Virus record (IMG/VR): IMGVR_UViG_3300044701_000487
Location: 1-48,940 of that record
DNA from: a virus
Length of the DNA: 48,940 nucleotides
Reading direction: 5' to 3' (one strand)
The notes beneath the pieces were generated by a model. That model searched no databases. It saw only the letters and a list, made by a program, of their open reading frames with translations, and was not told where the DNA came from. Numbering within the stretch: position 1 is the first letter of the stretch; every line of letters starts with the position of its first letter. Of the stretch, positions 1-48,940 are shown piece after piece. The position numbers and the translations under genes were made by a program.

Positions 1-194
1 TGGTGAATTCGAATCTCGATATTGATCTAGGCATCAGCCGCGCAACTTGGTTTGAGTCCAGCGCGTCTCACGCAAAGACTCCCCTTTCCCCGCCAACGAG
101 GCAACCGATCAGACTACCCTCCAGGACAGCGTTTTGGGGATAGTGTCAACCAAGACTGTAAACCTGTAACATCGGTTCACATCAACGGCATCCC
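1..194 (+). promoter_or_regulatory. Leader of the first terminase gene, possible promoter
   Basis: No gene is recognised here. A weak sigma70-like arrangement is visible: TTGGGG at 134-139, a 17-nt spacer and TGTAAA at 157-162, about 30 nt before the GTG start of the small terminase gene. In lambda-type phages the packaging site (cos) lies just upstream of the small terminase gene, so this stretch could hold it. I see no clear repeat array that would prove this. Confidence 0.25.
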
Positions 195-731
195 GTGCCG
201 CTCATCACCAAGTCAGAGGCGGCCGACGCGCTGGGCGTGTCCCGCACGGCGGTCTACAAGGCGATCAAGCAGGGCCGGCTGCCGGTCGTGCGGACCTCTG
301 ATGGCAAGGAGCTGATCAAGTCCGAGACGCTGCGCGAGGACTGGTTTGCCAACACCATGGCCAAAATCGGCGTCGGCCCCAAGCCGCCGATGGGCGAGAC
401 CGCCTTTCCTCCAGAGCGACCCAAACGAGACCGATCACTCACCGAACCCGAACCTGGGGACATTGTCCCCGAGTACAACGAAAGCCGTGCTCGCACCGAG
501 TACCTCAAGGCTGAGCTGCTCGAGCTGGAGCGCAAGGAAAAAGAAGGGCTGCTGGTTCGAGCGGCCGAGGTGGAAGCCAAGTGGGTTGAGGTGATCACAA
601 TCAGCCGCACCAAGGTGCTCGGCGTAGCCAGCAAGGCGAAGCAGCGGATCCCCGATCTCACCCAGGACCAGATCGCGATTTTGGAGGACATCGTGCGCGA
701 GGCGCTCGAGGAGCTGGCAAGCGATGGCTGA
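195..731 (+). CDS. Small terminase subunit, lambda Nu1-like
   Basis: A 178-residue protein starting at GTG. Residues 1-45 form a winged-HTH of the excisionase/Nu1 type (SEAADALGVSRTAVYKAIKQ), which in this family recognises the packaging site. The middle is a proline-rich linker, and a charged helical region around residues 95-130 would mediate oligomerisation and contact with the large subunit. The last codons overlap the large terminase start (ATGGCTGA), which suggests translational coupling. Position directly before a GpA-type terminase supports the assignment. The start codon is not backed by a good ribosome binding site. Confidence 0.85.
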   Translation: MPLITKSEAADALGVSRTAVYKAIKQGRLPVVRTSDGKELIKSETLREDWFANTMAKIGVGPKPPMGETAFPPERPKRDRSLTEPEPGDIVPEYNESRARTEYLKAELLELERKEKEGLLVRAAEVEAKWVEVITISRTKVLGVASKAKQRIPDLTQDQIAILEDIVREALEELASDG

Positions 732-2577
732 CATCAACGACATCGCAAAGGCTGCGCTGCAGGCGTGGAAGCCACCGGAGAAGCTGACGCTGAGCGAGTG
801 GGCTGACCGGTATTTCTACTTGTCGGCTGAGTCCAGCGCTGAGGCCGGCCGCTGGCACACGCTGCCTTACCAGAAGGGCATCATGAACGCGATCACGGAT
901 CCGTCGATCGAGCAGATCTCGGTGATGAAGAGCGCCAGGGTCGGCTACACCAAGTGTCTGAACGCCTGCATCGCGTTCCACATCCACCAGGATCCCTGCC
1001 CGATGATGCTGGTGCAGCCGACGATCGAGGACGCCCAGGGCTACTCGAAAGAGGAGATTGCGCCGATGCTGCGCGACGTGCCGGTGCTCAAGGGGTTGGT
1101 GAGCGACAGCAAGGCAAAGGACGGCGCCAACACGATCCTGCAGAAGCAGTATCCGGGTGGAACGCTCGGCCTGGTGGGCGCCAACAGCCCGCGTGGCTTC
1201 CGCCGTGTCAGCCGACGGATCGTGATGTTCGACGAGACGGACGGCTACCCACCGAGTGCCGGCCCCGAGGGCGACCAGATCAAGCTCGGCATCCGACGGA
1301 CGGAGTATTACTGGAACCGCAAGATCGTGGCTGGGTCGACACCGACCCTGAAGGATGCAAGTCGGATCGAGCGACTGTTCAGCCAGGGCGACCAGCGTCG
1401 GTATTTCGTGCCCTGCCCCGACTGCGGGCACATGCAATATCTGAAGTGGGCGAACATGCGCTGGGACGATCAGCTGTCGCCAGTGAATTACGTCTGCGAG
1501 AGTTGCGGCGTTCTGATTCCGCATTCCAAGAAGCGCTGGATGGTGGAGCGCGGCCAGTGGCGAGCGACGGCACCGGGCAACGGCAAGCACGCGAGCTTCC
1601 ACATCTGGGCGGCCTACAGCTATTCACCAAACGCGAGCTGGGACAACCTGCGTGATGAATTTCTTGAGGCGAAGTCTGATCCTGAGGCGCTGAAGACGTT
1701 CGTCAACACCGTCTTAGGTGAATCCTGGGAGGACGATTACGCGGCGAAGGTGGGCGCCGACAGCCTGCTGGAGCGTGCGGAGTTCTACGAAAGCCAGATG
1801 GTGCCGGCTGAAGCATCAGCAATCACGATCGGCTGCGACGTGCAGGACAACAGGCTCAGCCTGTCGATCTGGGCGTGGGGCCGCGAAGAAGAAGGCTGGC
1901 TTATCGATCGCCAGGTGATCCATGGCGACCCGAGCCGACCGGAGCCATGGAAGCAGCTGGATGAGATCTTGCTGCAGCCGTTCAAGCATGCGCTGGGCGC
2001 TGAAATCAGGCCGGACGTGGTCTGCATCGACTCTGGCGGTCACCACACGATGGAGGTGTACCAGTACGCCCGCGAACGGCAGAACATGGGCGTGATCGCG
2101 ATCAAGGGCCAGAGCCAGAAGGGTAAGCCACCGATCGGCAAGCCATCGAAGGTTGATTTGAACCACAAGGGCCGTGCGCTCAAGAAAGGGGCGGAGGTCT
2201 ACCCGGTCGGATCCGACACCGTGAAGAGCCTGCTGTTTGGACGGTTGAAGCACAACGAACCTGGGCCGGGCTACCTGCACTTCTACGCAGAAGCCGGCAA
2301 GGAGTATTTCGAGGAGTTGACAGCAGAAAAGCAGATCACCCGATTCGTTCGCGGTTACCCCGAGAGAGTTTGGGTAAAGAAATCGAGCCAGCGCAATGAG
2401 GCATTGGACGAGCTTGTTTATGCGTACGCAGGATTAAATCGGCTGTACCAGCGGTACGACCGAAGAACCATCTGGGATCAACTGGAGAAACGGCTCGAAA
2501 AGCCCGTAGAAAGGGAGCGAAAGGCCCCGCTAAGATCTAACAAGGCTCCAAAACGGAGTTTTGTCCGCCAGTGGTGA
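724..2577 (+). CDS. Large terminase subunit, lambda GpA family
   Basis: A 617-residue ATPase-nuclease that would drive DNA into the prohead and cut concatemers. The GpA-type Walker A variant is at residues 68-77 (MKSARVGYTK) and a Walker B at 166-175 (IVMFDETDGY, D170 and E171 acidic pair). A Cys4 pattern follows (CPDCG and CESCG, about 30 residues apart). The C-terminal half carries nuclease-like acidic strands (GCDVQDNRLS and VCIDSGGHH). Length is close to lambda gpA (about 640). It is unrelated in type to the second large terminase at 21867-23207. Confidence 0.95.
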   Translation: MADINDIAKAALQAWKPPEKLTLSEWADRYFYLSAESSAEAGRWHTLPYQKGIMNAITDPSIEQISVMKSARVGYTKCLNACIAFHIHQDPCPMMLVQPTIEDAQGYSKEEIAPMLRDVPVLKGLVSDSKAKDGANTILQKQYPGGTLGLVGANSPRGFRRVSRRIVMFDETDGYPPSAGPEGDQIKLGIRRTEYYWNRKIVAGSTPTLKDASRIERLFSQGDQRRYFVPCPDCGHMQYLKWANMRWDDQLSPVNYVCESCGVLIPHSKKRWMVERGQWRATAPGNGKHASFHIWAAYSYSPNASWDNLRDEFLEAKSDPEALKTFVNTVLGESWEDDYAAKVGADSLLERAEFYESQMVPAEASAITIGCDVQDNRLSLSIWAWGREEEGWLIDRQVIHGDPSRPEPWKQLDEILLQPFKHALGAEIRPDVVCIDSGGHHTMEVYQYARERQNMGVIAIKGQSQKGKPPIGKPSKVDLNHKGRALKKGAEVYPVGSDTVKSLLFGRLKHNEPGPGYLHFYAEAGKEYFEELTAEKQITRFVRGYPERVWVKKSSQRNEALDELVYAYAGLNRLYQRYDRRTIWDQLEKRLEKPVERERKAPLRSNKAPKRSFVRQW

Positions 2578-3181
2578 GGCCGTGAAGATTCCTTCCAAAA
2601 TCCGGGCAGGTGACACGGTCGTGTGGCGCGACGAGCCCACTGTGGACGTGTTTGGAGCGCCGATCGACGGCAGCAACCACGGCCTGACCTACTACCTGCG
2701 CACGAATCACAACCACCAAGGCGCCACGGTGGCTGGTGTGACGGTGGTGGGCACGCCGGCCGGCAGCGGCTGGACGTTCACGATTTCGTCGGCGACCACT
2801 GCGGGCTTTATCGCCGGTGACTGGTACTTCCAGGCGGTGGCGACCGCCAACGTGGGCGGCGCGAAGACCACGATCGGCAGCGGTTCGCTGACAGTTGAGG
2901 CGAACCTTGCTTATGCGGGCCAGCCAAGCGCGTTTGATGGCCGGTCGCAGGCGCAGAAGGATCTGGATGCAGTGCAGGCAGCAATTCGCAGCCTGATGAA
3001 TGGCGGTGCAGTGCAGGAGTACCGGATCGGTACTCGCAACCTGAAGCGCTATGACCTAGCCGAGCTGCTGGCGCTTGAGTCACGGCTCAAGGCCGTGGTT
3101 GCCCGTGAGAACAAGGCGGCAATGATCGCCAATGGTCTTGGCAACCCGCACAACATGTATGTCCGCTTTGGTGGCCGCTGA
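2561..3181 (+). CDS. Head-tail joining protein, gpW-like C-terminus
   Basis: A 206-residue protein if TTG 2561 is used; GTG 2582, 5 nt after the terminase stop, is an equally plausible start. The N-terminal two thirds looks like an immunoglobulin-like beta domain (AGDTVVWRD, then alternating Thr/Val strands). The last 75 residues follow the lambda gpW pattern: an Ala-rich helix (DLDAVQAAIRSLMNGGAVQ), two short strands (EYRIGTRNLKRY) and a second helix (DLAELLALESRLKAVVARE). gpW completes the head and forms the tail-binding surface. The order A-W-B (terminase, this gene, portal) matches lambda. The extra N-terminal domain is not in lambda gpW. Confidence 0.75.
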   Translation: MSASGEAVKIPSKIRAGDTVVWRDEPTVDVFGAPIDGSNHGLTYYLRTNHNHQGATVAGVTVVGTPAGSGWTFTISSATTAGFIAGDWYFQAVATANVGGAKTTIGSGSLTVEANLAYAGQPSAFDGRSQAQKDLDAVQAAIRSLMNGGAVQEYRIGTRNLKRYDLAELLALESRLKAVVARENKAAMIANGLGNPHNMYVRFGGR

Positions 3182-4797
3182 TGGGACTCCGCACTCGCGT
3201 AATGACCGCCCTGGGATTCGGGCCAAAGCCGCAGCCGGAGCAGCCGCGACGCCGGCGTCGCACCTATGCCGGTGCGATCATCAACCGGCTGACCAGCGAC
3301 TGGATCAGCAACGGCACCAGCGCTGACGCTGAGATCAAGACCAGCCTGCGCAAGCTGCGAGATCGCTCGCGCCAGATGGTGCGGGACAACCCGTACGCCC
3401 GGCAGGCCAAGCGGACGACGCAGATCAACGTGGTCGGCCAGGGCGTCAAGCTGCAGTCACAGGTGATGAGCCTGCGCGGCAATAAGCGCGATGACCGGAT
3501 CAATGGCCTGATTGAAGCGAAGTGGGAGCGTTGGTGCCGCAAGGATCACTGCGATGTGGCGGGCAAGAGCAGCTTCCACATGCTCGAGTGGCTAGCTGTT
3601 GGCGCGCTGCCTGAGAGCGGTGAGGTGCTGTTCAGGATCCACCGCAAGCCGTTCGGCGGCAGCAAGGTTCCGATGGCGCTGGAGATCATCGAAAGCGACC
3701 TGCTCGACGACGAGTACAACGGTGCGGTGAGCGCCAAGGGCAATGAATGGCGGATGGGGGTCGAGATCGATCGCTATGGCCGCCCGGTGCAGTATGCGTT
3801 CCTGACCCGCCACCCAGGCGACTATTGGTTCCAGGGAGCGACTGAAAAGGCGACGGTGAAGCACGTCTTTCTGCCGGCCAAGGATGTCATCCACCTTTTC
3901 GTGCCTGAACGCCCAAACCAGCACCGTGGAGTGCCCTGGTTCGCGCCGATCATCACCGATGCGCACCAGCTGGCCGGCTACGAAGAGGCTGCGGTGGTCC
4001 GTGCTCGCAGTGCAGCGTCGCTGATGGGCTTTGTGACCTCGCCAGAAGGTGAGCTTGAGGCTGATGATGTTGAGAACGGCCAACGAATCAGCGAGTTCGA
4101 GCCGGGCGTGTTCAAGTATTTGGATCCGGGCCAGTCGGTGATCGTGCCGGATCTGAAGTCACCGGATGCGCAGTATGAGGACTTCGTGCGTGCCAAGACC
4201 AGGCGCTTTGCTTCGGGCTTTGGCTGCAGTTACGAGACCCTCTCGAGGGACTTCTCTGAGACCAACTACTCCAGCAGCCGCCTGAGCCTACTCGAGGACC
4301 GCGACCACTGGAAGGTGGTGCAGCAGTACCTGATCGAAAACTTCCACATGCGGGTGTTCCGCGAGTGGATGGATGTGGCGGTGCTGAGCGGCGAGCTGGC
4401 GCTGCCCGACTATGAGCTGCGGCCCGAGCGTTATGACAGCCCGAAATGGCTGGCGCGTGGCTGGAGCTGGGTCGACCCGCTGAAGGAAGTCAAGGCTTAC
4501 CGCGAGATGGAAGCGGCGGGCTATATGACCAAGGCTCAGATCTGCGCCCAGCTGGGCGGCGATCTGGATGAGAACCTTCAGCAGATCGCCCGAGAACGGA
4601 AGACTGCTACCGATCTCGGCGTCCAGCTTGATGCCGACATGAACCCGGCTGCTCTCGCCCCCCAGGAGCAGCCGGTAGGCGGGGAGGCTGCGAGCCCCAC
4701 GGATGAGCCTCCCCGCCGGCCTGCAAGATCGCGTCGCAAGAAAGCGTCTAAGGTAGATGAAGTTCAATCTGAGCGTCCAGAGGGACCGCTTAACTGA
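3181..4797 (+). CDS. Portal protein, lambda gpB type
   Basis: A 538-residue portal of the lambda family. The dodecameric ring would sit at one capsid vertex, dock the terminase and pass DNA. Typical features are an N-terminal arginine-rich strip, NPYARQAKRTTQINVVGQGV, the central SGEVLFRIHR and IESDLLDDEYNG strands, the VPERPNQHRGVPWFAPII segment and the Ser-rich SETNYSSSRLSLLEDRDHW clip/stem segment. The C-terminus is disordered and basic. The gene overlaps both neighbours by one base (TGATG), consistent with a single late transcript. Confidence 0.95.
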   Translation: MGLRTRVMTALGFGPKPQPEQPRRRRRTYAGAIINRLTSDWISNGTSADAEIKTSLRKLRDRSRQMVRDNPYARQAKRTTQINVVGQGVKLQSQVMSLRGNKRDDRINGLIEAKWERWCRKDHCDVAGKSSFHMLEWLAVGALPESGEVLFRIHRKPFGGSKVPMALEIIESDLLDDEYNGAVSAKGNEWRMGVEIDRYGRPVQYAFLTRHPGDYWFQGATEKATVKHVFLPAKDVIHLFVPERPNQHRGVPWFAPIITDAHQLAGYEEAAVVRARSAASLMGFVTSPEGELEADDVENGQRISEFEPGVFKYLDPGQSVIVPDLKSPDAQYEDFVRAKTRRFASGFGCSYETLSRDFSETNYSSSRLSLLEDRDHWKVVQQYLIENFHMRVFREWMDVAVLSGELALPDYELRPERYDSPKWLARGWSWVDPLKEVKAYREMEAAGYMTKAQICAQLGGDLDENLQQIARERKTATDLGVQLDADMNPAALAPQEQPVGGEAASPTDEPPRRPARSRRKKASKVDEVQSERPEGPLN

Positions 4798-7049
4798 TGG
4801 ACGAACTCAAAGAACAACTCGAGGCATCGGAAGAAGAGCGTGCAATGCACGATCTGACGGACGAGCAAGTGGCTGCGATCGGCGAAACTGTCGCTGAAGT
4901 GGTAGCCGAGCACATGGCCGAAGTGGTCGAGGATGTGATCGAAACGCTTGCTGGCGAAGAGACCGAATCCGAGGAGTACGCCGAGAAAGGCGCTGAGGAA
5001 ATGCCGATGGCAGCCGAGCGTGCCAAGCCTGGCGACCTGAAGACCGGTGATTTTGTTAGCTGGAACAGCTCTGGCGGTCGCGCCCGTGGCCGAATCGAGC
5101 ACATCATGCGCGAAGGCACGCTTGGTGTGCCGGACAGCGAATTCAGCATCGAGGCGAGCGAGGAAGACCCTGCTGCTTTGATTCGAATTTTCCGCGAAAG
5201 CACCGAGGGCTGGGAAGCGACTGAGACAATGGTCGGTCACCGCTTCAGCACCCTGACCAAGATTGACGCACTTCGCTCCATGGAGGGCAAGTACCAGCGG
5301 ACCGAGGTCACTGCATTTGCAGAGGTCGAAGACCGCTCGTTTGAATTCCCCTTCAGCTCTGAATACCCCGTGGCCCGGTACTTCGGAAACGAAGTACTGA
5401 GCCATGAGGGTGACGCCGCTGATCTGAGCCGTCTTAATGACGGTGCTCCGCTTCTCTTCAACCACAACCCTGACCGGGTGGTGGGTGTCGTTGAGCGGGC
5501 ATGGATCGACGGCGATAAGAAGCGCGGCTACGTCAAGGTCCGCTTCTCCCGCAACAGCTTCGCCAAGGAAGTGATGGCTGATGTCAAGGATGGCGTTCTT
5601 CGGGGCGTCAGCTTTGGTTATGCCATCGACAAGATGGAGGAGCGTGGCGACAACTTCGTAGCCACTCGTTGGAGTCCGTACGAAGTCTCGGTTGTTAGTG
5701 TGCCTGCAGATCCGACTATCGGAATCGGCCGGTCGCTTGCGATCGACTCTGCGGCCACCGCCGCATCACCAACCCCTCAAGAACCTGAGGTTCACATGGA
5801 GAACACCACCCCTGACGTGGAGGTGATCCGGTCCAAGGCCGTCGAGGCCGAGCGTAGCCGTATCGCTTCCATCACCGCCCTCGGCGACAAGCACGGCATG
5901 ACCGAGCTTGCACGTGAGCTCATCGACGGTGGCCGCAGCCTCGACGAGGCCCGTGCTGCCTTCCTCGAAAAAATCGACACCCGCAGCACCAAAGTGGAGC
6001 ACCGCATCGAATCGACCTCCGAGGTCGGCCTCAACGAGAAAGAGACCCGCAGCTATTCCTTCCTGCGTGCTCTGAACTATCTCGCCAACCCTGGCGACAA
6101 GCAGGCTGCTGAAGCCGCCGCTTTCGAGCGCGAGGTTTCTGACGCTGCTGCCAAGGCTTACGGCAAGCCCGCCAACGGTCTGATGGTGCCCAACGAGGTG
6201 CTTCGTCGTGACCTCGCCACCTCCCCTGCCACTGCTGGCGGCAACCTAGTTGCCACCGACCTGCTGGCTGGTTCGTTCATCGAGCTGCTCCGCAACAAGC
6301 TGGCTCTGGCCAACGTGGGCGCCACCGTGCTCAACGGCCTCCAGGGCAACATCGCTATCCCCAAGCAGACCGGCGCTGCCACTGCTTACTGGGTGGGTGA
6401 AGGCAATGCTCCTACCGAGAGCCAAGAGACCCTCGGACAGGTGACAATGTCGCCAAAAACCGTTGGCGCTTTCGTCGACTACTCGCGTCGCCTGCTGCTC
6501 CAGAGCTCCATCGACGTGGAGCAGATGGTGCGCAACGACCTGGCTCGCGTGATCGCCCTCGAGATCGACCGCGCTGGCATCTACGGCTCCGGCTCCAGCA
6601 ACCAGCCCCTCGGCCTGGTGAACACTGTCGGCATCAACACCAAGGCTCTGACCGGCTACGGCACCTTTGCCGAGCTGATCGACATGGAGACCGAGGTGGC
6701 CAAGGACAACGCCGACGCCGGCTCGCTGTTCTACCTGATGAACGCTGCTGCCCGCGGCGCTCTGAAGTCCACCGCCAAGTCTGCCTCTGCCGTGGCCGCT
6801 GGCTTCGTGTACGAGAACAATGAAGTGAACGGCTATCCCGCCGTGATCTCCAACCAGCTGGCCTTCGATGACATCATCTTCGGTGCCTTCGACCAGATGA
6901 TCATGGGCCTGTGGTCCGGTCTGGATCTGACCCTCGATCCTTATGCCGGCGCCACCAGCGGCACCGTTCGCATCATTGCTCTGCAGGATGTGGACTTCGC
7001 TGTGAAGCAAGCTGGCGCCTTCTGCTACGGCACCGGCGCTCTGTCCTGA
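4797..7049 (+). CDS. Fused prohead protease and HK97-fold major capsid protein
   Basis: A 750-residue fusion. Residues 1-75 are very acidic and scaffold-like. Residues 77-156 form a tudor/SH3-like DUF2945-type domain (TGDFVSWNSSGG, then DPAALIRIF). Residues 165-310 resemble a U35-type prohead serine protease, with likely catalytic H223 (FNHNPDRVVG), S272 (RGVSFGYAI) and possibly E296 (YEVSVVSVPADP). From about residue 345 comes a charged delta-like helix (RSRIASITALGDKHGM), then from about 400 an HK97-type capsid domain ending in VRIIALQDVDFAVKQAGAF. Protease and capsid are separate genes in HK97, and a fusion implies self-cleavage after assembly. Strong C/G third-position preference is evident by eye. 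Confidence 0.92.
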   Translation: MDELKEQLEASEEERAMHDLTDEQVAAIGETVAEVVAEHMAEVVEDVIETLAGEETESEEYAEKGAEEMPMAAERAKPGDLKTGDFVSWNSSGGRARGRIEHIMREGTLGVPDSEFSIEASEEDPAALIRIFRESTEGWEATETMVGHRFSTLTKIDALRSMEGKYQRTEVTAFAEVEDRSFEFPFSSEYPVARYFGNEVLSHEGDAADLSRLNDGAPLLFNHNPDRVVGVVERAWIDGDKKRGYVKVRFSRNSFAKEVMADVKDGVLRGVSFGYAIDKMEERGDNFVATRWSPYEVSVVSVPADPTIGIGRSLAIDSAATAASPTPQEPEVHMENTTPDVEVIRSKAVEAERSRIASITALGDKHGMTELARELIDGGRSLDEARAAFLEKIDTRSTKVEHRIESTSEVGLNEKETRSYSFLRALNYLANPGDKQAAEAAAFEREVSDAAAKAYGKPANGLMVPNEVLRRDLATSPATAGGNLVATDLLAGSFIELLRNKLALANVGATVLNGLQGNIAIPKQTGAATAYWVGEGNAPTESQETLGQVTMSPKTVGAFVDYSRRLLLQSSIDVEQMVRNDLARVIALEIDRAGIYGSGSSNQPLGLVNTVGINTKALTGYGTFAELIDMETEVAKDNADAGSLFYLMNAAARGALKSTAKSASAVAAGFVYENNEVNGYPAVISNQLAFDDIIFGAFDQMIMGLWSGLDLTLDPYAGATSGTVRIIALQDVDFAVKQAGAFCYGTGALS

Positions 7050-7051
7050 GC

Positions 7052-8068
7052 ATGATCGCTGGGCTGATTCAGGCCAAGCGAAACTACAACCCCTCCCTGG
7101 TTCGCACCGGGGAGGGCTTTCTCTTGGCATACCGGTCTGAGCCGGAAAACTTCAAGGTCAGCGAGATCGTGCTGGCCGAGATGGATGGCGCGCGGAATGT
7201 ACTGCGCAATCAACGGCTGAAGGTGCCGAGCGTCGAAAAGGGCTGCTCGCTGGAAGATCCGCGACTGTTCTGGTTCGACGGCGAGATCTACATCGCCTTT
7301 TCCATCGCCCGGTATGGGCTGGAGAAAGGCTGGAAGTGCGTGCAGGCGTATGGCCGGCTGGCGAAAAAGGGCCGCAGCTGGACCGTATCCACAATGTGGA
7401 TACCGAAGTACGGCGCCAACGACTGGAGCAGCAAGGAAAAGAACTGGACGTTCTTCGAGGCCGAGGGTGCGCTGCGGTGCATCTACGACATGGGCGCTGC
7501 TGGCTGGACGGTGCTCGAGCTCGAGGGCGACGAGGTGGTGCAGGAATGGCGCAGTGCGCCGCTGCGCTGGCGTTGGGGGCGGATGAGTGGCGGCACGCCG
7601 GCAGTCGACTGGCAGGGGCAGAAGCTGACGATGTTCCACAGCTGGGAGAAGCACCCACGACGCAGTCGGCTATACCACGCGGCATGGCTGACTTTCGGGG
7701 CGAAGGCGCCACACGCACCAATGATGCTGTCGACTGGACCGGTGCTGACGGCCAAGGAAGAGTGGGGTGCGCCGGAGACCACGCAGGGCTGGCAGCCGCT
7801 GTGCGTGTTTCCGGGCGGGCTGGAGGTGTCTGGGCGGAAAGCGTTGATTGCCTATGGGCGCAACGACCTTGATTGCGCGATTGATGCGATCCGCGTAGAG
7901 CAGCTGCGCCAGATTGCGCCGGCAGTGAGCGCTCGTGGAGAGGTGCGCATTCGCCTCACCGGTGACGTGATGATCAAGGGGCAGCCAGCCTGGACGGGCA
8001 CTGAGGTTGCAGTGCTGGCGAGCGATGCGGCTAGCCTGATTGCACGACAGAAGGCGGTGCCGTTGTGA
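7052..8068 (+). CDS. Five-bladed beta-propeller, glycosidase (GH130/GH43-like) protein
   Basis: A 338-residue protein starting at ATG 7052, 3 nt after the capsid stop; the open frame extends further upstream but inside the capsid gene. Motifs recall GH130/GH43-like propellers: NPSLVRTGEGFLLAYR, SLEDPRLFWFDGEIYIAFS, NWTFFEAEGALRCIYDM and GGTPAVDW followed by FHSWEKHPRRSRLYHAAW. The last 45 residues (RIRLTGDVMIKGQPAWTGTE onward) look like a small phage head domain that is often a stand-alone protein. Activity is not proven: the acidic residue in EDPRLF is present, but I cannot assign a full catalytic set. Its place between capsid and head-tail joiner suggests a virion component acting on cell-surface glycans, or a decoration protein. 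Confidence 0.65.
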   Translation: MIAGLIQAKRNYNPSLVRTGEGFLLAYRSEPENFKVSEIVLAEMDGARNVLRNQRLKVPSVEKGCSLEDPRLFWFDGEIYIAFSIARYGLEKGWKCVQAYGRLAKKGRSWTVSTMWIPKYGANDWSSKEKNWTFFEAEGALRCIYDMGAAGWTVLELEGDEVVQEWRSAPLRWRWGRMSGGTPAVDWQGQKLTMFHSWEKHPRRSRLYHAAWLTFGAKAPHAPMMLSTGPVLTAKEEWGAPETTQGWQPLCVFPGGLEVSGRKALIAYGRNDLDCAIDAIRVEQLRQIAPAVSARGEVRIRLTGDVMIKGQPAWTGTEVAVLASDAASLIARQKAVPL

Positions 8069-8508
8069 TTACCGAAGACCTCAGCCTCTTTTTGGAAGAC
8101 TTCGGGGTCGTCTGCACTTCTGGTGCGGTGACTGCCAAGGGCATCCTCGACATGCCGAGCCAGGTAGTAGCTGACGGCATGGTGCTGACCACCGACTACA
8201 AGCTGACGGTGCGAACGGCCGACTTTGGCGGCCTGTTGTATGGCGACGGCGTCACGGTAGACGGGGTTAACTATCAAGTTCGCGAGGCGATGAAGATCGA
8301 TGATGGTGCGTTCACTGATCTGATGCTGACGAGGCTGGCACCCGAGAGCAGCGCACCGGGCCAGGATCCGCGTGAGTTTGGGCTGGATGATCTGTCCGGC
8401 ATTGATCTGATTGATCCAGAGCCTGGAGAAAGCCTGGTCTACGACGGCACAAAATGGACTGACGCAACACCTGAAGCTGGTAACCTAGACGGAGGGACGT
8501 TTAACTAG
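8065..8508 (+). CDS. Head-tail joining protein, lambda gpFII-like
   Basis: A 147-residue protein starting at GTG, overlapping the previous stop (GTGA). Residues 1-95 fit the gpFII-type beta-barrel head-tail joiner: LEDFGVVCTSGAVTAKGILD, a central TDYKLTVRTADFGGL, then YQVREAMKIDDGAF and a final DLMLTRL strand. The C-terminal 50 residues are a low-complexity acidic tail ending in LDGGTFN. The same ending closes the unrelated gene at 47753-48001, and both are followed by the same fibre gene. That makes this gene the likely junction between the first head module and the shared fibre module. Confidence 0.6.
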   Translation: MITEDLSLFLEDFGVVCTSGAVTAKGILDMPSQVVADGMVLTTDYKLTVRTADFGGLLYGDGVTVDGVNYQVREAMKIDDGAFTDLMLTRLAPESSAPGQDPREFGLDDLSGIDLIDPEPGESLVYDGTKWTDATPEAGNLDGGTFN

Positions 8509-9447
8509 CCATGGCAAGACTTCAGCTCAAGCGTGGCCTGAAGGCCAACCTACCTACCACTGGGATGCTGGCTGGTGAGCCGCACGTCACTACAGACCGT
8601 GGCACGCTTCACGTCGCCACTGATGCCACCACCAAGCTGCCGGTGGTGCCTGCGATTGATGATCTCACCACGCTGGGCAGCGTCAGCGGTGCCGATGATC
8701 TGATCCTAATTCACGATGCCAGCGAGACCAGCGGGCAGAAAGAAAAGAAGATCACCTTTAACAGTTTTAAGTCCGCGCTGAACATCCCCGCTACAAGCAC
8801 CGACGAAAAAGTGGCTGTGGTGAGTGGCGGCACCGCTGGTTACATCTGGGGCACCGATGGCACTGATGGCGTGATCCGACTTAACAGCAGCTTGAGCTGG
8901 ACCAAGGATGCTGGCAATGGCTTTGTCACCATTGCGGTTGAAACCGTAGACGGCGGCACCTTCTGATATGCCACGGATAGCCAAGATCATCATCCGCAAC
9001 GGCACTGCAGCGCCGAGTGCTGGTGATTTTGACGTAGGCGAACCGGCGTGGGACAAGTCAAACGACAAGTTCTACATCAAGGACACTGCCGGCACGATGG
9101 TGCCGATCAACGCCGCCAACTACCAAGAGTTCACCAGCAGCGGCACTTGGACCAAGCCGGCTGGTGTGACGATGGTTTATGTGGAGTGTGTTGGCGGTGG
9201 TGGTGGCGGCGGTTCAGGGCGCCGTGGTGCTGCAGGGGCTGTGCGAACTGGCGGTGGCGGCGGCGCTGGCGCTCGATTCAGCTCACGCTGGTTTCCGGCA
9301 TCACTGGCAGGATCTACAGTGACGGTCACTGTTGGTGCCGGTGGGAGTGGAGGCGCAGCCATAACTACTAATGACACAAACGGAGCCAATGGCAGCAATG
9401 GAGGTTCATCATCATTTGGCAGCCTTGTTGTTGCAATGAGAGGCAAC
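8490..9447 (+). repeat. Long direct repeat, copy 1 (fibre module)
   Basis: This stretch aligns without any gap to 47983-48940, with a constant offset of 39493 nt. The window ends inside the second copy, so the true end is unknown. By eye the first 500 bases differ at many, mostly third-codon, positions. The last 250 bases differ at only a few positions. That uneven pattern suggests recent recombination or gene conversion in the 3' part. Confidence 0.9.
8511..8966 (+). CDS. Tail fibre or virion appendage protein, copy 1
   Basis: A 151-residue protein. The first 40 residues (MARLQLKRGLKANLPTTG, then GEPHVTTDRGTLHV) match the short N-terminal beta-bracelet seen on phage fibre and tropism proteins. 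The middle (ADDLILIHDASETSGQ, then KKITFNSFKSAL) is a module often seen in fibres, also in short form in the fibre at 46096-47259. It lacks a receptor-binding tip, so it may be a fibre base or adaptor for the next gene. A 95 percent-like protein is encoded at 48004-48459. Confidence 0.7.
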   Translation: MARLQLKRGLKANLPTTGMLAGEPHVTTDRGTLHVATDATTKLPVVPAIDDLTTLGSVSGADDLILIHDASETSGQKEKKITFNSFKSALNIPATSTDEKVAVVSGGTAGYIWGTDGTDGVIRLNSSLSWTKDAGNGFVTIAVETVDGGTF

Positions 9448-9933
9448 GCTGGCACTGGAGGTAGTACAACATCTGCCGCTGGTGGCGCTGTCGGCTATTA
9501 CGGAGTTCAAAACAACTACACCGGAGCTGCTGGCACTCAATCTGCAGGAAATGGCGGCAGCGGTGCTACTGGGCAAGCCAGCAATTTTGGCCCTGGAGGC
9601 GGTGCGCCCGGAGCTGGAATAACAAGCGGCAATACCGCTTCAACCGGGGTCGCCGGAGGCAAGGGGTTTGGTGAACTAGTTACTTCTGCTGCTGCAACTA
9701 GTAGTGGTGGTGGAGGTGCTGGCGGTGCTAACGCTGGCGATTCTGGTGGTACAGGAACACTGGGCGATGGCGGCGGTGGAGGCGCGGCAAGCAACACATC
9801 GGCTGCTGGTGCAGGTGGTAACGGTGCTTTCCCTGGTGGCGGTGCTGGCGGCGGCGGGGCCAGCTTGAATGGCTTTAACTCCGGCGCTGGTGGCAACGGC
9901 GGCGATGGTGTTGTCCGCGTATGGAGCTGGTGA
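8968..9933 (+). CDS. Glycine-rich tail fibre, likely receptor-binding protein, copy 1
   Basis: A 321-residue protein. Residues 1-50 resemble the fibre N-terminus in the gene before (KIIIRNGTAAPSAGDFDVGE). Residues 53-70 (EFTSSGTWTKPAGVTMVYVE) begin the common phage glycine-rich domain. From residue 73 to the end the chain is dominated by Gly-Gly-Gly-Ala/Ser/Asn runs, which fold in known phage adhesins as polyglycine-II-type bundles with exposed variable loops. It ends in the typical DGVVRVWSW strand. It would sit at the tail tip and recognise the host surface. A partial second copy starts at 48461. Confidence 0.75.
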   Translation: MPRIAKIIIRNGTAAPSAGDFDVGEPAWDKSNDKFYIKDTAGTMVPINAANYQEFTSSGTWTKPAGVTMVYVECVGGGGGGGSGRRGAAGAVRTGGGGGAGARFSSRWFPASLAGSTVTVTVGAGGSGGAAITTNDTNGANGSNGGSSSFGSLVVAMRGNAGTGGSTTSAAGGAVGYYGVQNNYTGAAGTQSAGNGGSGATGQASNFGPGGGAPGAGITSGNTASTGVAGGKGFGELVTSAAATSSGGGGAGGANAGDSGGTGTLGDGGGGGAASNTSAAGAGGNGAFPGGGAGGGGASLNGFNSGAGGNGGDGVVRVWSW

Positions 9934-10157
9934 TGATTTACGCAATTCTCGATAGCAACGGACGTTGCATCAATCGCATCCTTTGGGACGGCGCAAGCGA
10001 TTGGCAACCGCCTGAGGGCTGCACCGCTGTAGCTGATCCTGACAATCTGCATCCTGTGTACCAAGAGCCGCAACAGGAAACTGCACCGGACCCCTTGGCT
10101 ACGTTGACCGATGAACAAAAAACAGCATTATTAGCACTGCTGCAAGCGCAAAACTAA
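9933..10157 (+). CDS. Small fibre-associated protein, unknown function
   Basis: A 74-residue protein starting at ATG 9933, which overlaps the stop of the glycine-rich fibre (TGATG); an in-frame upstream ATG lies inside the fibre gene. The N-terminus MIYAILDSNGRCINRILWDG and the acidic DPDNLHPVYQEP middle resemble small proteins encoded just after phage fibre genes, some of which act as fibre assembly factors. The C-terminus is a short helix (TDEQKTALLALLQAQN). The function is a guess from position. Confidence 0.6.
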   Translation: MIYAILDSNGRCINRILWDGASDWQPPEGCTAVADPDNLHPVYQEPQQETAPDPLATLTDEQKTALLALLQAQN

Positions 10158-10208
10158 TGACCCAAAGCGCTTGCTAATCTGTAAAAAAGGTCGGCTGTAT
10201 GCCTCGCA

Positions 10209-10460
10209 ATGGAGCACCACGAAGAGGCGCTGATCACCGCCAAGCCACCTGAAAGCCCGTTCACCAAAATGGTGCCAGCCCTATTAACCGCTGCGGTGGT
10301 TGGCTTGGCTGGTCTGTTTATGCAGGTTGCCAAGCTGGATCAATCGGTTAATACGGTGGCTGCTGACATCCAGGAACTCAAAAACGACAGCAAGGAACGG
10401 TTATCGGATATTGAAGCTCGCGTTAGGACTTTGGAAATGACAGTTGGACGACCAAGATAG
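10209..10460 (+). CDS. XhlA/holin-associated membrane protein
   Basis: An 83-residue protein with one membrane segment at about residues 18-40 (MVPALLTAAVVGLAGLFMQV), then a coiled coil rich in Asp/Glu/Lys (TVAADIQELKNDSKERLSDI). This layout resembles XhlA-like proteins that assist holins, and Rz/spanin-like bitopic proteins. It lies between the fibre genes and the holin-like and endolysin genes, which supports a lysis role. The 51-nt gap before it has no obvious terminator. Confidence 0.6.
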   Translation: MEHHEEALITAKPPESPFTKMVPALLTAAVVGLAGLFMQVAKLDQSVNTVAADIQELKNDSKERLSDIEARVRTLEMTVGRPR

Positions 10461-10492
10461 AACCGTAAACTGAATTCACTTGCGAAGCCATC

Positions 10493-10633
10493 ATGGACTT
10501 CCTTCATCACCCTGCTTTCTGGATCATCATCGCTGCAGCCAGTGAAGTGATTGCGTTGTCGCCGCTCAAGGACAACAGCATCATTCAATTGGTGTTCCAT
10601 GTGCTGCGTTCGATCAAGGGAAAAAAGATCTAG
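10493..10633 (+). CDS. Holin-like small membrane protein (zero-frame product)
   Basis: A 46-residue protein too short for ordinary gene callers. It has a hydrophobic helix at residues 8-22 (AFWIIIAAASEVIAL), a short polar turn (SPLKDN), a second amphipathic helix (SIIQLVFHVLRSI) and a basic tail. It resembles small putative holins of cyanophages next to endolysin genes. The gene ends at TAG directly after A-AAA-AAG (10621-10627), a classic -1 slippery sequence. The -1 frame stays open for 80 more codons (see next entry). The short form could be the holin and the long form a regulator or fused product. Confidence 0.65.
   Translation: MDFLHHPAFWIIIAAASEVIALSPLKDNSIIQLVFHVLRSIKGKKI
10621..10627 (+). 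promoter_or_regulatory. Candidate -1 ribosomal frameshift site A-AAA-AAG
   Basis: The heptamer AAAAAAG lies in the right codon phase (A-AAA-AAG) for tandem -1 slippage, as in E. coli dnaX, and one codon before the zero-frame stop. A purine-rich AAGGG sits immediately upstream. I did not find a strong downstream hairpin. Confidence 0.5.
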
Positions 10634-10869
10634 GCAAAACTTGGGAACAGGCCATACGGGAGTGGTGGTTTGAACTGCTGCTCCCTAGCAAGCTCGATCA
10701 GGCTGAGAAGGAATGGCACGCAACGCAGCCACCAGCTATTGAGCCGCCAGTGGTGATTGAGCATCCCATTGATCCTGAACTGCAAACTGGCGACAGTCGC
10801 CTCCTTGGTGGGGCAATGAGCATTCACGCCCCTTGGAGCAATGACGCAAAACAAGATCCGCCTGCTTGA
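10627..10869 (+). CDS. -1 frame extension of the holin-like gene (possible frameshift product)
   Basis: This frame has no ATG near its beginning. A -1 slip at A-AAA-AAG (10621-10627) joins it to the preceding gene, giving a protein of about 125 residues. The joined sequence reads naturally (RSIKGKKDLGKTWEQAIREW), followed by a helical segment (WFELLLPSKLDQAEKEW), a proline-rich stretch and an acidic tail. The composition looks coding. It ends inside the first codons of the endolysin gene. Either this is programmed frameshifting, or a single ancestral gene was broken by loss of one A from the run. Confidence 0.55.
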   Translation, partial: DLGKTWEQAIREWWFELLLPSKLDQAEKEWHATQPPAIEPPVVIEHPIDPELQTGDSRLLGGAMSIHAPWSNDAKQDPPA

Positions 10870-11887
10870 CCTGTTCAAGTACTACAAGGCATTGCCGCAT
10901 CAAATGGCGGCCTTGACGGAGCTGGAAGCTGCGATTAACAAGGCCAATCCGCACATTCTTGGCCGTGATCAGGCATGGTTTCAAACTTGGAGCCAGTCGG
11001 GTAAGCAAGAAGATGATTTACAGCCTGCTGTTGAGCTGATTAAAAAGTTTGAAGGTTGCAGGCTTGAGGCTTATTTGTGCCCTGTTGGTGTGTGGACAAT
11101 TGGCTATGGCCATACAGGCCCAAACGTCAAAGCTGGGCTGAAGATCACGCAACTTGATGCTGAGGCGCTGTTGCTGTCTGATATTGAACGTTTTGCCCGT
11201 GCTGTTGATACGTGGATCAAAGTTGGTCTGACGAATAATCAGCGTTGCGCGTTGATCAGCTTTACGTTCAATGTTGGCATTGGTGCTCTGCAGGAAAGCA
11301 CGCTGCGTAAGCGGCTAAACAACGGCGAAGATCCGGTCAAGGTGGCCATGGAAGAACTGCCAAGGTGGAACAAAGGCGATGGCAAGATCCTTGAGGGTTT
11401 AGTGCGTCGTCGTCGCGCTGAAGTTGAGTTGTTTTGCCATGGCGTTAAGCCAGTCAGCAATGACGTAAAACTGACGCCTGATAAGCCGTTTGATTTTCGC
11501 GTTACGCCACACATCAAATATGGCGAGCTTGCATTGAATCAAGAGGCCAGAAGGTTTGATAAACAGCATCAGTGCGATACAGCGGTTGTGCTTTGCAACT
11601 TCCTTGAACGGGCACGTACTGCGTTTGGTGGCAAGCCAATCATCATCACGAGTGGATATCGCCCAAAATCCATAAATCAAGCCGTAGGAGGATCATCACG
11701 CAGTGAGCATCTTTACGACGCGCCTGATACTGGCGCCGTTGATTTTTACTTGGAAGGTGTAAACATTTACGACCTGCAGGAATGGTGCAAGGTTCACTGG
11801 CCTTTCAGCTTGGGACTGGGCGCATCAAAAGGTTTTCAACACATCGGAATCCGCCCCGGACGGCCTAAAGTCCAGTGGGTTTATTAG
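10841..11887 (+). CDS. Two-domain endolysin: GH24 lysozyme plus M15 peptidase
   Basis: A 348-residue cell-wall hydrolase. Residues 1-58 are a helical lead domain. Residues 62-200 are a GH24 muramidase with the E-8aa-(D/C)-5aa-T triad as E71, C80 and T86; Cys at the middle place is tolerated in this family. Residues 215-348 are an M15-type zinc D,D- or L,D-peptidase with SGYRP (271-275) and probable zinc ligands H290, D301 and H334 (FQHIGIR). Together these would cut both glycan and peptide bonds of peptidoglycan. There is no signal peptide, so release needs the upstream holin. The start overlaps the frameshift extension of the holin-like gene. Confidence 0.92.
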   Translation: MTQNKIRLLDLFKYYKALPHQMAALTELEAAINKANPHILGRDQAWFQTWSQSGKQEDDLQPAVELIKKFEGCRLEAYLCPVGVWTIGYGHTGPNVKAGLKITQLDAEALLLSDIERFARAVDTWIKVGLTNNQRCALISFTFNVGIGALQESTLRKRLNNGEDPVKVAMEELPRWNKGDGKILEGLVRRRRAEVELFCHGVKPVSNDVKLTPDKPFDFRVTPHIKYGELALNQEARRFDKQHQCDTAVVLCNFLERARTAFGGKPIIITSGYRPKSINQAVGGSSRSEHLYDAPDTGAVDFYLEGVNIYDLQEWCKVHWPFSLGLGASKGFQHIGIRPGRPKVQWVY

Positions 11888-11893
11888 TGACTC

Positions 11894-12445
11894 GTGCTGC
11901 TGCCTGATTCTGAGATCCGTGCCTTGTGCCAGTCTCACGCTCTGATTCATCCCTTCAATCCTGATCGCCTGAACCCTGCCAGCTACGACGTGGCGCTGGG
12001 CGACAACATCATGATTGAGGTTGCTGAAACCCCCGAGCTGATCAGGCACAGCATTAAGACGCACACCAAGGAGGATCCGTACTGGCTGCAGCCTGGTGAA
12101 TTTATCCTTGCCGAAACCGAGGAGATTTTTAATCTGCCCGACAGCCCTGCAATTGCGTCTCAGTTTGTACTCAAGTCAAGCCGCGCACGTTCCGGCATTC
12201 AACATATGTTGGCCGGATTTTGTGACCCTGGCTGGCACGGCAGCAGGCTGACGCTTGAATTGAAGAACGTTCGTCAGAAGCATCGTGTTGGCATCTGGCC
12301 CGGACTGCTGATCGGGCAAATGGTCTTTATGCCATTAAGCGAAGATCCCGAGCGGTCTTATGCCGAGGTTGGCCATTACAACAAACATGAAACCGTAATG
12401 CCATCTTGGGAAACTTTTAACACTCCGGCTAAGCCGCTTAGCTAG
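11894..12445 (+). CDS. dCTP deaminase / dUTPase-fold enzyme
   Basis: A 183-residue protein starting at GTG. It has the trimeric Dcd/dUTPase fold signature: NPASYDVALGDN (27-38), LKSSRARSG (93-101) for phosphate and base contacts, and DPGWHGSRLTLELKN (111-125) with E122 at the position of the catalytic Glu of dCTP deaminase. RPG-like WPGLLIGQMVF follows. It would convert dCTP to dUTP, or directly to dUMP, to supply dTTP during phage replication or limit uracil in DNA. It lies downstream of the endolysin on the same transcript and is closed by the terminator at 12473. Confidence 0.85.
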   Translation: MLLPDSEIRALCQSHALIHPFNPDRLNPASYDVALGDNIMIEVAETPELIRHSIKTHTKEDPYWLQPGEFILAETEEIFNLPDSPAIASQFVLKSSRARSGIQHMLAGFCDPGWHGSRLTLELKNVRQKHRVGIWPGLLIGQMVFMPLSEDPERSYAEVGHYNKHETVMPSWETFNTPAKPLS

Positions 12446-12472
12446 GCTCAGGCAGGAGAGACAAGGATCCTG

Positions 12473-12506
12473 ACCGTCTAGTTGGTGAGCTAGGCGGTTT
12501 TTTATT
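12473..12506 (+). terminator. Rho-independent terminator of the lysis/dCTP deaminase transcript
   Basis: A 9-bp stem (ACCGTCTAG at 12473-12481 with CTAGGCGGT at 12490-12498, one G-T pair), an 8-nt loop and a run of six T followed by ATT. It lies 27 nt after the dCTP deaminase-like stop and separates the rightward late genes from the leftward early block. Confidence 0.88.
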
Positions 12507-12508
12507 GT

Positions 12509-12679
12509 CTAGTGATCCGGTCCCTGTTCGTGCCGCATTTCATTTGGTAGATCAGGGTTTTGCAGGAAGTGAACGGAGAATTCGTCGTATCCGCGTTGAT
12601 GTGCCCATAACTGAACGGCGCCGATTGTTTTGAAGGGGCCGACGCGTGTTCTGTCTGGCAGTTTGATGTAATAGTTCAT
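12509..12679 (-). CDS. Small hypothetical protein
   Basis: A 56-residue reading frame (MNYYIKLPDRTRVGPFKTIG at the N-terminus, then a helical VQLWAHQRGYDEF and an acidic, Asp/Pro-rich C-terminus). Amino-acid composition is protein-like. It would be the last gene of the leftward early block and is convergent with the dCTP deaminase-like gene, with the terminator in the 60-nt gap. I do not recognise the family. It is short and lacks a clear ribosome binding site. Confidence 0.5.
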   Translation of the reverse strand: MNYYIKLPDRTRVGPFKTIGAVQLWAHQRGYDEFSVHFLQNPDLPNEMRHEQGPDH

Positions 12680-12723
12680 GTCGGTGGTCTTCGCTACCGT
12701 TTAGGCAAGTCAGTGGCGGCCTT

Positions 12724-13035
12724 GTGGTTGATCACATTGATGGCACCGAGCTTGTTAGAAAACGTGATGCCAAGCGGCGTTTCAGGGACCAGATACTGTT
12801 GCACTTTAATTATCACTGCGCATATTGTTTTGAGCCCTTAGGGCGATCACCGACGCTTGACCATGTGATCCCAAAAATCAAGGGTGGTACAAGCAACATG
12901 AATAATCTTGTGGCGTGCTGTTTTGGCTGCAATATGTCAAAAGGGCATAAAGATTGGCGTGTTTGGTACAGAAGTTTGCCTTTTTGGTCGGAGATTGGAG
13001 AGGCAAGGATATTGGATTGGATTAGTCAGGATTAG
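12724..13035 (+). CDS. HNH endonuclease
   Basis: A 103-residue protein starting at GTG. A complete HNH module spans residues 30-80: CAYC zinc pair, LDHVIPKIKGG (DH dyad with catalytic His), SNMNNLVACCFGCNMSKG (Asn and second CxxC) and a closing KDW. It would cut DNA in a metal-dependent way. It is the only rightward gene of any size at this end of the leftward early block and overlaps the next leftward gene end by 4 nt. That isolated placement is typical of free-standing homing-type HNH genes, although HNH proteins can also assist packaging. Confidence 0.82.
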   Translation: MVDHIDGTELVRKRDAKRRFRDQILLHFNYHCAYCFEPLGRSPTLDHVIPKIKGGTSNMNNLVACCFGCNMSKGHKDWRVWYRSLPFWSEIGEARILDWISQD

Positions 13036-13205
13036 CCGGCGGTCATTTGGTGAAGGTAAATCTCAGCTTGCCAAAGGTCTGAGCTGTAGCGGCACATTCC
13101 TTGATAGCAAGTGCGGTAGTACATTTCACCGCCTCCTGCGGGCTCTAAAACTTCGATATAACTTCCGCCTTCAAATTCCGTCTTGCTCAACACGGTCGGT
13201 TCCAT
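13032..13205 (-). CDS. Small hypothetical protein
   Basis: A 57-residue protein using ATG 13205; the open frame extends upstream but that part overlaps the neighbour. The sequence MEPTVLSKTEFEGGSYIEVL then EMYYRTCYQGMCRYSSDLW has an alternating beta pattern with two cysteines. It overlaps the end of the upstream gene by 35 nt, in line with the tight packing of this operon. The family is not recognised. Confidence 0.5.
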   Translation of the reverse strand: MEPTVLSKTEFEGGSYIEVLEPAGGGEMYYRTCYQGMCRYSSDLWQAEIYLHQMTAG

Positions 13206-13557
13206 CGTTATACAAGTGGCATTGATCTGCGAACTTACCGTAGGCGCTTTGCTTGGCTTCGGGGAACTCAAATTCGCAGCCGTTACCTCCGTTGTTGACG
13301 CGCAACACACTCCAGTGCCTGCAATCCCAGCAGGTCAAGTGCCCGCGTGGTTCCGGGTCAAGCGACTGATAAGTTTGGCCTTTTTTAATGCTTTGGTAGA
13401 TATTGTGAGCCCGAATAAAGGCGGTTTTTAGGTGTGTCGTTTGAAGATCAATAACAACCGTTGCGCCGCCTTGTTTGGGTAGTTTGACTTTGGCACGCCA
13501 ATTTTCAACGAGCGTTCGCCGTTCTAAAACAACTCTGCCGTTGAATAAATTGATCAT
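13171..13557 (-). CDS. Hypothetical protein with C-terminal Cys cluster
   Basis: A 128-residue protein; ATG 13557 is preferred over an upstream TTG because it follows the previous stop by one base (TGACATG). The N-terminal half is a beta-rich domain (RVVLERRTLVENWRAKVKLP, then ATVVIDLQTTHLKTAF). The C-terminal half has CWDCRHW, a distant Cys, then FPEA and FADQC, which looks like a small zinc-binding module. A similar Cys-FPEA-FA-C arrangement closes the gene at 14378-14710. Function unknown; it may bind nucleic acid. Confidence 0.65.
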   Translation of the reverse strand: MINLFNGRVVLERRTLVENWRAKVKLPKQGGATVVIDLQTTHLKTAFIRAHNIYQSIKKGQTYQSLDPEPRGHLTCWDCRHWSVLRVNNGGNGCEFEFPEAKQSAYGKFADQCHLYNDGTDRVEQDGI

Positions 13558-13558
13558 G

Positions 13559-13792
13559 TCATTCGTCTTCGCCAAAGGAAGGCATATGGAAGAGCCGCTC
13601 TAGTTCAAAGTGATCTGGCGGCATTTCATCCGGTGCTTGACCTTCCTGGAACGGGTCATTGAGATCCCGAATGATGTAGGTGACTGGCGTATGGCGAAGA
13701 CGCACCTGAAGCGTGCCCACCCGAGGACTTTTGGCTAAGACCCTAAAACACCAGTTCTCAAACCAGTTCAAGAAAGGAACTTTGATAGCCAT
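13559..13792 (-). CDS. Small hypothetical protein
   Basis: A 77-residue protein: a hydrophobic-aromatic N-terminus (MAIKVPFLNWFENWCFRVLA), a basic beta segment (VGTLQVRLRHTPVTYIIRDL) and an acidic C-terminus (ELERLFHMPSFGEDE). It is preceded by a 3-nt gap after the upstream gene. It is part of the leftward early operon and no family was recognised. Confidence 0.6.
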   Translation of the reverse strand: MAIKVPFLNWFENWCFRVLAKSPRVGTLQVRLRHTPVTYIIRDLNDPFQEGQAPDEMPPDHFELERLFHMPSFGEDE

Positions 13793-13795
13793 AGT

Positions 13796-14062
13796 TCAAG
13801 CCTTCGGTGGCATCAGTTGTGCGATCAGAAGGGTGATAGCAGCATCAGCGTACCGATAACCCAGCTCGCTGTCAGCACAACCAACAGCACGGATGAGATC
13901 AGAACGCAGAACGCTGTAATCAAGGTCACGTAGGTTGCTGCCGACTTCGTGTGAAAACTCATCCCAAAGGCCGGTGTAAGTGCCGTCAGTGCGGCCTGCG
14001 CGTTCGTAGATCACGTCCATGAAATCGGCGCGTCGTTGATCCAGTTCAGTGGCGGTCAGCAT
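13796..14062 (-). CDS. Hypothetical protein
   Basis: An 88-residue protein from ATG 14062 (MLTATELDQRRADFMDVIYE); the longer open frame upstream lies over the neighbour and looks non-coding. It is mostly helical, with a Tyr/Asp-rich centre (GTYTGLWDEFSHEVGSNLRD) and a hydrophobic C-terminal helix (ADAAITLLIAQLM). It overlaps the end of the next upstream gene by 17 nt. Family unknown. Confidence 0.55.
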   Translation of the reverse strand: MLTATELDQRRADFMDVIYERAGRTDGTYTGLWDEFSHEVGSNLRDLDYSVLRSDLIRAVGCADSELGYRYADAAITLLIAQLMPPKA

Positions 14063-14243
14063 AGTTTTGAGCGATTGCAAGGGCTTCGGAACGAGTGTCG
14101 CAGAGCGGCCCGTACCAGACTGAAGTGCCATCCCAGCACCAAGGCTGAAAGGCAGACATGACACCGTAACCAACCCAGTCAGCTCCGTAACAGTGATGTT
14201 TGGGGCTGTCATATCGGCTGGCTTCAGCTTTGATCGGTGCCAT
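14046..14243 (-). CDS. Small hypothetical protein
   Basis: A 65-residue aromatic-rich protein (YDSPKHHCYGADWVGYG and FQPWCWDGTSVWYGPLCDTR, then a C-terminal helix EALAIAQNYADRH). Strand-strand-helix patterning recalls small DUF-type phage proteins that put a bulky aromatic core next to a helix. It overlaps both neighbours by about 20 nt. Confidence 0.55.
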   Translation of the reverse strand: MAPIKAEASRYDSPKHHCYGADWVGYGVMSAFQPWCWDGTSVWYGPLCDTRSEALAIAQNYADRH

Positions 14244-14424
14244 TGGCTATCGGGCAGTTTGCCGTTTGATAGCGGATGAATGGCTGCAGCGCAGCGTACA
14301 TACGGGCACAGTCGTCAATCGTGTGATTGTTGAACCGTGGCGCCCAGTATTCCGCTAGGCATTCCTTGAGGATGCGTTCAATTTCCGCGGTAGAGATCGC
14401 AGATGGCGGCGAAGGAGGGTTCAT
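14224..14424 (-). CDS. Small hypothetical protein
   Basis: A 66-residue protein with a Pro/Ser-rich start, then helices ISTAEIERILKECLAEYWA and HTIDDCARMYAALQPFIRY and a Cys/Asn-rich tail. It overlaps the HTH gene upstream by 47 nt, which is long for this operon, so the start may lie slightly downstream. No family recognised. Confidence 0.5.
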   Translation of the reverse strand: MNPPSPPSAISTAEIERILKECLAEYWAPRFNNHTIDDCARMYAALQPFIRYQTANCPIANGTDQS

Positions 14425-14710
14425 CTATTGCTTCTGGGAAGCCGTAGGAACATTCGCCGTGCTTGAACTCAAGGCAGTTTGAACAGTGCTTGATTTTTTT
14501 GATGTATTCAGGTCGCACTGACTCCTTGACGCGTATTGGGATGCGTGGGATTTCAGGTGCAACTTCTGTCCAAGCTTTGCCATTGCGAATAAGAGAAATC
14601 GCCTGCCGTGTGACATTGAACTGAGCAGCGAGGGCGCTGTTGTTATCAGTTGATTGGAGGATGTAGACCACATCAGCAGGCGTGAGCTTGGTGCTGTTAA
14701 CGCGGGCCAT
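14378..14710 (-). CDS. HTH DNA-binding protein with C-terminal Cys cluster
   Basis: A 110-residue protein. Residues 10-47 form an HTH (LTPADVVYILQSTDN then SALAAQFNVTRQAISLIRNG), with a second helix of the homeodomain/recombinase-like type. The C-terminal part has CSNCLEFKHGEC, then FPEA and FAAIC, a likely small zinc-binding module shared in layout with the gene at 13171-13557. It may be an early-gene regulator. It overlaps its upstream neighbour by 14 nt. Confidence 0.7.
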   Translation of the reverse strand: MARVNSTKLTPADVVYILQSTDNNSALAAQFNVTRQAISLIRNGKAWTEVAPEIPRIPIRVKESVRPEYIKKIKHCSNCLEFKHGECSYGFPEAIDEPSFAAICDLYRGN

Positions 14711-14900
14711 TCAAGCTGGGTAGTTTTACTTCGCTGTGTTTGTCTGGGGTGATCCAACGAAGATCGTTGTAAACCGGCCCCCATGTTTCAAACGCTAGCT
14801 GTTTGGCTTCTGTAAGGCCGCAAGCTACCACCCAGTCATAAACGTTGATAGATGGGATGGCGAAGTAAAAACGGCGTGGCTGTGGTTGCAATTCAGTCAT
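14697..14900 (-). CDS. Small hypothetical protein
   Basis: A 67-residue protein (RRFYFAIPSINVYDWVVACG, then a helix TEAKQLAFETWGPVYNDLRW). The pattern beta strand, aromatic loop, helix resembles the product of 14046-14243, so both may be members of one small-protein fold class. ATGA-type overlap with the upstream gene end indicates coupled translation. Confidence 0.6.
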   Translation of the reverse strand: MTELQPQPRRFYFAIPSINVYDWVVACGLTEAKQLAFETWGPVYNDLRWITPDKHSEVKLPSLNGPR

Positions 14901-15196
14901 CGTGATTCAATAGGACGCTTGGACAGATAAAGCTGGGAGATTTGATAGGTGGCGCCGGTAGCAAAGTTCTGGACGTAGTAAGTAGGCCAAGAGCAGCCTT
15001 CTACCTTGCCGGTGATTGTGGCTTCAACTTGGGGCCAGCCACGGACGTAACAAGGCATTCCGATGTTGAAACGCCATAGATCACGTTCAGCCCTGACGCC
15101 ACGAGAATTGGGCGACATTTTGTAGGTCTTTTGGCCTGTTGGGATGACAGGTGCGACCATGCCCGAACATTGGGCGGTCAATACGACGAGACTCAT
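14897..15196 (-). CDS. Hypothetical protein
   Basis: A 99-residue protein. ATG 15196 overlaps the upstream stop (ATGA), but ATG 15118 is also possible. From residue 38 there is an SH3-like beta pattern (RFNIGMPCYVRGWPQVEATI, TGKVEGCSWPTYYVQNFATG, TYQISQLYLSKR), which is common in small nucleic-acid or peptide-binding domains. Function unknown. Confidence 0.6.
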   Translation of the reverse strand: MSLVVLTAQCSGMVAPVIPTGQKTYKMSPNSRGVRAERDLWRFNIGMPCYVRGWPQVEATITGKVEGCSWPTYYVQNFATGATYQISQLYLSKRPIESR

Positions 15197-15327
15197 TTGC
15201 TGCTGATGTGTTGGGTTTGGGTGCCGCTGTGGTGAGCAGTTTTAAGAGTGAGGCCATCGTGAATGATGGCGGCGAATAGCAGAGAAGGGATCAGGAATTG
15301 CAGGATCCCGCAGATGCGATTTTTCAT
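15193..15327 (-). CDS. Small single-pass membrane protein
   Basis: A 44-residue protein from ATG 15327 (MKNRICGILQFLIPSLLFAA begins it). A basic N-terminus and one hydrophobic helix are followed by a polar Thr/His tail. The longer open frame upstream overlaps the promoter region and looks non-coding. It is the first gene after the operator/promoter at 15394-15424, so it would be the 5' end of the leftward transcript covering 15327 to 12509. It may be a superinfection or host-takeover protein; this is a guess. Confidence 0.5.
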   Translation of the reverse strand: MKNRICGILQFLIPSLLFAAIIHDGLTLKTAHHSGTQTQHISSK

Positions 15328-15393
15328 GGTGTGGTGTGGGTTGTCGGTTGGCCGGATCGCTCCGGTTGGGTGAATGGTAGCGGCTATCTGGAC

Positions 15394-15424
15394 GGAGTAA
15401 ACCCCTAAAAGTGGGTTGTTGTAA
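15394..15424 (-). promoter_or_regulatory. Promoter with GGGGTWTACYCC operator (site 1)
   Basis: On the minus strand the 12-mer GGGGTTTACTCC (15394-15405) has one half-site change from the palindrome GGGGTATACCCC. It contains a -10-like TTTACT (15396-15401). Seventeen bases upstream is TTACAA (15419-15424), a weak -35. It lies 67 nt ahead of the leftward gene starting at 15327. The same element is at 17284, 19336 and 23248. Confidence 0.6.
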
Positions 15425-15475
15425 TTCGTGATCTTGACGCCTTGCCTACCGTGAACGTGATACCGCTTTACACCA

Positions 15476-15703
15476 ATGGACACCGAAGCATGGGATTGGA
15501 TGCTGGTTAGACCGGAACCCGCCAACGCCTTTCAAGTCGAAAAAGAGGCCCGACGCCTAGAGAAGACCCCAAACGCCGGACCTATTGCCGCTCAGTTGTA
15601 TAGGGCTTGGTCTATGCAGCAGACATTGCTACAGCAAGCCACCAACCGCATTGCAGCACTTGAACTGCAACTGATGAAAACAGACGATCAAGCAGGCACT
15701 TGA
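15476..15703 (+). CDS. Small hypothetical coiled-coil protein
   Basis: A 75-residue rightward gene inside the leftward block. The N-terminus is MDTEAWDWMLVRPEPANAFQ, and the rest is a long amphipathic helix (AAQLYRAWSMQQTLLQQATN, then RIAALELQLMKTDD). It is divergent from the leftward gene at 15327 and convergent with the HTH gene that ends at 15688, overlapping it by 16 nt. Reasonable composition supports it, but no family is recognised. Confidence 0.5.
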   Translation: MDTEAWDWMLVRPEPANAFQVEKEARRLEKTPNAGPIAAQLYRAWSMQQTLLQQATNRIAALELQLMKTDDQAGT

Positions 15704-16038
15704 ACGCTCTTCCACGTCTTGCCATATTTGATCAGATTTACGGTTGTGACATGCACGCCGTAATCGTTAGCGATCTTCTGCGCCGATTCACCACCAGCAG
15801 CCAGGCGGCGTTTGATGTCAATCACCTTTGCAGCATCTAGGGCGCCACGGGTTTTGCGCTTGGCCTTACGACGCTTGCTGGTCACGGTTTTGGGTTGCGC
15901 TTGCTCGGTAACAGCTTTGGGCTGTGCAGCGCCACCAGCTTTGATGACTTGCGCAGATTCAAGCAACCGCTGGATTTGACCAATGCGGTTGTTCAGTTCG
16001 ATGACTTGAGAATCAGTAAGAATAATCATGGGATCCAT
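15688..16038 (-). CDS. HTH DNA-binding protein
   Basis: A 116-residue protein. Residues 1-35 form a leucine-rich helix (VIELNNRIGQIQRLLES) likely to dimerise. Residues 52-65 are strongly basic (TSKRRKAKRKTRG). Residues 68-110 are an HTH (AAKVIDIKRRLAAGGESAQK then IANDYGVHVTTVNLIKYG). The HTH resembles the one in 14378-14710. It is a candidate regulator of the GGGGTATACYCC sites, though nothing in the sequence proves that. It overlaps the neighbour upstream by one base. Confidence 0.7.
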   Translation of the reverse strand: MDPMIILTDSQVIELNNRIGQIQRLLESAQVIKAGGAAQPKAVTEQAQPKTVTSKRRKAKRKTRGALDAAKVIDIKRRLAAGGESAQKIANDYGVHVTTVNLIKYGKTWKSVQVPA

Positions 16039-16334
16039 CAGAAAGAGGCTTCAGGTGATTCGGGCTTGAGCGGGCTGAAGGAGCCTTTATTGCCCCACTT
16101 GCCGCCCCACAAAGAGAAACCGGTTTGCTCGGTGTATTCGTCTTTGCCGGTGTAAATACGGATGGTCTGGCCTTTGGCTTCCGCCTGTTCAGCCATACTC
16201 ATCAAATAATTGGCCGCGGCCATTGCCTGTTCAGAGGTGAAATCAACAATGATTTGCTCTTCAGGCGCTTTGTCGTTTTTGCGGTTGCGGTTTTCCTGAA
16301 TGCGGAATTTCGCCGTAAAGGCAATGTCAGCCAT
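16038..16334 (-). CDS. Hypothetical early protein
   Basis: A 98-residue protein: N-terminal beta strand (ADIAFTAKFRIQENRNRKND), a helix (SEQAMAAANYLMSMAEQAEA), a strand (QTIRIYTGKDEYTEQTGFSL), then a Gly/Trp loop (WGGKWGNKGSF) and a Pro/Glu-rich acidic tail. The acidic C-terminus and location beside an annealing protein would fit a single-strand-DNA-binding accessory protein, but I do not recognise the family. Confidence 0.6.
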   Translation of the reverse strand: MADIAFTAKFRIQENRNRKNDKAPEEQIIVDFTSEQAMAAANYLMSMAEQAEAKGQTIRIYTGKDEYTEQTGFSLWGGKWGNKGSFSPLKPESPEASF

Positions 16335-16509
16335 TGTTTGAAAGGAAGGTAGAAATGATGAGGCGTAGCGCCTGATTGATGTTCTGACCTGATTTGGCGC
16401 AGTACATCTTCAGTTGCCTGTAGGTATCAGGCGGAAGCTTGGCCGCGACGATTGTGCGGTTCTTTCTCCGATTGATTTCCTCTTGTGTTTTGGGCCGTCG
16501 CCCTGTCAT
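16327..16509 (-). CDS. Ribbon-helix-helix (Arc/MetJ-type) DNA-binding protein
   Basis: A 60-residue protein: basic N-terminal arm (MTGRRPKTQEEINRRKNRTI), a beta ribbon (TIVAAKLPPDTYRQLK) and two helices (QLKMYCAKSGQNINQALRLI). This is the classic RHH repressor architecture, binding short palindromic operators as dimers. It overlaps the annealing protein gene upstream by 4 nt (ATGA) and is transcribed from the promoter at 17284-17314, which carries a palindromic operator. Autoregulation is therefore an attractive inference. Confidence 0.75.
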   Translation of the reverse strand: MTGRRPKTQEEINRRKNRTIVAAKLPPDTYRQLKMYCAKSGQNINQALRLIISTFLSNNG

Positions 16510-17231
16510 GCGGGATTGTCAGCGATGTACTTAGAAATGAACTCCTTGTGTTCAGGGAATTGGATACGGTCGGCAATACGCGGCGCCATGATCTTGAAGT
16601 GCTTTTTGAAAGCAGCGATCAGGTCATCACGCTTGTCGTAACCCTTGACCCAACCCTTAATCTCCTCAACCTCGTCATCAGTCAGAAAAACAACCTTTGA
16701 TTCGGTTTTGGCGGCGGGTTTGGCTTCAGCTTTGGTCTTGGCCTTGGGCTGAGTGTCCCGCACTTGGGACGGGTCCCTTTGTGTGTCCTGCTGTAGGGCG
16801 GGCTTGGAGGGTTCTTCGCGGTGGGGATTTTCTATGGCTTCCCGCGCCCAGAGCTGCCATGCAAGGCCGAATTGTGCGGCTGCAGCAGTACAGAGGCAAC
16901 GCCGATGAGCATCAGTGAGATCACGGGCAGTGACCTTTTCAAACGCGATGGCGTTATTACGGTTGTCCATGATCGCCTGCGGGAAAGGCGGCGTATCGGA
17001 TCCGTTGACGTGTTCAAAGCACCCGACCACATAAGCGGTTCCGTCGGGAGATTTCCAGACATGGCCGGTTTCTGGGTGAGCTTTGAGAGCAAATTGCCAG
17101 CCCGGCGCATGATCATGGAGGAGGTGGGCAATACGACACCAGTTGACGTAATCAGCGGCGTAAGAGCCGGTTCCCTTGGTTGATACGTCTTGCTGCGTGA
17201 TGATGCCCCCGAGATTGGGGTAATCGGTCAT
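16506..17231 (-). CDS. Single-strand annealing protein, Sak/Rad52-like (DUF1071 type)
   Basis: A 241-residue protein. Residues 25-130 match the DUF1071/Sak-type annealing domain: YVNWCRIAHLLHDHAPGWQF, GHVWKSPDGTAYVVG, then PPFPQAIMDNRNNAIAFEKV and DLTDAHRRCLCTAAAAQFGL. It would coat single-stranded ends and anneal complementary strands in phage recombination. A low-complexity Pro/Lys/Ala linker (about 135-180) leads to a C-terminal helical domain with an acidic start (TDDEVEEIKGWVKGY). It is the first gene behind the operator/promoter at 17284. The RusA resolvase and exonuclease further upstream complete a recombination set. Confidence 0.82.
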   Translation of the reverse strand: MTDYPNLGGIITQQDVSTKGTGSYAADYVNWCRIAHLLHDHAPGWQFALKAHPETGHVWKSPDGTAYVVGCFEHVNGSDTPPFPQAIMDNRNNAIAFEKVTARDLTDAHRRCLCTAAAAQFGLAWQLWAREAIENPHREEPSKPALQQDTQRDPSQVRDTQPKAKTKAEAKPAAKTESKVVFLTDDEVEEIKGWVKGYDKRDDLIAAFKKHFKIMAPRIADRIQFPEHKEFISKYIADNPA

Positions 17232-17283
17232 AGAGCTTTTGAGAGTGTGGTGATCGGTGAGGACAGGGCTCCGGCCCTTGCAT

Positions 17284-17314
17284 GGAGTATACCCCTAAAT
17301 GCAAGTGCTGTCTA
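17284..17314 (-). promoter_or_regulatory. Promoter with GGGGTATACTCC operator (site 2)
   Basis: On the minus strand there is TAGACA (17309-17314), a 17-nt spacer and TATACT (17286-17291), a near-consensus sigma70-type promoter. The -10 is embedded in GGGGTATACTCC (17284-17295). It drives the leftward annealing-protein transcript starting at 17231. The -35 overlaps the last codons of the upstream gene. Confidence 0.75.
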
Positions 17315-18055
17315 TATCTCCTCAAACCTGTAACCAGCAGCCCGATGCCCCTTATCAATTGCCCGTGCAATGCACTGCCTTACAACGAACACATCACGTC
17401 CAGCGGCGCCCATGCTCGGATAGATCTTGCCGGTCTCGATGCAGCGCACCCGACGTTCCCTCCAGTGCCGATCTGGCCGCCTGGGATACTCGCGCAAAAT
17501 CTCCTTTGCCCACCGTGAATCCTCCAGCAGCATCTGCAGGCCAACTTCATTGGCGCCACCAAGACACTCAGGATGCCGACGCGCGAAATCCTTGAACATC
17601 TTGGTCGTCACATAATTAAAGGTCTGCTTTTTGTTATCGCGTTTGTAAGTCTCCAGCGGATAATCCTTGAGGCGTTTCCAGCCCGCAACAGTGTCCCTAG
17701 AAAGCCCAAGCATTTCGCTGAGCTTCATAAACGTATAAAACTCAACCGTTGGCCGATTGGAATAGCCAAGCGTTCTAAGCTTTTTGTCAATCGCGTTTTT
17801 GGTGCGATCAGGCAACCCTGTAACGCGTGCCCATAAATTAAATGAACGCACAAGGCGTGACAGTGGCATCGTATTGACGTGATCAATCAGCCATTCCGTC
17901 TCCGCCTGCGTCCAGTACCTGACTCGTGTTCTGGGCTTGTTGGCGCAGCTTTTGCTGCAGGTCTTACGCGTTGACGGCCTGCCATTGCGCAGGATCTTAA
18001 TGTCGAATGAAGCGCCGCAAACTTTGCAAATGCGGACGTACCTTGTCGCTCTCAC
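17312..18055 (-). CDS. Zinc-finger and HTH protein with NUMOD-like C-terminus
   Basis: A 247-residue protein. Residues 9-38 form a Cys4 zinc finger (CKVCGASFDIK and CSKSCANK). Residues 45-130 contain two helical DNA-binding-like segments (YWTQAETEWLIDHVNTMPLS; FMKLSEMLGLSRDTVAGWKR). Residues 203-245 are a NUMOD1/IENR1-like repeat (RCIETGKIYPSMGAAGRDVF, then VVRQCIARAIDKGHRAAGY), a module normally attached to GIY-YIG or HNH homing nucleases for DNA contact. No nuclease motif is visible. It may be a transcription regulator or a degenerate homing protein. It overlaps the RusA gene by 4 nt. Confidence 0.7.
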   Translation of the reverse strand: MRATRYVRICKVCGASFDIKILRNGRPSTRKTCSKSCANKPRTRVRYWTQAETEWLIDHVNTMPLSRLVRSFNLWARVTGLPDRTKNAIDKKLRTLGYSNRPTVEFYTFMKLSEMLGLSRDTVAGWKRLKDYPLETYKRDNKKQTFNYVTTKMFKDFARRHPECLGGANEVGLQMLLEDSRWAKEILREYPRRPDRHWRERRVRCIETGKIYPSMGAAGRDVFVVRQCIARAIDKGHRAAGYRFEEI

Positions 18056-18462
18056 AATTTGTTGATGGTGATTAGGGCTCCTGGTAATTCGCCTTCATTG
18101 GCGTACTGTTTTGTCGCTATCAACGTCACAACCTGTGAATCATCTTTGATCAGCACGTTTGTAATACCGTCCAAGGTTGAGCGGCACAGCTTGTCAAGAT
18201 CAGGTTTGGTGAATTTGTAAAACGGTGCCTTCGGCTTGATCTCACCCTTGCTGTTGTAATGCGCTTTAGGGCGGCTGAACAAAAAAGTAATCAGCACGCT
18301 GACGGGTTCATCAATCAACGCTTCGCCGGTTTCAAGTGCTGCCTGGCTGACGGCAAAACGCCATGGCTTGACCTTCTTTGATGCCTCAATCATGCGGCCA
18401 TTGCCAACGTGGCGCTTGCTGCCTTGTGGTGCCGGCTCAATGCCCTGCACGGAAAAGTTCAT
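18052..18462 (-). CDS. RusA-family Holliday junction resolvase
   Basis: A 136-residue protein from ATG 18462, which overlaps the stop of the small upstream gene (ATGA); a TTG at 18480 gives a longer frame. The RusA signature is clear: an N-terminal strand with PAPQGSKRHVGNGRM, then KPDLDKLCRSTLDGITNVLI followed by KDDSQVV. These supply the three or four acidic metal ligands. It would cut four-way junctions produced by phage recombination and clear branches before packaging. Length fits the family (about 120-140). Confidence 0.92.
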   Translation of the reverse strand: MNFSVQGIEPAPQGSKRHVGNGRMIEASKKVKPWRFAVSQAALETGEALIDEPVSVLITFLFSRPKAHYNSKGEIKPKAPFYKFTKPDLDKLCRSTLDGITNVLIKDDSQVVTLIATKQYANEGELPGALITINKL

Positions 18463-18596
18463 TTCGTATGCGTCAGACAACGATTGAGGTGTTCAACGGG
18501 TGTGCTCAGTGTGATGCCTTGCACGTCAGGGCGCTTGGAAAGCAACCAAAAAAGAAAGCGCGTCTGCCAGCTCAAGCCGTAAGGATTGTTAATCAT
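18459..18596 (-). CDS. Small hypothetical protein bridging two early genes
   Basis: A 45-residue frame. Its ATG overlaps the stop of the upstream gene (AATGATTAA) and its TGA overlaps the RusA ATG (ATGA). This double coupling is the main evidence. The sequence starts MINNPYGLSWQTRFLFWLLS and ends with THTK. The aromatic-hydrophobic helix near the N-terminus could associate with a membrane or partner. Family unknown. Confidence 0.6.
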   Translation of the reverse strand: MINNPYGLSWQTRFLFWLLSKRPDVQGITLSTPVEHLNRCLTHTK

Positions 18597-18795
18597 TCGA
18601 TTGCATCAAACAATTTTCAAGGTGTTTTTTCTGTGGGATGGACTGGTAGTACAGGCTCTTGCGTTCGTCTTTCGGGTCAACGGTCAACAAGTACTGCACC
18701 AGCTCCGCCACGGCGTCGGTGTACTGATCTGGATCCCATAGGTCGTACTTGGCCAAGATGGCGTCAATGCGATCGTCTACGGGAGAGCCAGCCAT
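18589..18795 (-). CDS. Small hypothetical protein
   Basis: A 68-residue acidic helical protein (VDDRIDAILAKYDLWDPDQY, then TDAVAELVQYLLTVDP, then a polar Lys/Ser/Gln C-terminus). Its ATG overlaps the upstream stop (TGATG). No family recognised. Confidence 0.6.
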   Translation of the reverse strand: MAGSPVDDRIDAILAKYDLWDPDQYTDAVAELVQYLLTVDPKDERKSLYYQSIPQKKHLENCLMQSND

Positions 18796-19103
18796 CAGAA
18801 CTCTGCCTTTGGCAGCGTCACTCTCCAGTATTCTGTTTCCTTCTTTTGGGCGACGCCTTCAAACTGCTCTAGCTGCTGCAGTTCCTTGACGGCATTGCTG
18901 TACTGCCAACTCGTGCGGGTGCAGCGGGATACCTTGATGCCGTGAAGAGCAAGGTTGCCTTCGTCGTCTTTGATGTCGTCCAAGTCGCCTGCGGTGTACA
19001 TCAAGGCAAGATCATCCATGAGGCGATCAAGGATTTCTTGATGACGGGCGATTTCCTTTTTGGTGCTGGCAATAACGCCGAGCAGGGTGCTGGGGTTGGT
19101 CAT
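18795..19103 (-). CDS. Hypothetical early protein with N-terminal coiled coil
   Basis: A 102-residue protein. An N-terminal helical hairpin (LLGVIASTKKEIARHQEILD, then RLMDDLALMYTAGDLDDIKD) precedes a small beta-rich C-terminus ending in TEYWRVTLPKAEF. A hairpin terminator-like structure lies 5-27 nt upstream of its ATG, so its expression may depend on read-through. No family recognised, though the type is common in cyanophage-like early operons. Confidence 0.6.
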   Translation of the reverse strand: MTNPSTLLGVIASTKKEIARHQEILDRLMDDLALMYTAGDLDDIKDDEGNLALHGIKVSRCTRTSWQYSNAVKELQQLEQFEGVAQKKETEYWRVTLPKAEF

Positions 19104-19107
19104 GGTG

Positions 19108-19130
19108 AAGAAAAGGCCCCATAAGGGGCC
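19108..19130 (-). terminator. Intra-operon terminator or attenuator
   Basis: On the minus strand, GGCCCC-TTAT-GGGGCC (19115-19130) is followed by TTTTCTT. This is a compact rho-independent terminator placed between the small membrane gene ending at 19137 and the ATG at 19103. The T-run is only a few bases from that ATG. Confidence 0.7.
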
Positions 19131-19136
19131 ATGAGA

Positions 19137-19301
19137 TCAGAACAGGAGGCCGAGGCAGAAGCTGACGGCTGCAATCCATAGAGCAACGGTGATCTGTTCT
19201 TTGGATTCGTTCACCTGTTGTTCAAGGGTTGAGGTGGTGTCGGCTTGCTGCTGTAGCAGGTCGATCAGTTGCGCCTTCGTGGCACGGTTGAGGTTGGTCA
19301 T
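19137..19301 (-). CDS. Small tail-anchored membrane protein
   Basis: A 54-residue protein: polar N-terminal coiled coil (MTNLNRATKAQLIDLLQQQA, then TLEQQVNESKEQ) followed by a C-terminal membrane helix (ITVALWIAAVSFCLGLLF). It is the first gene after the promoter/operator at 19336-19366 and is followed by a terminator, so it may be transcribed as a short monocistronic RNA. It could be an exclusion or host-membrane protein. Confidence 0.65.
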   Translation of the reverse strand: MTNLNRATKAQLIDLLQQQADTTSTLEQQVNESKEQITVALWIAAVSFCLGLLF

Positions 19302-19335
19302 GGCGTTTCGTGTCGTGGTGGCATCGCTGCCATAG

Positions 19336-19366
19336 GGAGTATACCCCTAGACGGAGGGCGTGGCAA
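19336..19366 (-). promoter_or_regulatory. Promoter with GGGGTATACTCC operator (site 3)
   Basis: On the minus strand: TTGCCA (19361-19366), a 17-nt spacer and TATACT (19338-19343), with GGGGTATACTCC at 19336-19347 covering the -10. It lies 35 nt upstream of the ATG at 19301. The geometry is the same as at 17284-17314. Confidence 0.78.
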
Positions 19367-19372
19367 CCCGCC

Positions 19373-20053
19373 TCAGAACTCAGGCTGATTCAGCATCAAA
19401 AACGCGTCACGGGCGCCCTGCCACTCAATCACCGCTTCATCAACATCCACCTTCTGCAGCGTCGTGCTGCCCGGACGGCTCCAGAGCACACCAGCCTTCT
19501 GTATGTACAGCTTTGGCCAGTGCAAGCTGAGCATCCCAAGGTATCCACCCAATTGCGGGCTTACGTCATAAGGACTGGCATCGGCCTTGCCCTGCGTTTT
19601 CAAATCCACCAACACAAGCTGCTGATGGTCATCCTTCCGCCGCAGCAAGCAATCAAAGCTGCCGGCAATGTTGCGTTCTAGGTCCGCCAGCCGATATTCA
19701 CAGGCCACTGCCTCATATGTATTCCAAACGGAATGTTCAAGCAGCGGCTCCACCCATTCGCTGTAGTCAGCTGGATACTCCCCTGGCTCACCAGTCGTCA
19801 GAAACGTCTCCAGCGCCAGATGCACCGCTTTCCCACGTGGTTCCCAAATGTGTTTGGTCTCCATAATCCGCTTCATCGCCCACGCATCCTTCGTGCCCTT
19901 GCACACCTGCGTCACTGAATGATTCAGCCACTGACCCGTGGGTTGCCATTGGTAGCGGTGTGCCTCCTCGTTGAACAGGATCGGCAGCGGCGGGAGCCAG
20001 CGCGAAGTCTCTTGGGTCTGTGACCTGGACGCGTTCGGTTGGTGTGGGCTCAT
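19373..20053 (-). CDS. PD-(D/E)XK exonuclease (RecB/lambda-exo-like)
   Basis: A 226-residue protein from ATG 20053; the open frame extends upstream, but that part lies over the start of the preceding gene. The nuclease core shows the helix Glu (RGKAVHLALETF), the metal-binding Asp (IAGSFDCLLRRKDD), the DLKT of the (D/E)XK motif (LVLVDLKTQGKAD) and the QxxxY-type helix (SPQLGGYLGML). It would resect double-stranded ends to feed the annealing protein at 16506-17231. The start region overlaps another open frame (19788-20228), so the exact N-terminus is uncertain. Confidence 0.85.
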   Translation of the reverse strand: MSPHQPNASRSQTQETSRWLPPLPILFNEEAHRYQWQPTGQWLNHSVTQVCKGTKDAWAMKRIMETKHIWEPRGKAVHLALETFLTTGEPGEYPADYSEWVEPLLEHSVWNTYEAVACEYRLADLERNIAGSFDCLLRRKDDHQQLVLVDLKTQGKADASPYDVSPQLGGYLGMLSLHWPKLYIQKAGVLWSRPGSTTLQKVDVDEAVIEWQGARDAFLMLNQPEF

Positions 20054-20228
20054 CTCTGAGGAGATTACGAAAGACAGGCGGTGTGAAGCCGGGAATGCGC
20101 TTGGCATCCTCCATTGTGATGACCCAGCCCGGCGATGGCTTATCCAAGTCCTCCAGCCGCCAATGGCCAGCAGCAATGCCACGGCGCAATAGCAGGCGTA
20201 CTTCAGTCAGGTCAAAGGCAAGACGCAT
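19788..20228 (-). CDS. Hypothetical protein, 3' part overlapping the exonuclease gene
   Basis: ATG 20228 overlaps the upstream stop (TGATG); a further ATG is at 20243. The first 65 residues look genuinely coding (MRLAFDLTEVRLLLRRGIAA, then SPGWVITMEDAKRIPGFTPP and VFRNLLRDEPTPTERVQV). The frame then runs on for about 80 codons over the exonuclease gene, where its Gly/Asp/Ser-rich content looks like shadow. The real protein may simply be long at its C-terminus, or the two frames may be linked by a frameshift. Confidence 0.5.
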   Translation of the reverse strand: MRLAFDLTEVRLLLRRGIAAGHWRLEDLDKPSPGWVITMEDAKRIPGFTPPVFRNLLRDEPTPTERVQVTDPRDFALAPAAADPVQRGGTPLPMATHGSVAESFSDAGVQGHEGCVGDEADYGDQTHLGTTWESGASGAGDVSDDW

Positions 20229-20515
20229 CAGATGTTGCTCCATAGCCGTTCCTTGTCTGCCTTATCACGCTCTGACGCGGCCATGGGATGCACGACGTAA
20301 CGCGCTGCCAGCGGGCTTTTGGGGTCATCAGCGCCCACGTTCGGGCAGTAGGTCATGTACAGGCCCTGATCGTCGTATTTGCCCATCGGGTGCCCGTAGC
20401 AGGCGTCTAGGGGTGGTGTGCGCGTAATGGTGAGCGTGTAGGACACGGCGCGGGTTTTGCTGTCGGCCACCTGCCAGACGTATTTGCCCTTGGCGTCAGG
20501 TGAATACAGTTTCAT
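20228..20515 (-). CDS. Hypothetical early protein
   Basis: A 95-residue protein with beta-rich N-terminus (MKLYSPDAKGKYVWQVADSK, then SYTLTITRTPPLDACYG) and a Tyr/Cys/Pro-rich loop (YDDQGLYMTYCPNVG), ending in a charged helix (ASERDKADKERLWSNI). It lies 18 nt after the previous gene. Family unknown. Confidence 0.6.
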   Translation of the reverse strand: MKLYSPDAKGKYVWQVADSKTRAVSYTLTITRTPPLDACYGHPMGKYDDQGLYMTYCPNVGADDPKSPLAARYVVHPMAASERDKADKERLWSNI

Positions 20516-20533
20516 GGTGAGTCTTAAATAAGA

Positions 20534-20710
20534 TCAGCGATCTCGAAGTTTCGGGTTAATCAGTCGGCGTTCCGTTGATGCACGGGGCGAACGGGCGGAC
20601 CATTGACGGTCGGATACCTCTTGCCGGCGCAGCCACTGAGCTGTTGTCTGCCCATCCCTAGGGCCGCTACGGGGCAGCCGCGTGATCTTTGGGTCTTGGT
20701 TGGGTTCCAT
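20534..20710 (-). CDS. Small basic hypothetical protein
   Basis: A 58-residue Arg/Pro/Gln-rich protein (MEPNQDPKITRLPRSGPRDG at the start, then QTTAQWLRRQEVSDRQWSAR). Its ATG lies 2 nt after the stop of the replication protein gene, and its stop is 18 nt before the next gene. It fills a gap that would otherwise be empty in a tightly packed operon. Probably nucleic-acid binding by composition only. Confidence 0.6.
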   Translation of the reverse strand: MEPNQDPKITRLPRSGPRDGQTTAQWLRRQEVSDRQWSARSPRASTERRLINPKLRDR

Positions 20711-20712
20711 GG

Positions 20713-21321
20713 TCAGTCGTTCTCAATCCAGCAGCCCATATCGGCGCTCCACGTCCGCCCTGAAGCCTGCGTCTTGTGCTCCTCGAGGTACACCTCGTAC
20801 TTGCCGTCACGCAGCCAGCGGAACAGGTCGGGAAGGCTCCCCACAAACTCGCCGGCGGTCTTCCTGCGCTTCTGCTCCTCAATCGCCCTTCTGGCGGCTT
20901 CTAGGAGGGTCTCAGGGCCTTCAAGGGTAACGATGGCTTTCCACTCGTCAAATGCCTTCGGCTTGGTCTGAGATGAGACACGATCAGGCGCAGATTGATA
21001 CAGCTTCCACAGTTCCTCGAACTCCGACGTGTAGCTAGCTTTTTTGCGCTTTTTGCTAGCGATTGCAACTTCCTCTGGATTTTTCTTAACTTTTTCCGAC
21101 CGTTCTTTATTATTAAGATTATAAGATTCTTTATTAGTAATACTAAAAGAAGAATTAGAGGCTTCGCTCCCTGTCGGTCGCTCCGCCAGCGTAACGTCCC
21201 TGTCAACCCCTAGCTCGATCAAATAGGCGCAAAACCCAGTCAGCGTCATGGTTCTGGGCTTGTAACGCTCCAAGTCACAAACCAAATCCTCCGGTAATCG
21301 CAGAAATACACCCTTTGCCAT
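20713..21321 (-). CDS. Replication initiator/helicase-loader-like protein with RHH N-terminus
   Basis: A 202-residue protein. Residues 1-45 resemble a ribbon-helix-helix (AKGVFLRLPEDLVCDLERYK, then TLTGFCAYLIELGVD). Residues 50-95 are a polar Ser/Asn/Lys linker encoded by very AT-rich DNA. Residues 96-185 match the C-terminal domain of phage primosomal and helicase-loader proteins (FEELWKLYQSAPDRVS, FDEWKAIV, LPDLFRWLRDGKYEVYLEEH). This layout of DNA-binding domain, linker and loader domain parallels lambda O, which carries the origin in its linker. It is the first gene of the leftward block, divergent from the second terminase. Confidence 0.65.
   Translation of the reverse strand: MAKGVFLRLPEDLVCDLERYKPRTMTLTGFCAYLIELGVDRDVTLAERPTGSEASNSSFSITNKESYNLNNKERSEKVKKNPEEVAIASKKRKKASYTSEFEELWKLYQSAPDRVSSQTKPKAFDEWKAIVTLEGPETLLEAARRAIEEQKRRKTAGEFVGSLPDLFRWLRDGKYEVYLEEHKTQASGRTWSADMGCWIEND
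21060..21170. other. AT-rich stretch inside the initiator-like gene, candidate origin
   Basis: This stretch is much richer in A and T than its surroundings. It contains a perfect direct repeat TTCTTTATTA at 21103-21112 and 21127-21136 (24-nt period) plus several TTATTA/TAATAC steps. It encodes the low-complexity linker of the initiator-like protein. In lambda the origin sits in the same part of the O gene. Origin function here is inference. Confidence 0.4.
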
Positions 21322-21552
21322 TGCTTGCAGTTGATAGCGGATAAAGGACAGGTGCTAACGGGTGTTGCAATCGCTAGCGGGGAAACCTTAGCCAGATTTT
21401 TCGCCGTGGCAAGCATCCCAGAGCACATTTCCACAATCCCTTCAAGTCTCATTTGCGTCTACCGCGTCGCATATCAGTCTCATCTGAGTCCCATTCGCCA
21501 CCATTCTCTCGTTTTGGGTTTATCCTTTCCTTATTGATTTTTTTCTTCAACG
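21322..21552. promoter_or_regulatory. Divergent intergenic region
   Basis: This 231-nt gap lies between the leftward early block and the second terminase cluster. Some frames are open, but none looks coding. An inverted pair GCTAAC/GCTAGC-like steps near 21353-21378 and a T-rich tract (21525-21549) just before the TTG start of the small terminase are visible. It must hold the start of the leftward initiator transcript and may hold the packaging site and late promoter. I cannot place them. Confidence 0.4.
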
Positions 21553-21870
21553 TTGGCGCGATCAACCGCTGCCGAAGTCAACTTCCGTGTTGACACTATT
21601 TACGGTCTTCTGACCGAAGGACAATCGCGTGGTCAGATTGTTCAATTCGGATCGAAGCAATGGAACATCACTCCACGTCAAGTAGATGAATACATCCAAC
21701 GTGCTCGCATTCGCCTAGAGGAAGACGCAGCCATGACCCGACCCTCATGGATCGCTGAAGCCTTAGGCCGTGCCCGTACCTACGAACAGTCCGCTTACAA
21801 GCGTGGGCAAACTCAAGTCGCCCTCAATGCCATCCAGCTTCAAGCCAAACTGATCGGTCTTGAAATTTGA
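21553..21870 (+). CDS. Small terminase subunit of the second packaging module
   Basis: A 105-residue protein beginning at TTG. The first 60 residues form an HTH-like domain (FRVDTIYGLLTEGQSRGQIV, then WNITPRQVDEYIQRARIRLE), followed by a helical oligomerisation segment (WIAEALGRARTYEQSAYKRG, then ALNAIQLQAKLIGLEI). This is the usual pattern for short TerS proteins that pair with Terminase_6-type large subunits. Its stop overlaps the TTG of the large subunit (TTGA). It has no similarity to the Nu1-like protein at 195-731. Confidence 0.8.
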   Translation: MARSTAAEVNFRVDTIYGLLTEGQSRGQIVQFGSKQWNITPRQVDEYIQRARIRLEEDAAMTRPSWIAEALGRARTYEQSAYKRGQTQVALNAIQLQAKLIGLEI

Positions 21871-23207
21871 GCCTCCTCGCCAATGTCCCTGGTGGCTTCC
21901 TGCTTGAACCGCCCTCATCTCAACAAACGGGGCCAACCACTGATCAAGCTTTAGACCGCATACGGCAATCGCTGTTGCCTCATCAGCTTGCCTTCTGTGA
22001 TGACACCGAGCACCGCAAGCTCGCCCTCGTCTGCGGGTTTGGTGCTGGCAAGACGCACGGCCTAGTTGCAAAAGCTGTGCATATGGCTGCTTTGAATATT
22101 GGCTACGTGTCAGCCCTGTTTGAACCCGTCGCCCCGATGTTGCGCGACATTTTGCAGCGCACGATGGATGACCTTTTAGAAGAGTGGGAAATACCTTTTG
22201 ATTTCCGTGTCAGTCCATTACCTGAATACACCCTGCATTTTGCCGAGGGCAGTCACACAATCCTGCTTCGCACGATGGAAACATGGAACCGCATCCGTGG
22301 CCAGAACCTTTGCGCCATTGGTTTTGACGAGGCCGATACCGCAAACAAACGGGTAGCAGAGCAGGCAACACGCATGGCCCTTGCCCGTCTTCGTGCTGGC
22401 AACGTACAGCAGTTCTATGCCGCCACCACGCCTGAGGGTTATGGCTGGGCATTCGATACCTTTGACCGTAACGCTGGGGAAGACACGGCCCTTATCCGTG
22501 CTCGCACCATGGATAACCCGTACCTGCCCGATGGCTTTATCGACAGCTTGATGGCGAACTACCCGCCTCAGTTGATCAAGTCCTATCTAGAAGGGCAATG
22601 GGTCAACCTCAACACGGGCCAGGTTTACGACCGCTTTGATCGTGCCAAGCATGTGGTGGCCAGCCTGCCTGATGTAAGCCGTGAGCCGCTGCGTGTTGGG
22701 GTGGACTTCAACGTCGGCAACATGTCCGCTGTCATCGGCGTGCGGATTGGGAACAGCCTGCTGGTGATCGACGAAATCAGCGGAGCGCACGACACGGACG
22801 CCTTGGCAAGTGAGATCAAACGGCGCTACCCCGACAGACGTATATATGTGTACCCAGATGCCTCAGGCGGGAACCGCAGCACCAACGCCAGCCGCACGGA
22901 TATTCAAATCCTTGAAAGCCACGGCTTCAGTAACCAGTCCGGCAAGGCAAACCCGCCTGTTCGTGATCGGGTGCTCAACATGCAAACCCTCCTAGAAAAT
23001 GCCAAAGGTGAGGTTCGGTTCAAAGTGTCAGAAACTTGCAAACGGCTGATCGAGTGCTTGGAGTTGCAGTCTTATGACGACAAGGGCAATCCCGATAAGC
23101 AGGCGGGTTTTGACCACCTTTGTGATGCCGTGACGTACTTGGCTTTCTGGGAGTTCAGCGTTGGGCGCTCCGGGATTGGTCGCGGCACTGGTGTGCGCCT
23201 GTATTGA
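21867..23207 (+). CDS. Large terminase subunit of the second packaging module
   Basis: A 446-residue terminase starting at TTG. Walker A is GFGAGKT at residues 57-63, Walker B AIGFDEAD ends at 157 with D154-E155, and a coupling motif ATTPEGYGW follows. The C-terminal RNase H-like nuclease shows VGVDFNVGNMSAV (first Asp), PDASGG and a final DHLCDAVTYLAF Asp. It is a classical headful- or pac-type TerL, different from the GpA-type enzyme at 724-2577. Its presence in the same contig means two independent packaging motors. Confidence 0.95.
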   Translation: MSLLANVPGGFLLEPPSSQQTGPTTDQALDRIRQSLLPHQLAFCDDTEHRKLALVCGFGAGKTHGLVAKAVHMAALNIGYVSALFEPVAPMLRDILQRTMDDLLEEWEIPFDFRVSPLPEYTLHFAEGSHTILLRTMETWNRIRGQNLCAIGFDEADTANKRVAEQATRMALARLRAGNVQQFYAATTPEGYGWAFDTFDRNAGEDTALIRARTMDNPYLPDGFIDSLMANYPPQLIKSYLEGQWVNLNTGQVYDRFDRAKHVVASLPDVSREPLRVGVDFNVGNMSAVIGVRIGNSLLVIDEISGAHDTDALASEIKRRYPDRRIYVYPDASGGNRSTNASRTDIQILESHGFSNQSGKANPPVRDRVLNMQTLLENAKGEVRFKVSETCKRLIECLELQSYDDKGNPDKQAGFDHLCDAVTYLAFWEFSVGRSGIGRGTGVRLY

Positions 23208-23234
23208 CGATTTGTGAAGTGACCACTGGGGTGC

Positions 23235-23264
23235 TTGCCAGATGGCAGGGGTATACCCCATAAT
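23235..23264 (+). promoter_or_regulatory. Promoter with perfect GGGGTATACCCC operator (site 4)
   Basis: TTGCCA (23235-23240), an 18-nt spacer and CATAAT (23259-23264) form a plausible promoter. The perfect palindrome GGGGTATACCCC (23248-23259) fills the space up to the -10. It precedes the rightward gene at 23301. The palindrome is the symmetrical version of the elements at 15394, 17284 and 19336. Confidence 0.72.
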
Positions 23265-23300
23265 TAAGGGACAGGGGGCGACCCCACCACACACAAGACC

Positions 23301-23543
23301 ATGAACACCAACTACACCGTTTTAATCGCCGCCCTCGCAAACCACATCTGGGACACCCTCAATGCCGACAACACCGTTAGCACTGACACTTACGCTTGGG
23401 TTGCCGCTGATCTTGAAAGCGCCGAAACTTTTGCCGAGGAGTATCGCTTCAGCGAAGCAGCCAGTTTTTTAATGTCTGCTGCTCGGCAAGTTTTTGGCGT
23501 CTACTCCGATGAATACGCCAATATCGCCAAGTTTTTTGTTTGA
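23301..23543 (+). CDS. Small hypothetical protein, operator-controlled
   Basis: An 80-residue acidic helical protein (NYTVLIAALANHIWDTLNAD, then AWVAADLESAETFAEEYRFS and EAASFLMSAARQVFGVYSDE). It stands alone between its own promoter/operator and a hairpin-T structure. This looks like an early gene inserted between terminase and portal rather than a structural gene. Function unknown. Confidence 0.6.
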   Translation: MNTNYTVLIAALANHIWDTLNADNTVSTDTYAWVAADLESAETFAEEYRFSEAASFLMSAARQVFGVYSDEYANIAKFFV

Positions 23544-23551
23544 CTTTTTAC

Positions 23552-23577
23552 GAGCCCTCTTTGGGGCGCTTTTTCTT
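23552..23577 (+). terminator. Probable rho-independent terminator
   Basis: GAGCCC (23552-23557) pairs with GGGCGC (23564-23569) apart from one A-G mismatch, with a 6-nt loop, followed by TTTTTCTT. It would end the short transcript of the gene at 23301-23543. The stem is short. Confidence 0.5.
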
Positions 23578-23730
23578 ATGACACAGCAACACCCCGTCAC
23601 CCCACCACCTGAGCGGTCCTTGAAGGAAAGGGCTCTGAGAGGATTGGACGTGATGATATCCAACGGCCACCTAGATGGTGAGTTAGCCGCTGCTCTGCGT
23701 GAGTTCTTGGAGGCGTCGCCCGATGACTGA
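23578..23730 (+). CDS. Small hypothetical protein
   Basis: A 50-residue protein from ATG 23578, directly after the hairpin; a longer frame upstream overlaps the previous gene. It reads MTQQHPVTPPPERSLKERAL, then a helix GLDVMISNG and a C-terminal ELAAALREFLEASPDD. The SLKE-AL-to-ALxxxL pattern recurs at the C-terminus of the protein at 23935-24303, suggesting related modules. It overlaps the next gene by 8 nt. Confidence 0.5.
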   Translation: MTQQHPVTPPPERSLKERALRGLDVMISNGHLDGELAAALREFLEASPDD

Positions 23731-23938
23731 CATCTCTTCTGCCGCGCAGGCTGTGCTGGATGCCTACAGAGGTCGATGGGATTACGATCTTGCTGCTGCC
23801 TTGCGAGCTGTTGCGGATCAAGTGGTGCCGGAAACAACAACACCTTGGAACTCAACAATCACTCCGATGATTTCCATAGCAGATGTTCGAGGACAAATAC
23901 TTGCCATCGCCGACGAACTTGAAGGAGTAGCCTCATGA
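23723..23938 (+). CDS. Small hypothetical protein
   Basis: A 71-residue protein from ATG 23723 (MTDISSAAQAVLDAYRGRWD, then YDLAAALRAVADQVVPETTT, and a final IADVRGQILAIADELEGVAS). It is helical and acidic, with the same AALRxVAD-type helix that appears in its two neighbours. Its stop overlaps the next ATG (ATGA). Confidence 0.55.
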   Translation: MTDISSAAQAVLDAYRGRWDYDLAAALRAVADQVVPETTTPWNSTITPMISIADVRGQILAIADELEGVAS

Positions 23939-24303
23939 CTGACAGCCCCATCACCCCACCGCCATTGGAGCTTGTGCTGCAGTGGATTGGTGAACACTTT
24001 GACTGCACTGCTGGTGGAGAACTTAGCGATTTAGAGCTTTTTCTTACCGTCCGCGCCGCCCAATGGGGCGCAGATCAAGAGCTGGAGGCGTGCTGTGAGT
24101 GGCTGGAGCAGCAGACTCTGTGTGGCCACCAAGACTTGCTTCCTTCATTCCGCGCCGCCCGCCGCCCCAAGCCGCCGAGCTTGAAGGAGCAGGCGCTGCA
24201 AGCACTAAACGATGCCGTCAAAATGGCCGATGACGCCCCGCCAGAAGGGATTTGCTCAGACCAAGCGGACATCATCCGCCGCGCATTGGAGCAGCTACCG
24301 TAA
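23935..24303 (+). CDS. Hypothetical helical protein
   Basis: A 122-residue protein. The N-terminal part (PPPLELVLQWIGEHFDCTAG, then AAQWGADQELEACCEWLEQQ) and the C-terminal part (PPSLKEQALQALNDAVKMAD, then DIIRRALEQLP) are both helical. The C-terminal part repeats the layout of the 23578-23730 product. It belongs to a run of four small genes between terminase and portal, a common location for variable accessory genes. Confidence 0.6.
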   Translation: MTDSPITPPPLELVLQWIGEHFDCTAGGELSDLELFLTVRAAQWGADQELEACCEWLEQQTLCGHQDLLPSFRAARRPKPPSLKEQALQALNDAVKMADDAPPEGICSDQADIIRRALEQLP

Positions 24304-24321
24304 GCCCGCCGCACAATCACA

Positions 24322-24510
24322 ATGTCCGCACCCCTCTGGCGTGATCTTGAAGCCGCCTTTGACGCCGTTCAAGACGACGGTTCTTACGACTTCAACGAAG
24401 CCGCATCGGCCATGCTCACCGCCATTCAACAATGGCTATACGACGAAGGCTTTGATGAAGCTGGTGATGCCCTTGACGATGAAATCAATCGCGCTGACCA
24501 AGGCGAATAA
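24322..24510 (+). CDS. Small acidic hypothetical protein
   Basis: A 62-residue, very acidic protein (LWRDLEAAFDAVQDDGSYDF, then NEAASAMLTAIQQWLYDEGF). Function unknown; strong negative charge could allow DNA mimicry, but this is speculation. The 125 nt between it and the portal gene carry only a short GACCC-TGCT-GGGTC hairpin without a T-run. Confidence 0.55.
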   Translation: MSAPLWRDLEAAFDAVQDDGSYDFNEAASAMLTAIQQWLYDEGFDEAGDALDDEINRADQGE

Positions 24511-24635
24511 ACTTTGACCCTGCTGGGTCGGTTCTGTCCGTAAGGCTGAACGCCGTGTGTGGCGGTATCGGAGGCCCAGCCAACATTCCCGATTAACCTA
24601 GAGCCATAGACTTTGTGCATGGCTAGGCGCAAAAG

Positions 24636-26108
24636 ATGACGTACACCGGTTTCAGGCACTATGACCGGAATCTGACGCGTACAGCCACGCAGGTTCAAGA
24701 TCCCAATGGCACTTGGGTTGCGCAGGAAGCGCATTGGATCCTGATTGAAGATCTGCTGCAGGGCACTTACGGAATGCGCCGCAAACATCGGCGTTATCTG
24801 CCGCAAGAACCCCGCGAGCAAGACGAAAGCTACGACAACCGCCTAGCCCGTAGCGTTTGCCCTCCGTATTACCAGCGTCTTGAACGGATGCTGGCCGGCA
24901 TGTTGACGCGTAAACCTGTGCGTCTTGACGATGTGCAGGATGTAATCCGCGAGCAACTGTTTGACGTTGACCTTCAAGGCAATGATCTCAATATCTTTAT
25001 TTATGAACTGAGCCGCAAGGTTGTTCGTTACGGCCATGCTGGCGTGTTGGTTGACTTTCCCAGCCAAACCGATGACGAAATTCAAAACATCACGGATGTT
25101 GCGTCTTTGCGCCCGTATTGGGTTACTTACACCCCGCGTGACATTCTTGGCTGGCGCTCTGAACTGGTCAACGGCGCACAGCAGCTAACGCAGCTTCGCC
25201 TGATGGAGCGAGTAACTGTCCCTGACGGTGAATACGGCGAAAAGATGGTGGAACAGGTGCGTGTATTGCGCCCTGGATCATTTGAATTGTTCCGCCAAAA
25301 CGATCAAACCGGCAACTTTGAAACGGTTGCAGAAGGCACCACCAGCCTTGATTACATCCCGTTTGCCACGGCCTATTCAAACCGTGTTGGCCTGCTTGAG
25401 TCTCGCCCGCCGCTGGAAGATATTGCCGAATTGAACCTGAAGGCGTATCAGATCCAGAGCGATCTGGACAACATGCTGCACATTTCGGCAGTGCCGATGC
25501 TGGCCTTCTTTGGCTTCCCGTCTAGCGCCGAGGAAGTTAGCGCCGGCCCTGGTGAGGCAATCGCATTCCCAGCTGAAGGCCGAGCTGAATACATCGAGCC
25601 AAGCGGCAACAGTTTCAAGTCACAGTTTGAGCGCCTGCAGCAGCTTGAACGGCAGATCAACGAACTTGGCCTATCCGCTGTGTTGGGTCAAAAGCTGAGC
25701 GCCGAAACCGCCGAGGCCAAGCGTATTGATCGCAGCCAAGGCGATTCCACCATGATGGTGATCGCTCAGCAGGTGCAAGATCTAATCGACAACTGCCTGC
25801 GTTTCCACGCTGATTACCTTCGCATTCAGCAGGCTGGCAGCAGCTACGTCAATCGTGATTTCCTTGGCGCACGTCTTGAACCGCAAGAGATTACTGCGCT
25901 GTTGCAAACGTACACCGCTGGTGTAATCAGTCAGAAGACGTTGCTTGATCAACTTGCCCAAGGCGAAGTGCTCGGTGATGATTTTGACGTTGAGGAAGAA
26001 CTTGAAGCGACACAAGCTGGTGGGTTGATTGAAATGGGCGGCCCTGAAAATCTTGGCGCCGAAGACGTAACCGGCGAAGAAATGCCTAGCGATGAAATGA
26101 TGCAATGA
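24636..26108 (+). CDS. Portal protein, DUF4055 type
   Basis: A 490-residue portal of the second head module. Hallmarks are the N-terminal wing (HWILIEDLLQGTYGMRRKHR, YLPQEPREQDESYDNRLARS), YYQRLERMLAGMLTRKPV, the RYGHAGVLVDFP strand, and the stem/clip region with LNLKAYQIQSDLDNMLHISA and the conserved GQKLSAETAEAKRIDRSQGD helix. The C-terminus is acidic. It is unrelated in sequence type to the portal at 3181-4797. It overlaps the MuF-like gene by 4 nt (ATGA). Confidence 0.9.
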   Translation: MTYTGFRHYDRNLTRTATQVQDPNGTWVAQEAHWILIEDLLQGTYGMRRKHRRYLPQEPREQDESYDNRLARSVCPPYYQRLERMLAGMLTRKPVRLDDVQDVIREQLFDVDLQGNDLNIFIYELSRKVVRYGHAGVLVDFPSQTDDEIQNITDVASLRPYWVTYTPRDILGWRSELVNGAQQLTQLRLMERVTVPDGEYGEKMVEQVRVLRPGSFELFRQNDQTGNFETVAEGTTSLDYIPFATAYSNRVGLLESRPPLEDIAELNLKAYQIQSDLDNMLHISAVPMLAFFGFPSSAEEVSAGPGEAIAFPAEGRAEYIEPSGNSFKSQFERLQQLERQINELGLSAVLGQKLSAETAEAKRIDRSQGDSTMMVIAQQVQDLIDNCLRFHADYLRIQQAGSSYVNRDFLGARLEPQEITALLQTYTAGVISQKTLLDQLAQGEVLGDDFDVEEELEATQAGGLIEMGGPENLGAEDVTGEEMPSDEMMQ

Positions 26109-28222
26109 CGCAATCCGGCGTAACACCTCGCCTGCTAAACGTTGAGCAGTTCAAGCGGCGTATTGATCGCAGGAATCCTGTTGCCAACATTTATCGCAAT
26201 GCCATTGATCTGAACCGTTTCAGCAATGCGGTTGCTAAGCAGATCGTGCGCGATTACAACGCCATCATCCTTAGCGCCGTTGATGATCTGAAACGCATTG
26301 ATTTTGGCGAGGCAACTGCCGGTGCTGGCATCGTTAGCCCACAATCAGTCCAAGCTCAACGTTTACGCGTCATCCTTGCTCAGCTCAAAGAATCGCTAGA
26401 CGGCTGGGCAGGCAGAAACACGGCGTATGTGGCCACGGAGCTACAAGGTTTAGCTGAGCTGCAAACCGAATTTGTTGCCGAACAACTGCGGCTTGCGATT
26501 GAAGGCGGTCAAATTGGCGCACGCGGCATTGAACCCAGCGTTGTTGCTCAGCAAGTTGTCCGCACTGTGGAAGTGTCACCAAACTTTGCGGCAACGGTCG
26601 CCACGGTTGACCCCACTGACCTTAACTTCACGCTGCCTGGTACTGGTGGTTTCAATTTGACCGCTGCACAAGGCTCAGCCATCACCCTGCCGAACGGTGA
26701 AGTCGTGTCCAAGGCATTCCGTGGCCTCGCTGAATCGCAAGCACAGCGTTTTAACGCCATCGTTCGCACGGGCCTATTGACCGGTGAGCCGACACCGCAG
26801 ATTGCTCGCCGTATGGTCGGATCGCTTGACTTTGGTCAGCTTGCAAAAACAGCACGGCAGCAAGCCCTAGCCGGTGGCGAACTAACCCGTATGGCTGACC
26901 ACCAGGTGCTCACCATTGTGCGGACCAGTGTGCAGCAAGTGGCCAATGAAGCCAGCCAACAGGTCTATCGCGCCAATGAAGACGTAACGCAAAAGTATCA
27001 ATACCTTGCCACGCTGGATAGCAGAACATCAGCTATCTGCCGCAGTCTTGACGGCAAAACATTCAAATACGGTGATGGTCCTACGCCACCTGTTCATTTC
27101 AACTGTTTACCGGGTGATGCGCGTGTATCTACCAGTTGCCGGATCGCGGCGGTGTACCGTCGGCCATATCAAGGCTTCTTGTATGTCATCAAAACTACCG
27201 ACGGTGACATGCTCAGAGTCACCCCAAACCACCCTGTACTGACTGATTCCGGCTGGAAGGCTGCGCAAAACATTGATATTGGTGACAAGGTTTTCCGCCG
27301 CGACTTCATTCCATCTGAAACTCTTGCAAGCGACCAAAAAAATCAAATTGAAGCCACTGCTGAGGATATATTTAGTGCGTTCAGGAAATCGCCTTTTGTG
27401 TTCGCCGTAGAAGTGCCAATTTCCTCCCCAGATTTCCACGGCGACGTTCCCGCAGAGCAAATCGCAGTTGTACTTGCCAATCGGGAATTGCTCTTCACAG
27501 TTAATCCCGACTTGCTGCAAATGCTGCAAAACAGTAGTTTCGAGCGGGCTGGTTCGACGGGCGCGGGCGTTGGCCATTCGGCGCAAAGTTTCGTCGCTAT
27601 TGAAAGTGCCACGTTTGGCGGCATGAGCAGCGGAGGCCAAAGCCTTCCTTTCAAGGGGAGTAGCACGAGCCATGCGAGCGAATTGTTGTTCGCTTCTATT
27701 CCTAAGCTTGCGCCCGGACCCCAGAATGATTCGCTCTATGGGTCGTGGCGAGACGTTGAACTGATCAGCGATCCCTCTGACTCCAATACCGCTGTCGTAC
27801 AAGGAAATGATGCGGTCAACGTCGCTTGGGTTGGGCGGGAACCATTTAGCGGGCATGTCTACAACTTTGAGACCGAAACCGGCCTGTACTGGGCAGACTC
27901 CATTTTAACCCACAACTGCCGCAGTACAACAATCCCCGTCATTGATTACCGCGCTCTTGGTCTGCGTCCACCCGAGGAAGTAATTGGCCCTGCTCGTCGT
28001 GCTGCTGCTGGTGGGCAAGTTTCAGCAGAAACAAACTATGCAAAATGGCTGCGTGATCGCCCCGAAGTACAACGTGAAATTTTTGGCAGCAAGCAACCGT
28101 ATTACACAATGCTGGTGGACAAATACGGCCCCGAAGGTGCCTTGTCCCGCATGGTGCGTGATGACGGCAGCGAAGTTACGCTGAAACAGTTGCAAGAACG
28201 TTATGGCAAGCCCGCCGCTTAG
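26105..28222 (+). CDS. MuF/SPP1 gp7-like head morphogenesis protein interrupted by an intein
   Basis: A 705-residue precursor. Residues 1-333 and 605-705 form the mature protein (434 residues). The MuF/gp7 signature is split at the insertion: IVRTSVQQVANEASQQVYRA, ATLDSRTSAICRSLDGKTF, then PPVHFN joined to CRSTTIPV. Such proteins are minor head components that help prohead assembly or DNA ejection. The intein occupies residues 334-604 and must splice out to restore the H-x-N-C-R motif. The gene directly follows the portal, the usual place for MuF-like proteins. The C-terminal tail (KWLRDRPEVQREIFGSKQPY) is also typical. Confidence 0.92.
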   Translation: MTQSGVTPRLLNVEQFKRRIDRRNPVANIYRNAIDLNRFSNAVAKQIVRDYNAIILSAVDDLKRIDFGEATAGAGIVSPQSVQAQRLRVILAQLKESLDGWAGRNTAYVATELQGLAELQTEFVAEQLRLAIEGGQIGARGIEPSVVAQQVVRTVEVSPNFAATVATVDPTDLNFTLPGTGGFNLTAAQGSAITLPNGEVVSKAFRGLAESQAQRFNAIVRTGLLTGEPTPQIARRMVGSLDFGQLAKTARQQALAGGELTRMADHQVLTIVRTSVQQVANEASQQVYRANEDVTQKYQYLATLDSRTSAICRSLDGKTFKYGDGPTPPVHFNCLPGDARVSTSCRIAAVYRRPYQGFLYVIKTTDGDMLRVTPNHPVLTDSGWKAAQNIDIGDKVFRRDFIPSETLASDQKNQIEATAEDIFSAFRKSPFVFAVEVPISSPDFHGDVPAEQIAVVLANRELLFTVNPDLLQMLQNSSFERAGSTGAGVGHSAQSFVAIESATFGGMSSGGQSLPFKGSSTSHASELLFASIPKLAPGPQNDSLYGSWRDVELISDPSDSNTAVVQGNDAVNVAWVGREPFSGHVYNFETETGLYWADSILTHNCRSTTIPVIDYRALGLRPPEEVIGPARRAAAGGQVSAETNYAKWLRDRPEVQREIFGSKQPYYTMLVDKYGPEGALSRMVRDDGSEVTLKQLQERYGKPAA
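27104..27916 (+). mobile_element. Intein (271 residues) within the MuF-like gene
   Basis: Block A begins with C334 (CLPGDARVST). Block B has the TxxH motif (RVTPNHPVLTDSGW). Block F/G is GHVYNFETETGLYWADSI then LTHN, followed by Cys as the first C-extein residue. All residues for class 1 splicing are present: Cys1, block B Thr and His, penultimate His, terminal Asn and Cys+1. No LAGLIDADG, HNH or GIY-YIG motif is present in the sense reading. The middle contains a segment (VPISSPDFHGDVPAEQIAVV) of a kind I associate with Hint domains in phage MuF proteins. The nuclease is instead on the other strand. Confidence 0.93.
27107..27856 (-). CDS. Vsr-like (EDxHD-type) homing endonuclease encoded antisense within the intein
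   Basis: A 249-residue protein read from the strand opposite the intein. Residues 11-50 form an HTH (DVDRIISLYDSGIGVRGIAD, then QFNVSPRPIERIILGSGRKL). Residues 103-178 form a Vsr-like nuclease core: SPLETTVLQHL (E106), IGKYNCDLLC (D132), VAVEIWGGNWHFYGEH (E141, H148), RRFPERTKYILSSGFNLIFL. The C-terminus RRDPATGRYTRITR is a basic DNA-contact-like tail. ATG 27856 lies 60 nt inside the intein end and TAA 27109-27107 lies opposite intein codon 2, so the gene is wholly inside the mobile unit. Codons of both strands are in register. The family is known from phage introns and split inteins. No ribosome binding site is obvious. Confidence 0.88.
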   Translation of the reverse strand: MPAKWFPPNPSDVDRIISLYDSGIGVRGIADQFNVSPRPIERIILGSGRKLRNRSEQQFARMARATPLERKALASAAHAAKRGTFNSDETLRRMANARARRTSPLETTVLQHLQQVGINCEEQFPIGKYNCDLLCGNVAVEIWGGNWHFYGEHKRRFPERTKYILSSGFNLIFLVACKSFRWNEVAAENLVTNINVLRSLPAGISQYRVVWGDSEHVTVGSFDDIQEALIWPTVHRRDPATGRYTRITR

Positions 28223-28484
28223 GCATTTTAAAGATGGTTACGTTTACAGCGATCCTGTATGCGCCCTAGTCGGTGAAACATGGATCAATGCCATTTACAC
28301 CAGCGAAGGCTGGTTCACGCCCGATCTGGGCATTAAATTGGATGCAGTTGCCGAATGGTCTGATGGCCCAAAAGAAAACGAAGGCCGAACAGAAGATCGG
28401 CAAAGTAATGAAGGAGTACAAAGCCGGAACACTGAAAAGCGGCAAGCCAAGCCCCGGCAAAGGTCCAACCGTCAAAAGCCGTAA
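28203..28484 (+). CDS. Small hypothetical protein after the MuF-like gene
   Basis: A 93-residue frame starting 20 nt before the MuF stop. The first 57 residues look coding (MASPPLRHFKDGYVYSDPVC, then ALVGETWINAIYTSEGWFTP and DLGIKLDAVAEWSDG). The rest is polar, Arg/Asn/Gln-rich and overlaps the next gene by 122 nt. The overlap may be real or the frame may have lost an earlier stop. Function unknown. Confidence 0.5.
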   Translation: MASPPLRHFKDGYVYSDPVCALVGETWINAIYTSEGWFTPDLGIKLDAVAEWSDGPKENEGRTEDRQSNEGVQSRNTEKRQAKPRQRSNRQKP

Positions 28485-28548
28485 ACAAGCAATTGCTATC
28501 GCGCTGAGCGAAGCTGGTAAGGCACGCAAAAACAAAGGTAAAAAGTGA
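28363..28548 (+). CDS. DUF6496-like small basic protein
   Basis: A 61-residue protein from ATG 28363 (MAQKKTKAEQKIGKVMKEYK, then GKGPTVKSRKQAIAIALSEA). The KVM-EYK-G-L-SG and VKSRKQAIAIALSEAGKA motifs are widely conserved in small phage and bacterial proteins of the DUF6496 type. High Lys content suggests nucleic-acid or virion-DNA binding. It overlaps the preceding frame heavily and the next gene by one base. Confidence 0.7.
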   Translation: MAQKKTKAEQKIGKVMKEYKAGTLKSGKPSPGKGPTVKSRKQAIAIALSEAGKARKNKGKK

Positions 28549-28904
28549 TGGCACGCTCCTACAAACGAGATCAAATCGGCAGATTTTCCGGCACTGGCGG
28601 AGCGTCTTATGGAAATAAGTCGGACCGTAATTCAGACGAAAGCTGGGCTCGCCGTGAAAAAAGAAAATTAAACAAAGAAAAGAAAGAGCTTGAGTCAAAA
28701 TTAAAAAAGGCTCAAGCCAAACAACCATCAGCTAAAGCATCGGCTGCGAAGGCCGGCCTTGAAACAGCTCGTGCCAAAAAAGCGGAGGCAACTAAAAAAC
28801 TAGAAGCCAGTAAAGCGCGAATGGCAGAATTGAAAGCGCAGTTGGAAGCCAGCAAGGCAAGACTTGGCGGCAAATCAGCAACCAAACGAGGGGCAAGAAA
28901 GTAA
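28548..28904 (+). CDS. Basic coiled-coil protein
   Basis: A 118-residue Lys/Ala-rich protein from ATG 28548 (TGATG overlap). The N-terminus MARSYKRDQIGRFSGTGG is followed by a continuous coiled coil with repeated ELESKLKKAQAK- and KKLEASKARMAELKAQ-type heptads. It may be an internal head or scaffold-associated protein. No specific family identified. Confidence 0.6.
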   Translation: MARSYKRDQIGRFSGTGGASYGNKSDRNSDESWARREKRKLNKEKKELESKLKKAQAKQPSAKASAAKAGLETARAKKAEATKKLEASKARMAELKAQLEASKARLGGKSATKRGARK

Positions 28905-29134
28905 TGGCCATCGGAATTGGATCCCGCGTTAGCTGGGTTTATCAAGGCACACGCACCTACGGCACCGTGACCGGCAGGGCTGGCAATCGCGCAACCATTG
29001 AAGGCCCGTCTGGCGGCAAGGTCACACGCGTTGGTAGTAACGACGACCCGATCCTGCGCATTCAATCGGAATCAACCGGCAACCCAGTTCTGAAAAAGCG
29101 ATCAGAATTGCGCGAGGCGCCTAAAAGCAAATGA
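28904..29134 (+). CDS. DUF2945-type tudor/SH3-like small protein
   Basis: A 76-residue protein: GIGSRVSWVYQGTRTYGTVT, a central SGGKVTRVG strand, NDDPILRIQS and VLKKRSELREA. The pattern GxxVxW-GtV-DPxxxI-vxKRxsxL is that of small DUF2945/tudor-like proteins. A domain of the same pattern is fused within the capsid-protease of the first head module (residues 77-156 of 4797-7049), so both head modules carry it. It may bind DNA or a capsid partner. Confidence 0.7.
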   Translation: MAIGIGSRVSWVYQGTRTYGTVTGRAGNRATIEGPSGGKVTRVGSNDDPILRIQSESTGNPVLKKRSELREAPKSK

Positions 29135-29322
29135 ACGGCAAAATTTGGGAGGGCAGTTGCACCTACCTCAAGTGCGCTGATGGTCTAATTGAAGGCCGCT
29201 TCCTGTTCCCCGTGCCAAACACGCCGGAGGGCCTTGGTGCATTGATGGGCCGCCTTGCTGAAGGCGTTGAAGTCATTACCTGCACCGAAAATAATGACGA
29301 TGAGGATGAAGACGATGATTGA
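29131..29322 (+). CDS. Small acidic hypothetical protein
   Basis: A 63-residue protein: a beta-rich body (KIWEGSCTYLKCADGLIEGR, FLFPVPNTPEGLGALMGRLA) and a polyacidic end (NNDDEDEDDD). ATGA-type overlap with the previous gene. It may partner the basic small proteins around it. Family unknown. Confidence 0.55.
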   Translation: MNGKIWEGSCTYLKCADGLIEGRFLFPVPNTPEGLGALMGRLAEGVEVITCTENNDDEDEDDD

Positions 29323-29587
29323 GTATCGCGGCGAAAAATTTGACGGCTACAACAAACCCAAGCGCACGCCAAATCATCCGACCAAATCCCACGCCGTTCT
29401 GGCTAAGGAAGGCGAAAAGGTCAAACTGATCAGGTTTGGCCAGCAAGGGGTATCAGGCTCACCGCCACGTGAAGGCGAATCAGAAGCCGCCAAGGCCAGA
29501 CGGGCATCCTTTAAGGCCAGGCACGCCAAGAACATTGCCAAGGGCAAAATGTCTGCTGCCTACTGGTCAGATCGCAGCAAATGGTGA
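29315..29587 (+). CDS. Conserved phage protein of unknown function
   Basis: A 90-residue basic protein from ATG 29315. The body (HPTKSHAVLAKEGEKVKLIR, FGQQGVSGSPP, then RRASFKARHAKNIAKGKMSA and AYWSDRSKW) is a conserved pattern in many tailed phages, near the portal and scaffold genes. The role is unknown; charge suggests nucleic acid binding inside the head. It overlaps the acidic gene by 8 nt. Confidence 0.7.
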   Translation: MIEYRGEKFDGYNKPKRTPNHPTKSHAVLAKEGEKVKLIRFGQQGVSGSPPREGESEAAKARRASFKARHAKNIAKGKMSAAYWSDRSKW

Positions 29588-29782
29588 TCAACGGCCTTCG
29601 CTTTGGTGTATCCGATCCTTAAGCTCCGCCACATACTTACGCAGCGCGTTGGCGTTATCTGCGTGCCAGCGGTCATGAGTCTTTAGGTATTCTCGCGTGT
29701 GCAGATCAATCGCCTTCAACATATGGTGAATGATCGGGTTCCATGGCTCACGTACTGGTGTATCCCATTCACGACGGGACAT
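29588..29782 (-). CDS. Small hypothetical protein on the opposite strand
   Basis: A 64-residue protein from ATG 29782 (MSRREWDTPVREPWNPIIHH, then a helix IDLHTREYLKTHDRWHADNA and LRKYVAELKDRIHQ). Aside from the intein-embedded nuclease it is the only leftward gene in the structural region. It is convergent with 29315-29587, with zero spacing. The helical, charged composition looks real. It may be an independently inserted gene. Confidence 0.55.
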   Translation of the reverse strand: MSRREWDTPVREPWNPIIHHMLKAIDLHTREYLKTHDRWHADNANALRKYVAELKDRIHQSEGR

Positions 29783-29839
29783 GACGTGCAAAAAGCAGCG
29801 TTTACTTATACACTTTGGCGGTAAACCCTACGGGTCACA

Positions 29840-30535
29840 ATGTCTGACGAACAACTGCAGGAAGCTACGCCGACTGCAAGCCCTGAAGATCTTGACAAGT
29901 TAAAGCGCAGCGTTGAAGCGCTAGAGCGCAAGAACTTTGAACTGATCGGCAAGCTTAAAGAGCAAAAGGAAAAGACCGTTTCGGTTCCTGATGGTGTAGA
30001 CGTTCAGGAGCTTCTAGACTTCAAGCGCAAAAAAGAGCAGGAAGAACTTGAATCCAAGGGTAAGTACGACGAAGCCCTAAAGCAGTACGCCCAACAGTTT
30101 CAAGAACGCGAGGAAGGTTACAAAAAGCGCATTGCTGAACTTGAGTCAAAACTGACCGTTAATCAGCTAGACAATCGCGTTGTCGCCATCCTTGCTGAAC
30201 AGGGTGCTCATAACCCGCATGATGCGTTGCGCCTTGTGCGTGATCAGCTCAAGCTTGATGAAAACGGCAACCCCGTAGCAGTGGACGGCTACAACGAAGT
30301 GCCGATGGAACAATGGGTTTCACGCCTCAAAGAAGAGCGTGGCTACCTGTTTAAGCCCCCCAGCATCAAAGGCTCTGGCGCCCCTGTCGTCAGCCGCTCT
30401 GGCTCCGGTGATGTACCTGTCGGCACGAAAAACCCATTCAGCCGGGAGCACTTCAACCTCACCGAACAATCCCGCTTGTTCAAAACCGACCGCGATCTAT
30501 ACGAACGCTTGAAGGCAGCCGCAAACAATGCTTAA
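29840..30535 (+). CDS. Capsid scaffolding protein
   Basis: A 231-residue protein dominated by coiled coil in its first half (EDLDKLKRSVEALERKNFEL, FKRKKEQEELESKGKYDEAL, QQFQEREEGYKKRIAELESK). It ends in a short basic/helical capsid-binding tail (SREHFNLTEQSRLF, DLYERLKAAANNA). Its position directly before the capsid gene and its GP20-like layout support scaffold function: it would template the prohead and then leave. An upstream segment (29800-29839) may hold a promoter, with a TATACA-like box. Confidence 0.85.
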   Translation: MSDEQLQEATPTASPEDLDKLKRSVEALERKNFELIGKLKEQKEKTVSVPDGVDVQELLDFKRKKEQEELESKGKYDEALKQYAQQFQEREEGYKKRIAELESKLTVNQLDNRVVAILAEQGAHNPHDALRLVRDQLKLDENGNPVAVDGYNEVPMEQWVSRLKEERGYLFKPPSIKGSGAPVVSRSGSGDVPVGTKNPFSREHFNLTEQSRLFKTDRDLYERLKAAANNA

Positions 30536-30619
30536 TATGTAACCGTTAGACGCGAATTGGCTACGCCATCCGTCATTGGGTTACGCCCGCATCGTAAAAA
30601 CCATTCTTGAGGATTAGTC

Positions 30620-31648
30620 ATGGCGACCCTTCGCTCTGACATCATCATCCCCGAGGTATTTACGCCTTACGTCATCGAGCAAACCACTCAGCGTGATGCC
30701 TTTTTGGCTTCCGGTGTGGTGCAGCCCATGGCTGAGCTGAATGCCACCGAGGGCGGTGATTTCATCAACGTTCCTTTCTGGAAAGCAAACCTTTCCGGCG
30801 ACTTTGAGGTGCTGACCGATAGCTCCTCGCTGACTCCTGGCAAGATCCAAGCTGATAAGCAAATCGGCGTGATCCTGCACCGTGGCCGCGCCTTTGAGGC
30901 CCGTGATCTGGCTGCTCTTGCTGCTGGTTCCGACCCCATGGCTGCCATCGGCGCCAAGATTGCTGATTACGTTGCTAACCAGCGTCAGAAGGATCTGCTG
31001 TCCTGCCTGCAGGGTTGCTTCGGCAGCCTGAATGCCAACACCAACAGCTCTGCCTTCTTCGATCTCTGCATCGATTCGGCTTCCGCTGACACCCCCACCA
31101 CTCTGAGCCCCCGCCACGTTGCTGAGGCCCGCGCCATTCTTGGCGATCAAGGTGACAAGCTGGCTGCTGTGGCCATGCACTCCAAGGTGTATTACGACCT
31201 TGTTGAGCGTCGTGCCATTGATTACGTCAGCACTGACGAAGCCCGCGGCACCTCCACCACCCAATCCGGTGGTTCGCTGGTTGCTGCTTATGGCGGTCAG
31301 GTCAACGTGCCCACCTACATGGGTCTGCGTGTGATCGTGTCCGACGATGTGCCTACTGCCGGTTCCGGTAGCACCACTGAGTACGGCACTTATTTCTTCA
31401 CCGCTGGTGCAGTGGCTTCGGGCGAACAACTCGCCATGCAGACTGAAACCGACCGTGACATCCTCGCCAAGAGTGATGCAATGTCGATTGACCTGCACTA
31501 CTGCTATCACCCTGTGGGTGCTAAGTGGGGCGTCACTACTGTGAACCCGACTCGCGCACAGCTTGAAACCGTGGGCAACTGGTCCAAGGTGTATGAGCTG
31601 AAGAACATTGGCATTGTGCGTGCCACCAACGTCTCCAACATGGACTGA
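30620..31648 (+). CDS. Major capsid protein of the second head module
   Basis: A 342-residue protein with a good ribosome binding site (TGAGGA about 8 nt before ATG). The N-terminus is SDIIIPEVFTPYVIEQTTQR. The E-loop-like region is GGDFINVPFWKANLSGDFEV, followed by DLAALAAGSDPMAAIGAKIA and VAMHSKVYYDLVERRAIDYV in the A-domain. It ends with HPVGAKWG and LETVGNWSKVYELKNIGIV. It matches capsids of the scaffold-dependent HK97-fold group without a fused protease. It differs from the capsid encoded at 4797-7049. Confidence 0.9.
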   Translation: MATLRSDIIIPEVFTPYVIEQTTQRDAFLASGVVQPMAELNATEGGDFINVPFWKANLSGDFEVLTDSSSLTPGKIQADKQIGVILHRGRAFEARDLAALAAGSDPMAAIGAKIADYVANQRQKDLLSCLQGCFGSLNANTNSSAFFDLCIDSASADTPTTLSPRHVAEARAILGDQGDKLAAVAMHSKVYYDLVERRAIDYVSTDEARGTSTTQSGGSLVAAYGGQVNVPTYMGLRVIVSDDVPTAGSGSTTEYGTYFFTAGAVASGEQLAMQTETDRDILAKSDAMSIDLHYCYHPVGAKWGVTTVNPTRAQLETVGNWSKVYELKNIGIVRATNVSNMD

Positions 31649-31662
31649 GGAGGACACTAACA

Positions 31663-32076
31663 ATGGCATCCATTTTTGAACTCGGTGACATCCCCGGCGG
31701 CCTTCTGCCGGCTCAGATGAAACTGGCGGCTCCTACTGCGACCGCAACCCTGTCTGCAGCTAACAGCTACAACGTCATCATCCGTGGCGTTCCTTCTGCT
31801 GCTGCCACCTACACCACTGCTACTGCTGCCGCAATCGTGGCGGAAATCGGTGGTGATTGCGCTATCGGCACCACTTTTATGGTGGTTGTGCTGAACGCTT
31901 CTGCTGGCGCCAACACTATTACCGTCGAAGGCGGTAGCGGTGTGACCATGAGCGGCGTGGCAACTGTTGCTCAAAATGCCTCCAAGGTTTTCCTTGGTCG
32001 TGTGACTGCTGTTGCCTCTGGCTCTGAAGCGATCACCCTTTATGGTCTGGGTTCTACCGCTGCTGCGGTTGCCTGA
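31663..32076 (+). CDS. Head decoration-like protein
   Basis: A 137-residue Ala/Thr/Val-rich beta protein (MASIFELGDIPGGLLPAQMK, TATATLSAANSYNVIIRGVP, GTTFMVVVLNASAGANTITV). It lies 14 nt after the capsid gene, the usual place for decoration or stabilising proteins, and has a GGAGGA ribosome binding site. No exact family assignment is possible by eye. Confidence 0.6.
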   Translation: MASIFELGDIPGGLLPAQMKLAAPTATATLSAANSYNVIIRGVPSAAATYTTATAAAIVAEIGGDCAIGTTFMVVVLNASAGANTITVEGGSGVTMSGVATVAQNASKVFLGRVTAVASGSEAITLYGLGSTAAAVA

Positions 32077-32078
32077 TT

Positions 32079-32279
32079 TTGGGTCTGTACGCCTTCCGGC
32101 GACTGCGTGAATCGGAGGCTCTGGCTTCGGCTGGGGCCTCTTTTTCTGATGCAGAGCCCACCCCTAAACTTGAAGTAACAGAAACGGCGCCCGCCGATGG
32201 CAATAACAATCGTGGCCACGCCAGGCGCGGCAGACGCAAACTCTTACCTGACGCTGGCAGCAGCACAAGCGCTGATTGA
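32079..32279 (+). CDS. Small hypothetical protein
   Basis: A 66-residue frame starting at TTG: GLYAFRRLRESEALASAGAS, an acidic Pro-rich middle, and a basic end (NNRGHARRGRRKLLP). The GLYAFRR-RE-EA start is a pattern I associate with small phage head-region proteins. The last 83 nt overlap the next gene, which weakens the call for the C-terminus. Confidence 0.45.
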   Translation: MGLYAFRRLRESEALASAGASFSDAEPTPKLEVTETAPADGNNNRGHARRGRRKLLPDAGSSTSAD

Positions 32280-32763
32280 TGGTTTTGTAGAAGATGATGA
32301 TGTGGTTGCTTGGGCAACTGCCACTACTGATCAAAAGAATCGTGCGCTGGCCAGTGCTACGCAACGCCTAGACCGTGAGCGTTTTCTTGGTGCCCGTGCC
32401 ACTGATACCCAAGCCCTGCAGTGGCCACGTACCGGTGTAAGGAAGCCTGACACGTACATCAACACGTACACCGTTGGCTTTCCCTTCCGCATCACGACGG
32501 ACTATTTCACCGACACCGAGATCCCAACTCAAGTCCAATACGCCCAGTGCGTGCTGGCGGTTTACCTCAACAACAACAAGGATGGCCTTGGCCTGTCTGG
32601 CATTGAGGATTACAAGCGTGTTCAAATCGGCAGTTTGAGCGTTGAAACCGCAGGCGCCAGCAGTGTGGCCACCGGTGCTGATCGTGTGCCGCCAATTTTT
32701 GAACGGTATCTGACTGGGCTTAGAATTAGCGGACCGGGCAACTTTGCTATTCGCCGGAGCTGA
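32197..32763 (+). CDS. Head-tail connector, DnaT-like/gp6-like
   Basis: A 188-residue protein: ANSYLTLAAAQALIDGFVED, ATTDQKNRALASATQRLDRE, RFLGARATDTQALQWPRTGV and YAQCVLAVYLNN. The SYLT-x(n)-W-x(n)-ALxxAtxxLD-x(n)-QALxWPRxG signature is that of the phage head-tail connector group often labelled DnaT-like. It would bind the portal ring as the first adaptor. Confidence 0.8.
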   Translation: MAITIVATPGAADANSYLTLAAAQALIDGFVEDDDVVAWATATTDQKNRALASATQRLDRERFLGARATDTQALQWPRTGVRKPDTYINTYTVGFPFRITTDYFTDTEIPTQVQYAQCVLAVYLNNNKDGLGLSGIEDYKRVQIGSLSVETAGASSVATGADRVPPIFERYLTGLRISGPGNFAIRRS

Positions 32764-32765
32764 TC

Positions 32766-32993
32766 ATGGGTTACGCATATCCGGGTGCTGAATACATCAG
32801 CGATACGGAGCCCCATACTGGGCGTTTTGGCAAGATTTGCGCCCTTGAGGATACGGTGATTGCAACGCTGGTGGCTGAGGATTACACCGGCAATGCGCTT
32901 ACATCTGTCACGCTGAACGCTACGGCCGAGCTGTATGGCGTGTTTACCAGCATTGATCTTGCCAGCGGTTCTGTTGTTGCCTACAGACTCTGA
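32766..32993 (+). CDS. Small beta-rich structural paralogue 1
   Basis: A 75-residue protein, first of three tandem relatives. Shared pattern: a start ending in HTGRFGKI, a hydrophobic strand (VIATLVAEDYTGNALT), and the closing YGVFTSIDLASGSVVAYRL. The three genes are joined by the same junction TGATCATG. A small beta-sandwich virion protein, possibly a capsid or connector decoration, is the likely role. Confidence 0.65.
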   Translation: MGYAYPGAEYISDTEPHTGRFGKICALEDTVIATLVAEDYTGNALTSVTLNATAELYGVFTSIDLASGSVVAYRL

Positions 32994-32995
32994 TC

Positions 32996-33250
32996 ATGAC
33001 CGCCTTTCAGCGCCCAGACAATACCTACAGCATCGGCGGTGATTTTGTCACTTCGACTGATGCCAAAACTGGACGCTGGAATCGGATTGTTGTGCTGAAA
33101 AACAACACCAGCTTTGCCGCGCTGACTGCTCAAAATTGGACCGGCAACAGCATCGTCAACGAAGGATTGCCCGCAGGCCTTGAAATTCAAGGCGTGTTTA
33201 CGGCCTTCACTTTGAACAACGGTGGCGCCGTTATCGCCTACAAGATCTGA
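32996..33250 (+). CDS. Small beta-rich structural paralogue 2
   Basis: An 84-residue protein, second of the tandem triplet: KTGRWNRIVVLKNNTSFAAL, TAQNWTGNSIVNEGLPAGLE and IQGVFTAFTLNNGGAVIAYK. It aligns throughout with its neighbours by the TG-(R/K)-(F/W) turn and the G-(V/Y)-FT-(S/A)-x-x-L end. Role inferred only from the position between the connector and the head-tail adaptor. Confidence 0.65.
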   Translation: MTAFQRPDNTYSIGGDFVTSTDAKTGRWNRIVVLKNNTSFAALTAQNWTGNSIVNEGLPAGLEIQGVFTAFTLNNGGAVIAYKI

Positions 33251-33252
33251 TC

Positions 33253-33507
33253 ATGGCTAAATCACACGGCGGTGCAAGTCAAGTTGATTACGCTATCGGC
33301 GCTGAGGTTATTCACGACACTGCTGTTCACACGGGTAAATTTCACCATATCGACTTTTACGAAGGCAGCACGATTACCGCGATTGTTTCAACCAACATCA
33401 TTGATAACAGCTTTGCCGGTGCCACCGTTGACGAAGGCGCGCACTTGAGTGGTTACTTCACCAGCATTCAGCTCCAAAATGGAGCGTGTATCGCCTACAA
33501 AATCTGA
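33253..33507 (+). CDS. Small beta-rich structural paralogue 3
   Basis: An 84-residue protein, third of the triplet: HDTAVHTGKFHHIDFYEGST, TNIIDNSFAGATVDEGAHLS and GYFTSIQLQNGACIAYKI. It is the closest in length to paralogue 2, and its ACIAYKI end matches the VIAYKI end of that copy. Its stop overlaps the ATG of the adaptor gene (TGATG). Confidence 0.65.
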   Translation: MAKSHGGASQVDYAIGAEVIHDTAVHTGKFHHIDFYEGSTITAIVSTNIIDNSFAGATVDEGAHLSGYFTSIQLQNGACIAYKI

Positions 33508-33863
33508 TGGCACTTGCGACTTCGCTACGAAAAACGGCCAGCAAACTGATGGCTAGGTTCGGCGGTGTGGCAACCATTCGCCGTGTGTCAACCGGCACTT
33601 ACAACCCAACGACGGGGACTGTGGGCGAGACCAATGTTGACACTGTTGTGCGTGGCGTATTGCAAGATGTGAATGTGCGTGAAGTTAACAAACTGGTGCA
33701 GGCTGACGACAAAAAATTGCTGATTGCTGCTGCTGACATTGCTGCTGCGCCAACGACTGTTGACAAGGTGTTGATCAACTCAGTAGTGCATCAAGTTGTC
33801 CGTGTCGTCATTATCGAGCAGGACAACACTCCTATCACTTATGAGCTTATTCTGAGAGCATGA
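33507..33863 (+). CDS. Head-tail adaptor/closure protein
   Basis: A 118-residue protein from ATG 33507. An N-terminal helix (SLRKTASKLMARFG) precedes a beta barrel (ATIRRVSTGTYNPTTGTVGE, VVRGVLQDVNVREVN, KKLLIAAADIA, VHQVVRVVIIEQDN). This is the usual look of the phage head-closure family (SPP1 gp16/HK97 gp7-like). It would plug the connector after packaging. Confidence 0.72.
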   Translation: MALATSLRKTASKLMARFGGVATIRRVSTGTYNPTTGTVGETNVDTVVRGVLQDVNVREVNKLVQADDKKLLIAAADIAAAPTTVDKVLINSVVHQVVRVVIIEQDNTPITYELILRA

Positions 33864-34267
33864 CACGCAACTTACCCATAGGCCAAATTGGTAATTACAT
33901 GGGTGATCAACTTGAGGTTTTGTTGCGTGCAACTGTTCTTGAAACGGATAGTAGGTTGAAGCTGCAAAGTCCAGTTGATACAGGGCGATTTCGGGCTAGC
34001 TGGCAAATCGGTGAAAACGCAGCAGACAGCACACCAGTGCCAGAGGGCAGTTATGGCGCGGGGGTTACACCGCCCAAAGGCGATAGCTATCAGGCAGGCC
34101 AAGAAAAACTCGGGAATTATTACAGCATTCACAACAACCTGCCTTACGCCGAATCCTTGGCTCAGGGCAGCAGTAAACAGGCTCCTGCAGGGTGGGTTGA
34201 TCGCACCGCCCGTGAAATGCAACGGTTTGTTGATGCAAACTGGGAACGTATCAAAAGGCAAGGCTGA
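33860..34267 (+). CDS. HK97 gp10-like tail completion protein
   Basis: A 135-residue protein: SPVDTGRFRASWQIG is the family signature, followed by NYYSIHNNLPYAESLAQGSS and APAGWVDRTAREMQRFVDAN. These proteins bridge head completion and tail. Overlaps by 4 nt at the 5' end and one base at the 3' end show coupled translation in the connector block. Confidence 0.85.
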   Translation: MTRNLPIGQIGNYMGDQLEVLLRATVLETDSRLKLQSPVDTGRFRASWQIGENAADSTPVPEGSYGAGVTPPKGDSYQAGQEKLGNYYSIHNNLPYAESLAQGSSKQAPAGWVDRTAREMQRFVDANWERIKRQG

Positions 34268-34692
34268 TGGCTGCTGTTGATCTCAATGCTGTACGCGCCA
34301 CGATTGAAGGCAGGCTTGCAAGTGAGCTTGCATTGTCCCCGCCGCTTCAAGTTGTTTTTCACAATCAACCTTATGTGCCAACTCCCAATAGCTCATGGGT
34401 TCAATGTTTGATTAGCTTTGGATCTAATGAGTATCTGACCCTTGGTGGCACTACAGGCAGTAGCAACAGCGTGATCGGCGTAATTGCCATCAATATCTTC
34501 ACGCCACTTGGCGCTGGGCCTGGCGCAAACCTGACGATTGGTAAACGGATTCGAGACCTTTACAATAGGCAAGTGGTATCAGGGGTCCACTTTGATCCAC
34601 CAATCGGACCCGAGGTAGTGGCTTCGCCAGCGCCAGAGGGTTTCTTCCAAACTCAGGTCAGATTGACCTTTGAAACCTTCGAGGATCTTTAA
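34267..34692 (+). CDS. Tail terminator protein
   Basis: A 141-residue protein: NAVRATIEGRLASELALSPP, VVFHNQPYVPTPNSSWVQCL, VIGVIAINIFTPLGAGPG, then RIRDLYNRQVVSGVHF and FFQTQVRLTFETFEDL. The pattern fits gpU-like/DUF4128-type terminators, which cap the tail tube at the head end. The gene sits between the gp10-like gene and the tube genes as expected. Confidence 0.8.
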   Translation: MAAVDLNAVRATIEGRLASELALSPPLQVVFHNQPYVPTPNSSWVQCLISFGSNEYLTLGGTTGSSNSVIGVIAINIFTPLGAGPGANLTIGKRIRDLYNRQVVSGVHFDPPIGPEVVASPAPEGFFQTQVRLTFETFEDL

Positions 34693-34694
34693 CC

Positions 34695-35111
34695 ATGGCT
34701 TTCTACCGAGGTCAGCAAGGCAGCGTCAAATTTGACGATACAGGCGCCACAGCTGCAACTATTGCCAGCACTCGTGCATGGTCGTTGACGATTGAGAAGG
34801 AATCGCTGGATACGACTGCACTTGGTGCCACCTATCGCGCAAATGTTGGCGGCTTGATTAGCGGCAGCGGCACCTGTGAACTGCTTTATACCGCCAGCAG
34901 CGCAGATGAAACAAACGCATTTATCGAAATGGTCAATTCGGCCAACGATGAAGGCGCTGCTTTGTTTGAGCTGTACCTAGACACCACCGGCACTAAAAAG
35001 ATCAGCTTTGACGGCGTGATTACCTCCGCCGAATACTCGGCTACCGTGGGTGAAATCGAAGTGATCACCGTCAGCTTCGTAACCAACGGCGCTATCACCC
35101 TGGACATCTGA
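34695..35111 (+). CDS. Major tail tube protein, paralogue 1
   Basis: A 138-residue protein: MAFYRGQQGSVKFDDTGATA, AWSLTIEKESLDTTALGATY, RANVGGLISGSGTCELLY, TKKISFDGVITSAEYSATVG and VITVSFVTNGAITLDI. It fits the tail-tube fold. The following gene is a close relative with the same start and the same RANVGGLISGSGT segment. One may form the tube and the other a variant or the tip. Confidence 0.82.
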   Translation: MAFYRGQQGSVKFDDTGATAATIASTRAWSLTIEKESLDTTALGATYRANVGGLISGSGTCELLYTASSADETNAFIEMVNSANDEGAALFELYLDTTGTKKISFDGVITSAEYSATVGEIEVITVSFVTNGAITLDI

Positions 35112-35113
35112 TC

Positions 35114-35533
35114 ATGGCTTTTTATCGCGGCCAACAAGGCACCGTCTTTTTTGACAAAGCTGGTAGTGGTGGTCTTTCGGAGATCGCCGCCGTGCGCTCT
35201 TGGTCTATGACCGTGGAGAAGGAGTCGTATGACGCCACTGTTCATGGTGCAACCTATCGCGCCAATGTCGGTGGTCTGATCAGCGGTTCTGGCACCATCG
35301 AGGTGATGTATGACGCCCCCGGTGCTGGTGACAAACTTGATTTGATCAAGGATGTGAATCAAACCACCGATGATGCCGATGCAGCCGTTGAGCTGTATTT
35401 GGATGAAACCGGCGGCAAGAAAATCACTGGCACCATTGTGGTGACGAGCACGGAGTATTCCGCTACGGTTGGCGAGATCGAGATTGTCACGATCAGCTTC
35501 GTTTCCAGCGGTACTTTGACGCTTTCCATCTGA
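35114..35533 (+). CDS. Major tail tube protein, paralogue 2
   Basis: A 139-residue tandem relative of the gene before: MAFYRGQQGTVFFDKAGSGG, SWSMTVEKESYDATVHGATY, RANVGGLISGSGTIEVMY and TSTEYSATVGEIEIVTISFV. It differs mainly in the middle loop (PGAGDKLDLIKDVNQTTD). Junctions are TGATCATGGCTTT-like, and it overlaps the chaperone gene by one base. Confidence 0.82.
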   Translation: MAFYRGQQGTVFFDKAGSGGLSEIAAVRSWSMTVEKESYDATVHGATYRANVGGLISGSGTIEVMYDAPGAGDKLDLIKDVNQTTDDADAAVELYLDETGGKKITGTIVVTSTEYSATVGEIEIVTISFVSSGTLTLSI

Positions 35534-35889
35534 TGCCTGCATCGCAACGCCCTGTTGACTTGCTCACCGGGGCTTTTGATCTCAACCAGCGCCGTAAGTT
35601 CAGCATTAAGAACGATGCTGGCGTTGTGGTGCTTGATCTTTATTTCAAGCCGATCACTCGTTCCGACCGTAAGCGTGCAACAACGTTGGCGGGTTCAGAC
35701 GAGGCGCTTGAGATCAGCACTCAAATGCTCTGTCAGATGGCCGAGCTTGAGGATGGCACCAAAGCCTTTGCTGCTGCTGATGCCGCCAAACTACAGCGTG
35801 AATTACCCGAGCGTGTGCTGAACGAGCTTGAGTTGTTCCTGTTCGGGATTGGTGGCGAAGAAGGTCTAGAGGAAGCAAAAAAAGACTGA
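35533..35889 (+). CDS. Tail assembly chaperone (zero-frame, lambda gpG-like)
   Basis: A 118-residue protein: RKFSIKNDAGVVVLDLYFKP, TRSDRKRATTLAGSDEALEI and LQRELPERVLNELELFLFGI. It lies between the tail tube and tape measure genes, the fixed position of tail assembly chaperones. It ends in GCA-AAA-AAA-GAC-TGA, where A-AAA-AAA (35877-35883) allows a -1 slip into the next frame. It would coat the tape measure protein during tail assembly. Confidence 0.85.
   Translation: MPASQRPVDLLTGAFDLNQRRKFSIKNDAGVVVLDLYFKPITRSDRKRATTLAGSDEALEISTQMLCQMAELEDGTKAFAAADAAKLQRELPERVLNELELFLFGIGGEEGLEEAKKD
35877..35883 (+). promoter_or_regulatory. Programmed -1 frameshift site A-AAA-AAA
   Basis: Seven A residues in phase A-AAA-AAA, two codons before the zero-frame TGA. 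The downstream frame continues as the T-like part of the tail assembly chaperone. Confidence 0.82.
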
Positions 35890-36059
35890 GCCAGGATAGT
35901 TGGCTCTTCTTTGAGTTCTTCCTGGCAACTGAACTAGGCATGACGGTCAGCCGGTTACGCACTGAGCTGACTGATGCCGAGTTTGTGCATTTTGCGGCGT
36001 ACTACGAGCTGAAAGGCGAGCGAGAGAAGGAGGCGATGGACAAAGCAAAGCGTCGGTAG
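35883..36059 (+). CDS. -1 frameshift extension of the tail chaperone (lambda gpGT-like)
   Basis: This frame is reached by a -1 slip at A-AAA-AAA and adds 58 codons (RLSQDSWLFFEFFLATELGM, TVSRLRTELTDAEFVHFAAY, YELKGEREKEAM) to give a product of about 175 residues. The FFLATELGMTxxRLRxEMT-type text is typical of the T part of gpGT fusions. It ends 9 nt before the tape measure ATG. Frameshifting of this gene is established in many siphoviruses. Confidence 0.85.
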   Translation, partial: RLSQDSWLFFEFFLATELGMTVSRLRTELTDAEFVHFAAYYELKGEREKEAMDKAKRR

Positions 36060-36068
36060 AATGACGCT

Positions 36069-38204
36069 ATGGCAGTCTCCAACGTCGAGCTAAGGGTTGA
36101 TTCGCGGCAGGCGGTCAATGCCTTGCAGCAGGTCAACCGTGCATCTGCACAGACTGATTCGGCGCTGAAAGGGCTGCAGCGAAGTGTTACAGCATTAGCC
36201 GGTTCGTTTGCCGCGATTCAAGCCGCTCGGTTTGTATTTGTCAAAACCGCTGAAATTGAAAGCCAGACGCGCAGCCTTCAAGTTTTAACAGGCAGTGTTC
36301 AGCAGACAAAACAGATTATTCAAGAGCTGCAGCAATTAGGCGCTGTCACTCCATTTACCAGCAGCGAGCTGATTGATTCTGCAAAACGTTTGCAGGCTTT
36401 TGGTGTTGAAAGCAGCAAGGTTGTTGAAGTTACCAGACAGCTGGCTGATGCCTCAGGTGCTACTGGCGCCGAACTTCAGGGTTTGGTTACTGCTTACGGG
36501 CAGGTTATAGCCAAGGGCAGGCTGCAGGGTGAGGAGCTTCTGCAATTCCAAGAGCGTGGCGTGGGACTGCAGCAAGAGCTGCAAAAGATGTATCGGCTCA
36601 GTGGCGAAGAGCTGCAAGATGCCTTAAGTAAGGGGCGTATTAGTGCGGAAGCCGTAGAAGTTGCTTTTGAACGCCTAACCAGCACTGGCGGCAAATATGC
36701 CAATGGCGCAATCGCTCAAAGTGACACGCTAAACGGCAGGTTATCAACTTTGCAAGACGGGGTTGAGGCTTTAGCTCGTCGAATTGGCCAAGCATTAACG
36801 CCTGCACTCAAGGCAATTTTTAATCAAGCGATTGCTGTTGTTGATGCAATCAATGCTGCATTAGCCGCAGGCCGTGGCGGTGGATTTACGCGTAGCGTTG
36901 CTGGCGCACGTCAGTTCTTGAATATTGGTGCGACTTCACAAGCGGTTGACAACATCGCAAAAGGAGTTGCTCAAGTTGGCGCTCAAAAGAATAAAACTGG
37001 AATTCAACAAAACCTGCAAGCGTTGCAGCAATATCAACGTCTTCTGCAAAGTGTTGGCCCTAGTGATCCAAATGCAAATCGCGCGGTTCAGCTTCAAGGC
37101 GTAATTCTTGACAAAATTCAGCAAAACGTAGCGGCGCAAAAACAGTTAAATCAGCAAACATCTAAGAGTGCCAATCTTTTTAGGATTCCAGAACTGCTAG
37201 GCGGGTCCGGCGGCAAAAGCGGCAAAAAAGGCAAATCAGATGCAGAGCGTGAAGCCGAGAGAGCGGCCAAAGCAGCTGCAGAAGAGCAGAAGCGTGTAGC
37301 CGAACTTGTACGCAATCGCATGTTTGAGGCTGAAGTCCTCAAGACTAAATCAGAGCTGCAAGACAGAATTACTGCCGCTGAAATTTCGGGCGACGCAATG
37401 CTTGTTGCTCGCTTAAAGGGAACCGAACGCGAGATTGAAATTCAAGCACGTTATGCGCAAGAGCTGGCCAAAGAAACGGATGCACGGGCACAGCAAGCGA
37501 TGATTTACAAGGGGCAAGTTGAGCTTGTCGCCAATCAACGTGACGTTCAACGCGAATTAAATGAACTGCAGAACAAAGCCAATCAGGATAATTTTGACGC
37601 ATTGCAAAAACACATTGAACAGCAATACGAATTAAATACAGGCGTGCAACGGCAACTATCTTTTGCGGAAAGTTTGGCTGGCACTCTTGGTCAAAGCATG
37701 ACTTCTGCGTTTGACGCGCTGATTACAGGTGCGGATAATTGGGGCGAGAGCTTAAAGCAAATTGCCTCTGGCGCTCTCGTTGATATTGCCAAGCAGTTGG
37801 TAAAAATCTTCATTATTGAGCAGGCAATTCAAGGCATCAAGAATTTCTTGACCCCGTTCAGCAGTGCAACCCCTCTTGGTGCTGGCGGTGGGATGGTTGG
37901 CAAATTTGGAACGCTTGGCCCTAACTACGGCATCCCACAGCGTGCCATGGGCGGCAGCGTTCGAGCGGGTCAACCTTATTTGGTTGGTGAGCGTGGTCCT
38001 GAACTATTCATGCCGGGCCGCAGCGGTGGCATTGCACCTACTGGCAGTTTTGGCGGCGGTTCAAATATCGTCGTCAACGTCGATGCTTCGGGCACCAACG
38101 TGCAGGGCAACGATCAATCAGGCAGGCAGCTTGGCGCTGTTATTGGCGCTGCTATTCAGGCAGAATTGATCAAGCAGAAGCGCCCAGGAGGCTTGCTCGC
38201 GTAA
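36069..38204 (+). CDS. Tape measure protein
   Basis: A 711-residue protein. The N-terminal tape-measure domain is clear (RSLQVLTGSVQQTKQIIQEL, VTPFTSSELIDSAKRLQAFG, GRLQGEELLQFQERGVGLQQ, GRISAEAVEVAFERLTSTGG). A long Ala/Gln/Lys helical region follows. The C-terminal quarter holds hydrophobic segments (GALVDIAKQLVKIFIIEQAI) and the GGXVXAGXPYLVGERGPELF motif common in tape measure C-termini. Length sets the tail length; at about 1.5 angstrom per residue this suggests a tail near 100 nm, typical for a siphovirus. Confidence 0.93.
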   Translation: MAVSNVELRVDSRQAVNALQQVNRASAQTDSALKGLQRSVTALAGSFAAIQAARFVFVKTAEIESQTRSLQVLTGSVQQTKQIIQELQQLGAVTPFTSSELIDSAKRLQAFGVESSKVVEVTRQLADASGATGAELQGLVTAYGQVIAKGRLQGEELLQFQERGVGLQQELQKMYRLSGEELQDALSKGRISAEAVEVAFERLTSTGGKYANGAIAQSDTLNGRLSTLQDGVEALARRIGQALTPALKAIFNQAIAVVDAINAALAAGRGGGFTRSVAGARQFLNIGATSQAVDNIAKGVAQVGAQKNKTGIQQNLQALQQYQRLLQSVGPSDPNANRAVQLQGVILDKIQQNVAAQKQLNQQTSKSANLFRIPELLGGSGGKSGKKGKSDAEREAERAAKAAAEEQKRVAELVRNRMFEAEVLKTKSELQDRITAAEISGDAMLVARLKGTEREIEIQARYAQELAKETDARAQQAMIYKGQVELVANQRDVQRELNELQNKANQDNFDALQKHIEQQYELNTGVQRQLSFAESLAGTLGQSMTSAFDALITGADNWGESLKQIASGALVDIAKQLVKIFIIEQAIQGIKNFLTPFSSATPLGAGGGMVGKFGTLGPNYGIPQRAMGGSVRAGQPYLVGERGPELFMPGRSGGIAPTGSFGGGSNIVVNVDASGTNVQGNDQSGRQLGAVIGAAIQAELIKQKRPGGLLA

Positions 38205-38548
38205 TGGCTACCTTTCCTGCGATCACACCGGCTTACGGCGCTCAGAAGACCAGTAGGCCACGTCTCCGCATCGCGCAGTTTGGAGATGGATATGAGCAAC
38301 GTACCAGCTTTGGTATCAATCAAAACCCAAAGGAATGGTCGTTGACGTGGAACAATATTACGGAAGCAAACGCTGACACGATTGAGGCATTTCTTGACGC
38401 ACGTGCAGCCAATGGCGAATCTTTTGATTGGACGCCACCGGCAGAATCTACGTCGTACAAATGGGTTTGTAGTGAATGGGATAAGCAGATTAACTACACC
38501 GGACGCGCCACAATTACTGCCACCTTCCGCCAAGTGTACGAAGCATGA
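38204..38548 (+). CDS. Minor tail protein, lambda gpM-like
   Basis: A 114-residue protein: RPRLRIAQFGDGYEQRTSFG, INQNPKEWSLTWNNITEANA, IEAFLDARAANGESFDWTPP and YKWVCSEWDKQINYTGRATI. The FGDGYEQR and W-x(n)-I-EFLD-x(n)-F-WTPP patterns are those of the gpM family in the lambda tail tip. The order M-L-K-I-J is preserved downstream. Confidence 0.9.
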   Translation: MATFPAITPAYGAQKTSRPRLRIAQFGDGYEQRTSFGINQNPKEWSLTWNNITEANADTIEAFLDARAANGESFDWTPPAESTSYKWVCSEWDKQINYTGRATITATFRQVYEA

Positions 38549-39249
38549 CGGTCCCCCAATCAATTCAAGAGCAAGTTCAATCGCTTAATCCTTCGGCAAT
38601 TATTGAGCTGTTTCAGTTACAGCTGACAGCTGCGGTCAACGGAATTGACATCACTTTCTATTACCACGCTGGCACCAATGAGCTAACTGGCGATGTGGTT
38701 TTTAATGGCATTACCTATGAGCCGTATCCGATTGAAGTAGAAGGGTTTGAACTGACGGCTAAAGGAGCTATCCCGCGCCCGATGATGCGCGTTGCTAATG
38801 CCAACAGTGCAATTTCTGCATTGTTACTGCTGTACAACCCGCTTCAAGCCAAAGTGACGCGGATTCGCACCTGTAAAAAATTTCTTGACGCCGTTAATTT
38901 CACTGGCGGTACAAATCCAACCGCCGATCCAACAGCAAAGTTTGAAGACGAGATTTGGTATATCGACCGTGTGGCTAACGAAAACCCGCAGTTGGTGGAG
39001 TTTGAATTGACCAGCAAGCTGGACCTAACCAATTTGGCGTTGCCTCGCCGTCAGGTGTTGGAGCATTGCCCTTGGAAATATCGCGGTGCTGAATGTGGAT
39101 ATACAGGGCGTGCATACTTTGACCTGAACGACAAGGCAACCAATGCTGCAAACGATCAATGCGGCAAGCGTTACACCAGCTGCGCAAAGCGGTTCACAAG
39201 CGGCAACCTGCCATTCGGAGGCTTCCCTGGTGCAAGGCTTCAGGTCTGA
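38545..39249 (+). CDS. Minor tail protein, lambda gpL-like, putative Fe-S protein
   Basis: A 234-residue protein. The N-terminal half is beta-rich (SAIIELFQLQLTAAVNGIDI, FNGITYEPYPIEVEGFELTA). The C-terminal part carries four cysteines: LEHCPWKYRGAECGYTG, then DQCGKRYTSCAKRF and GNLPFGGFPGA. In gpL homologues these bind an iron-sulfur cluster. It would be part of the tail tip. Confidence 0.9.
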   Translation: MTVPQSIQEQVQSLNPSAIIELFQLQLTAAVNGIDITFYYHAGTNELTGDVVFNGITYEPYPIEVEGFELTAKGAIPRPMMRVANANSAISALLLLYNPLQAKVTRIRTCKKFLDAVNFTGGTNPTADPTAKFEDEIWYIDRVANENPQLVEFELTSKLDLTNLALPRRQVLEHCPWKYRGAECGYTGRAYFDLNDKATNAANDQCGKRYTSCAKRFTSGNLPFGGFPGARLQV

Positions 39250-39538
39250 TTTTGAGCAGCACGCTTTAGAGCAGGCCCCACGCGAGGCTTGTGGTGTCGT
39301 TGCTGATGGAAAGTATTGGGGTTGCCGCAACATCGCGGATAATCCAGAGCAGGATTTTGTGATTGATCCGCGTGACTATGCGGTGGCTGCGTTGTATGGG
39401 CGGATTGAAGCCATCGTGCATTCGCACCCGATGGGCGGCGGGGCCAGTGAGACTGATCTTCGATCCTGCCGTGGGCTTGGTCTTCCGTGGCACATTTGGT
39501 CAATGCCAGACAACGTATGGACAACTATCAAGCCTTGA
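39230..39538 (+). CDS. JAMM/MPN metalloprotease, first half of lambda gpK
   Basis: A 102-residue protein from GTG 39230; the open frame reaches further upstream but inside the gpL-like gene. JAMM residues are E20 (REACGVV) and H65-x-H67 with S74 and D77 (IVHSHPMGGGASETD). Lambda gpK fuses this domain with an NlpC/P60 hydrolase; here the latter is a separate overlapping gene. The domain may cleave the host wall or process a tail component during tip assembly. Confidence 0.85.
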   Translation: MQGFRSDFEQHALEQAPREACGVVADGKYWGCRNIADNPEQDFVIDPRDYAVAALYGRIEAIVHSHPMGGGASETDLRSCRGLGLPWHIWSMPDNVWTTIKP

Positions 39539-39909
39539 TCGGACTGCCGTGGGAATACGGCAAACAGGATTGCTACACGCTGATCAGGCAGTATTTCAAG
39601 CTGCAAAGCGTTGAGCTGCCAGAGTTTCCCAGACCAGATGATTTGGAGACCACCCCAAGCATTTACTTACGCGAGGCGGTGGCACTGGGTTTTAAGCAGG
39701 TGGCGCTAGATGCCCGACAACCCGGTGATGTGTTGATTATGCGCCTTGGCACACAGCATCCGATGCACGCTGCCATTCTTGTGGATTACGACAGAATTCT
39801 GCATCAACGACAGGATTCCCTAAGTGCTGTCGAGAGTTTGAGGCAGTACCATATCGACAGGGTTGCGGCAGTGTTTCGTTATGCAGCAGGTCGTCCGACT
39901 GCTGGGTGA
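39517..39909 (+). CDS. NlpC/P60 peptidase, second half of lambda gpK
   Basis: A 130-residue protein from ATG 39517 (MDNYQALIGLPWEYGKQDCY). C19 in GKQDCYTLIRQYF is the catalytic Cys and HPMHAAILVD supplies the catalytic His. The family cuts peptide bonds in peptidoglycan and would help DNA entry through the wall. It overlaps the JAMM gene by 22 nt and the gpI-like gene by about 29 nt. Confidence 0.85.
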   Translation: MDNYQALIGLPWEYGKQDCYTLIRQYFKLQSVELPEFPRPDDLETTPSIYLREAVALGFKQVALDARQPGDVLIMRLGTQHPMHAAILVDYDRILHQRQDSLSAVESLRQYHIDRVAAVFRYAAGRPTAG

Positions 39910-41116
39910 TCTGGGCGAGCGATACGGCGCCGAGCACACCTACGTCAATTTGCGCACGCCAGCAGAAGCAATCAAACTGCTGTGCATCAACTTTCCAGAG
40001 CTGCAGGAAGAGCTAATTCACGCTCACGAGCATGGCATTGGCTACCGACTGATTCAGGCTGATACGAATCTTGGGTATGAGGATCTGCAACTGCCATTGG
40101 GCAGCAATGATTTGATTCTGACGCCCGTCGTGATGGGTAGCGGCAACAGCGTTGGCAATATTTTGGTTGGAGTTGGCTTGGTGGCATTTGCAATTTTGAC
40201 TGCGGGCGCAGGTGCCGGTTTTCTTGGTTTGGGTGCTGGTCTTACTACAGGCACGTTCACTCTTGGTGCTGCAGCATCTACCGCTCTTGGTGCTATTGGC
40301 ACCAGCTTGATTCTTGGCGGCGTCACGCAGATGCTGTCACCTCAACCGCAGCAACCAAACTTGAGTGCTGGCAGGTTTAGTGGCCCTACAGCAACATCCA
40401 CAGACGGCCCGCAATCGATTGTGCGCGGCACGGATGGCCGGCAGTCTTATGCCTATACAGGTGCTGCGAATACGGTTGGTGTTGGCGCCACGATCCCAGT
40501 TGCTTACGGCGAGGTGCTAGTTGGCAGCCATCTGCTCTCGGCCAATGTTGATGTGACCGATGAGTCGGATCCGCTGCAGACCGCAATCAAAGAGCCTGGG
40601 CCTGACACGATCATTTTTGGCGGCGAAAAGATTAGCTATTCGCTGAGCGATGCTTCTGGTGTAACGGTTGCACGGACAAATAAGTTTTACACAAACAACA
40701 ACAACAAACGCCAGGTTGTAAATAGCGTTTTTACCCTTCGCAACGGCTTCAGAAAACAAGTCGGAGCGATTGATGCAAGCAATGACTTTAAGGATCGTGT
40801 TGATATTATCTTTCAGATCAGCAATGGCCTTTTTGATTATGTAAGCGGCGTCGGCTCAACCAAGGTTGATGGTTATATCACTTACAAAATCGAGCTGATT
40901 TCCCAACTCAGTGGCCCAGACGCGACAACAGGTACATCGCAAGGGACAATTCAGGGCTTGCTATTACCTGGCCAGACATATCGTTGGCTGCACCGGATGA
41001 GTTATACACCTGTTCCAGATGATGAGGATCTGAAATTCTTTGTTGAAATTATCGACTACAGAGCCTATTCATCTTGCAATCTGACTGTTCACGCTGTCGG
41101 CTTCAACCTTTACTGA
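39881..41116 (+). CDS. Tail assembly protein, lambda gpI-like, with extended C-terminus
   Basis: A 411-residue protein from ATG 39881 (MQQVVRLLGDLGERYGAEHT). The first 90 residues match gpI (RTPAEAIKLLCINFPELQEE, GYEDLQLPLGSNDLILTPVV). A hydrophobic Gly/Ala-rich segment follows (ILVGVGLVAFAILTAGAGAG, then TLGAAASTALGAIGTSLILG). The remaining 240 residues (VGVGATIPVAYGEVLVGS and a long beta region) go beyond lambda gpI but are common in larger gpI-type proteins. It acts at the tail tip next to gpJ. Confidence 0.85.
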   Translation: MQQVVRLLGDLGERYGAEHTYVNLRTPAEAIKLLCINFPELQEELIHAHEHGIGYRLIQADTNLGYEDLQLPLGSNDLILTPVVMGSGNSVGNILVGVGLVAFAILTAGAGAGFLGLGAGLTTGTFTLGAAASTALGAIGTSLILGGVTQMLSPQPQQPNLSAGRFSGPTATSTDGPQSIVRGTDGRQSYAYTGAANTVGVGATIPVAYGEVLVGSHLLSANVDVTDESDPLQTAIKEPGPDTIIFGGEKISYSLSDASGVTVARTNKFYTNNNNKRQVVNSVFTLRNGFRKQVGAIDASNDFKDRVDIIFQISNGLFDYVSGVGSTKVDGYITYKIELISQLSGPDATTGTSQGTIQGLLLPGQTYRWLHRMSYTPVPDDEDLKFFVEIIDYRAYSSCNLTVHAVGFNLY

Positions 41117-41117
41117 C

Positions 41118-44100
41118 ATGGCGCTTAACTCCACCTCTGTTATCCGTGTTGTTGACCTGCTGTGCGAGGGTCCGATTGCCGGCTTGGTTGGTGCTGAAGA
41201 TGGCGTCTATCTAGACGAAACACCCATCAGGAGCAATGGCAGCCGCAATTTCAGCAGTGCTGACGTTAACTACGATTTCCGCACTGGTGGCCGCACGCAA
41301 AGCCAGCTAGCGCAGGGCCGTAATGGCACGTCAACGATCACAGAGGTTGGTGTTGAGCTTGGCGAAAACTACAGCGAAACGCTAAACGCAAACAATGAAG
41401 TGGTGGCTCGCAACTATGGAAGTGGGCAGCTGATCAGGCAGATCACCGATACAGATGTTGACTCGTTCGAGCTGCTATTTTCCATCCCGCGTCTGTTTTC
41501 GACTGCGCAGGAAGGTCTAGCAAAGGGCCAAGCATTCAATGGCACAATCCGCGTCATTGTTGACGTGCAGGCGCGTGGTACTGGTTACGTCACTCAATAC
41601 GACCGCACGATCACTGGCATTGCGCTGAGCGATTATCAATTCAAAAGTCCGCGTATCAATCTGTTTGGCACGGGACCGTGGAACATTCGCGTTCGCAAGA
41701 TTGATTTAGGTGAGAATCACTTTGAGGTCAAATACACCAATTTCACTGAGATTCCACAAAGCACACCGCTAGCCAACGGTCGCGGTAATCGCATTTTCTG
41801 GACTTCATTGATTGAGGTGCAGTCGCTGCGCACGGCTTATCCGTATTCAGCAGTTGCGGGATTGTCGCTATCCACTCGGCAGTTCAGCAGCCTGCCAACA
41901 CGGGCGTACAAAATACGCGGTCGCATCGTTGCGATTCCAGCCAACGCTTCCGTTCGTGGTGATGGCAGCCTTGCATTCAATGGTGCATTTACTGGCGCCT
42001 TGCGTTCTGCATGGACAACATGCCCAGTTTGCTGTTTTTACGACATGCTCACCAACCCGCGTTATGGCGCTGGTGATTTTGTCACGGCATCAAATGTCAG
42101 CTGGGTTGATCTGTATCCCTTGGCCCAATATGCCAACCAGCTGATCACAACGCCTGATGGCACCGTGGAACCGCGCTTTGCGTGCAACGTGGTGATTGGC
42201 AGTCAGGCTGAGGCGTTCAACGTTCTACAGGATCTCGCCAGTGTCTTTCGCGGGATGTTGTACTGGCAAGCCAACACCATTCAGGCAACAGCTGATCACG
42301 GCAACCTGAATGGTTCTGATCTGTCGCCTGTTCACCTGTACAACAACAGCAACGTCATCAATGGCGCCTTTAACTATTCGGGCACATCGCTGAAGACGCG
42401 CAGCACTAGCATCCGCGTTCGCTACAACGACCCGCAGAATTTCTACAAATCAAACTATGTCGTTGTTGAAGATGCGGCCCTGATCACCAAATACGGCTAT
42501 CAGGTCAAAGAAGTTGTTGCCTTTGGTGCCACTTCCAAATATCAAGCGCAGCGCCTTGGCCGGTGGATGCTGGCATCAGAAGAGGTAGATGGCGAGGTGG
42601 TGAATTTCACCACAGGTCTGCAGGGTGCTGTTGTTCTACCCGGTCAGATCTTTGCTGTTGCTGATCAAATGCGGCAGGGTGTTCGTCTTGCAGGTCGGGT
42701 TAGTAGTGCAACGACAACAGCGATTGTTACAGATCAAACCATTGATTTACCGGCTGGCAGCAGCCCACAACTGACTTGCACGCTGGCTGACGGCACAGTT
42801 CAAACGCGGTCGATTGCTAGCGTTTCTGGATCCACAATCAACGTATCGGCTTTCAGCTCTGCACCACTGGCCCAGTCGGTGTGGTCAATCAGCACCAGCA
42901 GCGTTGAGCAGCAGAAGTTCCGGTGCCTGTCAGTTTCTGACAACGGTGATGGTCAATTCACCATTACTGGCGTTCAACACAATGACAGCATTTATGACGC
43001 TGCAGACTTTGGTGATCCACTCGAATTCGATGATGTAACGCTGTTTAACAATCCACCCGCACTGCCGCAGGATCTGCAGCTGGAATCACGGGAAGTGCGG
43101 ATCAACCAGAACACAGTCAACCGCGTTATTGCATCGTGGTCTCGTGGTTTGGATGGCGTCACCTTTGGTTATGAGGTGCGTTACAAGATTGCAAATGGCA
43201 ACTACATCAGGGCTGAGACTACAAATGTCAGCTTTGAGATTGACAATGTGCCGCCTAGCACAGCCATAGTTTTTGAGGTTCGTTCGGTTGGTGCGCCGCC
43301 TGTCAATCGCAAGTCGTCGTGGGTGACATCAACCTTTACGGTGCCAGTACCACAAATTGAACCAGATAATCCGAACGATATTATTCTGCCGCCCGACCCT
43401 GTTGAGGTCACGGTTCAAGCTGCAGCTGATCAGGCTGTGTTGCGTTGGAAGATTCCACCTACACCGCTCAACAGCAACAATTTCATCGCCATTATCCGTC
43501 ACGCTTCGCAAACTGATGGCACGGGCGAATGGGCGAATAGCACGCTGCTGCGTCAAGTTGAGGCCCGCACCAATTACGCAATCCTTCCGCTGCTTGAGGG
43601 TGAGTACCTAGTCAAGTTTGAAGACGAAAACGGCCAACGTAGTGTTAACGCTCGCAGCGCTGTCATTGATCTGCCTAATGCAATCCCTCGCCTCAACATT
43701 CAGGTGCGCAGGGAAGATCAAGATACGCCGCCATATCAAGGCCAAGTTGATGGCTGCTTTTACAGCGCCGACTACGACGGCTTGGTGCTAGATGGCGATG
43801 CGTCGTTTGATGACATTCTTGATTTGGATGAGTTGTCGTCGTTTGATTTCCTTGGCACCCGCCTAGCAGCAGGTCGGTATTACTTCAACAATGTGCTGGA
43901 TCTTGGCGGTGTGTTCAGCGTTGTTTTTGAGCGCACCCTCACCACTCGCGGCCTGTATCCACAGGAGGCCATTGATGAACGCTTTGAGCTGATCGACCGC
44001 TGGACCGACTTTGATGGAACCATCGCGGATGACACCAGCGCCGACCTGTATTTCCGCACCAGCGATCAGGCCACCACAGATGAGGAGTTGCTGCTTGAAG

Positions 44101-44537
44101 ATGGCGACTACCTGCTGCTGGAAACTGGCGATAAGTTCCAGATGGAATCGGATATCGACTTTGGCGAGTGGACGCCAATGGAATCAGGCCGCTACACAGG
44201 CAGGCAGTTCCAGTTCAAAGTTGAGCTAAGCGCTCTGCACGTTGACCAGACGCCCATCGTTGATGAAGTGGGTTATGTGATGCAGCTGGAATCACGCACT
44301 GAAAGCAGCCAGACCATTGCATCAGGCGCCGCAGCCAAGGCAGTCACCTTTAATCGTGCGTTCTACCAAACACCAAGCGTTGGGATTACCGCTTCCAACC
44401 TTGCCACAGGAGACTACTATGAAGTCACCTCAACCACGCGATCTGGATTCACGATCACCTTCTACGACAGCACCAACACTGCCGTTGATCGAAATTTCCA
44501 GTATCAGGCGGTTGGCTACGGCACTGAAGAACCCTAA
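41118..44537 (+). CDS. Tip attachment protein J-like (host specificity)
   Basis: A 1139-residue central tail-tip protein. The N-terminal third has the gpJ signature ([41 protein letters not shown]-like strands, [20 protein letters not shown]). The middle has [31 protein letters not shown] and [13 protein letters not shown]. Residues about 660-810 hold fibronectin-III-like domains ([20 protein letters not shown]). The C-terminus is acidic and beta-rich and may contact the receptor or the side fibres. Length matches lambda J (1132). Confidence 0.95.
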
Positions 44538-44539
44538 GC

Positions 44540-46096
44540 ATGGCCACCCACGATTACGTCATTGCTAACGCTTCTGGCGCTGCTGTCAGGGCTGACCTTA
44601 ACAATGCTCTTGCTGCAATCGTCAGCAATAACAGCAGCACAACGGAACCGGCTACCACGTATGCCTACATGTGGTGGGTGGACACCACGAACGGGCAGCT
44701 GAAACAGCGTAATGCTGCAAATGACGGCTGGATTGTGGTGCGCGAGCTTGACGGCACCATGCTGATGGAAGATGGCACGGCTGCAGCGCCTGGTTTGGCG
44801 TTTGCGTCGGACCTTGATAGTGGATTCTTCCGCCCCGGCGCTAATCAGCTTGGTATTGCCACCAACGGCGTAGAGCGCGTTGAATTCGGCACCAGTGAAG
44901 TGGTGTTCAATGATGGCGGTGAGGATATTGATTTTCGGATTGAGGGTGATACTGATTCGTCGCTGTTTTTTGTTGATGCTGGAAATGACCGAGTAGGGAT
45001 TGGCACTACGACAGTTGACAAAAAATTAGTCATCGCTGGAGATAACACTGGTGGCGGCGAAAACAATACACTGCGTTTCCTTGACACAGATACTTCTAGT
45101 ATTTCTGAACAAACAACAGGAAAGATTGAGTTTTATACATCAGATACTGATGGCGCTGGCGTAAAAGCATATATTGCAGGTATTACGCGAAATAATGGAG
45201 GCGACGGGTGTTTAATTTTTGGCACAGGGGCGTCAGGGGCGGCTACTGAAAAATTACGGCTTGATGACTCCGGCAGGTTGTTGGTGGGCGCATCTAGTGC
45301 GCGTACAGTTGGCACTGGTAATTTTCATATTCAGTCCGAAGGTACTGGAGCTGAAGCCGGAATCTCAACCACCAGAAATGCCAATAATGCCTCAGGTTCA
45401 AACATTCGTTTTGTCAAAACTAGAGGAACAACAGTAGGTTCCAGCACCATTGTTCAATCTGATGACAGCTTGGGCGTGATTGGGTGGTGGGGCACAGATG
45501 GAACAAATGCCGTTAATGCTGCAAACATCAGCGCAGAAGTAGACGGCACCCCTGGCGCTAACGACATGCCGGGCAGATTAGTTTTCTCCACTTGTCCCGA
45601 CTCCAGCGCAACTCCGGTCGAGCGGCTGAGGATTCAAAACGACGGAATCATCCGGGGACTAGGCTTCTATAGCAACACGACCGCTGGTGCAGCAAACGTA
45701 AACGTCAACACTGTAGGTTCTTTGCAGAGAAGCACCTCGTCTATTAAATACAAAACAGATGTGGAGACGTTAGAAGATCAGTACGCTGATGCTTTATTAG
45801 GCTGCCGTCCAGTTTGGTATCGCTCTTTATGTAAGTCTGATTGCCCAGAGCACAGCTATTGGGGCTTTATTGCGGAAGAGGTTGCTGAAATTGATCCGCG
45901 TCTTGTTCAGTGGAAAACAATTGAGGTCACTTATGACGAAAACGGTTCTGTTGTTGAAACTCCATGCGATCCAGAACCCGAAGGTGTTCAGTACGACCGC
46001 TTTGTCCCTCACCTGCTGAACCTGATCAAACGGCAAAAGGAACAGATCGAAGCAATGGAAGCCCGCCTGTCAGCCCTTGAAGGAGGTGCCAACTAA
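44540..46096 (+). CDS. Tail fibre with C-terminal S74 intramolecular chaperone
   Basis: A 518-residue protein. The N-terminus ([20 protein letters not shown]) is an attachment domain. The middle contains repeated beta elements ([53 protein letters not shown]). The last 115 residues are a peptidase S74 chaperone: [16 protein letters not shown] with the cleavage Ser, [28 protein letters not shown] and a trimeric coiled-coil end ([20 protein letters not shown]). The chaperone folds the trimer and then cuts itself off. Confidence 0.92.
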
Positions 46097-47259
46097 TGGC
46101 TGACCGCAAGATTACAGATCTAACCAGCCTGACAGCACCGGCAACGGGTGATCTGCTGCCGATTGTTGACGTATCAGAAGCTGCCAACGTCGATAAAAAC
46201 AAGAAAATCACGTTTGGTGCGATGTTTCGCGCCTTGCCTGATGGCACGCAGGGTGCCCCTTCAGTCGGGTGGTTGAGTGACAACGGCATCACCGGCTTTT
46301 ACCGCACCAGCACAAATGAAATCGGCATTAGCGCTAACTCGGCTTACCTAGCCAAATTCACCACAGCAGGCTTCCAGCTTGGTACAGGTACAGCTGCCGC
46401 TCAGTTGCATTTGTTCAGCACTGATACGACTGATCAGGTCATCATTGAGAACACAGATGCTGGGCTTGATACAGCGCCTGATCTGGTGCTCTATCGCAAC
46501 TCGGCATCACCTGCTGCAAACGACAACCTCGGCAACATTGAGTTTCGCGGCAAAGATGACGGCGGCAATGCTCATGCTTATGCGCAGATCACTGCTGGCA
46601 TCCAAACCACCACTAACGCATCGGAAGATGGCATCCTCGATTTAATGTCCTCTGCCTCTGGCACGACTGCAAGCAGGATTCGTCTTTATGGCTCATATGT
46701 TGGTGTTGGTGAAGCGGCCCCTGCATATCCGCTGCATCTCACCACAAGCCTGACTGGTACAGCCCTACAACTTGAATGCAACGCTGTTGATGCCGCCAGT
46801 GGCGCTGATATCACGCTGTATCACCACCGCAACGATGCAGCTGGTGTAGCGGATGACATCATCAGCACCGTTTTCTATCGCGGCAAAAACGACAACGCCA
46901 CGCCTGGTGATATTGACTATGCCGCTGTTGAGGGCAGCATTGCTGATCCGACTGATACCGCAGAAATCGGCAGGCTTAAGTTCCAAGTCCAGACTGCAGG
47001 CACACTCACTACGCAGTTTGAAATCGAGGGTGACACGCTTGGTTTCTTCGGCACCACTGCAGCAGCACAACCTGCAGCCATTGCTGATATCACCACAAGC
47101 GCAACCACAGGCACACTGCCCACGCCTAATGGGTCGGTCACGATTGCTGATGCTGCAGCACCCACAGTGGATGAGCTGCTTGAGTATTGCGTAGAACTTG
47201 AAGCTAAACTCGAATCTGCGCTCGCAGCGCTTCGTACCCTCGGCTTGATTGCAACCTGA
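46096..47259 (+). CDS. Tail fibre protein
   Basis: A 387-residue protein: ADRKITDLTSLTAPATGDLL, PIVDVSEAANVDKNKKITFG is a common fibre N-terminus that also appears in shortened form in the genes at 8511 and 48004. The body has repeated beta modules (GFYRTSTNEIGISANSAYLA, TAAAQLHLFSTDTTDQVIIE, EDGILDLMSSASGTTASRIR). A C-terminal trimeric helix (VDELLEYCVELEAKLESALA) ends the chain. It has no S74 chaperone. Confidence 0.82.
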   Translation: MADRKITDLTSLTAPATGDLLPIVDVSEAANVDKNKKITFGAMFRALPDGTQGAPSVGWLSDNGITGFYRTSTNEIGISANSAYLAKFTTAGFQLGTGTAAAQLHLFSTDTTDQVIIENTDAGLDTAPDLVLYRNSASPAANDNLGNIEFRGKDDGGNAHAYAQITAGIQTTTNASEDGILDLMSSASGTTASRIRLYGSYVGVGEAAPAYPLHLTTSLTGTALQLECNAVDAASGADITLYHHRNDAAGVADDIISTVFYRGKNDNATPGDIDYAAVEGSIADPTDTAEIGRLKFQVQTAGTLTTQFEIEGDTLGFFGTTAAAQPAAIADITTSATTGTLPTPNGSVTIADAAAPTVDELLEYCVELEAKLESALAALRTLGLIAT

Positions 47260-47396
47260 TGGCTGTAAAGGCTAAAACCGGCACCGGTCGGCTGGATCAT
47301 CAAGCAGGCCCACCCAAGACAACGCGCCAAGGGTTTGGCCAGCGTTCACGGCCACGTCGTCGCGGCAAAAAACCCCTGCGTGGACAGGGGCGCTAA
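47259..47396 (+). CDS. Small basic cyanophage-type protein
   Basis: A 45-residue protein, overlapping the fibre stop by one base (TGATG). Sequence elements PGPP-like AGPPKTTRQGFGQ and SRPRRRGKKPLRGQGR match a tiny, very basic protein I associate with marine cyanophages, near fibre or structural genes. The role is unknown; charge suggests nucleic-acid or virion-surface binding. This gene is one of the better hints for a cyanobacterial host. Confidence 0.7.
   Translation: MAVKAKTGTGRLDHQAGPPKTTRQGFGQRSRPRRRGKKPLRGQGR
47367..47390 (-). terminator. Terminator-like hairpin on the minus strand
   Basis: Read leftward: CCCCTG-TCCACG-CAGGGG followed by six T. It is a good rho-independent shape but lies within the coding region of the small basic protein and no leftward gene is seen to its right. 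It could block antisense transcription or be a by-product of the GKKPLRGQGR codons. Confidence 0.4.
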
Positions 47397-47417
47397 TCTG
47401 TACCAAGGAGGTGCGTC

Positions 47418-47756
47418 ATGGCAATTTCACCCGGCACTTACAACATCAGCTTGCAACGTCGGGCGGATTACAGCATTACGCTGCAGTTCAAAGACAGCAA
47501 CGATACTGCCATCAACTTGACTGGCTGGACTGTTGCCGCACAAGCATGGAACCAAGGGCGCACCACAAAATACGCTGACTTTGCCGTTACTTATACCAAT
47601 CGCAGCACTGGTACTGTCGCCATTGCATTGACCGACGAACAAACTGCAACACTACCAAATGAAGCGTATTACGACGTACTTTTAACTAACGGAAGTGGGC
47701 TTAAAGAGTATTACCTTGAGGGCGTTATTTATGTCAGCGAGGGCTATACAGCATGA
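47418..47756 (+). CDS. Virion structural or fibre-associated protein
   Basis: A 112-residue protein with a strong ribosome binding site (AAGGAGG). Sequence: MAISPGTYNISLQRRADYSI, TLQFKDSNDTAINLTGWTVA, GTVAIALTDEQTATLPNEAY and YYLEGVIYVSEGYTA. The pattern (LxRGDTxxxxxxxxDssG-x-DLTGWTxxxQxr) is that of a baseplate-proximal beta-sandwich (BppU-N-like) and of small cyanophage structural proteins. It may attach fibres. Confidence 0.7.
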   Translation: MAISPGTYNISLQRRADYSITLQFKDSNDTAINLTGWTVAAQAWNQGRTTKYADFAVTYTNRSTGTVAIALTDEQTATLPNEAYYDVLLTNGSGLKEYYLEGVIYVSEGYTA

Positions 47757-48001
47757 CAACAGTTAATGTCAGTGCCGTTAGTAACACGGTTGTCGTCACA
47801 GAAAACGGCGGCAGTACAGTCGTTACTGTTCCGGTCACAAATACTGTTACTGCTATTACAGAGGGTCCTCAAGGTCCATCTGGTATTGCCGCTGGTGCAT
47901 TGCCTACCGGAGGTAATCCGGGCAATATTTTGATAAAACAAACAAACGCTAACTACGATGCAGACTGGACCGCTACACTTGATGGAGGAACGTTTAACTA
48001 G
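47753..48001 (+). CDS. Short collagen-like fibre linker protein
   Basis: An 82-residue Val/Thr-rich beta protein (TVNVSAVSNTVVVTENGGST), followed by a collagen-type EGPQGPSG turn and the end NANYDADWTATLDGGTFN. The last seven residues, LDGGTFN, and the spacing to the next gene are the same as in the unrelated gene at 8065-8508. It is probably a structural linker. ATGA overlap with the gene before. Confidence 0.65.
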   Translation: MTTVNVSAVSNTVVVTENGGSTVVTVPVTNTVTAITEGPQGPSGIAAGALPTGGNPGNILIKQTNANYDADWTATLDGGTFN

Positions 48002-48003
48002 CC

Positions 48004-48459
48004 ATGGCACGCCTTCAACTTAAGCGCGGCCTAAAGACTAACCTACCTACCACTGGGATGCTGGCTGGTGAGCCGCACGTCACCACAGACCGTGGCACGC
48101 TGCATGTCGCCACTGATGCAACCACCAAACTGCCGGTGGTGCCTGCAATTGATGATCTCACCACGCTGGGCAGCGTCAGCGGTGCCGATGATCTGATCCT
48201 GATTCACGATGCCAGCGAGACCAGCGGGCAGAAAGAAAAGAAGATTACTTTCAACGATTTCAAAACCGCACTCAATATCCCGCCATCTAGCACTGATGAA
48301 AAAGTTGCCGTGGTGAGTGGCGGCACCGCTGGTTACATCTGGGGCACCGATGGCACTGACGGCGTAATTCGTCTCAACAGCAGCCTGAGTTGGACGAAAG
48401 ATGCTGGCAATGGCTTTGTCACCATTGCAGTTAACACCGTAGACGGCGGTACGTTCTGA
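48004..48459 (+). CDS. Tail fibre or appendage protein, copy 2
   Basis: A 151-residue protein nearly identical to the product of 8511-8966. Differences include KTNLPTT for KANLPTT, NDFKTALNIPPSS for NSFKSALNIPATS and VNTVDGG for VETVDGG. Most DNA differences are silent, so both copies are under protein-level selection or have diverged recently. It is the natural continuation of the tail-fibre operon. Confidence 0.75.
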   Translation: MARLQLKRGLKTNLPTTGMLAGEPHVTTDRGTLHVATDATTKLPVVPAIDDLTTLGSVSGADDLILIHDASETSGQKEKKITFNDFKTALNIPPSSTDEKVAVVSGGTAGYIWGTDGTDGVIRLNSSLSWTKDAGNGFVTIAVNTVDGGTF

Positions 48460-48460
48460 A

Positions 48461-48940
48461 ATGCCACGTAACGCAAAGATCATCATTCGCAACGGCACTA
48501 CAACGCCGAGTGCTGGTGATTTTGACTTAGGCGAACCGGCGTGGGACAAGTCAAACGACAAGTTCTACATCAAGGACACTGCCGGTACGATGGTGCCGAT
48601 CAACGCCGCCAACTACCAAGAGTTCACCAGTAGCGGCACTTGGACTAAGCCCGCTGGCGTGACGATGGTTTATGTGGAGTGTGTTGGCGGTGGTGGTGGC
48701 GGCGGTTCAGGACGCCGTGGTGCTGCAGGGGCTGTGCGAACTGGCGGTGGCGGCGGCGCTGGCGCTCGATTCAGCTCACGCTGGTTTCCGGCATCACTGG
48801 CAGGATCTACGGAGACGGTCACTGTTGGTGCCGGTGGGAGTGGAGGCGCAGCCATAACTACTAATGACACAAACGGAGCCAATGGCAGCAATGGAGGTTC
48901 ATCATCATTTGGCAGCCTTGTTGTTGCAATGAGAGGCAAC
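48461..48940 (+). CDS. Glycine-rich tail fibre, copy 2 (partial, runs off the window)
   Basis: The first 160 residues of a copy of the protein at 8968-9933 (PRNAKIIIRNGTTTPSAGDF, then EFTSSGTWTKPAGVTMVYVE and the Gly-rich region). The last 250 bases are almost identical to copy 1, with a Thr-Glu-Thr for Thr-Val-Thr change at 48811-48816. The gene is incomplete only because the window stops. Confidence 0.8.
   Translation, partial: MPRNAKIIIRNGTTTPSAGDFDLGEPAWDKSNDKFYIKDTAGTMVPINAANYQEFTSSGTWTKPAGVTMVYVECVGGGGGGGSGRRGAAGAVRTGGGGGAGARFSSRWFPASLAGSTETVTVGAGGSGGAAITTNDTNGANGSNGGSSSFGSLVVAMRGN

Follow-up and report, generated by a model that had tools for sequence, protein, structure and literature searches.

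The MuF-like head gene of a virus (IMG/VR record IMGVR_UViG_3300044701_000487) is interrupted by an intein that has an almost equally long open reading frame on its opposite strand. Is this antisense frame a gene, and could it encode the homing endonuclease of the intein? The window analyzed here is the whole stretch of 48,940 nucleotides, positions 1 to 48,940 of the record.

A class 1 intein in a MuF-like head gene

The interrupted gene scored above the cut-offs of both PF04233 (44.3 bits, cut-off 29.6) and TIGR01641 (53.2 bits, cut-off 39.65), and its product matched head morphogenesis proteins in PHROG (1.5e-73). The insertion met the sequence criteria of a class 1 intein, namely Cys1, a block A, a TxxH block B, a C-terminal His-Asn and Cys+1, as well as a clean in-frame position in a conserved host motif of which intein-less alleles are known. 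The N-terminus was recognized by TIGR01445 (intein_Nterm, 27.5 bits, cut-off 24.5). The features of the sense strand are:

26105..28222, plus strand: MuF-like minor head protein gene, interrupted by the intein
26105-27103 and 27917-28219, plus strand: MuF exteins flanking the intein
27098..27103, plus strand: insertion site in the MuF motif PPVHFN^CRST, which is joined in empty alleles
27104..27916, plus strand: class 1 intein of 271 aa, with Cys1 in block A CLPGD, block B TPNHP, C-terminal GHVYNFETETGLYWADSILTHN and Cys+1
27221..27235, plus strand: intein block B TPNHP, constrained on both strands

The splicing blocks of the window intein are complete and conserved; protein splicing itself is inferred from these intact blocks, on sequence evidence only. 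No nuclease domain was found in the sense-frame linker between blocks B and F, and the criterion for a canonical large intein, a nuclease inserted in the sense frame, is not met. Profile and database matches of the sense frame fell in the splicing blocks or in the host protein family, and a structure prediction of the sense intein without an alignment was uninformative (pLDDT 31).

The antisense ORF extends from block F to block A of the intein in exact codon register with the sense frame and covers 750 of its 813 bp (92%). In this register sense position 3 pairs with antisense codon position 1, and each antisense codon is complemented by one sense codon. Its boundaries are:

27107..27856, minus strand: predicted homing endonuclease gene of 249 aa (helix-turn-helix and EDxHD/Vsr-like nuclease), assigned from conservation, selection and predicted fold
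27854..27856, minus strand: ATG start, complement of the CAT of intein His251 (GHVYNF block)
27107..27109, minus strand: TAA stop, complement of the TTA of intein Leu2 (CLPGD)

A preliminary description, made without database searches, had placed a class 1 intein lacking a sense-frame nuclease domain in a MuF-like head gene at 27104-27916, and an antisense frame of 249 codons covering about 92% of it at 27107-27856. The coordinates proved exact, and the assignments held in the domain searches (PF04233, TIGR01641, TIGR01445). Evidence that the set of sense blocks cannot splice would have spoken against that description; none was found.

Elsewhere in the window, terminase, portal and major head genes occur twice, as two distinct sets (724-7049 and 21867-31648), and there is an endolysin gene (10841-11887). 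This 49-kb record could combine two phages, hold elements in tandem or have been joined during assembly.

Selection acts on both strands of the intein

The antisense ORF is a real gene and not a chance open frame. Openness alone is weak evidence, because this register often keeps long antisense ORFs open. As a negative control we used a 351-aa antisense ORF that lies over the major head (capsid) gene in the same codon register (30614-31669, minus strand). This ORF was not conserved: stops interrupted it in 30 of 59 capsid homologues, sense position 1 changed only 0.39 times as often as position 3, and antisense identity (0.51) was far below sense identity (0.80).

The intein ORF did not behave in this way. 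Between the splicing blocks (intein residues 66-240), changes at position 1 were more frequent than those at position 3 by a factor of 1.7-2.3, and the antisense frame was better conserved than the sense frame, with identities of, for example, 0.70 versus 0.49. The exteins and the intein C-terminus outside the ORF followed the ordinary sense pattern of codon variation, the wobble switching from sense position 3 to position 1 within the antisense ORF. We further estimated dN/dS from single-difference codons in 19 disjoint pairs (proteins 67-98% identical), counting opportunities on both strands. The values were 0.10 (95% 0.07-0.12) for the antisense protein and 0.28 (0.21-0.38) for the sense intein. 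Selection therefore acts on both strands, and more strongly on the antisense one. Sense dN/dS was 0.40-0.49 in the middle of the intein; opposite blocks A and B, sense and antisense values were both about 0.17.

Intein codon choice provides translation signals on the complement

The intein histidine opposite the nuclease start was encoded by CAT in 117 of 122 relatives, where the same genes would predict 52% (p 5e-27). A tetramer resembling a Shine-Dalgarno was present just upstream of the nuclease ATG in 77 of 140 relatives, versus 24.5 expected (mean of 2000 synonymous shuffles, maximum 39). Representatives below 60% identity agreed, with CAT in 60 of 64 and a Shine-Dalgarno in 52 of 77 (17.3 expected). 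Thus, across the family, synonymous intein codons have been selected to place an ATG and a Shine-Dalgarno on the complementary strand.

Most Shine-Dalgarno-bearing members derive it from the AAC-CTC of a VYNL motif and some have AGGAGG; in most relatives the nuclease ribosome site lies within the intein C-terminal block. The group of the window reads VYNF, with NF and not NL in block F, and has no clear Shine-Dalgarno. A search of the window for an antisense promoter found none. Antisense expression, including the source of an antisense transcript, is inferred from sequence alone.

A chance antisense ORF was rejected as a candidate explanation on the grounds of codon variation, dN/dS, start and Shine-Dalgarno codon choice and the negative capsid control.

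The antisense protein is predicted to be an EDxHD/Vsr-like nuclease

A structure model of the antisense protein, based on an alignment of 93 sequences, reached a mean pLDDT of 92.8. It consists of an N-terminal helix-turn-helix (helices within residues 10-46), a helical linker and a nuclease core. These parts and the residues of the core lie at:

27719..27829, minus strand: N-terminal helix-turn-helix, aa 10-46 (HTH_7 1.8e-4; model helices 10-21, 26-33 and 37-46)
27377..27541, minus strand: nuclease core, with residues invariant or nearly invariant in 93 sequences
27539-27541, minus strand: core residue E106
27461-27472, minus strand: core motif Y129-N130-x-D132
27434-27442, minus strand: core motif VAVE141
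27413-27415, minus strand: core residue H148
27377-27379, minus strand: core residue R160
27431..27445, plus strand: sense motif DFHGD, complement of the nuclease motif VAVE[IV]

R52, Y129, N130, D132, E141 and G145 did not vary among the 93 sequences, and E106, H148 and R160 varied very little. Of the putative EDxHD catalytic set, the acidic residues E106, D132 and E141 thus vary hardly or not at all. H148, with a conservation of at least 90% in the main set, is missing from distant members and hence is not universal.

Searching PDB with the single nuclease sequence gave no match, and a profile was required. The profile matched 3hrl, a DUF559-type endonuclease (4.5e-6), and 3r3p, the homing endonuclease I-Bth0305I (1e-4); its match to Vsr was weak (0.66). 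A fold search of PDB with the model returned I-Bth0305I (3r3p) at the top with probability 1.00, viral fold matches included Vsr-type and DUF559 endonucleases, and Pfam MTES_1575 was matched by 69 of the 93 members. A relation to I-Bth0305I in sequence or fold, one criterion for an EDxHD/Vsr-like homing endonuclease, is thus fulfilled. On the basis of selection and the predicted fold, the model points to a helix-turn-helix protein with an EDxHD/Vsr-like nuclease; that it cleaves DNA is inferred.

Distribution of the antisense nuclease

A tblastn search with the antisense protein matched 118 phage records, in which identity along the full 249 aa reached 37.5%, from phages of Salmonella, Pseudomonas, Gordonia, Klebsiella, Vibrio, Acinetobacter and other hosts. 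Three of the listed Salmonella phage records have hypothetical proteins annotated under the match. The protein was also found in one Promineifilum record and in viral and prophage contigs, the prophage-like ones from Pseudomonas, Rubellimicrobium, Chitinophaga and a planctomycete. We retrieved 154 loci, some of them near-duplicates. In 153 of these the sense frame, in the same register, has no stop opposite the match, and intein blocks are readable on the sense strand in nearly all of them. One of the 153 open loci (L104, 1168-1860) has a stop in the matched nuclease frame, and its sense frame ends just past the match; it may be a decayed element or reflect a sequencing error.

Variants of the arrangement were also observed. 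Six loci (L027, L028, L030-L033) have a nuclease extended by a second helix-turn-helix and a correspondingly longer sense linker. The automatic match covers one helix-turn-helix in these members, and the open sense stretch continues over the remainder. A search with the sense protein gave five further inteins, and in four of them the antisense nuclease is present. Gordonia phage Nordenberg (L242:2062-5169) holds the fifth, which occupies the same MuF site but is unrelated and has only a marginal, 10-bit match to the antisense nuclease; the site is therefore contested by different inteins. Most members are inserted at the motif HxN^CR of MuF. A divergent member in phage fEg-Eco06 (L240:2359-4296) occupies a second site in the same head gene, with the nuclease again antisense. 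When three alignments of the nuclease and a single divergent member were used for scans, no host gene other than MuF came up among the loci whose host gene was checked.

The only one of the 154 loci without an open sense frame holds a free-standing nuclease beside an intein-less MuF gene. Free-standing copies occur in Acinetobacter phages IME285 and BUCT629 (L034:413-1348, L236:2806-3699), where the nuclease gene is convergent with an intact intein-less MuF gene and overlaps it by a few bases. In IME285 nine sense stops lie opposite the nuclease, leaving no intein frame. The nuclease can therefore exist alone. This form may be ancestral or an escape from the intein.

Empty sites and mobility

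The empty site was recovered in 80 viral contigs that are contiguous through the joined junction. In a tree of spliced MuF proteins, occupancy changed at least 9 times, and the distribution of the intein is patchy. The window MuF protein groups with empty alleles and is 99% identical to one of them; the DNA of the host gene is 91-93% identical to empty alleles, from which it differs by a clean 813-bp insertion. A second occupied locus (L002) has an empty near-copy (94-97% identity). The empty alleles and the patchy distribution on the host-gene tree strongly imply homing of one composite unit, an inference from these patterns and not from a cross. They fit repeated homing; losses are not excluded. 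The target specificity of the nuclease is inferred solely from its position.

These results bear on the remaining claims of the preliminary description. The helix-turn-helix held (HTH_7, model helices and profile), as did three acids of a Vsr-like core given as E106, D132, E141 and H148; the histidine held in part. Neither of the other outcomes that would have refuted it, a failed profile search for Vsr-like/EDxHD nucleases or antisense stops in homologues with intact inteins, came about: the profile matched, and the frame stays open under purifying selection stronger than that on the sense frame. The proposal of one mobile unit, with splicing element and nuclease on opposite strands, is supported by the empty alleles and the patchy distribution, homing remaining an inference. 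The family-wide architecture, the ribosome site in the intein C-terminal block of most relatives and the free-standing form go beyond that description.

Proposed mechanism and alternatives

Dual coding, selection on both strands, a start and Shine-Dalgarno selected family-wide, conserved acidic residues and empty sites are established from sequence. We regard it as very likely that the locus is a mobile intein whose splicing domain is traversed, on the antisense strand, by its homing endonuclease gene; the nuclease fold is a prediction, and splicing, cleavage and expression from the antisense strand are inferred. The sense strand would be translated within the MuF head protein, from which the intein would splice itself out. 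The nuclease would be made from the antisense strand, which has a start codon of its own and, in most relatives, also a Shine-Dalgarno. This enzyme is presumed to cut the HxN^CR codons of MuF alleles that lack the intein, and repair from the occupied allele would copy the intein and nuclease genes together, as inferred from the distribution. The sense residues between the splicing blocks may be mostly a linker dictated by nuclease codons. A bolder reading, which we consider probable, is that of a widespread class of mobile inteins in which both strands of the same codons encode a splicing domain and a nuclease, the start (mostly with its Shine-Dalgarno) lying in block F and the stop often in block A, such that loss of either protein damages the gene of the other.

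The antisense ORF might be a by-product of the register and its conservation a shadow of the conserved intein. The register is indeed exact, and the capsid gene also has a long antisense ORF. However, antisense constraint exceeds sense constraint, the capsid ORF acts as expected of a shadow whereas the intein ORF does not, synonymous codons are chosen that create the ATG and Shine-Dalgarno, the predicted fold matches I-Bth0305I, and a free-standing copy exists without any sense frame. This explanation is practically ruled out. It is also conceivable that the protein is a real DNA-binding nuclease whose main benefit is not homing. It might exclude competing phages by cutting their intein-less MuF gene, or regulate the head gene through its helix-turn-helix. 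Phage homing nucleases can exclude competitors, the helix-turn-helix is conserved, and the free-standing Acinetobacter copy adjoins an intact intein-less MuF gene. Yet homing predicts what is observed, a near-obligate tie to one intein type, nearly always one motif, many empty alleles and repeated gain or loss, and the cut made in homing would bring about exclusion as a side effect; we hold this alternative to be very improbable.

The nuclease could finally be inactive by now in many lineages and be kept only because the sense intein needs the codons, for which the stop in the nuclease frame of L104 speaks. The low antisense dN/dS of the 19 pairs, which indicates continuing purifying selection, and the nearly invariant catalytic residues argue against this, and we think it highly unlikely.

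Relation to known systems

Both parts of the mobile intein proposed here are of known kinds, a class 1 intein and an EDxHD/Vsr-like homing endonuclease; their arrangement differs from the known ones that we compared. I-Bth0305I shares the nuclease core by profile and fold and was deposited as a mobile intron protein; it is intron-linked, whereas the window gene lies antisense inside an intein and has an N-terminal helix-turn-helix. Canonical large inteins share the class 1 blocks, the invasion of conserved sites and the empty alleles. Their LAGLIDADG or HNH nuclease is an in-frame sense insert and part of the spliced-out protein, whereas the window nuclease is a separate protein from the other strand that shares codons with blocks A and B. 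In the system of Dassa et al. (2009), Vsr-like nucleases are reported to be free-standing between the halves of split inteins in fractured genes; a related nuclease type is thus tied to inteins, but the window intein is contiguous.

The ShiLan element (Genes 2025, PMC11855218) is a phage insertion without sense stops whose nuclease is hidden in another frame. That nuclease is a same-strand HNH enzyme and no splicing domain was detected; in the window the nuclease is on the opposite strand and is not HNH, and splicing blocks are present. Some group I introns also have a homing endonuclease gene on the strand opposite a self-splicing element (I-DsqI, PMC9548176), and there the nuclease is expressed and active. 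Their host element is a ribozyme, however, and no translated product from the other strand shares the nuclease codons. The preliminary description knew of no intein with an antisense nuclease, and no description of one was found in the literature searched. A 2025 bioRxiv preprint by Gosselin et al. (10.1101/2025.01.02.630785), which concerns inteins of 'non-canonical architecture' in actinobacteriophages, lay outside our search; it may overlap and is the main risk to novelty.

If the proposed reading is true, the locus is a natural case of two conserved, unrelated folds on opposite strands of one stretch of DNA in perfect codon register. The arrangement recurs in phages of Proteobacteria and Actinobacteria, in cyanophage relatives and in prophages of other phyla. 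Such a dual-strand intein offers a direct test bed for the evolution of overlapping genes, and it may resist loss of its nuclease because damage to one gene risks the other. Gene callers suppress antisense overlaps, so this family of probable homing nucleases is largely hidden. A simple marker for further members is the sense motif DFHGD: the complement of VAVE[IV] reads DFHGD in 101 of the 154 loci, and most of the remaining ones have close variants.
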